The position numbers and the translations under genes were made by a program. 64,000 nucleotides of DNA. Source: Hirudinaria manillensis. Its lineage: Eukaryota > Annelida > Clitellata > Hirudinida > Hirudinidae. The notes beneath the pieces were generated by a model. That model saw nothing but the letters and a program-made list of their open reading frames with translations. It ran no database searches and was not told the origin of the DNA. Position 1 is the first letter of the stretch. Each line of letters begins with the position of its first letter. The DNA lies in NCBI GenBank assembly GCA_034509925.1, contig CM067536.1, forward strand, positions 8,412,501-8,476,500, read 5' to 3'. Shown one piece after another: positions 1 through 64,000 of this stretch.

Positions 1-460
1 CTCACTCACTCACTCACTCACTCACTCACTCACTCACTCACTCACTCACTCACTCACTCACTCACTCACTCACTCACTCACTCACTCACTCACTCACTCA
101 CTCACTCACTCACTCACTCACTCACTCACTCACTCACTCACTCACTCACTCACTCACTCACTCACTCACTCACTCACTCACTCACTCACTCACTCACTCA
201 CTCACTCACTCACTCACTCACTCACTCACTCACTCACTCACTCACTCACTCACTCACTCAATCACACAATCAAACAAACAAACACTAACTCACTCACTCA
301 CTCACTCACTCACTCACTCACTCACTCACTCACTCACTCACTCACTCACTCACTCACTCACTCACTCACTCACTCACTCACTCACTCACTCACTCACTCA
401 CTCACTCACTCACTCACTCACTCACTCACTCACTCACTCACTCACTCACTCACTCACTCA
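1..460. repeat. (CTCA)n tetranucleotide array
   Basis: Nearly perfect CTCA tandem repeat from the first base to 460. It is interrupted once, around 261-290, by a short diverged stretch of CAAT/CAAA-type units. The array runs off the left edge, so its true length is unknown. Short GAGT runs near 628-640 and 778-788 are the complementary motif outside the array. Confidence 0.97.
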
Positions 461-1424
461 GAGCAACAACAGCAAAGTATATGCATACTTCATTCCTTCA
501 CTCTTCGTTATCACTCTCTAAGTGAGTGACTTACTCATTCTCATCTTTATCATCCTCATCATTTCGGCGCCATATAGTCTCTCTTTCGAGTCAATACGTT
601 GATCGCTGTTAACTCATTTCACGCGATGAGTGAGTGAGTGAACTGAGAAAGAGGTGAACATTGGTCAAGATGATGGATGCCGGCATGGCTTGTTTCCAAC
701 CGAGCACTTTGCCCGGATGGATAAGAGTTATAGAAGGTTATTAAGTGATTAAAGATCGGGTGAGTGGCTGGGTAGGCGAGTGAGTGAACTAGAGTAGAAA
801 TCTGTCTGTAACGGATATTACGAAAATATATTATATTGATAACATTAAACTAACAACAATAACAATAAAAGTAATGGATGATGGTCACGACGCACAAATA
901 CGGCGATGATGAATGCTTCACGTAAGGAGAGCATCTTCGGTGCATTTCAATCGGATGAGATGCATGGCTGAGTGCATGATTGAACGAGTGATTGAAATGA
1001 TTGATGGAATGGCTGGCGAATGAGTCGGTGAATTGATGATCCGTCAGATTACGGGCAGGAAGTGGAAGGATGTGCAGAAGAGGAAATTGGACGGATGATG
1101 ATTTGGAACAATTACGCGCACTGGATGGTTGTGGAATTACAGCCAGCATCGTCGTCGTCATCATCTTCATCATCATTATAGTTGCTATCATCATTATGGT
1201 TTTCTGGTTTTCATCGTCTCAGACGTCATCGCCGTTGTTACCGATTTGTTCCATTTGGCATCTGGCTTTTGCAAATGACCAACTCTTGCCGTGTGGGTGT
1301 CTGTGATTTTGTAATAAATAACAATTTACAGAAATTACGAAATTAAGCTTCCTTATTGTTGTTGTTGTTGTTGCTACAATTACTTTGCTATTTCACCGAC
1401 GTCGTTGCCATCAATCTACACTTT
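461..1424. other. Intergenic, no gene seen
   Basis: Mixed sequence with GATGA and GAGT-rich patches (about 620-1060) and short ATC/GTC runs near 1150-1190. Open frames on both strands here (for example about 850-1194 minus and 1070-1306 plus) are driven by these repeats and have no recognisable domain. I see no supportable gene. Confidence 0.7.
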
Positions 1425-1812
<388 letters not shown>

Positions 1813-2171
1813 GATCCATCGACTCCACAACCATCAATCGATTGAAGGCAATCACCACGACTTCCTCCATGTCCTTGGCAAACGTCACACAATAAAACCA
1901 TAGCAATTAAACCACAGACGAAAGAAAACATCGTAAAATCGCTGTCCTCAACAAAATATTTGTAAAAAAAAATTCAGGCCCCTAACGAGCCCGTCTTCCC
2001 TGAATGGATTGAAATCCGTTGAATTCCGAAGAATTCGAAAACAACGACAACGTGAAAATTTAGAAATTTTCTCATTCTCGGCCATTAATTAACTGTTTAA
2101 GTCAATTAGAACGTGCTTCAAATACAGAGTGTTCACAGATGCATCACGTGTCCTCTTTGCATGAGTGCTTT

Positions 2172-2186
2172 GGGGGGGGGGGGGGG
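2172..2186. repeat. Poly-G tract (G15)
   Basis: Uninterrupted run of 15 G, followed by a purine-rich stretch (to about 2230). Homopolymers of this length are prone to length error in both replication and sequencing. Confidence 0.9.
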
Positions 2187-2439
2187 AAGAAGAGGATGGG
2201 AAGAAAGTGTGGAGTATGGAGAGAATGGGTGGCCCTGATTTTGACCTCCTGATGGACTTGACCTGGATACAGAGGCTGCAATTTCAGTTCGGCAGTGTTT
2301 TTTATGCTTTATTGCAAATTCAAGAAAATCAATGGAGGGCCTAATTGTTTGCCCGACCCAATCTGCTTTTGACAGTAGAAAAATAAATCATAATTTGCCA
2401 AGAAATTGCTTGAGTCATTGACGCCATGGGATTAACATT

Positions 2440-2472
2440 AGGGTTAAGGTTAGGGTTAGTCTTAGGGTCAGC
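2440..2472. repeat. Degenerate telomere-like repeat
   Basis: Contains GGGTTA/GGTTAG-type units (TTAGGG family) with errors. Too short and degenerate to be a real interstitial telomere. Related GGGTTAGGGTTAG runs occur at about 43447 and its two copies, and a CCCTAA-type stretch near 28700. Confidence 0.5.
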
Positions 2473-2965
2473 CAATGTCTCCATGTTTCGAATGTTGTTA
2501 GGCTTTTAAAAAACTGGTTTGAAATGTTTCCAAACACATTAAGTCCTTGTTGAATCGCACAAACATGCAAGCATAAGAGGCCCCAATAACTCTCTCGTAG
2601 ATTGTAAAGAATTCAAATCATTAAAAAAAAACATTTGTGCGTTCATCTCTTGAGATCATATCTTCTGAGTTCAAAACCAGGGACTGCATGATACCATCAT
2701 CTTACTCCATCCTCCTACTTTCCAGCATTCTCGTCATCGTTATCATCGCCCTCGTCATCGTCGTCGTCATCATCTCCCTCTACATTCCAACTTAATCAGA
2801 GGCACATACCTGGAAATACCTGCAATCATAATCAGGAAACAAAAACCACGTCAAATTCCGATCCTTCGTCAAATCCCAATACGGACCGTCGCAGTCTCTT
2901 TTAGTGAATTATTTTGTAAATTCAGAGAAAAAAAAATTGTCATCGTCATCTCCATCTTCCTGTCG

Positions 2966-3020
2966 CTGATGCAGCCGGTGTCGCTAATGCAGCCGGTGTC
3001 GCTGATGCAGCCGGTGTCGC
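2966..3020. repeat. 18-bp minisatellite, three copies
   Basis: Three tandem copies of a GC-rich 18-bp unit (CTGATGCAGCCGGTGTCG, with one A/G difference in the middle copy). It is in-frame by length and translates as MQPVSL on the plus strand, but the frame around it soon becomes AT-rich hydrophobic sequence with no domain, so I do not call a gene. Confidence 0.85.
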
Positions 3021-3427
3021 TTATGACAGGTCATTTGTCTGGGGATCATTTTCTTGGGGTTAACAGTTTTGACTTTTTAGTATTTTGTTTTATTTCAATT
3101 TCATATTATTTTTTATTTATTTATTTATTTGTTGGAACTCTTTTGTTTTTAATTTGTATTTTAAGTATTTTACTTCAAATAATAAATTTATGTTTTGTTT
3201 TTATTCTGTCAATTAATCGTTTAAATCTTTTTATTTAGTTAAAATCAAATTGATTTATTTATAAACGGATTCGAAATTAATTTTTGAATCAAAGTTTACT
3301 TTTACTCGTGCTTTGTTTACTCGATGACGTAGACAGCTTCTTCTCAGTACGTCTTCGCATCTCGGATTTCAGAGGAATTGAAAATTAAATCATTTTAAAC
3401 TTTGAATTCCAAAATAGTTATTTTTCG

Positions 3428-3660
3428 ATGGATGGATGGACAGACGGACGGATGGGGGGGGAGGCGGACGGATGGATGGATGGATGAAAAACGCCAAGGA
3501 CATGTTTAGACATGAATTTAAGATTAACAGAGATAAAAGGCTGAAATTTTGAGCTCCGAAAAACAATCCTCCATCCCACAGTCTCTCTATCCTTTCATCC
3601 ATCCATCCACCCATCCATACATCCATACATCCATCCATCAATCCGTCCATCCATCCACCA
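3428..3660. repeat. Opposed GGAT and ATCC arrays
   Basis: A GGAT-type array (about 3428-3486) is followed about 110 bp later by its reverse complement, an ATCC-type array (about 3596-3660). Together they form an imperfect inverted repeat with arms of roughly 60 bp. Confidence 0.8.
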
Positions 3661-4540
3661 TTTCGATTTTCAATTCATCCATCTAAAGGTGGGCCTACTT
3701 TTCCACGGATTGGTCGGCAAAGCTTTTCCAAAACAAAGGTGATGACGACGACGACGATGATGATGACGACGACGACGATGATGATGATGATGACGACGAT
3801 GTTGATGAGAGGGGGTTTATCTACATCATCAGTGCGGAGGTTGATTGGTATGTTGTTTGAAAAACATCAGACGTCGTATAGTGATCGTAGACACAATAAT
3901 AATAATAATAATATTTGTTATTTGCCAAATTTACAATTATTATTATTGAAGTGGTAATTGTAATAATTATACTGTAATTAAACTAAAAATTTACATTATT
4001 ATTTAACAGGTCCTACTCGGAAGTATACGCTTCAATTATGCCTGGTATTTTATTAAGGAAACTAGTATTGTTAATCATTCTGATATGAAACAATCGCCAA
4101 TCAAACAATCAATCAATAAACCAGCAATCATTGGACCACCCGGGTCGCAGCATTCAGGTCACTATCCGATTCTTTTATCTTCCAGATTAGCAGACCACCC
4201 GCTGGTAGCTTTTCCAGCCCTGAAACTGCATTTGCACGAAGCCTTGGAAAACATGAAGGAAGAAGAAGAAGAGGAGGAGGAAGAAGAAGAAGAAGAAGAA
4301 GGAAGGCTGAAGGTAGGAAGTAAAGAAGGAATGAATGAATGAATGAAATACCTAAAAAGGAATGCATTTTTAGCTCCAAGGTCGATGGTACTAAGACGCA
4401 GTCTTCTTTAAATGGAAAAAGTTTCCTACAGATCGACAGAACGAAACGGTGAAAGAAATTTGAGTGAGACAGAATGAAAGCAATAAAGAAAGCATCACAA
4501 AACAACATCACAAGACGCAGTGATGGGTTGAACGAAGGAG

Positions 4541-4570
4541 GAGGTTATATAATAATATATTATTATGATG

Positions 4571-4623
<53 letters not shown>

Positions 4624-4645
4624 AATTATTATTATCAAAGATTTA
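4541..4645. repeat. (ATT)n trinucleotide array
   Basis: ATT repeat, mostly perfect between 4571 and 4620. The minus-strand poly-Ile frame over it is an artefact. Confidence 0.9.
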
Positions 4646-5082
4646 AATCCAAAGAACGTTCGGATCACTCCTGGAAAATGGGCCAACGTGGAATCTGATG
4701 ATGAATGAACGACCACATTCATCGGCAATTGGTCAGCATTCTGAATTCGTTGTTGTTGCTGATGATGTTGTTGTTGTTGTTGTTGTTGTTGTTGATGGAA
4801 TGAAGAGAATGGTTGAGGAGAAAGGGAAAGTCTGGGGCATTCCAGGCCAGACCGGAGTGGGTCACCTATCAATTTAATCTCTCGGACGTCCGATTTAAAT
4901 AGATGGATAGTAGTGTAGAATTTTATGGCTGGAGACCATTTGACCTATGCTGATATTATTCAATGATGATGATGATAATAATAATTATAATTATAAATTA
5001 TAAATATGATGTTATTATTTTTAATTATTTTGTTATCTCTTGTGCATTTGTCATCGTGATTTTTAGTGCATTATTAATAATT

Positions 5083-5084
5083 GC

Positions 5085-5131
<47 letters not shown>

Positions 5132-5135
5132 TCCT
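5083..5135. repeat. (ATT)n trinucleotide array
   Basis: Perfect ATT repeat of about 50 bp, inside a wider AT-rich zone (4970-5165). Confidence 0.9.
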
Positions 5136-5357
5136 TTGTTATTCTTATTATTAATATTAATATTATTACCATCATCATCATCATCGTTACCTTAATATCT
5201 TTACGAGTATCTATTAGGTTTGAATCAGATGAAGTTTGTTTTTCCACTTGATCTACTCACAGATTGAAGGATTGATTGTTGTGATTGAAAATATCCTCTA
5301 AGGTTGCAAGTTATCGGCTTCAATCATTTATTATTAAGAGTGCTCTCTTTTCTATCG

Positions 5358-5450
5358 TCATCATCATCATCATCATCACCACCACCACCATCATCATCAT
5401 CATCATATTCATCATCATCATCATCGTCGTCATCGCCATCATCATCAACA
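5358..5450. repeat. (ATC)n trinucleotide array
   Basis: ATC/ACC repeat with a few interruptions. It gives poly-Ser, poly-Ile and poly-Asp frames on the two strands that are not genes. Confidence 0.88.
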
Positions 5451-6146
5451 TTCCATCCACCCACCCATACTTTGTATTCCTCCCCCAACATCCACGTAAA
5501 TAAATCCAGGTGTTTCACTGATGTTTGTGTAAAACTAGCAGACCAAGTATAACTTGAATGCCTAGAACAGATAATACGCATTTCCTTATCTTAGATACCC
5601 GCTTAAATACCTAGATGAATCAGATGAACAGCTTCATACTCCATGGACGTTATCAACGTTTATCTCTGAAATAAAATAGAAATAATGTTTTAAGGATGCA
5701 AATTCTTTGTTAATGCAAGTGATTGAACAACAAAGAAATTTAAACTTTCGCTTACTTTGAGAGGTTAAAAGTGGATTTGGAATGAAGAGACATGGCGCAA
5801 TTAGAACGTAAAATGAGGAGTTAATTGGATTGGATTATTTCAAAATTCTTTCGAATTAATTTAAAATTATTATTAAAAAAAATTATTTTAAAGTCAATTT
5901 GTAATTTGTTTGCAAAGTTTAAAAAGTTATGCGTGTAAGTAATTGATCGATATGATCCTTTATTATTTTTCCTTATTTGTAATTAAATTACTTTAAAATC
6001 AAACGCCAAGAATAAACAAACGTGTATGAAAATAGAAATAAACAGCGTGAACGAAAATACACTTTGGAAGCAGTTCTAAAATTATCTCCTTTGCTATGAC
6101 TAAGGAACCTTTCCAGAATAGAAGCTCACGCGGATGAGGTGGATGT

Positions 6147-6345
6147 TATGGGTGATGGTGATGATGGTGGTGGTGGTGATGATGATTGATTACGATGATG
6201 ATGATGATGATGATAAGGATTCATAATATGAAAGAACTGCAGTGAAGACAAACAAGACATTCATCGCATCTTCGTCGTCGTCGTCGTCATCATCATCATC
6301 ATCATCATCATCATCACCATCATCATCGCTATCACGACCATCATC
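6147..6345. repeat. GATG/GGT and CGT/ATC repeats, opposed
   Basis: GATGGTGGT/GATGAT repeats (about 6147-6215), then a CGTCGT/CATCAT run (about 6268-6340) of roughly complementary composition. Confidence 0.8.
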
Positions 6346-7335
6346 GAACGCATAGATGCATTAAGCAGATCCACACACACACACACACACAAGCTTAAAC
6401 ATTATCTTCCTAATCCGGGTGGATTGCACGCAAGCATCACCCTGACCAAGAAGGCCTTCCCGTTCCCATGGTGACCGACCGACTCTTCCGTCGACCCCGA
6501 AGAGTCTGGAAAGTTCCCGGATGAATCGCCCAATCCTCTTCTTCCTCCTCCTCCTCTTCCTCTCTTCCTCCACCTCTCTTTCCATTATCTTGAACTGGCA
6601 TCGGGAAACAATCCGGCATTGTAAAGTTATAGCATCATAATAGTGTATAGATCTAAGGATAATGATGATGATCATCATCATCATAATGATAATAATATTA
6701 ATAATAATACTATCAATAACAACAATAATAATAATAATAAAAATAAAATTAATTGTTAATAAAAGTAATACTAACCCAATAACCAACCATGTCCTAAATC
6801 ATTAATGGTGAGGTCTGAACTCGGCTTGCGGCGATTCTAGCGCTGGCGTTTAGGGAACCTATTGTAATACGCCGATAATTATTCCGAATTTATAAAAATT
6901 TGCGTAAATTGATTTCACAAGTATTAAATATTTAATGAAAATGGTTTTATATTGTAAATTATCGGGAAATTAAATTTTTAAAGTGTTAAATAATTTTATT
7001 TGTTTGCTTAAAATATATTTGCATTTAAAAATAAAAAACATTCTCATATTTTAATTTAATTCTTTTATTTTTAATTCATAAAATTATTAAAATAATATAA
7101 AATAATGAAAATTAATTTTCACGCCAAAAAGTCGCTTGCAAAAATTAATTAATTAATAAAATAAGATTTAATAAATTTAATTGGAACGTATTATATTCAG
7201 AATCTTTTGCCGCACAAGTCGATGAGGTCGATAACATCAATTCCATAGTAAATACTCACGTCGCATCTTATTCATAAACCCCTTGGAGATCATTATCATA
7301 ATCATAAATCCTATTGTCGTATTAAGAAATCTATT

Positions 7336-8145
7336 ATGGAGAAAATGTACTCAAACGTCGATCACATTTCATTCAAAATAGAAAGAATCCTGGACGATCA
7401 ATTCGGAGAGAGGACCCTACCCTTCGACGGAATGGACAAATCCACTGCTGGAATCTGCACCCGCTTTCTCAGGAACGAGTGCCAGTTAGGGGATAGGTGC
7501 GCCTATCGACACATCCGTAGGGACAAGACGGTGGTCTGCAAGCACTGGGTCAGGGGACTGTGCAAGAAGGGAGAAAAGTGCGAGTTTTTGCACGAATTCG
7601 ATCCAGACAAGATGCCAGAATGTTACTTCTTCAATACCTACGGCGAGTGCGGCAAGAAAGACTGTCCTTTCATCCATAAGGACGTCCAGCAGGTAAGGAA
7701 TTGCCCCTGGTACGATAGGGGCTTCTGTAGGCACGGTGCTGCCTGCAAGAATCGCCACGCCAGGGTCGTCCTATGTCCGAACTATGCGGCCGGGTTCTGC
7801 AAGAAGGGTCCCGATTGCGAACTGTTTCATCCTAGTTTCGAACTCCCGGTCAACGACCCTGTCACTCAGAGTTTAATCAAATGCCACAACTGCGGTGAAA
7901 TGGGCCATAAAGCTACCACCTGTCCGGCACTGAAGAAAGAAGAGGCCCCCGGCCCGTCAGCAGCCGCCTTTCCCCACCCACAGGTGGCCTTCAATCAGCC
8001 GGCCCCTAACCAGGGGCAGCCCAGACAGTTCCGTCCTCTCGACCAGGTTACTTGCTTCAAGTGCGGCCAGAAGGGTCACTATGCCAACAAGTGCCCTGCC
8101 ACAGCGCTGGGTTTTACCTTCAGGAAGGGACCAGCTAACCCATAA
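7336..8145 (+). CDS. CPSF4: Cleavage and polyadenylation specificity factor subunit 4 (CPSF30), single exon
   Basis: CPSF30 is part of the polyadenylation specificity module and helps recognise AAUAAA in pre-mRNA in the nucleus. The 269-residue product has five CCCH zinc fingers: C41-C49-C55-H59, C68-C76-C82-H86, C96-C105-C110-H114, C123-C131-C137-H141 and C147-C155-C161-H165. Two CCHC zinc knuckles follow, at C183-C186-H191-C196 and C240-C243-H248-C253, separated by a Pro/Gln-rich linker. Five fingers in this spacing are diagnostic of CPSF30/Clipper. Length is normal for the family. The start is the first in-frame ATG after AT-rich 5' sequence; a second Met lies three codons on. The reading frame is uninterrupted and needs no intron. 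All metal ligands are intact, so if it is a retrocopy it is still constrained. The AATAAA at 8245 probably serves this gene. Confidence 0.93.
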   Translation: MEKMYSNVDHISFKIERILDDQFGERTLPFDGMDKSTAGICTRFLRNECQLGDRCAYRHIRRDKTVVCKHWVRGLCKKGEKCEFLHEFDPDKMPECYFFNTYGECGKKDCPFIHKDVQQVRNCPWYDRGFCRHGAACKNRHARVVLCPNYAAGFCKKGPDCELFHPSFELPVNDPVTQSLIKCHNCGEMGHKATTCPALKKEEAPGPSAAAFPHPQVAFNQPAPNQGQPRQFRPLDQVTCFKCGQKGHYANKCPATALGFTFRKGPANP

Positions 8146-8244
8146 GAAGATTATATTGTATGTATTGTATACTATAAACTACGTGCGCCTATTTTTATGT
8201 TCATTTTATGAAGTTTTGTTTTTCTCTTCAAAACAGTTTTAATT

Positions 8245-8250
8245 AATAAA
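8245..8250 (+). terminator. Polyadenylation signal AATAAA
   Basis: AATAAA about 100 bp after the CPSF30 stop codon, in AT-rich sequence. A second AATAAA lies at about 8306. Placement fits a 3' UTR; not otherwise proven. Confidence 0.5.
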
Positions 8251-11200
8251 ATGCAGAAAACATTTAAATTTAAATTATTCGTGTTTATTTGAAGCTTGAT
8301 TTTTGAATAAAAAAACAAGAACCAGCTGTGTTTTTGAAACATTGTATTTAAGATTTCACCCAATCTACCTCCTAAGGTTCTGAATACCCTACACTTTTAA
8401 TACTTTAACTGTCGTTATCATCAGTGTCGTCGCTATCATCATCTTCTTCTTCATTATAGGCATCATCATCACCACCATTATCATTATCATCATCAAGCCG
8501 AGGTACAAATCGGTTGCTTAAAAGTAACAACGGCAGAAACCACAACTAGCCAATTGGCGAGCATCTGTGCTTTGGTCTATTTTTAGAAGTTCCTGACGAT
8601 CCGTGGAATTCCAGCTCCATGTGTGTATGTATGTGTATGTGTATACGTGTGGGTTTGGGTATGTGTGTGTGTGTGTATATATATGTTTATTCCAGCCCAC
8701 GATCTCACAGGATGATCTGTAATTTTTTCCCTCCCGGGGAAAATCCAGGAATTATTGCGCGCCAAGTAAATAATCCTTATGATCCAGTCGTCCCGGAATA
8801 CTTCACAACTGCGCACAAGTTCTCGTCTGAAGGCCTTGACTTGAGACTCTTTGAGACTTGATGTGACCGCAATGTCCTAATGCCTGAGTGTCTCAGGCTC
8901 GATATAGTTCTGAAGGTGAATCACCAAATCCATGAAAATTCGGAAATGATATTTGCCGGAATTACTACTCGGCTTTAGGATGGGGTGAAGTCTGTTCCCG
9001 TCTGTTTGTGCGTCTCTCTGTTCGTCTATCTTGTCTTATTTGGGATTCCTTATGTGAAAACATAAAACAATAACAGTCAAAACATAGTTTAACAACAACG
9101 TTAATAACATTAGTAGCAACTGATAGCGTCTGACAGTCATAAACGCCATCCAATGAACTGTTGAATTCTTCAAAGTTTTTCAAAAGAAACATTCACCCGA
9201 CCAAAAGAGATGGCCAGTCGGCAAAAATCTTCCAAAAGAAATATAACATATCTCAATTAAATAGAATTAAAATCAAATAAATAATTATTTTCCTGGTCCA
9301 TTACATCAAAAGATGATGACCCTAGGAGGTCAAGACCCGACCTCGGCTTCATCTCATCTGGGAGGGGTCTGCATTTGGAAGAACGATCATCATCATCAGA
9401 TTTCAAAGATGCTGCTTTCAATGAAATCTATATGGATCCACGTTTAAAAATATTTCTTTTAAAATCTCAAACGGTAGGAAAATCAACTTTGTCTAGCAAC
9501 GGCATTTTTATCGTCTGGTGCCGAGAACGATTGCCGATTGGTTGATCGGTCGGTTGTTTGGTTGGTGGAAAAGCCGAATGGTTGATTTGAAGGTCGCAAG
9601 GTTACTGAACTATTTTTGTCCAACTTCATCCATCTTTTTGCAAACTCATAAACAACGTTTCTTTTCTTTTTAGAAATTTCTGCAAATAATTAAAGTATTT
9701 GCGTTGCTATGGAGAACTTTCAGTAAAATAATTTAGAAAACGATTGCGGTTTCAGATGATTTGCTTTAAAATCAGTTCATTTCGGACTAATTAACCTCAC
9801 ACAAACTCACACATTTCCGGTTCAGCAAAGTGCAGAAGATAAAGTGTAGCAAGAATCATCAACAAACAACGTTCTGTCAACATTCCACGATACAAACAGA
9901 TGATGATATCAGTTTAATTAAGGATTAAACATTCTTTATTAAATATTTATAATTTTTTTTAAACAGCTTTGCATAATTAGCGACCAACCTAATTTAAATT
10001 TTAAAATTTAATAATATTATCATTATTATTATTGATTATTATTATTAATTTTGCGGTTTATGGCAATACATCTTTTAATGGTAGCTGCTCTTTATTGGCG
10101 ATATTTCGTGGATTTTCTAAACTCGAAATAAATTTGAAAGCCTCTGGCGAATATTTTAAATGCATTTTTGAAAAAAGTAATGTGATTTTCTCTTGAACTG
10201 ACAAAACCTTGCACGTTAATAAATTGATAAAATTTTCAGCATAATTAAAAATAATATTTTCACAAAATTTATCTCGCTATGTGATTAGATTTAGAATTTC
10301 GTCGCTCACTCCATATTTCTACATCAATCGCTTGGATTTCACAAACTACAGATCATAATAGTATGAATGAATAATTCATAATTTCTGAGATGATTTATAA
10401 ATTATATTTATATTAAATGATATCGTTCTTTTATTTTTGTTAACCATCATTTATTACTCCATGATACGAAAGACGCACTCTTGTTGATTTCGAATCTAGA
10501 AGAAACTATCAGACAATATTAGTCTTTTAATGGCGTGCAGTTAAGCTTAGGCAGTTAGGTTTAAAAACAATTATTTTGATTTATTTCTGAACATTTATTG
10601 CACATTCGTATTAATTTAAAAAAAAAACTGTTGAGTACAAAGAGTTTTTAGACATTGCAGAATCGGGGAATGATTAGTCGTGATCGGTGAGGTAATCAGA
10701 ATGATTTAAGGTCCTTGATGTAATTGACATACCTTTGCTGAGAATTAGTATCTATTCACTATTTATTATTATTATTATTATTATTGTTTGTCTTGACGCT
10801 TTTGGAACAAAGAGACTGCAAAATAATATATTTCTTTTCGCTTCCTAATGTCTTACGGTGCCTCAAATGTTATTACCATTAATTAGCTATTTTTATGATT
10901 TGTTTGATTATTAAAAACTCAAATATCCTTTTCATGCTTTTAATCCAAAGCTTCTGTTTTTGGATCACAAGCAATGTCTTCATTCCCAGTCAATTTCTCT
11001 CAAGTTGGCTTGAATGTTGACAAACTTATTCCAAGATTCTATACAGAAGACTAAATTTTTTTGCAATTTATTCTTAAAAAAAGAAACATTGTGCTCCAAA
11101 ATGGTCCACAAAAAGCTGAAAATAGGCAATCATTGTAGAAGGTGAAAGGCATAATGAAGGCTCCCATTTATTACTTGAAAGAATTGAGCAATTTTGTTGA

Positions 11201-11563
11201 AAAAGGTGATGAGAAATTCAAATGAAAATTGTTTCGAATAAAACTTCTAATGGCATCCAAGATTCGATTTCAAGGAGAAACTAAATCGCTTTTTGCAGGG
11301 AGCACCGAAGTCGAAGCAGACGGAAAAAACACTAATCTTATCGATCTACTAATCCACCGAAGAGTAAAAAAGAAACAAAAAAATGTAAATTGCAAGGCAT
11401 TATTCGAAGCGACGTCAAGAAAGTACAAAGCGTCTGCAAAACGACACTAAAGTAATGAAAACATCTCTGCAGTTCGCCGAGCTCGCGAACGAAGATTTTA
11501 CTAGGAAAATATTTTTGACTGGATTACTGTCACCGTCTAGGCATCTCCGACGGAGGTCGGAGT
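8251..11563. other. Intergenic, no gene seen
   Basis: About 3.3 kb of AT-rich sequence. It holds an ATC-rich patch (8410-8495), a TG/GTAT dinucleotide-like run (8617-8681) and short ATT runs (about 10018-10045, 10763-10785). The plus-strand frame at 11229-11450 (73 codons) has ordinary composition but no recognisable domain and no upstream gene context. I do not call it. Confidence 0.65.
8617..8681. repeat. TG-rich dinucleotide repeat
   Basis: TGTGTATG/TGTGTG run, moderately interrupted. Overlapping Thr-His periodic minus-strand frames are artefacts. Confidence 0.8.
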
Positions 11564-13159
11564 TCAAATGATGCTGGCTTTCTTCATCTGGACTAGGCCG
11601 AGGATGGCGGCCAGGAAGCAGAAGATGGCGCCGACCGCGGCAAAGGCGTAGGACCAGTGTAAGGAGCGTACGTCTCTCTTGCTCCCGAAGATTCCGAGAC
11701 CGATGACTATGCAGAGGACTGGAAAAATAGCAAACGACCAGAGCTTAGAGTAGAATGTTGTTACAATTTATGAATAAATAATAAGTATTACTAAGTAGAC
11801 TGACTAAGCAGTACCTACTTAATGTTATAAGCAATTATCATTAAGCTGGTATTAAATAATGGGTGCACTTATCATTAATAGACCTATTGTAGATGGCTCT
11901 GTTGATTATCAAATCTTAAAAGCAATCTCAGATCGGGAGATTCCCTCCTGTCAAATCTCGCTGCAAAACGTATTTTCGACGAATCCAATTGCGTCGTTCG
12001 GCTCACCTGCCAAGAACGAGAACACGGCAAAGAGTTTGAGAAGCAAGGACTTGCTGATGGACACGTTGTGGACGAACATGTAGAGGAAGATGAACAAGAA
12101 GGCCAGCAATAGGAAGATCAGACCGAGGCAGCACATGGCCCGAGTGGCTTGGAACCAATCTGAAATCATTCGACCTTCTAATTAAGCGAACAAATGACAG
12201 AAAATAAATTGCAGGAATGGCATGTTTCTCTTTCGTGGAATTTTGTGGATCCTTGTTGAACTGAATCAAGGAAATAACTAATTTACATTATCTGTGCATA
12301 ACAATTAAGACCTCTGCTACTGAATGATTCCCTTTAGCATCAACCATCAATCAGCATAGAAAGATGATTTGGCCTGGCAAAATAATGGCAGCAGCTTCCC
12401 AAGGTAATATGACTTAATAATCGAAAATTGGAATGAATAGTAACAACAATAATAGTGATGGTAATGGTAATGATTATAACCAGATAGTGAGTTTTCAGAA
12501 AATACTAATAATATCCAGTTTTAATTCTTTCATTTGTTCACTTGTTGCTTTTCTGTTGTAACTCAACAGAGTACAGATCTAGATTGTGAGAAACCTTAGG
12601 CAATTACAGACTGGCATCCATTGGTTGTCAAATGTTGCAGCACAATTAAAGATAATTTGAAGCAGCTTCCATGGATAGGGGATATGACTGATGGATATCC
12701 TCCATCCCTGGGAAGCTGCATTGAATATGCCTGGCAGCTTGCCAATTAATAATAGCATAACAAAATGTTATCATTACAGACTAATATTAAATACATGAGT
12801 TTAAATGTATTTTCAATAACAATGCTCTAGGTGACATGGAGCATTCCTAACCATAATTCTGGTATGGATGTAGTATTACTTTACTAATATTAAGAACACT
12901 AACCTTATTTACATGAATTTATATGTGTTTTTCAATAACAATACAATGTTCTGGTTGACATGAAGCCTTCCTAACCATAATTATGAAACGGATGATTCTC
13001 GGGGCCTGAACATACGGACCACAGTCCGATCCAGCTACCCCAATGTTCCCAGCCAGTTGTTGAAAAGCCCACGATATAGAAGACCATGCCCAAAAGGGTG
13101 CTCCAAAAGATACCACCGGAGAGTCCCTGGACATTTATCTGATGAGTCTGAACAGGCAT
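11564..13159 (-). CDS. Claudin/PMP22-superfamily four-pass membrane protein, paralogue A
   Basis: Three coding exons: 13159-12976, 12159-12007 and 11718-11564 (492 bp, 163 residues). Both introns are phase 1 with GT-AG ends. Four hydrophobic segments lie at about 16-34, 70-91, 100-123 and 134-156. The first extracellular loop has W37, then G45-L46-W47 and C50, matching the W-GLW-C signature of claudins. The second loop cysteine of classical claudins is missing: the next Cys (71, 72) are at the edge of TM2. The C-terminus KKASII ends in Ser-Ile-Ile, compatible with a class I PDZ ligand. Claudin relatives act in epithelial barriers or as membrane regulators; which applies here is unknown. An acceptor-like CAG sits about 15 bp before the ATG, suggesting a 5' noncoding exon further right. 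It is the tandem paralogue of the gene at 15.3-17.1 kb, about 75% identical by eye. Confidence 0.85.
12662..12719. repeat. Near-perfect 24-bp hairpin in intron 1 of claudin-like gene A
   Basis: Arms 12662-12685 and 12695-12719 pair along about 24 positions, with two mismatches, one bulge and a GU pair, around a 9-nt loop. The left arm sequence (GCAGCTTCC...) recurs in part at about 12391. It could be a foldback/MITE remnant or a small-RNA-type hairpin. I have no expression evidence. Confidence 0.55.
12793..12992. repeat. Diverged tandem duplication spanning the exon 1 donor of claudin-like gene A
   Basis: The segment about 12914-12992 contains the last bases of coding exon 1 and its splice donor. 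A diverged copy lies at about 12797-12868: both share a TTTTCAATAACAAT block, a GACATG block and a TTCCTAACCATAATT block in the same order. The left copy is intronic and carries a decoy donor. Confidence 0.6.
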
Positions 13160-14794
13160 GATGATTAGAATTCCTGACAGAGGTATAAAATATATCGAAT
13201 TTTATCTAATAAGCTTGGAATAAATTTATTTAACGATACGACTTAAATAACGTCTAACGCTCACACAACGGTCGTGTGACTGCTGCCGTCTATATTTGCA
13301 ATTAGCGGCCTTATCTTAACCTCTCGACAACGTGGTCTAAAAGAATAGGAGCCACCGACGCAACTTTCTATGGACTCAATCATATGAAAGAATGCCATGG
13401 CGTTTTGAATGTCGAGACATTTTCAACAACGCTTCGTAATTTAAATTTAAAAGAAGAGCAAAACAAACAAAGTACATGTACGGTCCTGTGGAAGTCTATG
13501 CACTCGACGTTACGATGGAAATTTTTATACACGCAAGAGTCACAAATCACTTGACTTTTCGTCGATCGTTTTTAATAAAAAAACTTACGAACAAAAGCGG
13601 GATTTCTCACCTCAGAAGATCAAAGTTTCAACAAAACGACGTTAAAAATAAAACAAAAAGAATTGCAACCAACAAGCGACCACAAAAAGCACCTACTCCA
13701 CGTTTCCGACGCGGCGGGAAAAATCGACTTTTCAGGCAGGCGTATCCGTTGTTGTTTCAACGTTATAAGGACTGAGGCTTAGCTGCAGTTACGAGCTGCT
13801 AGACTAGGAAAGCCATTTTTTGGCTGCTAGCAAACATCATTGGAGGTTATAAAGGAATGTTGTGCGTGGTTGGAAAAAGGTGTTTTCCTTTGGGACTAGG
13901 GCCTGAGGGAGCCTGGTGGAGTGAGGTAGGTGGGGGTGGATTTGGATTCAGGATAATTCTACTCCCGTTTCTGAGTCTCGCTCTCTTCTACTCTTCCTCT
14001 CTCTCTCTCTTTTTAATATGATTGATGTTGTAAAGGCGTTTCTGATTATCATTTTTGCCTCTAGACTTTTTTTTAGTTTCTCATTCTTATTATTATTATT
14101 TTTATTTATTATTGACATGAGCATGCTTTATCTTTAACTAGTACAGCACCTTCTCCGCTTCAACTTACTATCTCTATCCGCATTTTTTCTCGGTGCACTT
14201 AAATACCTCATCGCAAAAGACGTAGGTTGTACCAAAGCAACTTTAATTGGATGATGCTTATGAATTGGACGATGATTATCTTGAGTCAGAGGTCATAGGT
14301 CATCGTTGGGAAAGAAAGAGGTCAGGGAGTGAGACAAGGTTGCATGCAGTGAACGAGAAAGCAAAAGAAATAAGCCTGCTCCAGTTTCAGATGTTTTTTC
14401 TGCCTGTCGGATATAAATAAACAAGCTACCTGGAACGGAAGGTTTGCTCTATTTCCGAGCAACGGCACAAAAATTGAAGCTTTTAAATTATTTTAAATAA
14501 ATTCAGTTTTGAAATATTATACGACAGCAGGGGTCAGACTCAGTTGTCATCTCTTATCTATAACGCGCTGCTGGCGAAACCTTAACGATGTGAGATATTT
14601 TTTGAGAGGAGCGAGCATCTGTTCACTTTTGTACACCAAAACTTCTGTTCGTCTCTGTTTGCCTACGATTGTTGATGACTAATAAAACCACCCCTCAGCT
14701 CTGAATAACTGGATATTTTCCCAGACTAAGCCCCAAATTTTTCCGCCTCAGAAGGTTTATTGAGAACTACAATTTGTAGAACGCACAACGTGAA

Positions 14795-14870
14795 GTGGCG
14801 GATCAAGTACAGGAATGACGAGCAAAAGATCAAGTCAGAAGCACATTTGCAAACAGTAGAAGGCCCCCAA
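14795..14870 (-). pseudogene. Possible decayed copy of the claudin-like middle exon (relic 1)
   Basis: The minus strand reads NWGPSTVCKCASDLIF followed by SFLYLIRHF. The middle exon of the intact genes reads DWFQATQAMCSIGLIF and, after a short hydrophobic stretch, IFLYMFVHN. By-eye similarity keeps W, T, C and LIF, plus the FLY-x-x-x-H block, with about seven residues deleted between them. The match is short and was not tested statistically. Confidence 0.25.
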
Positions 14871-15049
14871 TTGAAGGAAATTTTTTTCATATCCGATGAA
14901 CTTGCCAGATCATTTGGTAGAAAATAAAGCATCATCATCATAATCCTCTTCTATAAAAAGTACTAAGACTTTAAGGAAAATATATTTTTGTAAATTCAAC
15001 CAGACACGAACTAGCACCATTTAATTCACAAAGTCAGGGCATAAAAATT

Positions 15050-15135
15050 GCCCATTCCTTCGAGAAGTGTCCCATCAAATAGAGGAAAGAGAGGCCTATT
15101 CTATCATCAAATGCAAATGTCAAGGCAGTGAAGCA
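15050..15135 (-). pseudogene. Possible decayed copy of the claudin-like middle exon (relic 2)
   Basis: The minus strand reads RIGLSFLYLMGHFSK. The intact middle exon has SIGL, then IFLYMFVHNVS. Only the IGL and FLYxxxxH elements are shared, so this is weaker than relic 1. The two relics resemble each other at the DNA level over about 20 bp. Confidence 0.2.
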
Positions 15136-15321
15136 ACATCGAGAAATTAGTGAGCATTTCAAGACACGGTTACAAGACTTCACTCCAAAAAACATGCTGT
15201 TTTGACTCAAACCTTCGACTCCCAGCAAAAATAACAAAAATTTCTCAAAATAAAATTAATGAAAATAAAAAATAAACTTAAAAAATAGCACGCTTTTAGC
15301 TCGATCGACTCGCATCCACGT

Positions 15322-17054
15322 TTAGATGATGCTTGCTTTCTTCATCTGGACCAGTCCCAGAATGGCTGCAAAGAAGCAGAAAATGGCTCCGATTGCAGCA
15401 AAGGCGTACGACCAGTGGAGATTGCGTCCGTCTCTCTTGTTTCCGAAGATACTGAGACCAATGATTATGGAGAGAACTGGATAAAAATGAAAAATGACCT
15501 CACTTAGAGTAATACATAACCGTAATTTATGATTAAAAATCAAATATTACACGGGAGACGAAACAATATAAAAGGAGATATCCTTTTTAACAACCACTGT
15601 CACCATGGCGACGAGTATATAAAGTATAATGCCATAAGGGTGAACCTCAGAGTCACTTAGACATCAAGAGCAATGCAATGCAGTCAATTCCAATTCATTC
15701 CAGGCACCACTTTCTGCCAGTTTGCTCACCTGCCAAGAACGAGAAGAAGGCAAAGAGCTTGAGAAGCAAGGACTTGCTGATGGACACGTTGTGGACGAAC
15801 ATGTAGAGGAAGATGAACATGAAGGCCAGCAGTAGGAAGATCAGACCAATGCTGCACATGGCCTGAGTGGCTTGGAACCAATCTGGGAATGGAAATAATA
15901 ATAATATTATTATTAATAATAACAATAATAGTTTAATGACTAGTAATCTCTAGGTGACCTATGGCTTTATGTTCCACTTTCACAATATTGGCAAGGATTA
16001 TTGCATTAATTTTATTCATAGCAATTATAAATATTTATTTTATGAAAAGGTATTATACTTTATATACTTTCACCATATTCCTATTATTATTTAAAGAACC
16101 AATTTGATCAGTTATAATCAATTCAAATGTTTATCTATGAGCGTATTAATGACCCACGTGTAGCTTCAGGCAGACATTAACATATACCAAAGCTATCATC
16201 AGGTCAGGAGCCATGTCTGTTTACCCAGCTAAATTGCTTCAATCTAACAAATATGGCCAAGAGAGGCTTTACTTATCAGGATGCCTTTTTTTTTTTAGAT
16301 TTTACCATAAAAGATATATTTATAATTGATTATTACATTATATTATATAATTACATTATATTTATAATTGATTATATTATAATTAAATCTTTAACCACTT
16401 AATGACATGATTGAGGCACTAAGAAGACGTAGGTTAGACAAAGGCTGGCAATTATTTTAGCACGTTTGACGTCAATATGAATAATTAGAAATGTTTCCTA
16501 CTTCTTCCTGGTAGGAAATAGAATCACTCAAAGAGCAATAGCGGTACCCTCTTTATTTTTATCAGATGATTTATTCTATAACTTACTTGAAGAAAATGCC
16601 ACTAATACATATATAATCCATAAGTATTATTATTATTATTATTACTATCATTATTATTGTCGTTGCTGTTGTCTCAATCATAATTATTTATAATTTGGCA
16701 GACATTTTTTTTTTAATTTGGTCCATTTTTATAAGCAGTTTGGCCATTCGCTTTGGAAATGCACATATAATGACAACATAAAAATTGTTATAAATCTGTT
16801 TAAATTTACACTTATTAACAAGATTGTTTCCTTAAAATGGGCAAAAAAAACGTGGCCCCCACTAAACCTTGATTCCAGTAGGGGTGGTTGTGACTGCCGG
16901 CAGTGCACATGGACCACAGGCCCAGCCACCTGCTCGAATACTCCCAACCGGTGGTTGAGAAGCCCACCACATAGAAGATCACGGCCAGGAGAGTGCTCCA
17001 GAAGATGCCACCTGAGAGACCCTGGACGTTGATCTGGTGCGTTTGGATGGGCAT
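15322..17054 (-). CDS. Claudin/PMP22-superfamily four-pass membrane protein, paralogue B
   Basis: Three coding exons: 17054-16868, 15882-15730 and 15476-15322 (495 bp, 164 residues). Both introns are phase 1, at the same positions as in paralogue A. Transmembrane segments lie at about 16-34, 71-92, 101-124 and 135-157. Loop 1 has W37, G45-L46-W47 and C50. As in A, the second claudin loop cysteine is absent and the C-terminus is KKASII. TM2, the cytoplasmic NVSISKSLLLKLF stretch and TM4 are almost identical to A, while loop 1 differs most (residues 38-61). Conserved membrane core with a diverged extracellular loop is what would be expected of paralogues with different partners. Gene B lies upstream of A in the direction of transcription; an acceptor-like site before the ATG suggests a separate 5' UTR exon. 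Confidence 0.87.
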
Positions 17055-18679
17055 GTTACTAGGGATTCCTGGAATGAATGGATGGACGGATGTATGGAAG
17101 GAAGGATAGATGGATGGATAGGTACATGTAAGGAAAGTAAGGATTGATGGTTGGACGACTAGAATGATGAATGGGGTGACTGAAGGTTCAGATACGAATC
17201 ATTGAGTTCACTTAACGAGAACATTAACAACCAAAAAGGCGTGACACACATTCAAACGAGTCAATTATTATTCAAATGAGTCTTAAGACATTATTCATTT
17301 ACAAACAAATTTGCAAACGCGCCATATCTGGAGCTGATCTCATTTGGATTCATCTGTTCTCTGAGATTGAGCCAACAAGTTGTGTGGAGACAAGAAGAAG
17401 CATGGATATTAAGGAGTATTTGCCAAAGTATTTCTTTGCCTTTGCGTTAGCTCAGCCTCCTAAAAATTTCACAACTCCTCAGATTAAGACGTGCCTTTCT
17501 TTTGAATGCAACAAATTGAATGCATTCCTAAGCACTTGGTCCACAAAGACCATCTTTAAGAATAGCCAAAGCATCTTCCTCTCAAACGTTGCTTCTTGTT
17601 GTTGTTGTTGTTGGGAGAGATGTTGCAGTGGAGAAAATAGAGAGAGAGAGAGAGAGAGAGAGTTAGCAGAGTGATCTAGAGAAAGTCAGAGAAAATGCAG
17701 TGCATGTAAATAATATAAATATGCAGTACTTAATTAATATGCAATAGAGGATTTTATCTTAAGAAAAAATTCCAAGAAGATATGCAAAAGTGTAGGGCCA
17801 TTTTCCCAGGGACAATGAGGTAAAACGTTGATCATTAATTGACATTAATTAATTATTCCAATTAATCGGGTCAAAGTTCAAGTGACTGGCAGGTCACGTG
17901 TAAAGCAACTGTTATAATTATAATGACTTGTCGTTACTAGTGCAAAGATTTTATAAAATGATAATAAATGCATTTTATTTTTAATATAATTTTTTAAGAC
18001 AAAGTTTTTGGTAATGTCCGCTGACGTCATCATCGACATCTGACAACGGCGACGACAACGTCATCATTCTTCCGTCATGCATGCTGATCGTCATCATCAT
18101 CATCACCACCATCATCATCATCATCATTAACATCGAATATCTATCATCATCAGCACCATCGTTGTTATTATATTATTATCAAGGAAATATCATTCAATAT
18201 CTAGAATTATATCATCATAATCATCATCATCACCATCATCGTCGTCGTCATCACCCACCTCGGACTCAAAGGGAAAGACCAGAGAAAGAGGACGTTGAAC
18301 ACACACAAAAAATGGCGCTAAACTGAGCTAAAAGAGCTTAGAACTGACTGAAAGCCAAATCCAACTCTTTATAGCGACCACTGTGCAGGCTCTAAGCTAT
18401 GGATACGCACGGCTAACATTATCATACTATGGCTAATAATCATCATCATTATCATAATCATCATCATCATCATCATGGCGATGGTTACTGATGATTTTAC
18501 CACCAACGCATCGTATCATCATCTTTAATACTAATGTCGTTGTTGCTACAACCGCCATCATCGTCGTCGTCGTCGTCGTCGTCGTCCAGCCGCTTGTTCC
18601 ATCGCCATATAAGGAGTGGGCGGAGCCGAGGTGGAGGCAAGCTATTTTCAGCAGTGGAAATTTTCTGACGTGTTTCCTT

Positions 18680-18805
18680 CGGATGAGTGGATGGGTGGTT
18701 AAAAGAATGGAGGGGGTAGTGGGTGGATTGGTGGGTGAATGGGTGGGCCGATGGGTGGTTGAAAGAATGGGTTGGGTGGGTGGGTTATGGGTGAATGGGT
18801 AGAAT
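18680..18805. repeat. GGTGGGTGAATGG-type degenerate minisatellite
   Basis: GT/GA-rich units of 4 to 12 bp (GGTGGGT, GAATGGGT, TGGTTGAAAGAATGG) repeat loosely over about 125 bp. Confidence 0.75.
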
Positions 18806-19087
18806 GATATGTTGACATATGAACTTTGGAATCATCATAATAACGGATATTATCGTGATAAATCATAACTCCCGATATTATGATCATGATGATGATCATA
18901 TATCATCACTATGATCATCATCATCGTCGTAGTCGTCGTCATCATCCGCTGAAAGATTCCAGTTTATATAGCGCCACGTATTTTTAACTTCAATCACGAC
19001 CTTGACATCCGGGCCTTTCCTGAAGCGATGACTAATCGGGCACTGCTCATGCGTTGTGCTCCAATCGTCTGCTCTTTCGCGCCAATA

Positions 19088-19135
<48 letters not shown>

Positions 19136-19152
19136 CATCATTCTTATTCTTC

Positions 19153-19185
<33 letters not shown>

Positions 19186-19584
19186 TGTTTTATTTTTAAT
19201 AATAAAATATGCGTGATTTGAGATTAATTTAAACCCGTTCTTAGTTTTGTTTTCTTTTGCTACGATCAATCAATTATGATAATAGTGTAAATAATAAATT
19301 ATTATTATTATTATTGTCATTATTATTATTATTAATATTATTAATAGCTGTGGTTATTAATTATAAGTTTAATTATTTACTCAACAACAATAACTTATTG
19401 TCACAATTCATATTAATAATTGATTACTAATTGCCCACTACGTTTTCCTGGATCATGGAAAACATACAGTCTTTGTGTTGAGGCATTCCGGGGAGAGATC
19501 GTGACGGAGTGGGAGGGGAGAGACGTGACGTGACGTCAGAGTCAATGGAAGTAGTTGTAAAGAAGATGATGGCGACGACGGCGA

Positions 19585-19675
19585 TGAATGAATGGATGGA
19601 TGGATGGATGGACGGATGGATGGATGAATGGACGAATGGATGGACGAACGGATGGATGGATGGATGGATGGATGA
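19585..19675. repeat. (GGAT)n tetranucleotide array
   Basis: GGAT/GAAT/GGAC array of about 90 bp, the same motif family as the arrays near 3.4 kb. Confidence 0.9.
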
Positions 19676-19991
19676 TGACAAAGAGTTGTTGTTTCCAGTT
19701 CAGCCAATAGGATGTCACCAGCGGAGTAACGTTCCCTGTTTACGGATACCTAACGTAACAGTCGACGGTCATCGTCATCGTCATCCTCCTCTTCCTCGTC
19801 GTCGTCGTCGTCGTCCTCATCGCTATTTTCATCGTTATCATGACCGTCTTTAATTGAATCGCAGCTTGAAAACGATTTTTTAGCACATAAAATCAATTCT
19901 GAGTAGTTAAAAATATGTCCTAATAATAATAGTAATAATAACAACAATAATAATAATATTAATGACGGTGATGATGATGTTATGAATATGA

Positions 19992-19993
<2 letters not shown>

Positions 19994-20090
<97 letters not shown>
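19994..20090. repeat. (ATT)n array, left arm of an inverted pair
   Basis: Almost perfect ATT repeat of about 97 bp with one ACT interruption. Its reverse complement, an AAT array, follows at 20283-20402. Confidence 0.93.
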
Positions 20091-20282
20091 CATCATCACA
20101 ATTAATAGCGATTATATGAAAATTATTTTAAAAAAAAACAACAAATATTTGAAAATAGGACCAAAAAAAAAGGCCTGTTATGAAGCATTTAATGAAAATA
20201 TTTTCATTTCCAGACCTCGTTGAGTCTGAGGAGAGATGCTGAGGTTCATGAAGAGAGGGTAAGTAAACGGCGGAGTAATAAC

Positions 20283-20341
<59 letters not shown>

Positions 20342-20402
20342 TAGTAATAATGATAATGATAATGATAATAACAATGATAATAATAATGATAATAATAATA
20401 AA
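20283..20402. repeat. (AAT)n array, right arm of an inverted pair
   Basis: AAT repeat, perfect to about 20339 and then interrupted by GAT units. It is opposed to the ATT array about 190 bp to the left. The Asn-run and Tyr-run frames over it are artefacts. Confidence 0.93.
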
Positions 20403-21828
20403 TAGTTATAAACCCTAAGAGAATTAAAATCATATTATTTTATTAAATTTTTTTAATTGTTTTTAATAATTATATTTCTAGTTAATCATAATAATAATAA
20501 TGATGAAAATAATAATAATAATAATCACTATGTCATAATAATAATAATAATAATTATTATTATTATTGTGATAAGAATAATTTTATTATTTTTAGATGTA
20601 TTTGCTGTCAAAACATGGCTGTTGGTCCGACATCGTCGGCACTTATTTTGACAGAGTTGTCCATGTTATTCCGCGATTAATAATTAATTTTCGATTATTA
20701 TAAATATAATTTATTATAATTGTTTGCACATTTGGACGAGGAACATGAGGAGGAAGAAGAGGAGGAGGAGGAGGAGGAGGAGATGGTATGTGTGTGGTCC
20801 GTGATTTAGGACCACCTCTTAAGAAGCTTTAACTATTTTTGTTTTTTATAATTTCGTATTTTATTATCATTTTTACCATTATTTAGAAAAACAAATATAT
20901 ATATATATAATATAATTTATAATAATAATGTATAATGTAAATATAGAAGTTTGTAATCTAATTATAATTCCAATTATAAATAATTATCTCTGCTGGTAAT
21001 TATATTAACATTATAATAATCACGGACTTCTTGTAGGCGTAATTTCCCTATGACCTTACATAGTCTTTATTTTATGAACTATCTCTCGAGTTTTCCTAAT
21101 ATTCCTGATTGGGGTGTCGGTGGATGTCGTTGTCGTCGTTGCTGCTGCTGTGGTTGGTGTCGTCGTTGCTACTGCTGCTGCTACTACTGCTGTTGCTGTT
21201 GTCGTCGTCGTTGTTGTTGTTGCGCACTAATTACTGAATATTCGTGATTCATGCCTGGTAGTTGGTAGACTCCATTTGTTTAGAGTCTTAAAATTCCAAG
21301 TTCTTGCAATTCCAAGTTTCTTTAGACATTTTTAACCAATGCATGACTTATGGATTGTTTTTGTATTTGTTTGTTTGTTTTTAAAGGAATTCATTTTGTA
21401 TTTTACGTGGAAAATGAGTTTCATCGTCGAACATAAATGTGATCCATCTTCATTACCATCCTCGTCGTCATCGTCATCATTGTCATCGTCAGCTGCTGGA
21501 GTAGCTGAAACTGTATTAAATCTATCACGGTACTTTATTATTTGCCAAAAGTAATCATATGAGTTGTTGGATCATCATTGCAGTGCCATCACATGATGGA
21601 ACCACGTGATTTCTGCGATTAGTCGGTGACGACGACGACGACGATGATGATGATGATGATGATGATGGTTATGATATCGAAGATTTATGTTTCAATGATA
21701 TTGTTATCTTTCTGCTGTGGATTACAAAACCACTTTGTAAATAATAGGTTGCTGCCGTAAGTGTTCCACGTGGCGGTAAAAGCGATGACGACGACGACGA
21801 CGACGAAGCAACCAATAGCAGGCGCTCA

Positions 21829-24294
21829 TCAGGGCGTGGCCTTCTTGCTGAGATTTTTGACCTTGTCGACCGAGGTTGTCATGGAGATGCAGTAATCGTT
21901 GTTGTCGGGATTCAATTGGTAGATGAGGAGAAAGTAGGTCAGGAAGAGGCCGACAATCTGGTAGCAGCGATATCATCATCACCATCCTCATCATCATTAT
22001 CATCATCATTCTGATTATAGTCGCATCTTCCATCGCTTTTATCCATGGAAAAGGAGTAGTGCATTGTGTAATACCGAATCATAGTACCCCACCTCCGTTC
22101 CAATTTTAGCCCTATCCCATTCCCCTGGGGAGAGGTGTAGCCTCCCCAACGAAAACATTCCACCCTCTTACCGTCAGAATGGTGTTCCTGTCGATGACGA
22201 AGATGTGAGCGACGGAGAAACCGATGTTATCAGTCGACATCCTCGTCAGGAAGATGCTGAACTGGTTTAGAATGTCCAGCGAGTATCTCGACAGATCCAC
22301 GTCATGGACCTTCTCAAAGACTCTCTGTGCCTGGATTAATTTAATTAATAATAATAATAATAATGATTATAATAATACTCTAAACAAAATAATATAGTAA
22401 TATTGACAAGAATAATGGATAAATGGTTAATGTTTATTAATATTATGTTATTATCATTTTTAAATATTATTAGTCTTAATCAGTATATCAGTATGGTCCA
22501 TCAGATAATCATTTGACACTCACTGCATTATTGACGAGCACGGCCGAGAATGACATGTAACCCAACGTAAAGATGGCGTTCAAAAGCCAAAAGCTCAGGG
22601 TGGCCAGGTATGCCTCGGCGCCCTTGAACTTGCACGAATACCAAAGGAGGGTGTACAGAAGAAGGATCATCTCCCCTAGGTACCCTGCTATGCCGCAGGC
22701 ATTGCAGATGCAGACGAAGTTGTCCGCTTTTCTGACCAGCTTCGTGACGAACTGGTACCTCTGCCTTAGGTGCTCGAAGGTCAGACTTCTTTTCGGGTCA
22801 AGTCCCGTCTCGTCGAGACGAGTCGATGGCCTGCGCTTGCTGGGTGAGGAATAAGGGAGAGAAATCTTCTCGGGGATGTCAAATTTCCAGGTCGGCATGT
22901 CGCATGTTTCTTTGGAGAGTGCCGTACCCCTTCTGATTTTCTGTCTGGACGTTCCAGGTATGCTCATGACCTCTGCCTTTTTGTCCTCGACTGAACTTAT
23001 GAGCGCCATCGATGACTTCAAATCTTCCTTGATGAGTATGAAACTTCGGCGCAGAATCATCGACAGAACCATAACGAAGCTCGTGATGAAGAAGCTGGCC
23101 AACGGTACGTAGAACAGTATCAGGAGGACTACTATCTGAGCCGCTAACTTCCAATTCTTGATTAAAATTAATTTTTAAAAATATATTTGTTGAAAATGAT
23201 TGTAAACAAAACGCTAAGCATTCATAACTCTTTTATATTACAAGTACTGCCGTATTTCAATAAGCTCTCCATCTAAGATAATCTAATTATGTACTACGTC
23301 CATCTACTTATGCACTTGGACATAGTGTATATATGACAAACGATTAAACAATTCGTCCCATTAAAAAAAATTTTTTCTCTGATAAAACGTTTAAAAATAT
23401 CACGTGAAAAGAAATTTTAGCCAATTTGGGAAGAGCTCGTCAAGGAATATTCACCTTATCCTCGGTAATAATCCAGGTATTAATGGGCGCTCCGAGCGGT
23501 CTGTACATCCACTCCATCCTGAAATATCCGAACAGCATGAGTGCCATGTTCACGCCCACCATTCCACCACAAACCCAGCCAGTGGTTCTCCCCAACTTTC
23601 TGAGATAAAACGGATCAACTCCCTTCAATCCAGACAGGCCGATCATGACCGTAGCAAATCTCCCGCTAGCGCATGCCCAATAAAAAGAGGTCACCATGCC
23701 GGCCGACATGGCCAGATGGATTATGACAACCATTTTGAAGAAGAGATCGGGGCCAAATGTATCTTCTGGCGTGAACATTGCCATTGCTCTGAGCACGTTG
23801 GTCCAGTGGAAAATCAAGAGGCAAGTACAGTAGATTCGATGTGCCCTGCTGAGGATCTGTTTGCGGTCAGTTTGCTTCGGGTCTTGAGCAATCATATCGG
23901 CTCCGATTATAGCATTGATCACCTCTATCGATTTGTGATTGTTCTCGCGTCTTTCTTCATCTCTGTGCTTCCAAAATCTCGACTGTTTGAATGTCTTTTT
24001 CATGGTCTGATGGATTCTTTCTCTCTGCTTCCTCTTAATTTCTTCCATTTCTCTAGGGTTTTCAAAGTAGACGCCAGCCGCTTTGAGAATGAAAAAGTAA
24101 TATTTCAGACATTCGAAGATTTCGTCAGGTTCACAAGGCTGGAACTCCTTCGTTTCCCTCAGAATTCGGTTGCTGAACTTAAAGCCAGGATCGTTGTCAG
24201 CGTCAAAGGATTGAACAGAGTCCACGTCCAATGACGATTGACTTGCGGCAATGCTGGATGGAAAAACTCTGTTATGAGGTTTTCCTTTAACCAT
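21829..24294 (-). CDS. Gustatory-receptor-like (GRL) seven-transmembrane protein
   Basis: Four exons join in phase 0: 24294-23455, 23156-22524, 22330-22172 and 21957-21829 (1761 bp, 586 residues). The last exon opens with a hydrophobic helix containing TYFLLIYQ (about 551-558), the TYxxxxxQ motif at the end of TM7 that marks insect gustatory receptors and their animal-wide GRL relatives. Seven hydrophobic segments are visible, at about 152-174, 184-206, 238-258, 284-314, 415-443, 452-480 and 541-559. A long charged N-terminus (1-150) is expected to be cytoplasmic, as in this inverted-topology family. A Ser/Lys/Arg-rich loop of about 100 residues (318-415) separates TM4 and TM5. The product is longer than typical insect receptors (about 400 residues) because of the N-terminus and that loop. 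Ligand and tissue are unknown. The acceptor of exon 2 (CAAG) is a slightly weak site; the others are good. Confidence 0.78.
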
Positions 24295-25080
24295 GACTAA
24301 ACGTTAAATATTGGAATTTATTTTGAAGTTTATTTATTTATTTAGAGCTAAATTATTTTATTTTTCAAGTAAAAATTTTTCTATCACTGACATCGTGCGA
24401 TCCTATTCTGCTTTTAAACCTCCTATTAATGGATTAATGGCGGGTCGTGTTTATCGATTGCACTCTTAATCATAAAATCTTGATTTGCGCACTCGCTAAT
24501 AAAATACGACTTTAAAAGAGCATTTGAATTTCGTTTTCGCTCATTCGACACAGTTTTGGTTCAAGTATAAATCGATTAAAGGACACTCACACCCAACAGA
24601 ACAAATCAGAATTAAGGCGAAACCCGATAGACAAAGAACGGCCATTAACCGACTGGCATCCGCTCGGCTCGTCAATTAAGACAGGTGCATCCCGACCATC
24701 GGATTCCAATGTCACTAGAACAGAGCATTAAAACACTGGCATCGTTGGGTTGCAATTCCTGTGTTCAATTCATGTAGCGCTACAAACCTAACTATGTTGG
24801 CTACATCTGTCGACTATTCCTGGATTGTTTCGTCCCTATGGTTCTAGTGACATTGAAAGCAGCACTGCATTAAAAGAGACAATCTCATGATAATTTGCAT
24901 ACTAAATACTATAAGGGTTTGAGCTATCTTTTGAAAAGTACAGATTGATTGATCACGTTTTATTTTCTTGCAAAGTTCAATTAGTTCGGAGACGGGCACA
25001 GCCATTGCAGAACAGTTATGGATATATATACACATACAGTCCATCGAAGGAATCGAATCAGTAAGAATCCCATCTTGATT
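24295..25080. other. Intergenic, no gene seen
   Basis: About 790 bp between the receptor-like gene's start and the splicing factor's 3' end. It should hold the promoter or 5' UTR of the former. I see no further coding signal or repeat. Confidence 0.6.
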
Positions 25081-26459
25081 TCAATGCCTCTGCTTCTTGT
25101 GATCTTTGCTGGATCTAAAATCATACGTACAAACATCAACGTCTGAATTACACGAGGCCCCGCCCAGACATAAACGCATATCCCAAACTCAGGCACCGCA
25201 CATCAATATGGGTCGACATAACCATACCATTGGACAACTCGAGTCTCTTACTTGTGCTTCTTCTTTTTTGGTCTTTCCTCTTCGTCTTCCTCGTCGGAGG
25301 GAGAGGACTCGGATTTCTTCCTTTTGTGTTCCTTCTTCTTCTTTCTCTTCTTGTCCTTGGCCTTCTCCGGTTCTTCCTCGTCACTGAGGGGCTGCTCTAC
25401 CAAGCTGGTGAAACGTGGGATGATTAGAACCGTATAATAACGCTCGTATAATCATATAGTGAATTGCTTGCTTAACTCAAAAAAACATTGACGCGTTGAC
25501 TGGAAAGTGGCGATCCAATTCAACAAACTTCAACTTTGTGATGTCAAACACTCACTCGTATTTCTTCTGAGCCAACTCCATGGCGGCTTTCTCCTTTGCC
25601 TTCCTGTCCGGATCAAGAGAGGAACCTTCCTTGAAATACTCCGAGATGCCAAAAGCCTTTTTCAAGGCCTCGTTCCTGGCATTGCTTGCCTCTGCCAACT
25701 GGTGGGTTGCCTTGGCGCTGAAAGTTTTGGAGAACGTTGGTTAGGAGTTGTTCATAAAACAGATCAACACATGAACGAATGATGGGTCCATAATAGTGAC
25801 TCATTTTGTTTTAAAAAATTTTCAAAAGCCTCGATGCTATATAGTTCTAACGTGTGGTTTTTGTTAGATTGAACATGAGCGAACAGTGGGTTGGTGGTCA
25901 AGTGTGACTTGTTTTAAGTAGTTTATTTTCAAAAGCCTTGATGCTGTTTAGTTTTAATATGTGGTTTTTTGGGCAATCGAGTCATTTATTCTAAACCGTT
26001 TGTAAACTTACATTGGTCTGCCGTTGTCATCCAGCTCGACGCCTGGCTCGGCAGCTTCGTTTCTCTCTGTCAAGAGTTTTCTGTAGAGTGTTAGTTTGTC
26101 GTTGATTTCTTCTGCAGAATACCTGAGGCAAGTAAAATGACATAATTTGTATAAAAAAAAAGACACAAAATTGCAGGCTTGTGGTGGTGAAGTTAATGAA
26201 AACTGTCAAGTTTCAAAACAAACCCTTGTTCCTCCATCAACTCCTCCATTTCCAGACATTTCACTTCTACTTGACGTTTCTTTTCGTGGAGAAGGATTTC
26301 TGCGTTTGGTTGTTTGAACTGAGAATCCAACTTTTTCAGTTGTTCTTCGGACGTATAGTCAATCCTGTCGGCTTTACGTTTTATGTGACTTAAATTTCTT
26401 TGTACGTAACCATTCGTGCCACTGCCTCTGGCAGTTTGGAGACCGATTCCGTTATACAT
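25081..26459 (-). CDS. cwf21-domain spliceosome protein (SRRM2/Cwc21 family), short form
   Basis: Five exons: 26459-26224, 26122-26012, 25717-25556, 25404-25252 and 25114-25081 (696 bp, 231 residues). All introns are phase 2. The N-terminus begins [20 protein letters not shown], the near-invariant start of SRRM2/SRm300 and yeast Cwc21, which docks on Prp8/Snu114 in the catalytic spliceosome. The helical cwf21 domain follows (about 45-110, with [21 protein letters not shown]). [13 protein letters not shown] and AFGIS...GSSLDP motifs (about 118-150) are also family signatures. The tail is Lys/Glu/Ser-rich but lacks the long RS repeats of vertebrate SRRM2. Exon 4 can end at an in-frame TAA (25250-25248) right after KKKKHK, or splice at the same spot (GTAAGA) to a short last exon adding [10 protein letters not shown]. 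The second reading fits the phase 2 pattern and I prefer it. Confidence 0.86.
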
Positions 26460-26808
26460 ATCGATAAGCTGTGGAACTTCGCAAATACGTTAAAGAAAAA
26501 CGTAAACAAAGTTCGATGGATTCGTCTTTTAAAAACATCAATTGCAATCATATAAAAGTGTTAAATTTATCTTTTTAAAATATAGTTAATTGTTGCAATA
26601 AATTTATATCAATAATAAAAATATCACTTAAATCAAATAACTGCACTTTAAAACAATCAAGAAATAGGCAATTTATTGTATTAGTGAATTTTGAAGTTTA
26701 AGCTAATAAATATTTTTAAAATATTATCCGAGTAACATAACGCTATCGAAAGTTGAAAATATGTCATAACCGTCAAATTTGTCGTTCGAGGTTTGAAGCG
26801 ATGCAAAT
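26460..26808. promoter_or_regulatory. Shared 349-bp divergent promoter region
   Basis: The start codons of the minus-strand splicing factor and the plus-strand dynein gene are 349 bp apart, head to head. The interval is AT-rich, with no TATA box in a convincing place and no clear RFX X-box by eye. An out-of-frame ATG at 26801 precedes the dynein start. Inferred from position only; an undetected further 5' exon of the dynein would change this. Confidence 0.4.
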
Positions 26809-29800
26809 ATGGATGACCTTATGTCTGGCGAATCTGTTGGATTTGCATGGCTCCGCAATACGCTCAGAAATATTTTTGGACTTCATGACAAAATAATAAG
26901 TAATTTTTTCAATGCAAATTCGAATTTTCTGTTGAATTTCCTAAGTGGAAAGTACATCAGTCCTATGGGAGTGTCAAATATAGGCATATACCTTGAAAAA
27001 CGGGGAAATCCGTACCTTCCAATAAATCAACTAAATGCTTTGGCTCAAGTAGGTTTTTGTCAATTCGTCATTAAAGATAAATGCAAGATAAAAGCTCATG
27101 AAATCATGAACTAGTGTAATTAACTGAATTAACGTGATACGTTATCAAGATGGACTATTACAAGATCATCCTTCACGATCAAATTATGGACGTGGAAGAA
27201 TCGGGCTTAGACAACGGAATTCTTTTCATTTTCCGTCTGTTAGAATCCTCGGAAACGTTCCAGCGGGATGATATGAGTCCTGAACTGATGCAGCCAACCC
27301 AAGAAGAGGTCCTCTACTTCGGCTCAAAGTTTAACATTCTTCTAGTCGGAAAAGAAACCATAAAGCATCTCAATGCGCTGTTTAACATGGTAATAAAATT
27401 TCTCTTCAATTTCTTCTTATGCTCCAAATAAATGTGAATGACCCGCAAATAGAATGATATATATAACTAGAATTATTCTTTATTAATGAATTGATATCTT
27501 GTCTTCTATTTTATTAGCTTTTATGTTTGCTAATAGCAATAATATAGTTGATATATGAAGAAAATATTTATTTTGACATTTCTCCTCAGATCTTCATGCC
27601 ATTGGTAGCGTTTTTCGATCACTCTTCTGACATTCAGGAAAGTTCTGTTAGTCAGGTTCTCAGTCGAACTTCGTCAGGAGCCAGGTAACAAAATGTTATC
27701 ATAACGACATTAATTATGAATTATAATTATTAACACTAATTATGAATTAATTATAATAAGTGACTAATATTCATGATTTGTCAGGGAATCTCAGCAAATC
27801 GATCACGATTTATCTCAAGTGTTAAAGAGGGATGCCGTCACCGACAATTTTTTCAAATTTCAAGCGACCTTGAAAACCACTATCCAGAAGTTGGAAGGGG
27901 TGGCTTGCCTTATCATACCAAGGGAGATAATGGCCCTCAACAAGTCCGATCCTAACATCACTGATAGAGATCTTCTGAAGCTGATTGAAAGCACTTGCAA
28001 GATGTGGTTGTCTCAGGTTTTCTGACCTTTCAGTTAATGGAAGGGGAGTATACTATCAACTGAGATAAAAAATAACATTAATGACTATGTTGCCGTCATT
28101 GGTATAGCGCATAACTTGAATTATTGTCAACCTCCTACCATAACATTCATCGTAAAATGTGACATTTAGATTAAATATCTGCCATTTGTCGCCCAGCTTC
28201 AAGACTCGTTGAATGCTCTCGACGACAAATTTTTCGTCGGCACGAGTCCTCTGGACGAGCTGGAATACTGGAGAGATAGGTACACGAACCTCGACCTGCT
28301 TTCCAAGCAGGTAAAGAACCCTGTCGTCTCTTTCACTATCGACATCCAAAACAAAATCAACGGATTGATGACGCCGACCTTGGAAAGAATGGAAGGTCTG
28401 CTCATAGAAGCAAAAGAAAACAACAGGTTTTTGTCCACCTGTGAGAGACACTTTAAGAACATCGAACTTGGCTCCAACTATCAGGTAAATGGAGGTGTTA
28501 TGTTAAAGAGTGCTTTATTTTTATTTTATTTATTTTAAATATGCGTTCGTAGTAATATTGGCATATCACTGATGGTCAGTGATGGTCAGATACAATCTAG
28601 AATAATTTAACTTTCATCAAGTACCAGGAAAAAGAAAATTACTGACGTCAACCATTCGTACCTACCATTACCCAAAATTTTAACCATAACTCACACCCAT
28701 GGCCTAACCCTATCCCTGACCCCAATCCGTGAAAAACCAGCTACTATAGACGACTATGGATTACGTTTAGCGAGCAACACAGGTCTAACGTTTATTTTCA
28801 GGTGGTCATTGAAACTATTGTTCCCTTGATGAAATCTCTGCGTCTGATCTGGATGATATCGAGACATTACAACGACGACGAGAAAATGGTTTCTCTCATG
28901 GAGAAAATTGCCAAGGTATTGATCGACAGGATTAGGAAAGTTAACAACTTTAACAAACTTTTCGAAAGCGGATCGGAACTTGCCACGAGCAGAACTGCCA
29001 ACGCCGGGACTCTACTGAAACTGTGGAAGCAGGCGTATCTCGATACCAGACAGTTCATCGAGATATCGGGCAGAGGGACGAGATGGGAGTTCGATAGGAA
29101 GAGACTATTCCAAGTGTCGGACTACATGGCAAACGTCAGTAACGACATCAACGCGGCAGTCCACGTCATGGAAGAGTTCAACCAGCTGTACGAGCTCAAC
29201 ATCTTCACGGTGACAATGAAGCCGAGCAGAGTCGCGGAGATGAAAAACAACATGACCAATCTTTCTTCTAACTTCCAAAACTGCAAATTCGATCCTTATG
29301 ACCCGGTCAACGAAAGGGCCTGGCTGCTAAAGATGGAGGCCTTCTACAAGGAAGTGTTTGACATCGAGGTTGTTTCGCAACTGTACATTCAAGAAGCTTT
29401 CAGGAACATCAGATCACCGATAATGGGCATTCAGCTGTTCAAGAGCCTCAGGAAAGTATTGGTCCGATCGTCACTTACCAAAACCCTGAATGATAAACTT
29501 AAAGACATCAGCAACAGTTTTATCAACCAAGTTAATAAAACACGCCAGGACTTTGAAGAAAATCAGAACAACCCTCCTCTATTCAGATTTCAACCTCCCG
29601 TTGCTGGCGCAATCAATTGGCAAAGATTTCTCTTTATTCGTCTCAAGAACACGCTGCTCTCACTTCTAAGCGGAGCAGAATTTCTCAATGCTGACGAGAT
29701 CGAGAAGCTAAAGGACAGATACTTGAACGTGTGTAGAGAAATGAAAGCTTATTCCATAATCAAGTTTCAGGAATGGTACGACAAGGTAGCAGGAGAAGTG

Positions 29801-32800
29801 GACAATTTGCTCAAGCAATGTATTCTTGCTCTGCCAACGCTTAAATCGTCAGAAACGAAGACAAACCAGTTTAATTTCCGAATGTTAAGCCAAGAAGAGA
29901 GAACGGGCAAGGAGTCTTTGAGAATATCCCTGAGGAGCCCAAAGAGTTCCGGCAAAAGTACCACTCCGAAATATAGAGACGAACCTTCGAACAGCATAGT
30001 TTCAATGTCGAAACGTAAGATCAACAAAAGTATACTGAAAAGTGAGACCAAAAGTAACAACAACAGCAAAAATAACAACAACCAAGAATTTAAAAATGTC
30101 GTGACATCATCGCAACACTCCGGCGCGAGCAGGTTCGGCAAAAAACTAACATCCGAGACTAGGCGGCCCTTTCATCTGCCGAAATTGGAAAAACCCAACC
30201 AGACGAAAATGAAACAGTCCAATAAGAACACCAACGCACAGAAGGTTCTTCCACTAATGAAGTTGAGTGACGGAATAGGTACTCTGACCAATTCGGGAAT
30301 AACAGATATCGATTATCTCAAGCAAACAGCCATCGAGGTGAATTTCAGTGCCTACATCCTGGAAGCCATTCTTGAGGCAAAATATCTCGAAGCACTCGGT
30401 TTCAGAATTCCGGAAAGCATCAAAAGCGCCTCCATCTTGGAGCAGAGCTTTCACGAGAATATACACCTACTGAAGAATTTTATATGCATCTTCAAAGCCG
30501 AGATGAGCAACTTGACAGAAGTAGATTTCATGGTCTTGGAAGAGCATCTCAAGGAGCTACTGAGAGTCATTCTGGCCGGAACTAAACGCATCAACTGGAG
30601 GTCGGCCGGAGTCGGCGATTTCGTCGAGCGTTGTCACAACCAGCTGGAGAGTTTCAGCTCCATCGTGGATCAGTACAAGAAGAACATCAACAGAATTGAA
30701 AAGAGACTCTATCTGATCGAGAATGCCAACTACTTCTCCGACAAAGTGAACTTCAAAGTCGGTGTGGTTTTCGACTGCAAGGAATATTTCGGTCTGGTCG
30801 CTGTAGACAGGGAAGAAGTGACGGAGAAGCTGATACAAGATTACGACGATATCACTAGCATGATACAGCACATAGAGTTTGTCATCTGGAAGAGTAGTTC
30901 TTGGAAATGCTCGAAGATGAAGGCTTTCTACGCCTATTACGAAAACAGAATCTACCATGCCCTTACCAACATGGTCAAGTCAAATCTAAAGACTTTTGCT
31001 TGTCTTCTGTCCGGAAAAAAGACTTTGTTCCAGATTTATGCTGTTCTGTACCATCCCTACCTGGAACTTAACCCCAGTCCGACTAATGTAAGATATTTTT
31101 TGAAAATCGTTCATCAGTAAGCATCATTTAATTATTTCATTTTTTAATCATTTTCAGATCTTAAAATACATCAATCAGTGTGCCGCAGAATGCATCTATA
31201 CGACGAAATTTTTTCCACGCTGGTTAAACGCGTCTGCCATTCCATTGACCGATAAGAGAGAAAGTGGCTCCTACAACTATTCGTTTCTCAACGACATTGC
31301 TCTCAATCCCGACATAATTGTCTTGGCGAAAAAAATCCAGGAGATAGGCGAGAATGTGCTCAGTAAGGCCATAGAGACGCTTATGCCATGGAAGCGATTT
31401 GAAGTCGTTTGGCTGAGCGACAAAGAACTTGTGGTCCAAGAGTGGGTCGAAAAGACGTCACCAAAAGCAGCCGATTTCGATGAGGTTCTGTTCAAGTTGA
31501 AGGAACAAATTGCAGAGGCGAGAAAAATTTACTTGTAACAACATCATCCGTTATTAATTCTAATTTAGAACTTATTTTAAATAAATATTATATATTTAAT
31601 TATCTAACAAATAACCTGTAAAGTAATTTAATTTTAATTTGGCATGATTCTAAAACAACAAAAAAAGCTTGCAAATGACTTTTGGCAAAATATTTCCAGA
31701 TCGACTCCGAAAAGACAGTGTGCGACATAGGCTTCCTACAGCTGAACCTTGCAAACCTCATGTTGGCCGTCAAAGACCACTATTTCCACCTATTTGACCT
31801 TTACACGACTGACCTTCACATGGAAGCCAGGGGAGCCCTAGTGGCCTTCAAGATCGACTGTGAGAAAAAGTTGGACGAAATGACATTCAGGCCGAATACA
31901 ATCCAAGACTTGAAGAATGTTTTGTCGCTCATCAACGACATCAGCAGCAGCGAAGTCGACAGAGAGCTGGTTATCAGAGACTTTGCCGAGAAATACGACG
32001 TCCTTGACATTTACGGGGTCAACGTCACTGACGAGGAAAAGGTAATCCTAGAAAGTACCGGAGGGTTTTCCTTCCTGCTTACGGATAAGGCCCGATATCA
32101 CAGTGCCAAGTTGAAGGTCATCAAGAAAAAGTTTGCAGAGACTGCCCTCAAGGAGTCGAACGAGTTTCAGAAGACGTTGGCCGACGTCGTTGCCAGGTTC
32201 AACGAATCTGGACCTGGCACGGTAGTCGACTTGGAAATAGGGCTGTCACAAATGAGGGAGTTCAGTTCTGAGCTGTACAGATTGGAGCAGAAAAGACAGG
32301 ACATCGGCAATTCTCAAAAGCTCTTCGATCTACCGATTCCAGTTTATACGGATTTCTTTACTGTTCAAAAGCTCATGATAGATTACGAATTGATTTACAA
32401 GATCTTCAAGAGTTACGTAGATTCGAGGGGTGAATGGGATACAATCAAATGGAGTGACTTGAACGTCCAGAATCTCCAGGAAAGCATCGATGAACTGATT
32501 AGCCAGGCCGTGAAATTGCCGAAACTTGTCAAAGAACTACCGCTGTACAAACTCCTGAGCAATACCTTGAAGTCTTTCAAGAACAACTTGCCGATATTCG
32601 TTGAGCTCAAAAATGAAGCCCTGAGAGAAAGACATTGGAAGGTCCTGATGGATAAAATTGACTTCGAATCGAACATAAGCGGATTTTCCCTAAAAACTCT
32701 TTTCGCCATGAACCTCTCGGAGAAATACGACATGGTCTGTGAGATAATAGCCGATGCTATCAAGGAAGCCAATATCGAGAAGGCTCTCAAAGAGATAGAG

Positions 32801-35800
32801 CAGACGTGGAACAACTTGAAATTCACCATTCTTAAGTATCAGAAAAGAACCGTCGACAAGGGTTTTATGATCGGCTCGGTTGAGGAAATCAATCAGACGC
32901 TTGACGACCAGATCATGCAGCTCCAAGGAATGAGCGCCTCCAGAAATGTCGGTCCTTTCCTCAATGCTGTGGGGAGCTGGGAAAAGCAGCTATCATTGGT
33001 TAGCGAGGTCATTTCTGCCTGGGTAATTGCCCAGAGAAAATGGCTTTATCTCGACAGTATATTTCTTTCAAGCGATATACGAATTCAGTTGCCCGAAGAG
33101 GCCAGACTCTTTGACAAACTGGACAAAAGCTATATGAACATAATGAGGGAAACAGTTATGTCTCCGATCGTCAAGAACTGCTGCCTCGCTCCCTACAGAC
33201 TCCAGCAGCTGGAAGAACTAATAATCGGACTGGACAAGTGTCAGAAATCGTTAAATGATTATCTGGACTCGAAGAGGAACTGCTTTCCCAGATTTTTCTT
33301 TATCTCAGACGACGAATTGCTGAGCATCATCGGAAGCACCGATCCTCTGAGCATCCAAGAGCACATCATCAAAATGTTCGATAACGTCTCATCCCTGAAT
33401 TTCAGGCCTGCTCATGGTGGAGTTGTCGAGGTAGTGGGTATGATCTCGGCCGAAGGAGAAGAGATGCTTCTCAGAGGCAAAGTCAGCGCCGATGGTAAGG
33501 TAGAAATATGGATGAGCAGCGTCGTCCAGGCAATGAAAGAAGCCAATAGAGTGATAACGAAAGAGGCGATTTTTTACTATTGCGCTGCTGGTAAAAGCAG
33601 GATAGAGTGGATGTCCAGTTACCAGGGCATGGTCTGCCTCGCTGGAAATCAGGTTTGGTGGACCTGGGAGGTGGAAGATGTATTTATGAAGGCCGAAATG
33701 GGAGACAAGCAGGCGATGAAGAATTACTCAAAGAAGTTGATCCAGCAAATCGACGACATCGTAGTACTGATCAGGTCGCCTTTGAGTCGCAACGACAGGA
33801 AAAAGTTCAACACCGTCCTAATCATAGATGTTCACTCGAGAGACATTATAGATGGATTTGTCAGGGACAGTATCTTGGATGCCAATAACTTCAGGTGGGA
33901 AAGTCAACTGAGATTTTACTGGGAACAGAATTCAGATCTGCTAGTCGTATTCCAATGCAATGGCAGATTCTTTTACGGATACGAATATATGGGCTTGAAT
34001 GGTAGATTGGTAGTTACCCCACTGACCGATAGGATCTATCTTACCTTGACTCAAGCATTGTCGATGAGGCTTGGTGGCTCACCCGAGGGTCCTGCTGGGA
34101 CTGGTAAAACAGAGACCGTGAAAGACCTCGCAAAGGCCCTGGGCCTACTATGCGTTGTGACCAACTGCGGGGAAGGTTTAGACTACAAAGCTGTGGGTAA
34201 AATATTTTCGGGATTGTGCCAAAGTGGTTCATGGGGATGTTTTGACGAATTCAACAGGATCGACATCTCTGTACTTTCAGTCATCACTTCTCAGCTACAA
34301 GTGATCAGGTACGCCTTACTGCTGAACGTTACCTCATTCGCTTTTGAAGGAGAGGTCATTGCCTTGGATGAAAGAGTGGGCATTTTCATAACCATGAATC
34401 CAGGATATTCTGGCAGGACGGAACTGCCAGACTCCATCAAAGCCCTATTCAGACCCGTTGTCTGCATCGTTCCAGACCTCCAGATGATCTGCGAAGTGAT
34501 GCTCTTCTCGGAAGGTTTTCTCATGGCGAAAAACTTAGCCAAAAAGATGGTCGTACTATACAAACTGTCCAGCGAACAACTCTCTCGCCAGTTTCACTAC
34601 GATTTTCAACTGAGAGCCATCAAGTCAGTACTCGTGATGGCAGGAGAACTGAAAAGGACTTCCAATTTCGAGGAAGACGTGGTTCTGATGCGTGCACTGA
34701 GAGATATGAATCTGCCGAAATTTGTTTTCGAAGATGTACCTCTTTTTCTGGGTCTAATTGCAGATCTATTCCCCGGTATGACTTGCCCTAGAGTTCAGTA
34801 TCCAAATTTTGTGGAGGCAGTTGAACAGTCCCTTGCCGAGAACAAGTTCACAATCCTACCCCATCAAGTCGATAAAGTAATCCAATTATACGAGACCATG
34901 ATGACCAGACATTCCACGATGGTCGTGGGACCAACTTGCGGTGGAAAATCGCTTGTCATTAGTACCCTGTCTCAGGCTCAGACAAAGTTAGGTATGCCGA
35001 CGAAACTCTACACTCTCAATCCGAAAGAAAGAAGCGTAATAGAACTTTACGGAATCTTGGACCCTACGACGAGAGACTGGACTGACGGCTTATTGTCTAA
35101 CATATTCAGAGAGATCAACAAGCCGACGGACAAAGTAGAAAGGAGATACATCGTCTTTGATGGGGACGTCGACGCTTTATGGATCGAAAACATGAATTCC
35201 GTCATGGATGATAACAAACTTTTGACTCTGGCAAACGGAGAGCGTATCAGGATGCAAAAGCACTGCTCCCTACTGTTCGAAGTGTCGGATTTGCAGTATG
35301 CCAACCCATCCACAGTTTCTCGTTGTGGCATGGTGTACGTCGACCCGAAAAATCTCCGGTATACCCCCTATTGGACCAGATGGCTCAAGAATCGGCACGA
35401 TTTGAGGCAGAACGTCAAAGAGTTTGAATTTCTCGAAAGTCTTTACAACGCTTACGTTCCGCCTGCTATCAGCTACATATTCGAAGGTAAGATTGGCGAA
35501 GCGACCAAAGAGCCTCTGAAAACCATCATTCCACTGACAGATTTAAGTATGGTCAAGCAGCTGACTCGCATTCTCGATGCACTCTTAGAGGACGAATTAC
35601 TGGAACACCCCGAAGATACCGAATCCATATTTATCCAGGCCGTCTGCTGGTCTTTGGGTGCAGGTTTGGTCGAGAATGATAAGATAAAGTTCGACGCCTT
35701 CTTAAGAAAAGTCACGAGTTTACTAACTTCAATAGAGGCGGAACCCAGTGTGGGTGAAATTTCAGGAGGAGAAACCACGATATTTGATTACACGTGGAAC

Positions 35801-38800
35801 AAAAGTACTAGTTCTTGGGTATCGTGGTCTTCGAAAGTTCCAGAATATATCCACGATTCCACTGTCGTCTTCAACGAAATACTGGTCCCTACTAAAGATA
35901 CGGTTTGCCTTAAATGGATATTGAGTCTATTTCTGAACCTGGAGACTCCAATTCTGTTCTCGGGAGAAAGCGGTACTAACAAAACTGCAACTATAAAGAG
36001 CTTTTTGAAAAGCTTGAACACCGACGAGTATCATATTCTAGAGATGAATTTTTCCAGTAGGACCACCTCTCTGGACTGCCAGAGAAACCTGGAGTCTCAC
36101 ACGGAGAAGAGGACTAGGGACGTTTTCGGTCCTCCCATTGGCAAACGACTTGCAGTCTTCATCGACGATCTAAACATGCCGCAGGTAGACTTGTACGGCA
36201 CTCAGCAACCCATAGCCATGCTGAAGTTGTTGTTGGGGTACAATGGATTTTACGACCGGGGTACTTTGTTGAACTGGAAGACGCTAAAAGACATCGATTG
36301 GATGGCAGCCATGGGAAATCCCGGAGGTGGAAGGAACAGCGTTGATCCGAGATTCATATCTCTCTTTTCCTTTATTAACGTTGTTTTTCCATCGGATCTG
36401 TCCATCTTTCGCATCTACAGCGGCATCCTAGGCGGTCATACCATGTCATTCAGCCAAGAAGTCAAAGAATCGGTCGACGTCATAACCACGATGACAATGA
36501 CCCTATTCAAGGTCATCGTCAAGGGGCTGCTACCGACGCCCTCGAAGTTCCACTATGTCTTCAATCTCAGGGACATATCTCGAGTTTACAGCGGACTCTG
36601 CCAAATAACCACAGAGCGTTTTACAACCAAGAGCCAATTGCTGAGAGTCTGGCGCCACGAATGTCTGAGGGTTTTTACAGACAGACTAATTAATGACACG
36701 GACAAAAATTTCATCAACACCAACATCTTTCAACTGGTCGAAGCCAACGCCCCGAGCGACATGACTGCGTACGTTATGGCCGACCCGATCATATTCGGAG
36801 ACTACGCAAACGCCATGGAGCAAGGCGCTCCCAGGTTCTATGAAGATCTACAGAACTACGCCACTATCAACGAGATCTTCCATCAGATACTCGAGGAATA
36901 TCAGAAGAACAACATGTTTTCTCTGGTTCTCTTCGACGATGCCCTAGAAAATTTGAGCAGAATCTACAGGGTTCTTCGTCTTCCGCAGGGCCACTGCCTA
37001 TTGACGGGTCACAGCAATGTTGGAAAGATTTCAATGTCCAAGCTGGCAGCTTTTGCAGCAGGTTATGAAATTTTTTCGATTGAGTTGAGCAGAGGATACA
37101 ACGAAACATCGTTCAAAGAAGACTTGAAGTTGCTCTACGAAAAGCTCTGTTTGAAAGACCAGAAAGTTGTCTTTCTATTTAGAGATCGATTCATACTGGA
37201 AGAGAATTTCCTGGAATTGATAAACAACATGCTGACACTTGGAATTGTTCCCGCCCTGTACGAAGACAACGAGAAAGACAGGATCGTGGAACAGCTACAA
37301 AGCCAGGTCATGCAAATTGAAAAATCTCCAACTAAGGACTTGATTTGGCAATTTTTTTCCAGAAGAGCCACCAAGAACCTTCACATCATTTTGTCGATGA
37401 TAGCAGCTAATCCAAACTTGTCGAAAAGATGCAGGAATTTTCCAGGCATAGTTAACAATACTAACATCAATTGGATCTCGCCATGGCCCAAGCAAGCCCT
37501 CTTGGCCGTTGCCAACGACATGATTGTTGCCAACAAAATCGTTAGCGAAGAACTCCTTGAGCCAATAGTAAGCCACGCAGTCTTCACTCACCAGAGCGTC
37601 ATAAAAGCGTCGGAGGATTATTTCGAAAAGATGAGAAGGAGAAATTTTGTCAGTCCCAAGAACTACTTAGACTACCTCAGTACATACATGAGGCTGCTCA
37701 GAGAAAATGACTCATATATCGACTCTCAGTGCAATCGTCTAGACGGAGGAATGACGAAGCTCGTCGAGTCTGGAAAGCAGTTGGACCTCCTGAATGCCAT
37801 ACTCTCGTTCCAAAAGATTGCCGTCACTGAGAAGACTCAGTCCTGTCAAAAGTTGCTCAACAAAATATCCCAGGCCACTTCGGAGGCCGAAGCAAAACAG
37901 GGACTGGCACTCACGAAAAGCAATCAAGTCGAGGTGCAGACAAAGGACATAACAAAAGAAAAAGAGGAAGCGACCGAGGTACTTTCTAAGGCCTTGCCAG
38001 CTCTTGAAGCAGCCAAATTGGCCCTAGATGACATAGACAAAAACGATGTGACGGAAATCAGATCGTTTGCCAAACCTCCAAAGCCGGTACAGACCATTGG
38101 GGAATGCATAGTCGTGCTCAAGGGCATCAAGGATGTTTCTTGGAAGTCCGCCAAGGGTTTGATGATCGATCCTAATTTCCTGAAATCTCTGAAAGAAATG
38201 GATGTCGATAACATTCCCTACAAGAATGTCAATGTCGTCAAGTTTCTCCTTAAAGAGATGAACGTAACCATCGAGGAAATGAGAGACAAAAGCAAAGCCG
38301 GAGCTGGCCTAATGAAATTTGTCCAGGCCGTTGTGGCTTATTGCGAGGTCTACAAGGACGTCAAGCCTAAGAAAGACAAAGTCGAGAGACTCGAAAAAGA
38401 CTTCAATCTGACCATGAACGAACTTCAAAAAATTACATCTCAGCTCGATCACTTGGAATCGACCTTGGCGAGTCTGAAGATGCAGTACGAGCAGGCTATG
38501 ATCGACAAGAAGGTACTTGAAGAAGAAACCGACCTCATGCAGAAACGTCTCCACGCTGCCGACAGACTCATCAAGGGACTGAGCTCCGAAAAGACTAGGT
38601 GGCAGATCGATCTGAAAAATCTGCACGATCAGAAAACTCACATAATCGGAGATTGCCTTCTCTGTGCTGGCTTCCTAGCCTACACGGCTGCTTTTACCTG
38701 GCAATTCAGAGAGTATCTCATCTACGAGGAATGGCTGACCAATGTGATAACCCTTGAGATTCCTGTCAGCGAGGACTTTTCGGTAACGAAGTTGCTTGCT

Positions 38801-41800
38801 GACGAGGTAGACATAAGTCGATGGATCTCCGAAGGCCTACCATCCGACGATCTATCGATTCAGAACGCGATACTTGTGACAAAGAGCAGTCGATTTCCAC
38901 TATGCATAGACCCACAGCAGCAAGCCATCAATTGGATTAAGCAAAGAGAAAAGGGCACCAATTTCAAGATCAGCAGTTTTAACGACACCGATTACATGAA
39001 ACATCTGGAATTGGCCATCAGATACGGTTCTCCGTTTTTGTTTCAAGACGTCGACGACTATATCGACCCGCTCATCAACGACATCCTCTCGAAAGACATC
39101 AAGAGAAGCGGACCCAGCATGAGCGTCATAGTCGGCGACAAAATCGTCGACTACGATCCAAACTTTCGACTCTATCTCACCACGAAGAATCCTTTCCCCA
39201 ATCTGGCAGCCAATGTTTATGGAACGGCTACTGTCATAAACTTCATGGTTACCCTGAAAGGTCTCGAGGATCAACTTTTGGGAGTCATAGTCAAAGTAGA
39301 GAAGAACGAACTCGAGGAGAGACGAGAACAACTCATACACGAGACCAGCAACAACAAGAAGCTTCTCAAAGAGTTGGAAGACTCGCTTCTCAGAGAATTG
39401 GCTCAGTCCAAAGGCAACATGTTGGACAATGCCGACCTGCTCAATACTCTAGAGAACACGAAATCAAAGTCCACCGAAGTTGCCGAAAAACTGAGATTGG
39501 CTGTCCTGACTTCAGATGAAATCGACCGGAACAGAGACATTTACAGACCGATTGCAAAGATGGGAGCCGTCTTGTTTTTTGTCTTGGCAGACATGGCCAC
39601 CGTGAACTCCATGTACCAATACTCTCTGTCGTCCTACATCAAGGTTTTCGAGAATAGTCTGCGCCGTAGTCTACCAGACACCAGGATCGCCATTAGACTG
39701 AGAAACATATCCGAGATGCTGAAGCGCAATGTTTACAATTACGGTTGTACGGGTATCTTCGAAAGGCACAAGCTCCTGTATTCATTTCAGATCACCCTCA
39801 AGCTAAGATTGGACGAGGGTTTTTTGACCGAAGAGGAATTTGAATTCTTCACCAAAGGGAACGTCTCTCTCGAAAAGTCTGACGTTCCCAAGCCATTTCA
39901 ATGGATTCCTGAGGACGCATGGGAATGCGTAACATTGTTGAAGACGGTCTCCGATATTGCCTTCGAAAACTTCATCGTTGACATCGGAAACGACGAAGAA
40001 GAGTGGATAGCTTGGTACAAACACGACAGTCCGGAGGCGATTCCTCTACCAGGAAAGTATAACGACTATCTGACGCCATTTCAGAAACTTATGCTGCTGC
40101 GATGCTTCAGACTAGATCGGCTGTACTGTGCCATTAGCGATTACATCATGAATATCATGGGGGAGCACTTTGTCACCCCTCAAATAACCAGCCTACACAA
40201 CATCTACGAGCAGAGCTTACCCTCTATACCCGTCGTTTTCATCTTGAGCGCAGGTTCAGATCCCACCAACGATCTGGTCAACTTTGCAGAGGAGCTTGGC
40301 ATTAAAAATACCCATCTTAAAATTCTCTCATTAGGGCAAGGCCAGGAGAAGATTGCCATGAATCTCCTGACTGGGGGCATGGCCCATGGACACTGGCTCA
40401 TATTGCAGAACTGCCATCTCATGCTGAGCTTCTTGAGAGAACTGGAGAAGGAGTTTGAAAACTTTTCCAAGCCTCATCCGGATTTCAGACTCTGGCTGAC
40501 TACGGAGCCAGTGGAGGCGTTTCCGATAAGCGTTCTTCAGAGATCTTTAAAGGTCGTGACGGAGCCCCCGAACGGCTTGAAACACAATCTCCGGAACACC
40601 TACTTGAAGCTAATTTCTCCAGTACTGGAAAAGGACTGCGTACATCCCAGCTATCCAGCTCTCTTGTACGTCCTGAGCTTTTTCCACGCCGTCATCCAAG
40701 AAAGACGAAAATACGGTAAGATAGGATGGAATATAATATACGACTTCAACACTACGGATTTTCAGGTATGCAATGTTATCCTTCAAAACACACTGTACAA
40801 GTTGCTAGAGCTGGAGACTAACGTAATACCGTGGGCTAGCCTCAAGTACCTGATTGGGGAGGTCATGTACGGTGGCAGGGTCATTGACGATTTTGACCGT
40901 CGAGTCATCAATACTTACATGGACGAATACATGGGCGATTTCCTTCTGGACGCCTACCAGAAGTTTCATTTTAGCATTGAGGCCGATTTCGAATATCTTT
41001 TGATCGTGAGAGAAACGAAAGAGGAATACGTGGAGTACATCGAGACCATGCCTATGTCTACGACTCCCCAAGTCCTCGGTCTGCATCCGAACGCCGAGAT
41101 CAGCTATTTCATGAATGCTGGACAGAGCATTCTCGACTACATGAAGAGCCTACAACCAAAAACTGGCGGCCAGAAGGCCAGCAGCAGCAGAGAGGAAGAA
41201 GTTGACAAGGTAGCCAAAGACATGTTGGTCAAGATTCCAGATGGATTCAAAGTGGAGAAAGTACGTCAACAGCATTCGAAGAACATAACTCCTAGCATCG
41301 TGGTACTTCTCCAAGAGCTGGATCGGTTCAACAAATTGACTGCCAAAGTCTTGAGCTCGCTCAAGAACCTCAGACAGGCCATCGCCGGCGAGATAGGCAT
41401 GGACAACGATCTCGAGGAGATTTCCAATTCGCTCCATTTCGGATCAATTCCTATGTGCTGGCGTCGACTGGCTCCGGATACTAAGAAGTCGCTCTCCTCT
41501 TGGATTGCTTACCACCTGGAGCGCTACAAGCAGTACTACAACTGGGCATTTGACTCCGAACCAGAGGTAAGTGCGGAATTGGAAAATTAAAATCTATAAT
41601 TTGTCCTAAAAACCTGGTTAGATAATTATCCGCAAGTTGTCAAACAATTTTTATAATTTATTTACCACTAGTAAATTTGTTAACACTTCTAATTAAACTT
41701 ATTGCAAGTTCCAAATGAATCCATCAGTGGTATCATTCAAATGCAGACTCTCTGGATGTCAGGACTACATGTTCCAGAGTCATACCTCACAGCTCTCGTC

Positions 41801-42199
41801 CAAATGACTTGCCGGAAAAACGGCTGGCCCCTGGACAAATCCACTCTCTTTACGAAGGTTTTGACCATGCAGTCGGAAGAAAATGCCTTGGATTCATTCG
41901 GTCACGGCAAGATGATCACGGGATTGTATCTAGAAGGTGCAGGCTGGGACCTCCAAAACTGCTGCCTCGTCAGACAAGAGCCGAAGAAATTGGTCACTCT
42001 CATGCCGACGATCAAAATCGTTCCGATACCATCGAGCAAACTGAGGCTGTCCAATGCCCTACGCACCCCGGTTTACGTGACCTCTGACAGGAGAAACTCC
42101 AGGGGAGTGGGTCTTGTCTTCGAAGCGGATTTGAACACCAGGCAGCATCTCAGCCACTGGATTCTTCAAGGCGTTTGTCTCGTTCTAAACCCAGAATGA
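26809..42199 (+). CDS. DNAH10: Dynein axonemal heavy chain, DNAH10 type (inner arm I1/f beta)
   Basis: Motor heavy chain of the inner-arm dynein of cilia. Exons: 26809-27048, 27150-27389, 27590-27684, 27785-28016, 28197-28484, 28802-31087, 31158-31534, 31700-41566 and 41747-42199; about 4,690 residues, against about 4,470 in vertebrate DNAH10. Order: tail, linker, then P-loops AAA1 GPAGTGKT (34088), AAA2 GPTCGGKS (34928), AAA3 GESGTNKT (35963) and a degenerate AAA4 GHSNVGKI (37007). The stalk with its microtubule-binding tip follows (about 37750-38650), then AAA5, AAA6 and the C-terminal domain ending VCLVLNPE. The AAA1-AAA2 stretch (for example VMAGELKR, LMRALRDMNLPKFVFEDVPLFLGLI) is characteristic of DNAH10. 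The last intron joins SEPE to TLWMSGLHVPESY in phase 0 using donor GAG|GTAAGT. The exon 7 donor and exon 8 acceptor do not agree in phase by one base, so that junction is uncertain. Exon 8 is a single 9,867-bp coding exon. Its 3' third is duplicated twice downstream. Confidence 0.93.
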
Positions 42200-44038
42200 G
42201 TTGTAATGACTCGGAGCTTTTGCTTTTAAGTCGACTCAAAGAATTTACTAACGACTACCTAGAGCAAGTTTTGATTGGTTTTTCATTTTAGGTAAAGCCG
42301 ATCGTATTTTATGATTCTGGTTACTTAATTTTTATGCTTTCATAGTTAAATGAATTTTCTTTAGTGGTCAATTTGATTAAATTTAATTAAACGAATACGT
42401 TGCTTTGTTGATTAGTGGATGTGCTTGCTAGCTATCAGAATCAATCGAAGATGGCCGGATTCCGTCTGTCAGGGGAAACGTCTGTTGGGAAACAAATGAT
42501 TTCGCACCTGAAGCGTTGTTGTCGAAGTTGAATTGAAATTCGTAATGAATTTTTCATTAGCACTCCTGTTCGAACAAAGTAAGGATTCGAACAACAACAA
42601 CAGCAACAAATTCAGCAGTACTGTCAACAACAACAGCAACAAATTCAGCGGCACTGACACCAACAAGAACAACACCAAATTCAAAATTAATTTTTCCCGT
42701 TGCGAAGCGATACGCCAATCTCTCCATTTCTTCAGCGGCATCCAATTAAAATAATAAAAATAAATAAATAATAACAATAACGATATAAATTACATTAATT
42801 AATAATTTACCTTTAATTAATAAAAGCTAATTTATAAATTGGCATGGCGACAAGCACTAAACTTTTAAATGCTTTAAACGAGAAAAATAAAATAAATTTT
42901 AAAAAATTATTTTAATTTCCTTAATTTTCCTTAATTTTCCTTAATTTTCCTCGTGATTTCTACATTCGAATTATCCATTTTAAAAAGAAATTATGAATTA
43001 ATTTGATAATTAGCCATTCTAAAGTTTATGGCGCCGCACGTTTTTTTCTTTTTATTTTTTTATTTTTTGAAATTGATTTCCAGAAAATGTTTCCATTGCT
43101 TCCCTCGTCAATAATAATGATTGATGAGAACTCACGTTCAATTTCAAAAGAAGTCTCAAAGACAGTCTCAAGCATTTATTTTCCGTGCCAATGAATAGCA
43201 GGAATGTAGCTTCGACAAAAAGACAAAACATCAAAGCCTGAATTAAATGCGTGTTTTGTTTTCCAGACGAATTCCATGAAAAATTAGTTATCGATTCGTT
43301 CGTGATGATGAATTGTAAAGGCAGTAACCATTAGCAACTATTAGTTTGATGCCATGTTTTAAGCGCATAAAGTTTTCGGCCTTTTTGGGATTTGAAATAA
43401 AATATTTTGTAGTTATTATCGGTTAGATTTAATTACAAGAAACATGGGTTAGGGTTAGAATTAAAGATTTTTGTTTAGTTTTTTTTTGTGTGAAATCAAG
43501 AAAATAATCTGCAATGATAATTTTGGAAGAACAATTTGCAGGTTCGAAAATTTCTGAGCAACTCTTGCTTTGGACTTTCCATGACCAGCAATTAATTTAA
43601 TATTTAAAGCTTAAATTGCATAAAATTCGGGAAAAATATATCGCCATAACGTTTCTAAATGAGACTAAATAATGCTTGGAGCTTGAGAAAATTTGCTGCG
43701 ATGAAATGTTCTTCGCTGTCATTGATCTGAGTTCAATACTTTGCTATTCCGATATCCGTGAGTCATTTTTTTCTTCCAATTTTCTCTTAATTCCCTGAGG
43801 TCTGTCTGATTCAGCGATGTTGCCAGTCGGTCTCGCTCAGCCCCGTCTTAGAGTTTAAGTAAAAAAAAAGGTCAAATAAATTGGCTCGTCAAATAATAGA
43901 TTTAACATTTATTAGAAGAAAGAAACGAGGAAAAGTTCTGCCTCATGCTGGGATCATCTTCATTTGCATAAACAGGGATGTGCTGGTTATATTTTTAATT
44001 ATTAGTCAATTTATCGCTCGCCATTTATTCTAATTTTA
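36680..44038 (+). repeat. Tandem unit 1 (parental copy), 7359 bp
   Basis: Starts inside dynein exon 8, about residue 2912, just before AAA4. It contains the rest of exon 8, the last intron, exon 9 and about 1.84 kb of 3' flank. It is followed directly by unit 2. Sequence left of 36680 is not repeated. Confidence 0.95.
42200..44038. other. 3' flank of the dynein gene inside unit 1
   Basis: Noncoding. It holds the probable 3' UTR (ATTAAA and AATAAA-like signals at about 42376 and 42750), a CAA/CAGCAACAAATTCAG minisatellite (42588-42670), a 10-bp TTAATTTTCC run (about 42918-42950) and a GGGTTAGGGTTAG telomere-like run (43447-43459). No supportable gene. Confidence 0.7.
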
Positions 44039-47000
44039 GACAGACTTATTAATGACACGGACAAAAATTTCATCAACACCAACATCTTTCAACTGGTCGA
44101 AGCCAACGCCCCGAGCGACATGACTGCGTACGTTATGGCCGACCCGATCATATTCGGAGACTACGCAAACGCCATGGAGCAAGGCGCTCCCAGGTTCTAT
44201 GAAGATCTACAGAACTACGCCACTATCAACGAGATCTTCCATCAGATACTCGAGGAATATCAGAAGAACAACATGTTTTCTCTGGTTCTCTTCGACGATG
44301 CCCTAGAAAATTTGAGCAGAATCTACAGGGTTCTTCGTCTTCCGCAGGGCCACTGCCTATTGACGGGTCACAGCAATGTTGGAAAGATTTCAATGTCCAA
44401 GCTGGCAGCTTTTGCAGCAGGTTATGAAATTTTTTCGATTGAGTTGAGCAGAGGATACAACGAAACATCGTTCAAAGAAGACTTGAAGTTGCTCTACGAA
44501 AAGCTCTGTTTGAAAGACCAGAAAGTTGTCTTTCTATTTAGAGATCGATTCATACTGGAAGAGAATTTCCTGGAATTGATAAACAACATGCTGACACTTG
44601 GAATTGTTCCCGCCCTGTACGAAGACAACGAGAAAGACAGGATCGTGGAACAGCTACAAAGCCAGGTCATGCAAATTGAAAAATCTCCAACTAAGGACTT
44701 GATTTGGCAATTTTTTTCCAGAAGAGCCACCAAGAACCTTCACATCATTTTGTCGATGATAGCAGCTAATCCAAACTTGTCGAAAAGATGCAGGAATTTT
44801 CCAGGCATAGTTAACAATACTAACATCAATTGGATCTCGCCATGGCCCAAGCAAGCCCTCTTGGCCGTTGCCAACGACATGATTGTTGCCAACAAAATCG
44901 TTAGCGAAGAACTCCTTGAGCCAATAGTAAGCCACGCAGTCTTCACTCACCAGAGCGTCATAAAAGCGTCGGAGGATTATTTCGAAAAGATGAGAAGGAG
45001 AAATTTTGTCAGTCCCAAGAACTACTTAGACTACCTCAGTACATACATGAGGCTGCTCAGAGAAAATGACTCATATATCGACTCTCAGTGCAATCGTCTA
45101 GACGGAGGAATGACGAAGCTCGTCGAGTCTGGAAAGCAGTTGGACCTCCTGAATGCCATACTCTCGTTCCAAAAGATTGCCGTCACTGAGAAGACTCAGT
45201 CCTGTCAAAAGTTGCTCAACAAAATATCCCAGGCCACTTCGGAGGCCGAAGCAAAACAGGGACTGGCACTCACGAAAAGCAATCAAGTCGAGGTGCAGAC
45301 AAAGGACATAACAAAAGAAAAAGAGGAAGCGACCGAGGTACTTTCTAAGGCCTTGCCAGCTCTTGAAGCAGCCAAATTGGCCCTAGATGACATAGACAAA
45401 AACGATGTGACGGAAATCAGATCGTTTGCCAAACCTCCAAAGCCGGTACAGACCATTGGGGAATGCATAGTCGTGCTCAAGGGCATCAAGGATGTTTCTT
45501 GGAAGTCCGCCAAGGGTTTGATGATCGATCCTAATTTCCTGAAATCTCTGAAAGAAATGGATGTCGATAACATTCCCTACAAGAATGTCAATGTCGTCAA
45601 GTTTCTCCTTAAAGAGATGAACGTAACCATCGAGGAAATGAGAGACAAAAGCAAAGCCGGAGCTGGCCTAATGAAATTTGTCCAGGCCGTTGTGGCTTAT
45701 TGCGAGGTCTACAAGGACGTCAAGCCTAAGAAAGACAAAGTCGAGAGACTCGAAAAAGACTTCAATCTGACCATGAACGAACTTCAAAAAATTACATCTC
45801 AGCTCGATCACTTGGAATCGACCTTGGCGAGTCTGAAGATGCAGTACGAGCAGGCTATGATCGACAAGAAGGTACTTGAAGAAGAAACCGACCTCATGCA
45901 GAAACGTCTCCACGCTGCCGACAGACTCATCAAGGGACTGAGCTCCGAAAAGACTAGGTGGCAGATCGATCTGAAAAATCTGCACGATCAGAAAACTCAC
46001 ATAATCGGAGATTGCCTTCTCTGTGCTGGCTTCCTAGCCTACTCGGCTGCTTTTACCTGGCAATTCAGAGAGTATCTCATCTACGAGGAATGGCTGACCA
46101 ATGTGATAACCCTTGAGATTCCTGTCAGCGAGGACTTTTCGGTAACGAAGTTGCTTGCTGACGAGGTAGACATAAGTCGATGGATCTCCGAAGGCCTACC
46201 ATCCGACGATCTATCGATTCAGAACGCGATACTTGTGACAAAGAGCAGTCGATTTCCACTATGCATAGACCCACAGCAGCAAGCCATCAATTGGATTAAG
46301 CAAAGAGAAAAGGGCACCAATTTCAAGATCAGCAGTTTTAACGACACCGATTACATGAAACATCTGGAATTGGCCATCAGATACGGTTCTCCGTTTTTGT
46401 TTCAAGACGTCGACGACTATATCGACCCGCTCATCAACGACATCCTCTCGAAAGACATCAAGAGAAGCGGACCCAGCATGAGCGTCATAGTCGGCGACAA
46501 AATCGTCGACTACGATCCAAACTTTCGACTCTATCTCACCACGAAGAATCCTTTCCCCAATCTGGCAGCCAATGTTTATGGAACGGCTACTGTCATAAAC
46601 TTCATGGTTACCCTGAAAGGTCTCGAGGATCAACTTTTGGGAGTCATAGTCAAAGTAGAGAAGAACGAACTCGAGGAGAGACGAGAACAACTCATACACG
46701 AGACCAGCAACAACAAGAAGCTTCTCAAAGAGTTGGAAGACTCGCTTCTCAGAGAATTGGCTCAGTCCAAAGGCAACATGTTGGACAATGCCGACCTGCT
46801 CAATACTCTAGAGAACACGAAATCAAAGTCCACCGAAGTTGCCGAAAAACTGAGATTGGCTGTCCTGACTTCAGATGAAATCGACCGGAACAGAGACATT
46901 TACAGACCGATTGCAAAGATGGGAGCCGTCTTGTTTTTTGTCTTGGCAGACATGGCCACCGTGAACTCCATGTACCAATACTCTCTGTCGTCCTACATCA

Positions 47001-49558
47001 AGGTTTTCGAGAATAGTCTGCGCCGTAGTCTACCAGACACCAGGATCGCCATTAGACTGAGAAACATATCCGAGATGCTGAAGCGCAATGTTTACAATTA
47101 CGGTTGTACGGGTATCTTCGAAAGGCACAAGCTCCTGTATTCATTTCAGATCACCCTCAAGCTAAGATTGGACGAGGGTTTTTTGACCGAAGAGGAATTT
47201 GAATTCTTCACCAAAGGGAACGTCTCTCTCGAAAAGTCTGACGTTCCCAAGCCATTTCAATGGATTCCTGAGGACGCATGGGAATGCGTAACATTGTTGA
47301 AGACGGTCTCCGATATTGCCTTCGAAAACTTCATCGTTGACATCGGAAACGACGAAGAAGAGTGGATAGCTTGGTACAAACACGACAGTCCGGAGGCGAT
47401 TCCTCTACCAGGAAAGTATAACGACTATCTGACGCCATTTCAGAAACTTATGCTGCTGCGATGCTTCAGACTAGATCGGCTGTACTGTGCCATTAGCGAT
47501 TACATCATGAATATCATGGGGGAGCACTTTGTCACCCCTCAAATAACCAGCCTACACAACATCTACGAGCAGAGCTTACCCTCTATACCCGTCGTTTTCA
47601 TCTTGAGCGCAGGTTCAGATCCCACCAACGATCTGGTCAACTTTGCAGAGGAGCTTGGCATTAAAAATACCCATCTTAAAATTCTCTCATTAGGGCAAGG
47701 CCAGGAGAAGATTGCCATGAATCTCCTGACTGGGGGCATGGCCCATGGACACTGGCTCATATTGCAGAACTGCCATCTCATGCTGAGCTTCTTGAGAGAA
47801 CTGGAGAAGGAGTTTGAAAACTTTTCCAAGCCTCATCCGGATTTCAGACTCTGGCTGACTACGGAGCCAGTGGAGGCGTTTCCGATAAGCGTTCTTCAGA
47901 GATCTTTAAAGGTCGTGACGGAGCCCCCGAACGGCTTGAAACACAATCTCCGGAACACCTACTTGAAGCTAATTTCTCCAGTACTGGAAAAGGACTGCGT
48001 ACATCCCAGCTATCCAGCTCTCTTGTACGTCCTGAGCTTTTTCCACGCCGTCATCCAAGAAAGACGAAAATACGGTAAGATAGGATGGAATATAATATAC
48101 GACTTCAACACTACGGATTTTCAGGTATGCAATGTTATCCTTCAAAACACACTGTACAAGTTGCTAGAGCTGGAGACTAACGTAATACCGTGGGCTAGCC
48201 TCAAGTACCTGATTGGGGAGGTCATGTACGGTGGCAGGGTCATTGACGATTTTGACCGTCGAGTCATCAATACTTACATGGACGAATACATGGGCGATTT
48301 CCTTCTGGACGCCTACCAGAAGTTTCATTTTAGCATTGAGGCCGATTTCGAATATCTTTTGATCGTGAGAGAAACGAAAGAGGAATACGTGGAGTACATC
48401 GAGACCATGCCTATGTCTACGACTCCCCAAGTCCTCGGTCTGCATCCGAACGCCGAGATCAGCTATTTCATGAATGCTGGACAGAGCATTCTCGACTACA
48501 TGAAGAGCCTACAACCAAAAACTGGCGGCCAGAAGGCCAGCAGCAGCAGAGAGGAAGAAGTTGACAAGGTAGCCAAAGACATGTTGGTCAAGATTCCAGA
48601 TGGATTCAAAGTGGAGAAAGTACGTCAACAGCATTCGAAGAACATAACTCCTAGCATCGTGGTACTTCTCCAAGAGCTGGATCGGTTCAACAAATTGACT
48701 GCCAAAGTCTTGAGCTCGCTCAAGAACCTCAGACAGGCCATCGCCGGCGAGATAGGCATGGACAACGATCTCGAGGAGATTTCCAATTCGCTCCATTTCG
48801 GATCAATTCCTATGTGCTGGCGTCGACTGGCTCCGGATACTAAGAAGTCGCTCTCCTCTTGGATTGCTTACCACCTGGAGCGCTACAAGCAGTACTACAA
48901 CTGGGCATTTGACTCCGAACCAGAGGTAAGTGCGGAATTGGAAAATTAAAATCTATAATTTGTCCTAAAAACCTGGTTAGATAATTATCCGCAAGTTGTC
49001 AAACAATTTTTATAATTTATTTACCACTAGTAAATTTGTTAACACTTCTAATTAAACTTATTGCAAGTTCCAAATGAATCCATCAGTGGTATCATTCAAA
49101 TGCAGACTCTCTGGATGTCAGGACTACATGTTCCAGAGTCATACCTCACAGCTCTCGTCCAAATGACTTGCCGGAAAAACGGCTGGCCCCTGGACAAATC
49201 CACTCTCTTTACGAAGGTTTTGACCATGCAGTCGGAAGAAAATGCCTTGGATTCATTCGGTCACGGCAAGATGATCACGGGATTGTATCTAGAAGGTGCA
49301 GGCTGGGACCTCCAAAACTGCTGCCTCGTCAGACAAGAGCCGAAGAAATTGGTCACTCTCATGCCGACGATCAAAATCGTTCCGATACCATCGAGCAAAC
49401 TGAGGCTGTCCAATGCCCTACGCACCCCGGTTTACGTGACCTCTGACAGGAGAAACTCCAGGGGAGTGGGTCTTGTCTTCGAAGCGGATTTGAACACCAG
49501 GCAGCATCTCAGCCACTGGATTCTTCAAGGCGTTTGTCTCGTTCTAAACCCAGAATGA
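44039..49558 (+). pseudogene. 5'-truncated dynein heavy chain copy 2 (AAA4 to C-terminus)
   Basis: Two exons, as in the parent: up to 48925 and 49106-49558, with the same donor and acceptor. The frame is open from about 44006 across the junction, and the first Met is at 44120, giving 1602 residues before the donor plus 150 from the last exon. It encodes AAA4, the stalk, AAA5, AAA6 and the C-terminal domain but no tail, linker or AAA1-AAA3, so it cannot act as a dynein motor. There is no disabling mutation. Whether it is transcribed is unknown: what precedes it is the parent's 3' flank, not a recognisable promoter. The sequence TTCTAATTTTAG directly before the duplicated exon looks like a splice acceptor. 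Classed as a pseudogene by truncation. Confidence 0.8.
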
Positions 49559-51399
49559 GTTGTAATGACTCGGAGCTTTTGCTTTTAAGTCGACTCAAAG
49601 AATTTACTAACGACTACCTAGAGCAAGTTTTGATTGGTTTTTCATTTTAGGTAAAGCCGATCGTATTTTATGATTCTGGTTACTTAATTTTTATGCTTTC
49701 ATAGTTAAATGAATTTTCTTTAGTGGTCAATTTGATTAAATTTAATTAAACGAATACGTTGCTTTGTTGATTAGTGGATGTGCTTGCTAGCTATCAGAAT
49801 CAATCGAAGATGGCCGGATTCCGTCTGTCAGGGGAAACGTCTGTTGGGAAACAAATGATTTCGCACCTGAAGCGTTGTTGTCGAAGTTGAATTGAAATTC
49901 GTAATGAATTTTTCATTAGCACTCCTGTTCGAACAAAGTAAGGATTCGAACAACAACAACAGCAACAAATTCAGCAGTACTGTCAACAACAACAGCAACA
50001 AATTCAGCGGCACTGACACCAACAAGAACAACACCAAATTCAAAATTAATTTTTCCCGTTGCGAAGCGATACGCCAATCTCTCCATTTCTTCAGCGGCAT
50101 CCAATTAAAATAATAAAAATAAATAAATAATAACAATAACGATATAAATTACATTAATTAATAATTTACCTTTAATTAATAAAAGCTAATTTATAAATTG
50201 GCATGGCGACAAGCACTAAACTTTTAAATGCTTTAAACGAGAAAAATAAAATAAATTTTAAAAAATTATTTTAATTTCCTTAATTTTCCTTAATTTTCCT
50301 CAATTTTCCTCGTGATTTCTACAGTCGAATTATCCATTTAAAAAAAAATTATGAATTAATTTGATAATTAGCCCTTCTAAAGTTTATGGCGCCGCACGTT
50401 TTTTTTTTCTTTTTATTTTTTTATTTTTTGAAATTGATTTCCAGAAAATGTTTCCATTGCTTCCCTCGTCAATAATAATGATTGATGAGAACTCACGTTC
50501 AATTTCAAAAGAAGTCTCAAAGACAGTCTCAAGCATTTATTTTCCGTGCCAATGAATAGCAGGAATGTAGCTTCGACAAAAAGACAAAACATCAAAGCCT
50601 GAATTAAATGCGTGTTTTGTTTTCCAGACGAATTCCATGAAAAATTAGTTATCGATTCGTTCGTGATGATGAATTGTAAAGGCAGTAACCATTAGCAACT
50701 ATTAGTTTGATGCCATGTTTTAAGCGCATAAAGTTTTCGGCCTTTTTGGGATTTGAAATAAAATATTTTGTAGTTATTATCGGTTAGATTTAATTACAAG
50801 AAACATGGGTTAGGGTTAGAATTAAAGATTTTTGTTTAGTTTTTTTTTGTGTGAAATCAAGAAAATAATCTGCAATGATAATTTTGGAAGAACAATTTGC
50901 AGGTTCGAAAATTTCTGAGCAACTCTTGCTTTGGACTTTCCATGACCAGCAATTAATTTAATATTTAAAGCTTAAATTGCATAAAATTCGGGAAAAATAT
51001 ATCGCCATAACGTTTCTAAATGAGACTAAATAATGCTTGGAGCTTGAGAAAATTTGCTGCGATGAAATGTTCTTCGCTGTCATTGATCTGAGTTCAATAC
51101 TTTGCTATTCCGATATCCGTGAGTCATTTTTTTCTTCCAATTTTCTCTTAATTCCCTGAGGTCTGTCTGATTCAGCGATGTTGCCAGTCGGTCTCGCTCA
51201 GCCCCGTCTTAGAGTTTAAGTAAAAAAAAAGGTCAAATAAATTGGCTCGTCAAATAATAGATTTAACATTTATTAGAAGAAAGAAACGAGGAAAAGTTCT
51301 GCCTCATGCTGGGATCATCTTCATTTGCATAAACAGGGATGTGCTGGTTATATTTTTAATTATTAGTCAATTTATCGCTCGCCATTTATTCTAATTTTA
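49559..51399. other. Noncoding flank of unit 2
   Basis: Same content as the flank of unit 1 (CAA minisatellite, 10-bp run, telomere-like run at about 50806), with the small differences listed for unit 2. No gene seen. Confidence 0.7.
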
Positions 51400-54300
51400 G
51401 ACAGACTTATTAATGACACGGACAAAAATTTCATCAACACCAACATCTTTCAACTGGTCGAAGCCAACGCCCCGAGCGACATGACTGCGTACGTTATGGC
51501 CGACCCGATCATATTCGGAGACTACGCAAACGCCATGGAGCAAGGCGCTCCCAGGTTCTATGAAGATCTACAGAACTACGCCACTATCAACGAGATCTTC
51601 CATCAGATACTCGAGGAATATCAGAAGAACAACATGTTTTCTCTGGTTCTCTTCGACGATGCCCTAGAAAATTTGAGCAGAATCTACAGGGTTCTTCGTC
51701 TTCCGCAGGGCCACTGCCTATTGACGGGTCACAGCAATGTTGGAAAGATTTCAATGTCCAAGCTGGCAGCTTTTGCAGCAGGTTATGAAATTTTTTCGAT
51801 TGAGTTGAGCAGAGGATACAACGAAACATCGTTCAAAGAAGACTTGAAGTTGCTCTACGAAAAGCTCTGTTTGAAAGACCAGAAAGTTGTCTTTCTATTT
51901 AGAGATCGATTCATACTGGAAGAGAATTTCCTGGAATTGATAAACAACATGCTGACACTTGGAATTGTTCCCGCCCTGTACGAAGACAACGAGAAAGACA
52001 GGATCGTGGAACAGCTACAAAGCCAGGTCATGCAAATTGAAAAATCTCCAACTAAGGACTTGATTTGGCAATTTTTTTCCAGAAGAGCCACCAAGAACCT
52101 TCACATCATTTTGTCGATGATAGCAGCTAATCCAAACTTGTCGAAAAGATGCAGGAATTTTCCAGGCATAGTTAACAATACTAACATCAATTGGATCTCG
52201 CCATGGCCCAAGCAAGCCCTCTTGGCCGTTGCCAACGACATGATTGTTGCCAACAAAATCGTTAGCGAAGAACTCCTTGAGCCAATAGTAAGCCACGCAG
52301 TCTTCACTCACCAGAGCGTCATAAAAGCGTCGGAGGATTATTTCGAAAAGATGAGAAGGAGAAATTTTGTCAGTCCCAAGAACTACTTAGACTACCTCAG
52401 TACATACATGAGGCTGCTCAGAGAAAATGACTCATATATCGACTCTCAGTGCAATCGTCTAGACGGAGGAATGACGAAGCTCGTCGAGTCTGGAAAGCAG
52501 TTGGACCTCCTGAATGCCATACTCTCGTTCCAAAAGATTGCCGTCACTGAGAAGACTCAGTCCTGTCAAAAGTTGCTCAACAAAATATCCCAGGCCACTT
52601 CGGAGGCCGAAGCAAAACAGGGACTGGCACTCACGAAAAGCAATCAAGTCGAGGTGCAGACAAAGGACATAACAAAAGAAAAAGAGGAAGCGACCGAGGT
52701 ACTTTCTAAGGCCTTGCCAGCTCTTGAAGCAGCCAAATTGGCCCTAGATGACATAGACAAAAACGATGTGACGGAAATCAGATCGTTTGCCAAACCTCCA
52801 AAGCCGGTACAGACCATTGGGGAATGCATAGTCGTGCTCAAGGGCATCAAGGATGTTTCTTGGAAGTCCGCCAAGGGTTTGATGATCGATCCTAATTTCC
52901 TGAAATCTCTGAAAGAAATGGATGTCGATAACATTCCCTACAAGAATGTCAATGTCGTCAAGTTTCTCCTTAAAGAGATGAACGTAACCATCGAGGAAAT
53001 GAGAGACAAAAGCAAAGCCGGAGCTGGCCTAATGAAATTTGTCCAGGCCGTTGTGGCTTATTGCGAGGTCTACAAGGACGTCAAGCCTAAGAAAGACAAA
53101 GTCGAGAGACTCGAAAAAGACTTCAATCTGACCATGAACGAACTTCAAAAAATTACATCTCAGCTCGATCACTTGGAATCGACCTTGGCGAGTCTGAAGA
53201 TGCAGTACGAGCAGGCTATGATCGACAAGAAGGTACTTGAAGAAGAAACCGACCTCATGCAGAAACGTCTCCACGCTGCCGACAGACTCATCAAGGGACT
53301 GAGCTCCGAAAAGACTAGGTGGCAGATCGATCTGAAAAATCTGCACGATCAGAAAACTCACATAATCGGAGATTGCCTTCTCTGTGCTGGCTTCCTAGCC
53401 TACTCGGCTGCTTTTACCTGGCAATTCAGAGAGTATCTCATCTACGAGGAATGGCTGACCAATGTGATAACCCTTGAGATTCCTGTCAGCGAGGACTTTT
53501 CGGTAACGAAGTTGCTTGCTGACGAGGTAGACATAAGTCGATGGATCTCCGAAGGCCTACCATCCGACGATCTATCGATTCAGAACGCGATACTTGTGAC
53601 AAAGAGCAGTCGATTTCCACTATGCATAGACCCACAGCAGCAAGCCATCAATTGGATTAAGCAAAGAGAAAAGGGCACCAATTTCAAGATCAGCAGTTTT
53701 AACGACACCGATTACATGAAACATCTGGAATTGGCCATCAGATACGGTTCTCCGTTTTTGTTTCAAGACGTCGACGACTATATCGACCCGCTCATCAACG
53801 ACATCCTCTCGAAAGACATCAAGAGAAGCGGACCCAGCATGAGCGTCATAGTCGGCGACAAAATCGTCGACTACGATCCAAACTTTCGACTCTATCTCAC
53901 CACGAAGAATCCTTTCCCCAATCTGGCAGCCAATGTTTATGGAACGGCTACTGTCATAAACTTCATGGTTACCCTGAAAGGTCTCGAGGATCAACTTTTG
54001 GGAGTCATAGTCAAAGTAGAGAAGAACGAACTCGAGGAGAGACGAGAACAACTCATACACGAGACCAGCAACAACAAGAAGCTTCTCAAAGAGTTGGAAG
54101 ACTCGCTTCTCAGAGAATTGGCTCAGTCCAAAGGCAACATGTTGGACAATGCCGACCTGCTCAATACTCTAGAGAACACGAAATCAAAGTCCACCGAAGT
54201 TGCCGAAAAACTGAGATTGGCTGTCCTGACTTCAGATGAAATCGACCGGAACAGAGACATTTACAGACCGATTGCAAAGATGGGAGCCGTCTTGTTTTTT

Positions 54301-56918
54301 GTCTTGGCAGACATGGCCACCGTGAACTCCATGTACCAATACTCTCTGTCGTCCTACATCAAGGTTTTCGAGAATAGTCTGCGCCGTAGTCTACCAGACA
54401 CCAGGATCGCCATTAGACTGAGAAACATATCCGAGATGCTGAAGCGCAATGTTTACAATTACGGTTGTACGGGTATCTTCGAAAGGCACAAGCTCCTGTA
54501 TTCATTTCAGATCACCCTCAAGCTAAGATTGGACGAGGGTTTTTTGACCGAAGAGGAATTTGAATTCTTCACCAAAGGGAACGTCTCTCTCGAAAAGTCT
54601 GACGTTCCCAAGCCATTTCAATGGATTCCTGAGGACGCATGGGAATGCGTAACATTGTTGAAGACGGTCTCCGATATTGCCTTCGAAAACTTCATCGTTG
54701 ACATCGGAAACGACGAAGAAGAGTGGATAGCTTGGTACAAACACGACAGTCCGGAGGCGATTCCTCTACCAGGAAAGTATAACGACTATCTGACGCCATT
54801 TCAGAAACTTATGCTGCTGCGATGCTTCAGACTAGATCGGCTGTACTGTGCCATTAGCGATTACATCATGAATATCATGGGGGAGCACTTTGTCACCCCT
54901 CAAATAACCAGCCTACACAACATCTACGAGCAGAGCTTACCCTCTATACCCGTCGTTTTCATCTTGAGCGCAGGTTCAGATCCCACCAACGATCTGGTCA
55001 ACTTTGCAGAGGAGCTTGGCATTAAAAATACCCATCTTAAAATTCTCTCATTAGGGCAAGGCCAGGAGAAGATTGCCATGAATCTCCTGACTGGGGGCAT
55101 GGCCCATGGACACTGGCTCATATTGCAGAACTGCCATCTCATGCTGAGCTTCTTGAGAGAACTGGAGAAGGAGTTTGAAAACTTTTCCAAGCCTCATCCG
55201 GATTTCAGACTCTGGCTGACTACGGAGCCAGTGGAGGCGTTTCCGATAAGCGTTCTTCAGAGATCTTTAAAGGTCGTGACGGAGCCCCCGAACGGCTTGA
55301 AACACAATCTCCGGAACACCTACTTGAAGCTAATTTCTCCAGTACTGGAAAAGGACTGCGTACATCCCAGCTATCCAGCTCTCTTGTACGTCCTGAGCTT
55401 TTTCCACGCCGTCATCCAAGAAAGACGAAAATACGGTAAGATAGGATGGAATATAATATACGACTTCAACACTACGGATTTTCAGGTATGCAATGTTATC
55501 CTTCAAAACACACTGTACAAGTTGCTAGAGCTGGAGACTAACGTAATACCGTGGGCTAGCCTCAAGTACCTGATTGGGGAGGTCATGTACGGTGGCAGGG
55601 TCATTGACGATTTTGACCGTCGAGTCATCAATACTTACATGGACGAATACATGGGCGATTTCCTTCTGGACGCCTACCAGAAGTTTCATTTTAGCATTGA
55701 GGCCGATTTCGAATATCTTTTGATCGTGAGAGAAACGAAAGAGGAATACGTGGAGTACATCGAGACCATGCCTATGTCTACGACTCCCCAAGTCCTCGGT
55801 CTGCATCCGAACGCCGAGATCAGCTATTTCATGAATGCTGGACAGAGCATTCTCGACTACATGAAGAGCCTACAACCAAAAACTGGCGGCCAGAAGGCCA
55901 GCAGCAGCAGAGAGGAAGAAGTTGACAAGGTAGCCAAAGACATGTTGGTCAAGATTCCAGATGGATTCAAAGTGGAGAAAGTACGTCAACAGCATTCGAA
56001 GAACATAACTCCTAGCATCGTGGTACTTCTCCAAGAGCTGGATCGGTTCAACAAATTGACTGCCAAAGTCTTGAGCTCGCTCAAGAACCTCAGACAGGCC
56101 ATCGCCGGCGAGATAGGCATGGACAACGATCTCGAGGAGATTTCCAATTCGCTCCATTTCGGATCAATTCCTATGTGCTGGCGTCGACTGGCTCCGGATA
56201 CTAAGAAGTCGCTCTCCTCTTGGATTGCTTACCACCTGGAGCGCTACAAGCAGTACTACAACTGGGCATTTGACTCCGAACCAGAGGTAAGTGCGGAATT
56301 GGAAAATTAAAATCTATAATTTGTCCTAAAAACCTGGTTAGATAATTATCCGCAAGTTGTCAAACAATTTTATAATTTATTTACCACTAGTAAATTTGTT
56401 AACACTTCTAATTAAACTTATTGCAAGTTCCAAATGAATCCATCAGTGGTATCATTCAAATGCAGACTCTCTGGATGTCAGGACTACATGTTCCAGAGTC
56501 ATACCTCACAGCTCTCGTCCAAATGACTTGCCGGAAAAACGGCTGGCCCCTGGACAAATCCACTCTCTTTACGAAGGTTTTGACCATGCAGTCGGAAGAA
56601 AATGCCTTGGATTCATTCGGTCACGGCAAGATGATCACGGGATTGTATCTAGAAGGTGCAGGCTGGGACCTCCAAAACTGCTGCCTCGTCAGACAAGAGC
56701 CGAAGAAATTGGTCACTCTCATGCCGACGATCAAAATCGTTCCGATACCATCGAGCAAACTGAGGCTGTCCAATGCCCTACGCACCCCGGTTTACGTGAC
56801 CTCTGACAGGAGAAACTCCAGGGGAGTGGGTCTTGTCTTCGAAGCGGATTTGAACACCAGGCAGCATCTCAGCCACTGGATTCTTCAAGGCGTTTGTCTC
56901 GTTCTAAACCCAGAATGA
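51400..56918 (+). pseudogene. 5'-truncated dynein heavy chain copy 3 (AAA4 to C-terminus)
   Basis: Exon parts run to 56286 and from 56466 to 56918, with the first in-frame Met at 51481. The predicted protein is identical to copy 2 and differs from the parent by the same Thr to Ser change. Missing N-terminal motor parts as in copy 2, with no stop or frameshift. The same acceptor-like sequence precedes it. Confidence 0.8.
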
Positions 56919-58739
56919 GTTGTAATGACTCGGAGCTTTTGCTTTTAAGTCGACTCAAAGAATTTACTAACGACTACCTAGAGCAAGTTTTGATTGGTTT
57001 TTCATTTTAGGTAAAGCCGATCGTATTTTATGATTCTGGTTACTTAATTTTTATGCTTTCATAGTTAAATGAATTTTCTTTAGTGGTCAATTTGATTAAA
57101 TTTAATTAAACGAATACGTTGCTTTGTTGATTAGTGGATGTGCTTGCTAGCTATCAGAATCAATCGAAGATGGCCGGATTCCGTCTGTCAGGGGAAACGT
57201 CTGTTGGGAAACAAATGATTTCGCACCTGAAGCGTTGTTGTCGAAGTTGAATTGAAATTCGTAATGAATTTTTCATTAGCACTCCTGTTCGAACAAAGTA
57301 AGGATTCGAACAACAACAACAGCAACAAATTCAGCAGTACTGTCAACAACAACAGCAACAAATTCAGCGGCACTGACACCAACAAGAACAACACCAAATT
57401 CAAAATTAATTTTTCCCGTTGCGAAGCGATACGCCAATCTCTCCATTTCTTCAGCGGCATCCAATTAAAATAATAAAAATAAATAAATAATAACAATAAC
57501 GATATAAATTACATTAATTAATAATTTACCTTTAATTAATAAAAGCTAATTTATAAATTGGCATGGCGACAAGCATTAAACTTTTAAACGCTTTTAAACG
57601 AGAAAATAAAACAAATTTTTAAAAATAGTTTAATTTCCTTAATTTTCCTCGTGATTTCTACATTCGAATTATCCATTTTAAAAAGAAATTATGAATTAAT
57701 TTGATAATTAGCCATTCTAAAGTTTATGGCGCCGCACGTTTTTTTTTTCTTTTTATTTTTTTATTTTTTGAAATTGATTTCCAGAAAATGTTTCCATTGC
57801 TTCCCTCGTCAATAATAATGATTGATGAGAACTCACGTTCAATTTCAAAAGAAGTCTCAAAGACAGTCTCAAGCATTTATTTTCCGTGCCAATGAATAGC
57901 AGGAATGTAGCTTCGACAAAAAGACAAAACATCAAAGCCTGAATTAAATGCGTGTTTTGTTTTCCAGACGAATTCCATGAAAAATTAGTTATCGATTCGT
58001 TCGTGATGATGAATTGTAAAGGCAGTAACCATTAGCAACTATTAGTTTGATGCCATGTTTTAAGCGCATAAAGTTTTCGGCCTTTTTGGGATTTGAAATA
58101 AAATATTTTGTAGTTATTATCGGTTAGATTTAATTACAAGAAACATGGGTTAGGGTTAGAATTAAAGATTTTTGTTTAGTTTTTTTTTGTGTGAAATCAA
58201 GAAAATAATCTGCAATGATAATTTTGGAAGAACAATTTGCAGGTTCGAAAATTTCTGAGCAACTCTTGCTTTGGACTTTCCATGACCAGCAATTAATTTA
58301 ATATTTAAAGCTTAAATTGCATAAAATTCGGGAAAAATATATCGCCATAACGTTTCTAAATGAGACTAAATAATGCTTGGAGCTTGAGAAAATTTGCTGC
58401 GATGAAATGTTCTTCGCTGTCATTGATCTGAGTTCAATACTTTGCTATTCCGATATCCGTGAGTCATTTTTTTCTTCCAATTTTCTCTTAATTCCCTGAG
58501 GTCTGTCTGATTCAGCGATGTTGCCAGTCGGTCTCGCTCAGCCCCGTCTTAGAGTTGAAGTAAAAAAAAAGGTCAAATAAATTGGCTCGTCAAATAATAG
58601 ATTTAACATTTATTAGAAGAAAGAAACGAGGAAAAGTTCTGCCTCATGCTGGGATCATCTTCATTTGCATAAACAGGGATGTGCTGGTTATATTTTTAAT
58701 TATTAGTCAATTTATCGCTCGCCATTTATTCTAATTTTA
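56919..58739. other. Noncoding flank of unit 3
   Basis: Same content as the other two flanks but the most diverged, mainly at about 57576-57650. Telomere-like run at about 58146. No gene seen. Confidence 0.7.
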
Positions 58740-58850
58740 TATATAAAATTATTAACGAATTATTGTAGTCAACTATATCTTAAATGTAGACAGGTTATTA
58801 GATAATAATTTTAACGACCAAATATATAAAAACAACATTTTGGCTAATTG

Positions 58851-59174
58851 TTAAAAAAAATCATTTCTTTTTAAATCCATCAACTCTAAGCACATTCTAG
58901 AAACCTTACCCTCTGTCAGGGCCATTTTGTCGACCGTGGCATTAGCCCGATGTTGAAGCAGAGCGCCCCTAACGATGGCCTTTTCATTGGGGTTCAAGGC
59001 GAGAGATCCCAACTGTTCCTGAGTCATGTTAACTATACGACCGAGGGTGTTGAAACCCGATTCTTCTAATATCTCCAGAGTACCCTTGGAGACGCCATAG
59101 GATTCGCACCAATTTTCCATGGCTTTCCTGCGATGCCCCTGCACCTCTTTCCTGATTCCTCGCGCGGCAAGCAT
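58851..59174 (-). CDS. Small protein of unknown function
   Basis: A 107-residue frame from the ATG at 59174. The reading frame is preceded by a good acceptor (CCCTTTCAG, exon start 59187), and a matching donor lies at 59533/59532 in a GC-richer stretch that is probably the 5' noncoding exon. The protein is hydrophilic and helical, with no signal peptide or membrane segment. Residues about 22-73 (WCESYGVSK...GFNTLGRIVNMTQEQL...) have the look of a small helical SAM-like domain, but I do not recognise the family. A GTAAGG donor inside the frame (about 58911) could splice out the last 18 codons to exons further left. The dynein array begins only 112 bp beyond the stop, so any such exons would have to lie in or beyond it. 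Confidence 0.5.
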   Translation of the reverse strand: MLAARGIRKEVQGHRRKAMENWCESYGVSKGTLEILEESGFNTLGRIVNMTQEQLGSLALNPNEKAIVRGALLQHRANATVDKMALTEGKVSRMCLELMDLKRNDFF

Positions 59175-59532
59175 GGATAAATAGTAACTGAAAGGGTAAA
59201 AGGTAAAGATTACTGTAACCAAATCATTCAGTTGGCCTAGTCGAATTTGTGTTTGGACGTTTTTGCACGCAAGATTTGATACTCAATGAAATAACTCAAT
59301 AATAAAATAAATAAATAAATAAAATAATTCAATTAATTTGAAATAAATCATTAAAGACTTTGAAAGAATAATTAGAAAAAAAAAAGTAAATCTCAAATGA
59401 ATTAAATTGAAAAAATAATAGATGTGAATTTATATTCCATGATTCATAATTTATATAATATAATTTACGTTATAATATACGTCATGCAATTATGTGCCAT
59501 ATTGTAATAAACGAAAATTAAGCAAGCCTTAC

Positions 59533-59700
59533 CAAGACTTCACCCAGAGTAATTCGCAGATCAAAATTCAAAAGGAATGAAATCCGGCGACCACAACTAC
59601 CACAGCTACCACAACTACCACACGAGCTAGCGACTCCGACTTCAAACTGAATGAGTCGAGACGCATCCGGCAGCTGAATTTATGAACCTTGTTCATTCAT
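59533..59700 (-). other. Probable 5' noncoding exon of the small unknown gene
   Basis: Minus-strand sequence ending GTCTTG|GTAAGG at 59533, the donor matching the acceptor at 59187. It contains a short imperfect repeat (GTAGTTGTG/GTAGCTGTG units). Its upstream end is a guess. Confidence 0.35.
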
Positions 59701-61620
59701 TCATTCGCTGGAGTCGATAGAAAGAATGAAACATTATTTTTATGGCAGGTGACTTCATGACACGTGTGGCCCACATAAGGCATTGTATTTGACAGAAATG
59801 TATTGTCATTAAAAGCATGTGTTTATTGATTAATCAATTAAAGATAAATCATTTATTTAAATTTAAAAACAATTTATAATTTGTCAATTAATATAATTAT
59901 AATTCAGATCGACAATCATTCCCCCCCCTCCTACAAAATGGGTTTCTGTCTTTTCCGCGAAAAATCTTTTTGAAAAAAATTGCCTTTTTCAAATTGTTTT
60001 CATTTTTTGTCCATTTTCTTTTTTAAATTTCAGTTTATGTTCTCAATAATAATTGTGAATTGTCAGGAAAAAATGGGAAAGTTTTTGACAATAAACGAAG
60101 AAGCAAGACGATGTCTCACTGTTCGTGTCCACATCGACTTTTCTTCTTATGGATGCCCGTTGTTGTTATTGTTGTTGTTCCATAGTTGAGTTGTGGTTAT
60201 GCCTTTCGGATATGATTGTTGGTACTGTTGTTACTTGCATTTATTGATGATGTTGTAACAGTTGTGGCTACTGATGATGTTCTTGTTGTTGTTGTTCCTG
60301 CTGGATAGCTGTTTATTGTCTCGTAGCTTTTGCCTCAATCGTTAGAATCGTAGGCGACACCTCCTTTGTATCTATTGGAGATTTCATTCAAACAATTTCA
60401 GATGACGACGTGAATAATAATGATCGTAATGATGACAGTAATAATGATAACAAATAAAAATGATAATAATATGAGAAATAGAAAATTGTTGTATGTTCTA
60501 TCATCGTCGCCGTCGTCGTAATCGCCATCATCGTTGTCGGGTAGCCTACACGAACCCGAGCCGACCGATCCCCGGGTCGAATGTTCCCGGTCATTTCAAA
60601 CGAAAAGGGCTACCACGAATGGTCCGTCCTGCAGACTGAGACCGGGTAAAGGCCCTTGGCCCGGCCCGCACAGACAGCTCAAATTATGCATCTATCCTAT
60701 ACAAGACCTTAATAATCACACAACGCTATCTGATCTGCAAAATCATGTTTAATAGATCTATAAATTTTTATTAAAATTTTAATGTAAAAATAACACTGCG
60801 TCCATTGTGGGAATGTTACATACTGTAAAATATGCAAATCTGAGAACATAACGCCTGCTTTAGTATGCTTGGAGTAATAAATAATTTAATAGCAATATCT
60901 TCAAAATGTTAATTCTTGACCAAATTGAATTATATTTCTTATAAATTTATTGATATTGAAAGAATCATTACATTGAGTCGGTCATTAATACAAGAAAATA
61001 ATATAAAATAATATCATGTATTTTCGCCCATGTCGCTCGTTGATGTTTTGGTTTTAGTCGCAACCTTTTAGGAGGTATTTCCGAGCTTTCCCATTTGGAT
61101 TAAAAATATAAGTTAGACATTTTTTGGAAGGCCTTTTCGAGAGGAATTCATTTATCCAACTCTCTCGTCCCTTAACATCTCGGGCAGACCATAAAATCAG
61201 CCACAATTGTTCTTTCATTAACTACAAAATGTTCCCGATTTTTTAGAACTCTAAAAAATACATTACGACATTCATTAGAGTGTCTACTATTTTTAAAAAT
61301 AATCCGCACATTTTTATCCCAAGCGGTTGATTTTTAATAAACACAAACGTGAAACTAGGATATGTTGCTACCTATGTTGTAAATATCACAAAAATATTTA
61401 CCGGGGGGCTAGGGGAAAGCAGGATTTGATGATTCATTCTATTTTCTGCTGAAGTAATTACTCGTTTGTTTGCTTAAATTACCTCTTAAACTTTATGTTT
61501 TTACAAATTGATTTGTTAATAAAAATATGATAGAATATGTAGCTAATTAATGTCTCGTGGCAGAACTTTGGCTCACAGTCTAGTATAACAATTTTATTAG
61601 CGGGACGAACAGCAGGTGAA
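59701..61620. other. Intergenic, no gene seen
   Basis: AT-rich. It holds GTT-rich runs (60160-60300), GAT/AAT runs (60415-60470) and a conspicuous GC-rich patch (about 60540-60675). The open frame across the patch has no recognisable domain. Confidence 0.65.
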
Positions 61621-61621
61621 G

Positions 61622-61638
61622 TATAAAAGAGTATAAAA
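61622..61638 (+). promoter_or_regulatory. Double TATA box of the SLC16-like gene
   Basis: TATAAAAG at 61622 and TATAAAAA at 61632, about 75-85 bp before the ATG at 61705. The spacing fits a start site about 30 bp downstream and a 5' UTR of 40-50 nt. Inferred from motif and position. Confidence 0.55.
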
Positions 61639-61704
61639 ACCAAGTAATGGACATTTTATTACCACAACAAAAAGGTTTCTCTGGAGTGTCATTTGGTCTC
61701 AACT

Positions 61705-63942
61705 ATGGGCGAAGTGATACCAGAGGACTCTACCATTGTGATCGAGGGGGACTCGGCACCCAAGATCGTGATCCACGAGACGCCATTGAGGGCCAGCTTC
61801 CGAAGCAAGCAAACCTCTGATTTGTCACCAGGGATCGAACCAATTTGGGAGAGGAATGGATCCATCTATAGTTCGAGGTAAGACATTATTTAACCCTTTT
61901 TAAATGTTTGGCATGTAAGTTCACATAGTCTCTAATAATAAATTAATCAGTGATTTGATTCACCTTTTAGGTAGGAATACAGGTGATAAATTATTATTAT
62001 TGTTATTATAAATGTCAAGTTATTTACTTATTTGATATGCAACCAAAGTTGTTGATAAAAAAAAGTCTTTGAATGTCCCTGAAACCAGAAATTCTTAAGT
62101 AATTCAATTGAACTTTGATGCAAACTCATAAAAACATGTCAACACATTTTTATAGAGCCAAATCTAATTTGCATCAATTGATGTTCAAACATCAACAGAG
62201 CTTTTCATTGATGGCAGTTGAAATGCTAATGACCCGTGAATTTCAACATTCATGATTCGTCTTTTAAAAAACTGCCTCGAAGTTCTGAACTCTGTTTTAT
62301 GTGCTTTCCTTTGTCGTGGAAATAATTTTTAAGAAATAAAATCAATTCTTGAGGACACAAGGTCAGTTTTGGTAGTTCAAAAGTGGCAAATTGTCTACTT
62401 TTTAAAAAATCCTTGTTGCTTCGAGGCTGGCAATGAATTGCTTTTGTACAAAGTGATGATCTCTCTTTTACTGCTTGTCTGTTGACATCAAAGCAACACT
62501 TGAGAGCTACTTTGCTTCGATCATCTGACTTTTCTAACAATAATTTATCAGCAGATAACCACAGGTTGAAAGCAGTAATTTCGTCGGTTCTTCGGTAAGT
62601 TATTAGCACATCTATTGTTAATTTCTTGTGGCCAATCCCTGCCAATTTTTCTTGTATGCTTCGATTTGCTGATTTCTTTGGCCTGGAGAAAACCCTTTTT
62701 TTTTGTCAGAAGAGAAACATTGTTGTTATCATTTGTGAACTCATTGGTTGATTCAATAAAGTTTTTAATAACTTTTAAGGGTCAAATATTATTCAATGAA
62801 TTGACTTTATTAGAAATCCATGAATTAAGTTTCTCGAGCATCATTCTCGTTAGAACTCTGAGGACCTAGTAATGATCTTTTTATAATTACAGATATTACA
62901 TTATTATTATTTTATAATTATAATTATTTTACAAAGCTAAATTAATTTCATAAACACAACATTAATAATTGCAATTAATGCATGATAAATTTTACAATTA
63001 TTAAGTACATAAGTTAATGTCATTATCATGATAATATGATTTTCTCACCCCATCCATCCACCTCTGTTTCTCCACCTGGCAGTCGATTCGACATGAAGTA
63101 CGTGGAAAGCCGACAGGATCTCCTGGTGGACGCCGTGGCTCCAGACGGGGGGTGGGGTTGGGTCGTGGTGGCCGCCTCCTTCTACTGCTGCGCTGTCATC
63201 GACGGGTTCAGCTCCGTCGTGGGGGTACTGCTGCCGAAACTCATCGACCACTACGAGGGCACCTCGGCCAGCACCATGGCCCTGGCGGGGTCGCTGTACG
63301 CCGGGATGTTTCTGCTGTCCGGTAGGTTTCCGGGTTTAGGTTATTAATATTATTGAGATTTTAATGACCGGAGTTAAATGTGTCGAAATTCTTTTGGTTG
63401 TAAGGGTTATTGCTGTAATAATTTTTGTTGTTGAAATTTCAATTATTTCAATTGGTCCAAAGATCAAGTGAATCAATTAGTTGTGAACATTTATGTTTTC
63501 TGTCAAGGCAAACAAGATTAAGAGAAATCGTGATCTCTATCAACATTCATCATCATCATCACCACCATCATCATCAATATTCCTCCTCATCATCACCACC
63601 ATCATCAACATTCCTCCTCCTCCTCGTCATCATCATCACCACCATCATCATCGGTCACTACTTTTCTTTTTTAAGGATCAATAATTCAATCACCAGATCT
63701 GGCTACTTGTTAGCATCATCTTATTATTTTTTTAAATAATTCTTTTTTCATTTAATTCCTCCTAAATAAACAAAATCAGTTTCCTTGGAACATTTCAGGA
63801 ATCATTGCTAGCTGCTTGATAAACAAGTTCGGTTGCAAGGCAACCACCATCGTCGGGAGTCTCATCACGACAGCTTCTTTCTTGGCCAGCACCTTCGCTC
63901 CGACAGCACAGGTCTTCATACTGCTCTTTGGCGTTTGCGGAG
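61705..63942 (+). CDS. Monocarboxylate transporter-like protein (SLC16/MFS), 5' part
   Basis: MFS transporter of the plasma membrane; SLC16 members carry lactate, pyruvate or other monocarboxylates, amino acids or thyroid hormone. Three exons are visible: 61705-61877, 63083-63321 and 63799-63942, with consistent phases (2, then 1). A polar N-terminus of about 75 residues precedes PDGGWGW (78-84), the family signature at the start of TM1. Hydrophobic TM1 follows (about 84-106), then LPKLIDHYEG, TM2, and in exon 3 TM3 with the FG...R-like loop replaced by NKFGCK. The gene runs off the right edge after donor GGAG|GTCAGT, with about 185 residues present. An ATG is at 61705; the codons before it in frame are not preceded by another ATG. 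Which SLC16 subtype it is cannot be told from this part. Confidence 0.85.
63540..63660. repeat. (CAT)n/(ATC)n repeat in intron 2 of the SLC16-like gene
   Basis: CATCATCAC/CCTCCTC repeat of about 115 bp. The poly-His and poly-Ser frames over it are artefacts; it is intronic. Confidence 0.85.
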
Positions 63943-64000
63943 GTCAGTTTGCCTGGTGCGAGCACGTCTTCGATCATGCGGGCGAGGCAATATAATAATG

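Follow-up and report, generated by a model that had tools for sequence, protein, structure and literature searches.

Among the described systems closest to the locus analyzed here is Sdic of Drosophila melanogaster, a tandem family of recent origin that stems from sw, the gene for a dynein intermediate chain, and AnxB10. In the reference strain, Sdic comprises six copies that together span about 46 kb, and unequal crossing over is expected to alter the copy number; the family is a two-gene fusion with a new first exon, and an effect on sperm competition has been reported (PMC7475035). A second body of work concerns partial duplicates, which made up 21% of 290 young gene pairs in C. elegans and 76% of the duplications segregating in 15 D. 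melanogaster lines, as given in a review (PMC3449122).

We analyzed a stretch of 64,000 nucleotides from Hirudinaria manillensis (C11:8412501-8476500, in a genome of 148.4 Mb on 23 contigs), referred to here as the window. On its plus strand lie three head-to-tail units without spacer, 99.5-99.9% identical, at 36680-44038 (unit 1, 7359 bp), 44039-51399 (unit 2, 7361 bp), and 51400-58739 (unit 3, 7340 bp); the left edge of the array is ambiguous by one base, a shared A. When the window is compared with itself by BLAST, 36679-51399 aligns to 44038-58739 at 99.70% over 14726 columns, and 36679-44038 aligns to 51399-58739 at 99.53%. The initial annotation had described the 3' third of an axonemal dynein gene as triplicated head to tail; the self-BLAST and the exact unit lengths agree with it, and the triplication is confirmed in the assembled sequence. 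The reported near-identity of the copies is likewise borne out, with pairwise values of 99.86% for units 1 and 2, 99.53% for units 1 and 3, and 99.54% for units 2 and 3.

The parent gene lies at 26809-42199 on the plus strand and has few exons, as judged from Pfam, PDB sequence matches, open frames, and splice sites. Its long open frame (31682-41590, 3302 residues) contains DHC_N2, the AAA modules, the stalk, and half of the C-terminal domain, and a frame at 28802-31120 contains DHC_N1 (Pfam). Among solved relatives, DNAH10 chains give the best PDB sequence matches at 4097 bits, compared with 2234 bits for DNAH2; the ranks between them are held by 1-alpha-like chains of other organisms, from 3341 to 2861 bits, one of which is named IDAf-alpha. 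With DHC_N1, DHC_N2, AAA modules, stalk, and C-terminal domain all found, the parent is classed by its sequence as a DNAH10-type axonemal dynein heavy chain; we take DNAH10 to be heavy chain 1-alpha of the axonemal inner arm I1/f. The main exon, as read from the listed frame, spans 31682-41566 and ends at a phase 0 donor (GAG/GTAAGT), and the last coding exon follows at 41747-42199. Upstream, the 5' exons are sketched from open frames on the same strand (26797-27111, 27138-27428, 27777-28022, 28170-28535, 28733-31117, and 31104-31535); the putative start Met at 26809 and the predicted exons before 28802 stand outside any alignment to a relative. The main exon, the splice sites, and the stop codon are all intact. 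Because unit 1 is the parent's own 3' end, the full-length gene is unbroken as far as tested. An Rfam scan of the window at the gathering threshold gave no match.

Unit 1 consists of the parent's own 3' third together with 1.84 kb of 3' flank. The other two units are 5'-truncated copies, with coding sequence at 44120-48925 and 49106-49558 in unit 2 and at 51481-56286 and 56466-56918 in unit 3 (1752 aa each). The left breakpoint falls inside the parent's main exon: in the truncated ORF, AAA_8, the Pfam family for AAA4, begins at residue 54, and the first Met of this ORF is residue 28 counted from the breakpoint; the break therefore lies just before AAA4, about 80 residues upstream of it. The right breakpoint lies 1839 bp beyond the stop codon. 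The Pfam positions and this distance agree with the earlier placement of one break in the giant exon, ahead of AAA4, and of the other 1.8 kb beyond the last exon.

Part of one gene has thus been copied head-to-tail while the full ancestral gene is still there, which makes the array a tandem partial gene duplicate. Like the partial duplicates of C. elegans and Drosophila described in PMC3449122, each copy holds only part of the ancestral ORF; unlike them, two extra copies sit in one array. The kind of event is ordinary, and it is the exon that is unusually long; the copied coding piece is long because this exon is giant. As in Sdic (PMC7475035), the units are young, tandem, highly similar, and bear a piece of a dynein gene. 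Unlike Sdic, the array derives from one gene and carries a piece of a heavy chain. It involves no two-gene fusion, both sides of each junction being the DNAH10-type gene and its 3' flank.

The two junctions, at 44030-44048 and 51391-51409 on the plus strand, are identical: in each of them the 3' flank, which ends TAATTTTA, meets the interior of the main exon at one common point, GACAGACTT. The microhomology is 1 bp (A) common to both parental sites, or TTTTA if CA was lost. At offset 9, both junctions carry T versus A in unit 1; the identity of the junctions, including this T, argues for one joining event followed by copy gain through recombination. Offset 2005 behaves in the same way, with T in units 2 and 3 versus A in unit 1, so that the left-side differences group units 2 and 3 and set unit 1 apart. 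Most of the right-side differences (offset 4969, the block at 6178-6256, and offset 7177) group units 1 and 2 and set unit 3 apart. Unit 2 resembles a hybrid with its left part from unit 3 and its right part from unit 1, a pattern that is consistent with, and does not prove, an unequal crossover somewhere between offsets 2005 and 4969; with three copies, any one-copy difference could equally be a private mutation. There are exceptions to the mosaic: a poly-T at offset 6361 groups unit 2 with unit 3, and unit 2 alone carries five changes at 6263-6337.

In total, 46 alignment columns differ among the three units, and 42 of these fall in one A+T-rich stretch of 184 positions (offsets 6178-6361; 42857-43040 in unit 1, plus strand), including a 21-base gap in unit 3. 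Unit 3 shows a cluster of changes at offsets 6178-6256; local mutation, conversion, and consensus error are all candidate causes of the differences in this stretch. In the coding sequence, unit 1 differs from unit 2 or unit 3 at 2 of 5340 bases, one change being synonymous and the other T/S, and units 2 and 3 are identical (0 of 5340). Noncoding sequence outside the A+T-rich stretch shows 2 changes (offsets 4969 and 7177) in about 1835 bases, too few for a comparison of rates with the coding part. We also tried to polarize the T/S change, at unit residue 669; it is uninformative, as relatives carry E, L, or T at this position. With only two coding substitutions, the open frames say nothing about selection.

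These observations are compatible with the following series of events. A break or a replication switch would have joined the 3' flank of the DNAH10-type gene to the interior of its main exon through the 1 bp microhomology, yielding one 5'-truncated copy downstream and leaving the full-length gene intact as the first copy. Unequal crossing over between these two repeats would then, as the most likely route, have added a third unit with the same junction. The two extra pieces may eventually decay or be lost by the same kind of recombination. We consider it probable that the array is a very recent tandem partial duplication of this sort, whose extra pieces are most likely untranslated and without function.

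Near-identical units of 7.3 kb could also be produced by the assembly itself, if one or two true copies had been expanded by the assembler or by amplified or circular library DNA; the concentration of the differing columns in an A+T-rich stretch prone to consensus error would fit such an origin. However, the units also differ outside this stretch, at offsets 9, 2005, 4969, and 7177, the clean microhomology join is present twice, and the array is embedded in a contig of 9.59 Mb. Searches of the genome bear on this point as well. A query of 600 bases around the junction matches at full length twice, both times in the array, and, as expected, gives one half match at each end of the array; all four of the four candidates were scored, and none lies on another contig, so that this search reveals no second version of the junction elsewhere. 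The 2000 bases to the left of the array have a single full match, plus one match of 143 bases at 74% on contig C12, within the second DNAH10 gene described below; the 2000 bases to the right also have a single full match, together with at least 54 other, partial matches, each covering 146 query bases or fewer, among the 40 of 125 candidates scored. When the whole unit of 7359 bases served as the query, the search returned 51 short matches with the array itself absent among them, and this result is no evidence of absence elsewhere. We also surveyed repeats in 194 kb of this genome (84 kb with the window and its surroundings and 110 kb at three other dynein loci, with low-complexity sequence masked). 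Apart from the array, the only repeats of at least 150 bp measure 162 bp (94.4%) and 193 bp (79.8%), both in the left part of the window; given this scarcity of long repeats in the survey, the array is far beyond chance. Even an expansion artefact, moreover, requires one real junction, and we regard an origin in the assembly as unlikely.

The copies could instead be old and held identical by gene conversion, which would account for the identical coding sequence of units 2 and 3 alongside an A+T-rich 3' stretch with many differences. Against this, the remaining noncoding sequence is also near-identical, with its two changes set against two in the coding sequence, and youth is the simpler reading; long-term homogenization strikes us as improbable.

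Units 2 and 3 open inside the main exon, and their first in-frame ATG (44120 and 51481) lies 81 bases past the breakpoint. Both retain the donor, the acceptor, and the stop, and the spliced product from the first in-frame Met would have 1752 residues, from AAA4 to the C-terminus. The truncated ORFs as listed are 1609 aa long, their last seven codons being intron, in keeping with the earlier statement that these copies keep open frames of more than 1,600 residues. In the unspliced frame of unit 2, Pfam finds AAA_8, MT, AAA_9, Dynein_heavy, AAA_lid_11, and part of Dynein_C. Holding only the part from AAA4 to the C-terminus, units 2 and 3 are fragments and not DNAH10-type heavy chains.

Could such a fragment be made, as a protein of AAA4, stalk, AAA5, AAA6, and C-terminal domain that binds microtubules or interferes with dynein? 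Every domain from AAA4 through the stalk, AAA5, and AAA6 to the C-terminal domain is whole, since the break precedes AAA4, and this, the retained splice sites and stop, as well as the identity of the two units in coding sequence, speak for this idea. Yet age alone accounts for the identity, and the units carry nothing upstream of 36680; they are without the parent's 5' region and N-terminus and therefore without its promoter. Ahead of the in-frame ATG at 44120 comes an out-of-frame ATG at 44052, with 23 codons. AAA1 is the main motor ATPase site of dynein; with AAA1 and half of the ring absent, a stable fold is doubtful on general grounds. We also considered the junction AG, TTCTAATTTTAG, as a new 3' splice site and rejected it as special: it scores 2.6, a value matched or exceeded by 27% of the 3761 AGs in the window. 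The acceptors modelled in the C12 gene have a median score of 7.9 and a lowest score of 1.7, figures that are flattering in that the matrix was built from 46 heuristically placed C12 introns and scored on those same sites; the acceptor of the last exon of the window gene scores 5.1. A splice from the 41566 donor to the junction AG would be out of phase.

The claim in the initial annotation that the array, if real, creates two standalone proteins that could in principle act dominantly on dynein is thus unsupported: the copies are without the parent's 5' region, the acceptor at the junction is poor, the out-of-frame ATG comes first, and open frames are expected at two substitutions. That units 2 and 3 are expressed as the 1752-residue protein seems to us very improbable. 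By analogy with Sdic, one can imagine that a divergent second DNAH10 with few introns, perhaps a dynein of testis or sperm, is now spawning a tandem family of translated, motor-less stalk fragments acting on microtubules or on I1/f assembly; such an early Sdic-like stage would be a very long shot. As a functional claim about dynein, the array carries no weight yet. If real, a very recent partial duplication captures at an early moment the way in which tandem partial duplicates arise, two copies having received one and the same junction. A literature search for partial or tandem duplications of dynein heavy chains found none, and DNAH10 was unmentioned among the broader matches listed; we do not claim absence in print.

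A protein search of the genome, among the 29 of 224 candidates that were scored, returned the three copies of the array, and the nearest other gene is one of many short exons on C12, with exon identity of up to 66%. This second, intron-rich DNAH10-type gene (loci L045-L049) lies on the minus strand at about 7453193-7492836, as placed by an alignment of 60 kb, and 54 of its pieces form a chain that covers residues 187-3445 of the protein encoded in the window. Over these residues, we modelled 46 introns in the C12 gene versus one in the window gene; the 5' introns of the window gene, apparently several more, fall outside this comparison. The single intron of the window gene and the closest intron of the C12 gene are about 7 residues apart, so the former is not obviously inherited. 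The parent gene in the window matches DNAH10 chains best and is an intron-poor second copy.

In one segment compared among seven sequences with stitched exons, the C12 gene is 59.3% identical to a solved DNAH10 chain over 378 columns and the window gene 53.9% over 399; the two genes share 53.4% over 378 residues. An unrooted FastTree tree of the same segment joins them with a support of 0.926 and branches of 0.48 (window) versus 0.37 (C12). These values suggest a duplication in this animal's own lineage, with intron loss in the window gene. The window gene may be an old retrocopy; retrocopying would be a simple route, and plain intron loss is possible. With about half of the residues differing between the two genes, any poly(A) trace or target-site duplication is likely gone. 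A literature search for retrogenes or intronless genes of dynein heavy chains gave one match, a paper on brown algae. That an intron-poor second DNAH10 exists alongside an intron-rich one is a matter separate from the array, with some interest for how axonemal dyneins evolved.

Two other dynein heavy chain genes have long open exons, one at C7:9479238-9483170 (L052), with a frame of 1432 aa and nearest to DNAH7, and one at C6:92280-94510 (L055), with a frame of 1357 aa. The stalk family PF12777 has 37 matches in the genome, which we grouped by eye into 18 places. Elsewhere in the window, tetranucleotide arrays of CTCA (115 copies) and TTGA (97 copies) occupy 1-460 and 1423-1809, and many trinucleotide arrays lie between 3.7 and 22.4 kb; one array is listed within 26809-42199. 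An open frame at 7336-8145 encodes CCCH and CCHC zinc fingers (Pfam) and presumably resembles CPSF4/CPSF30.
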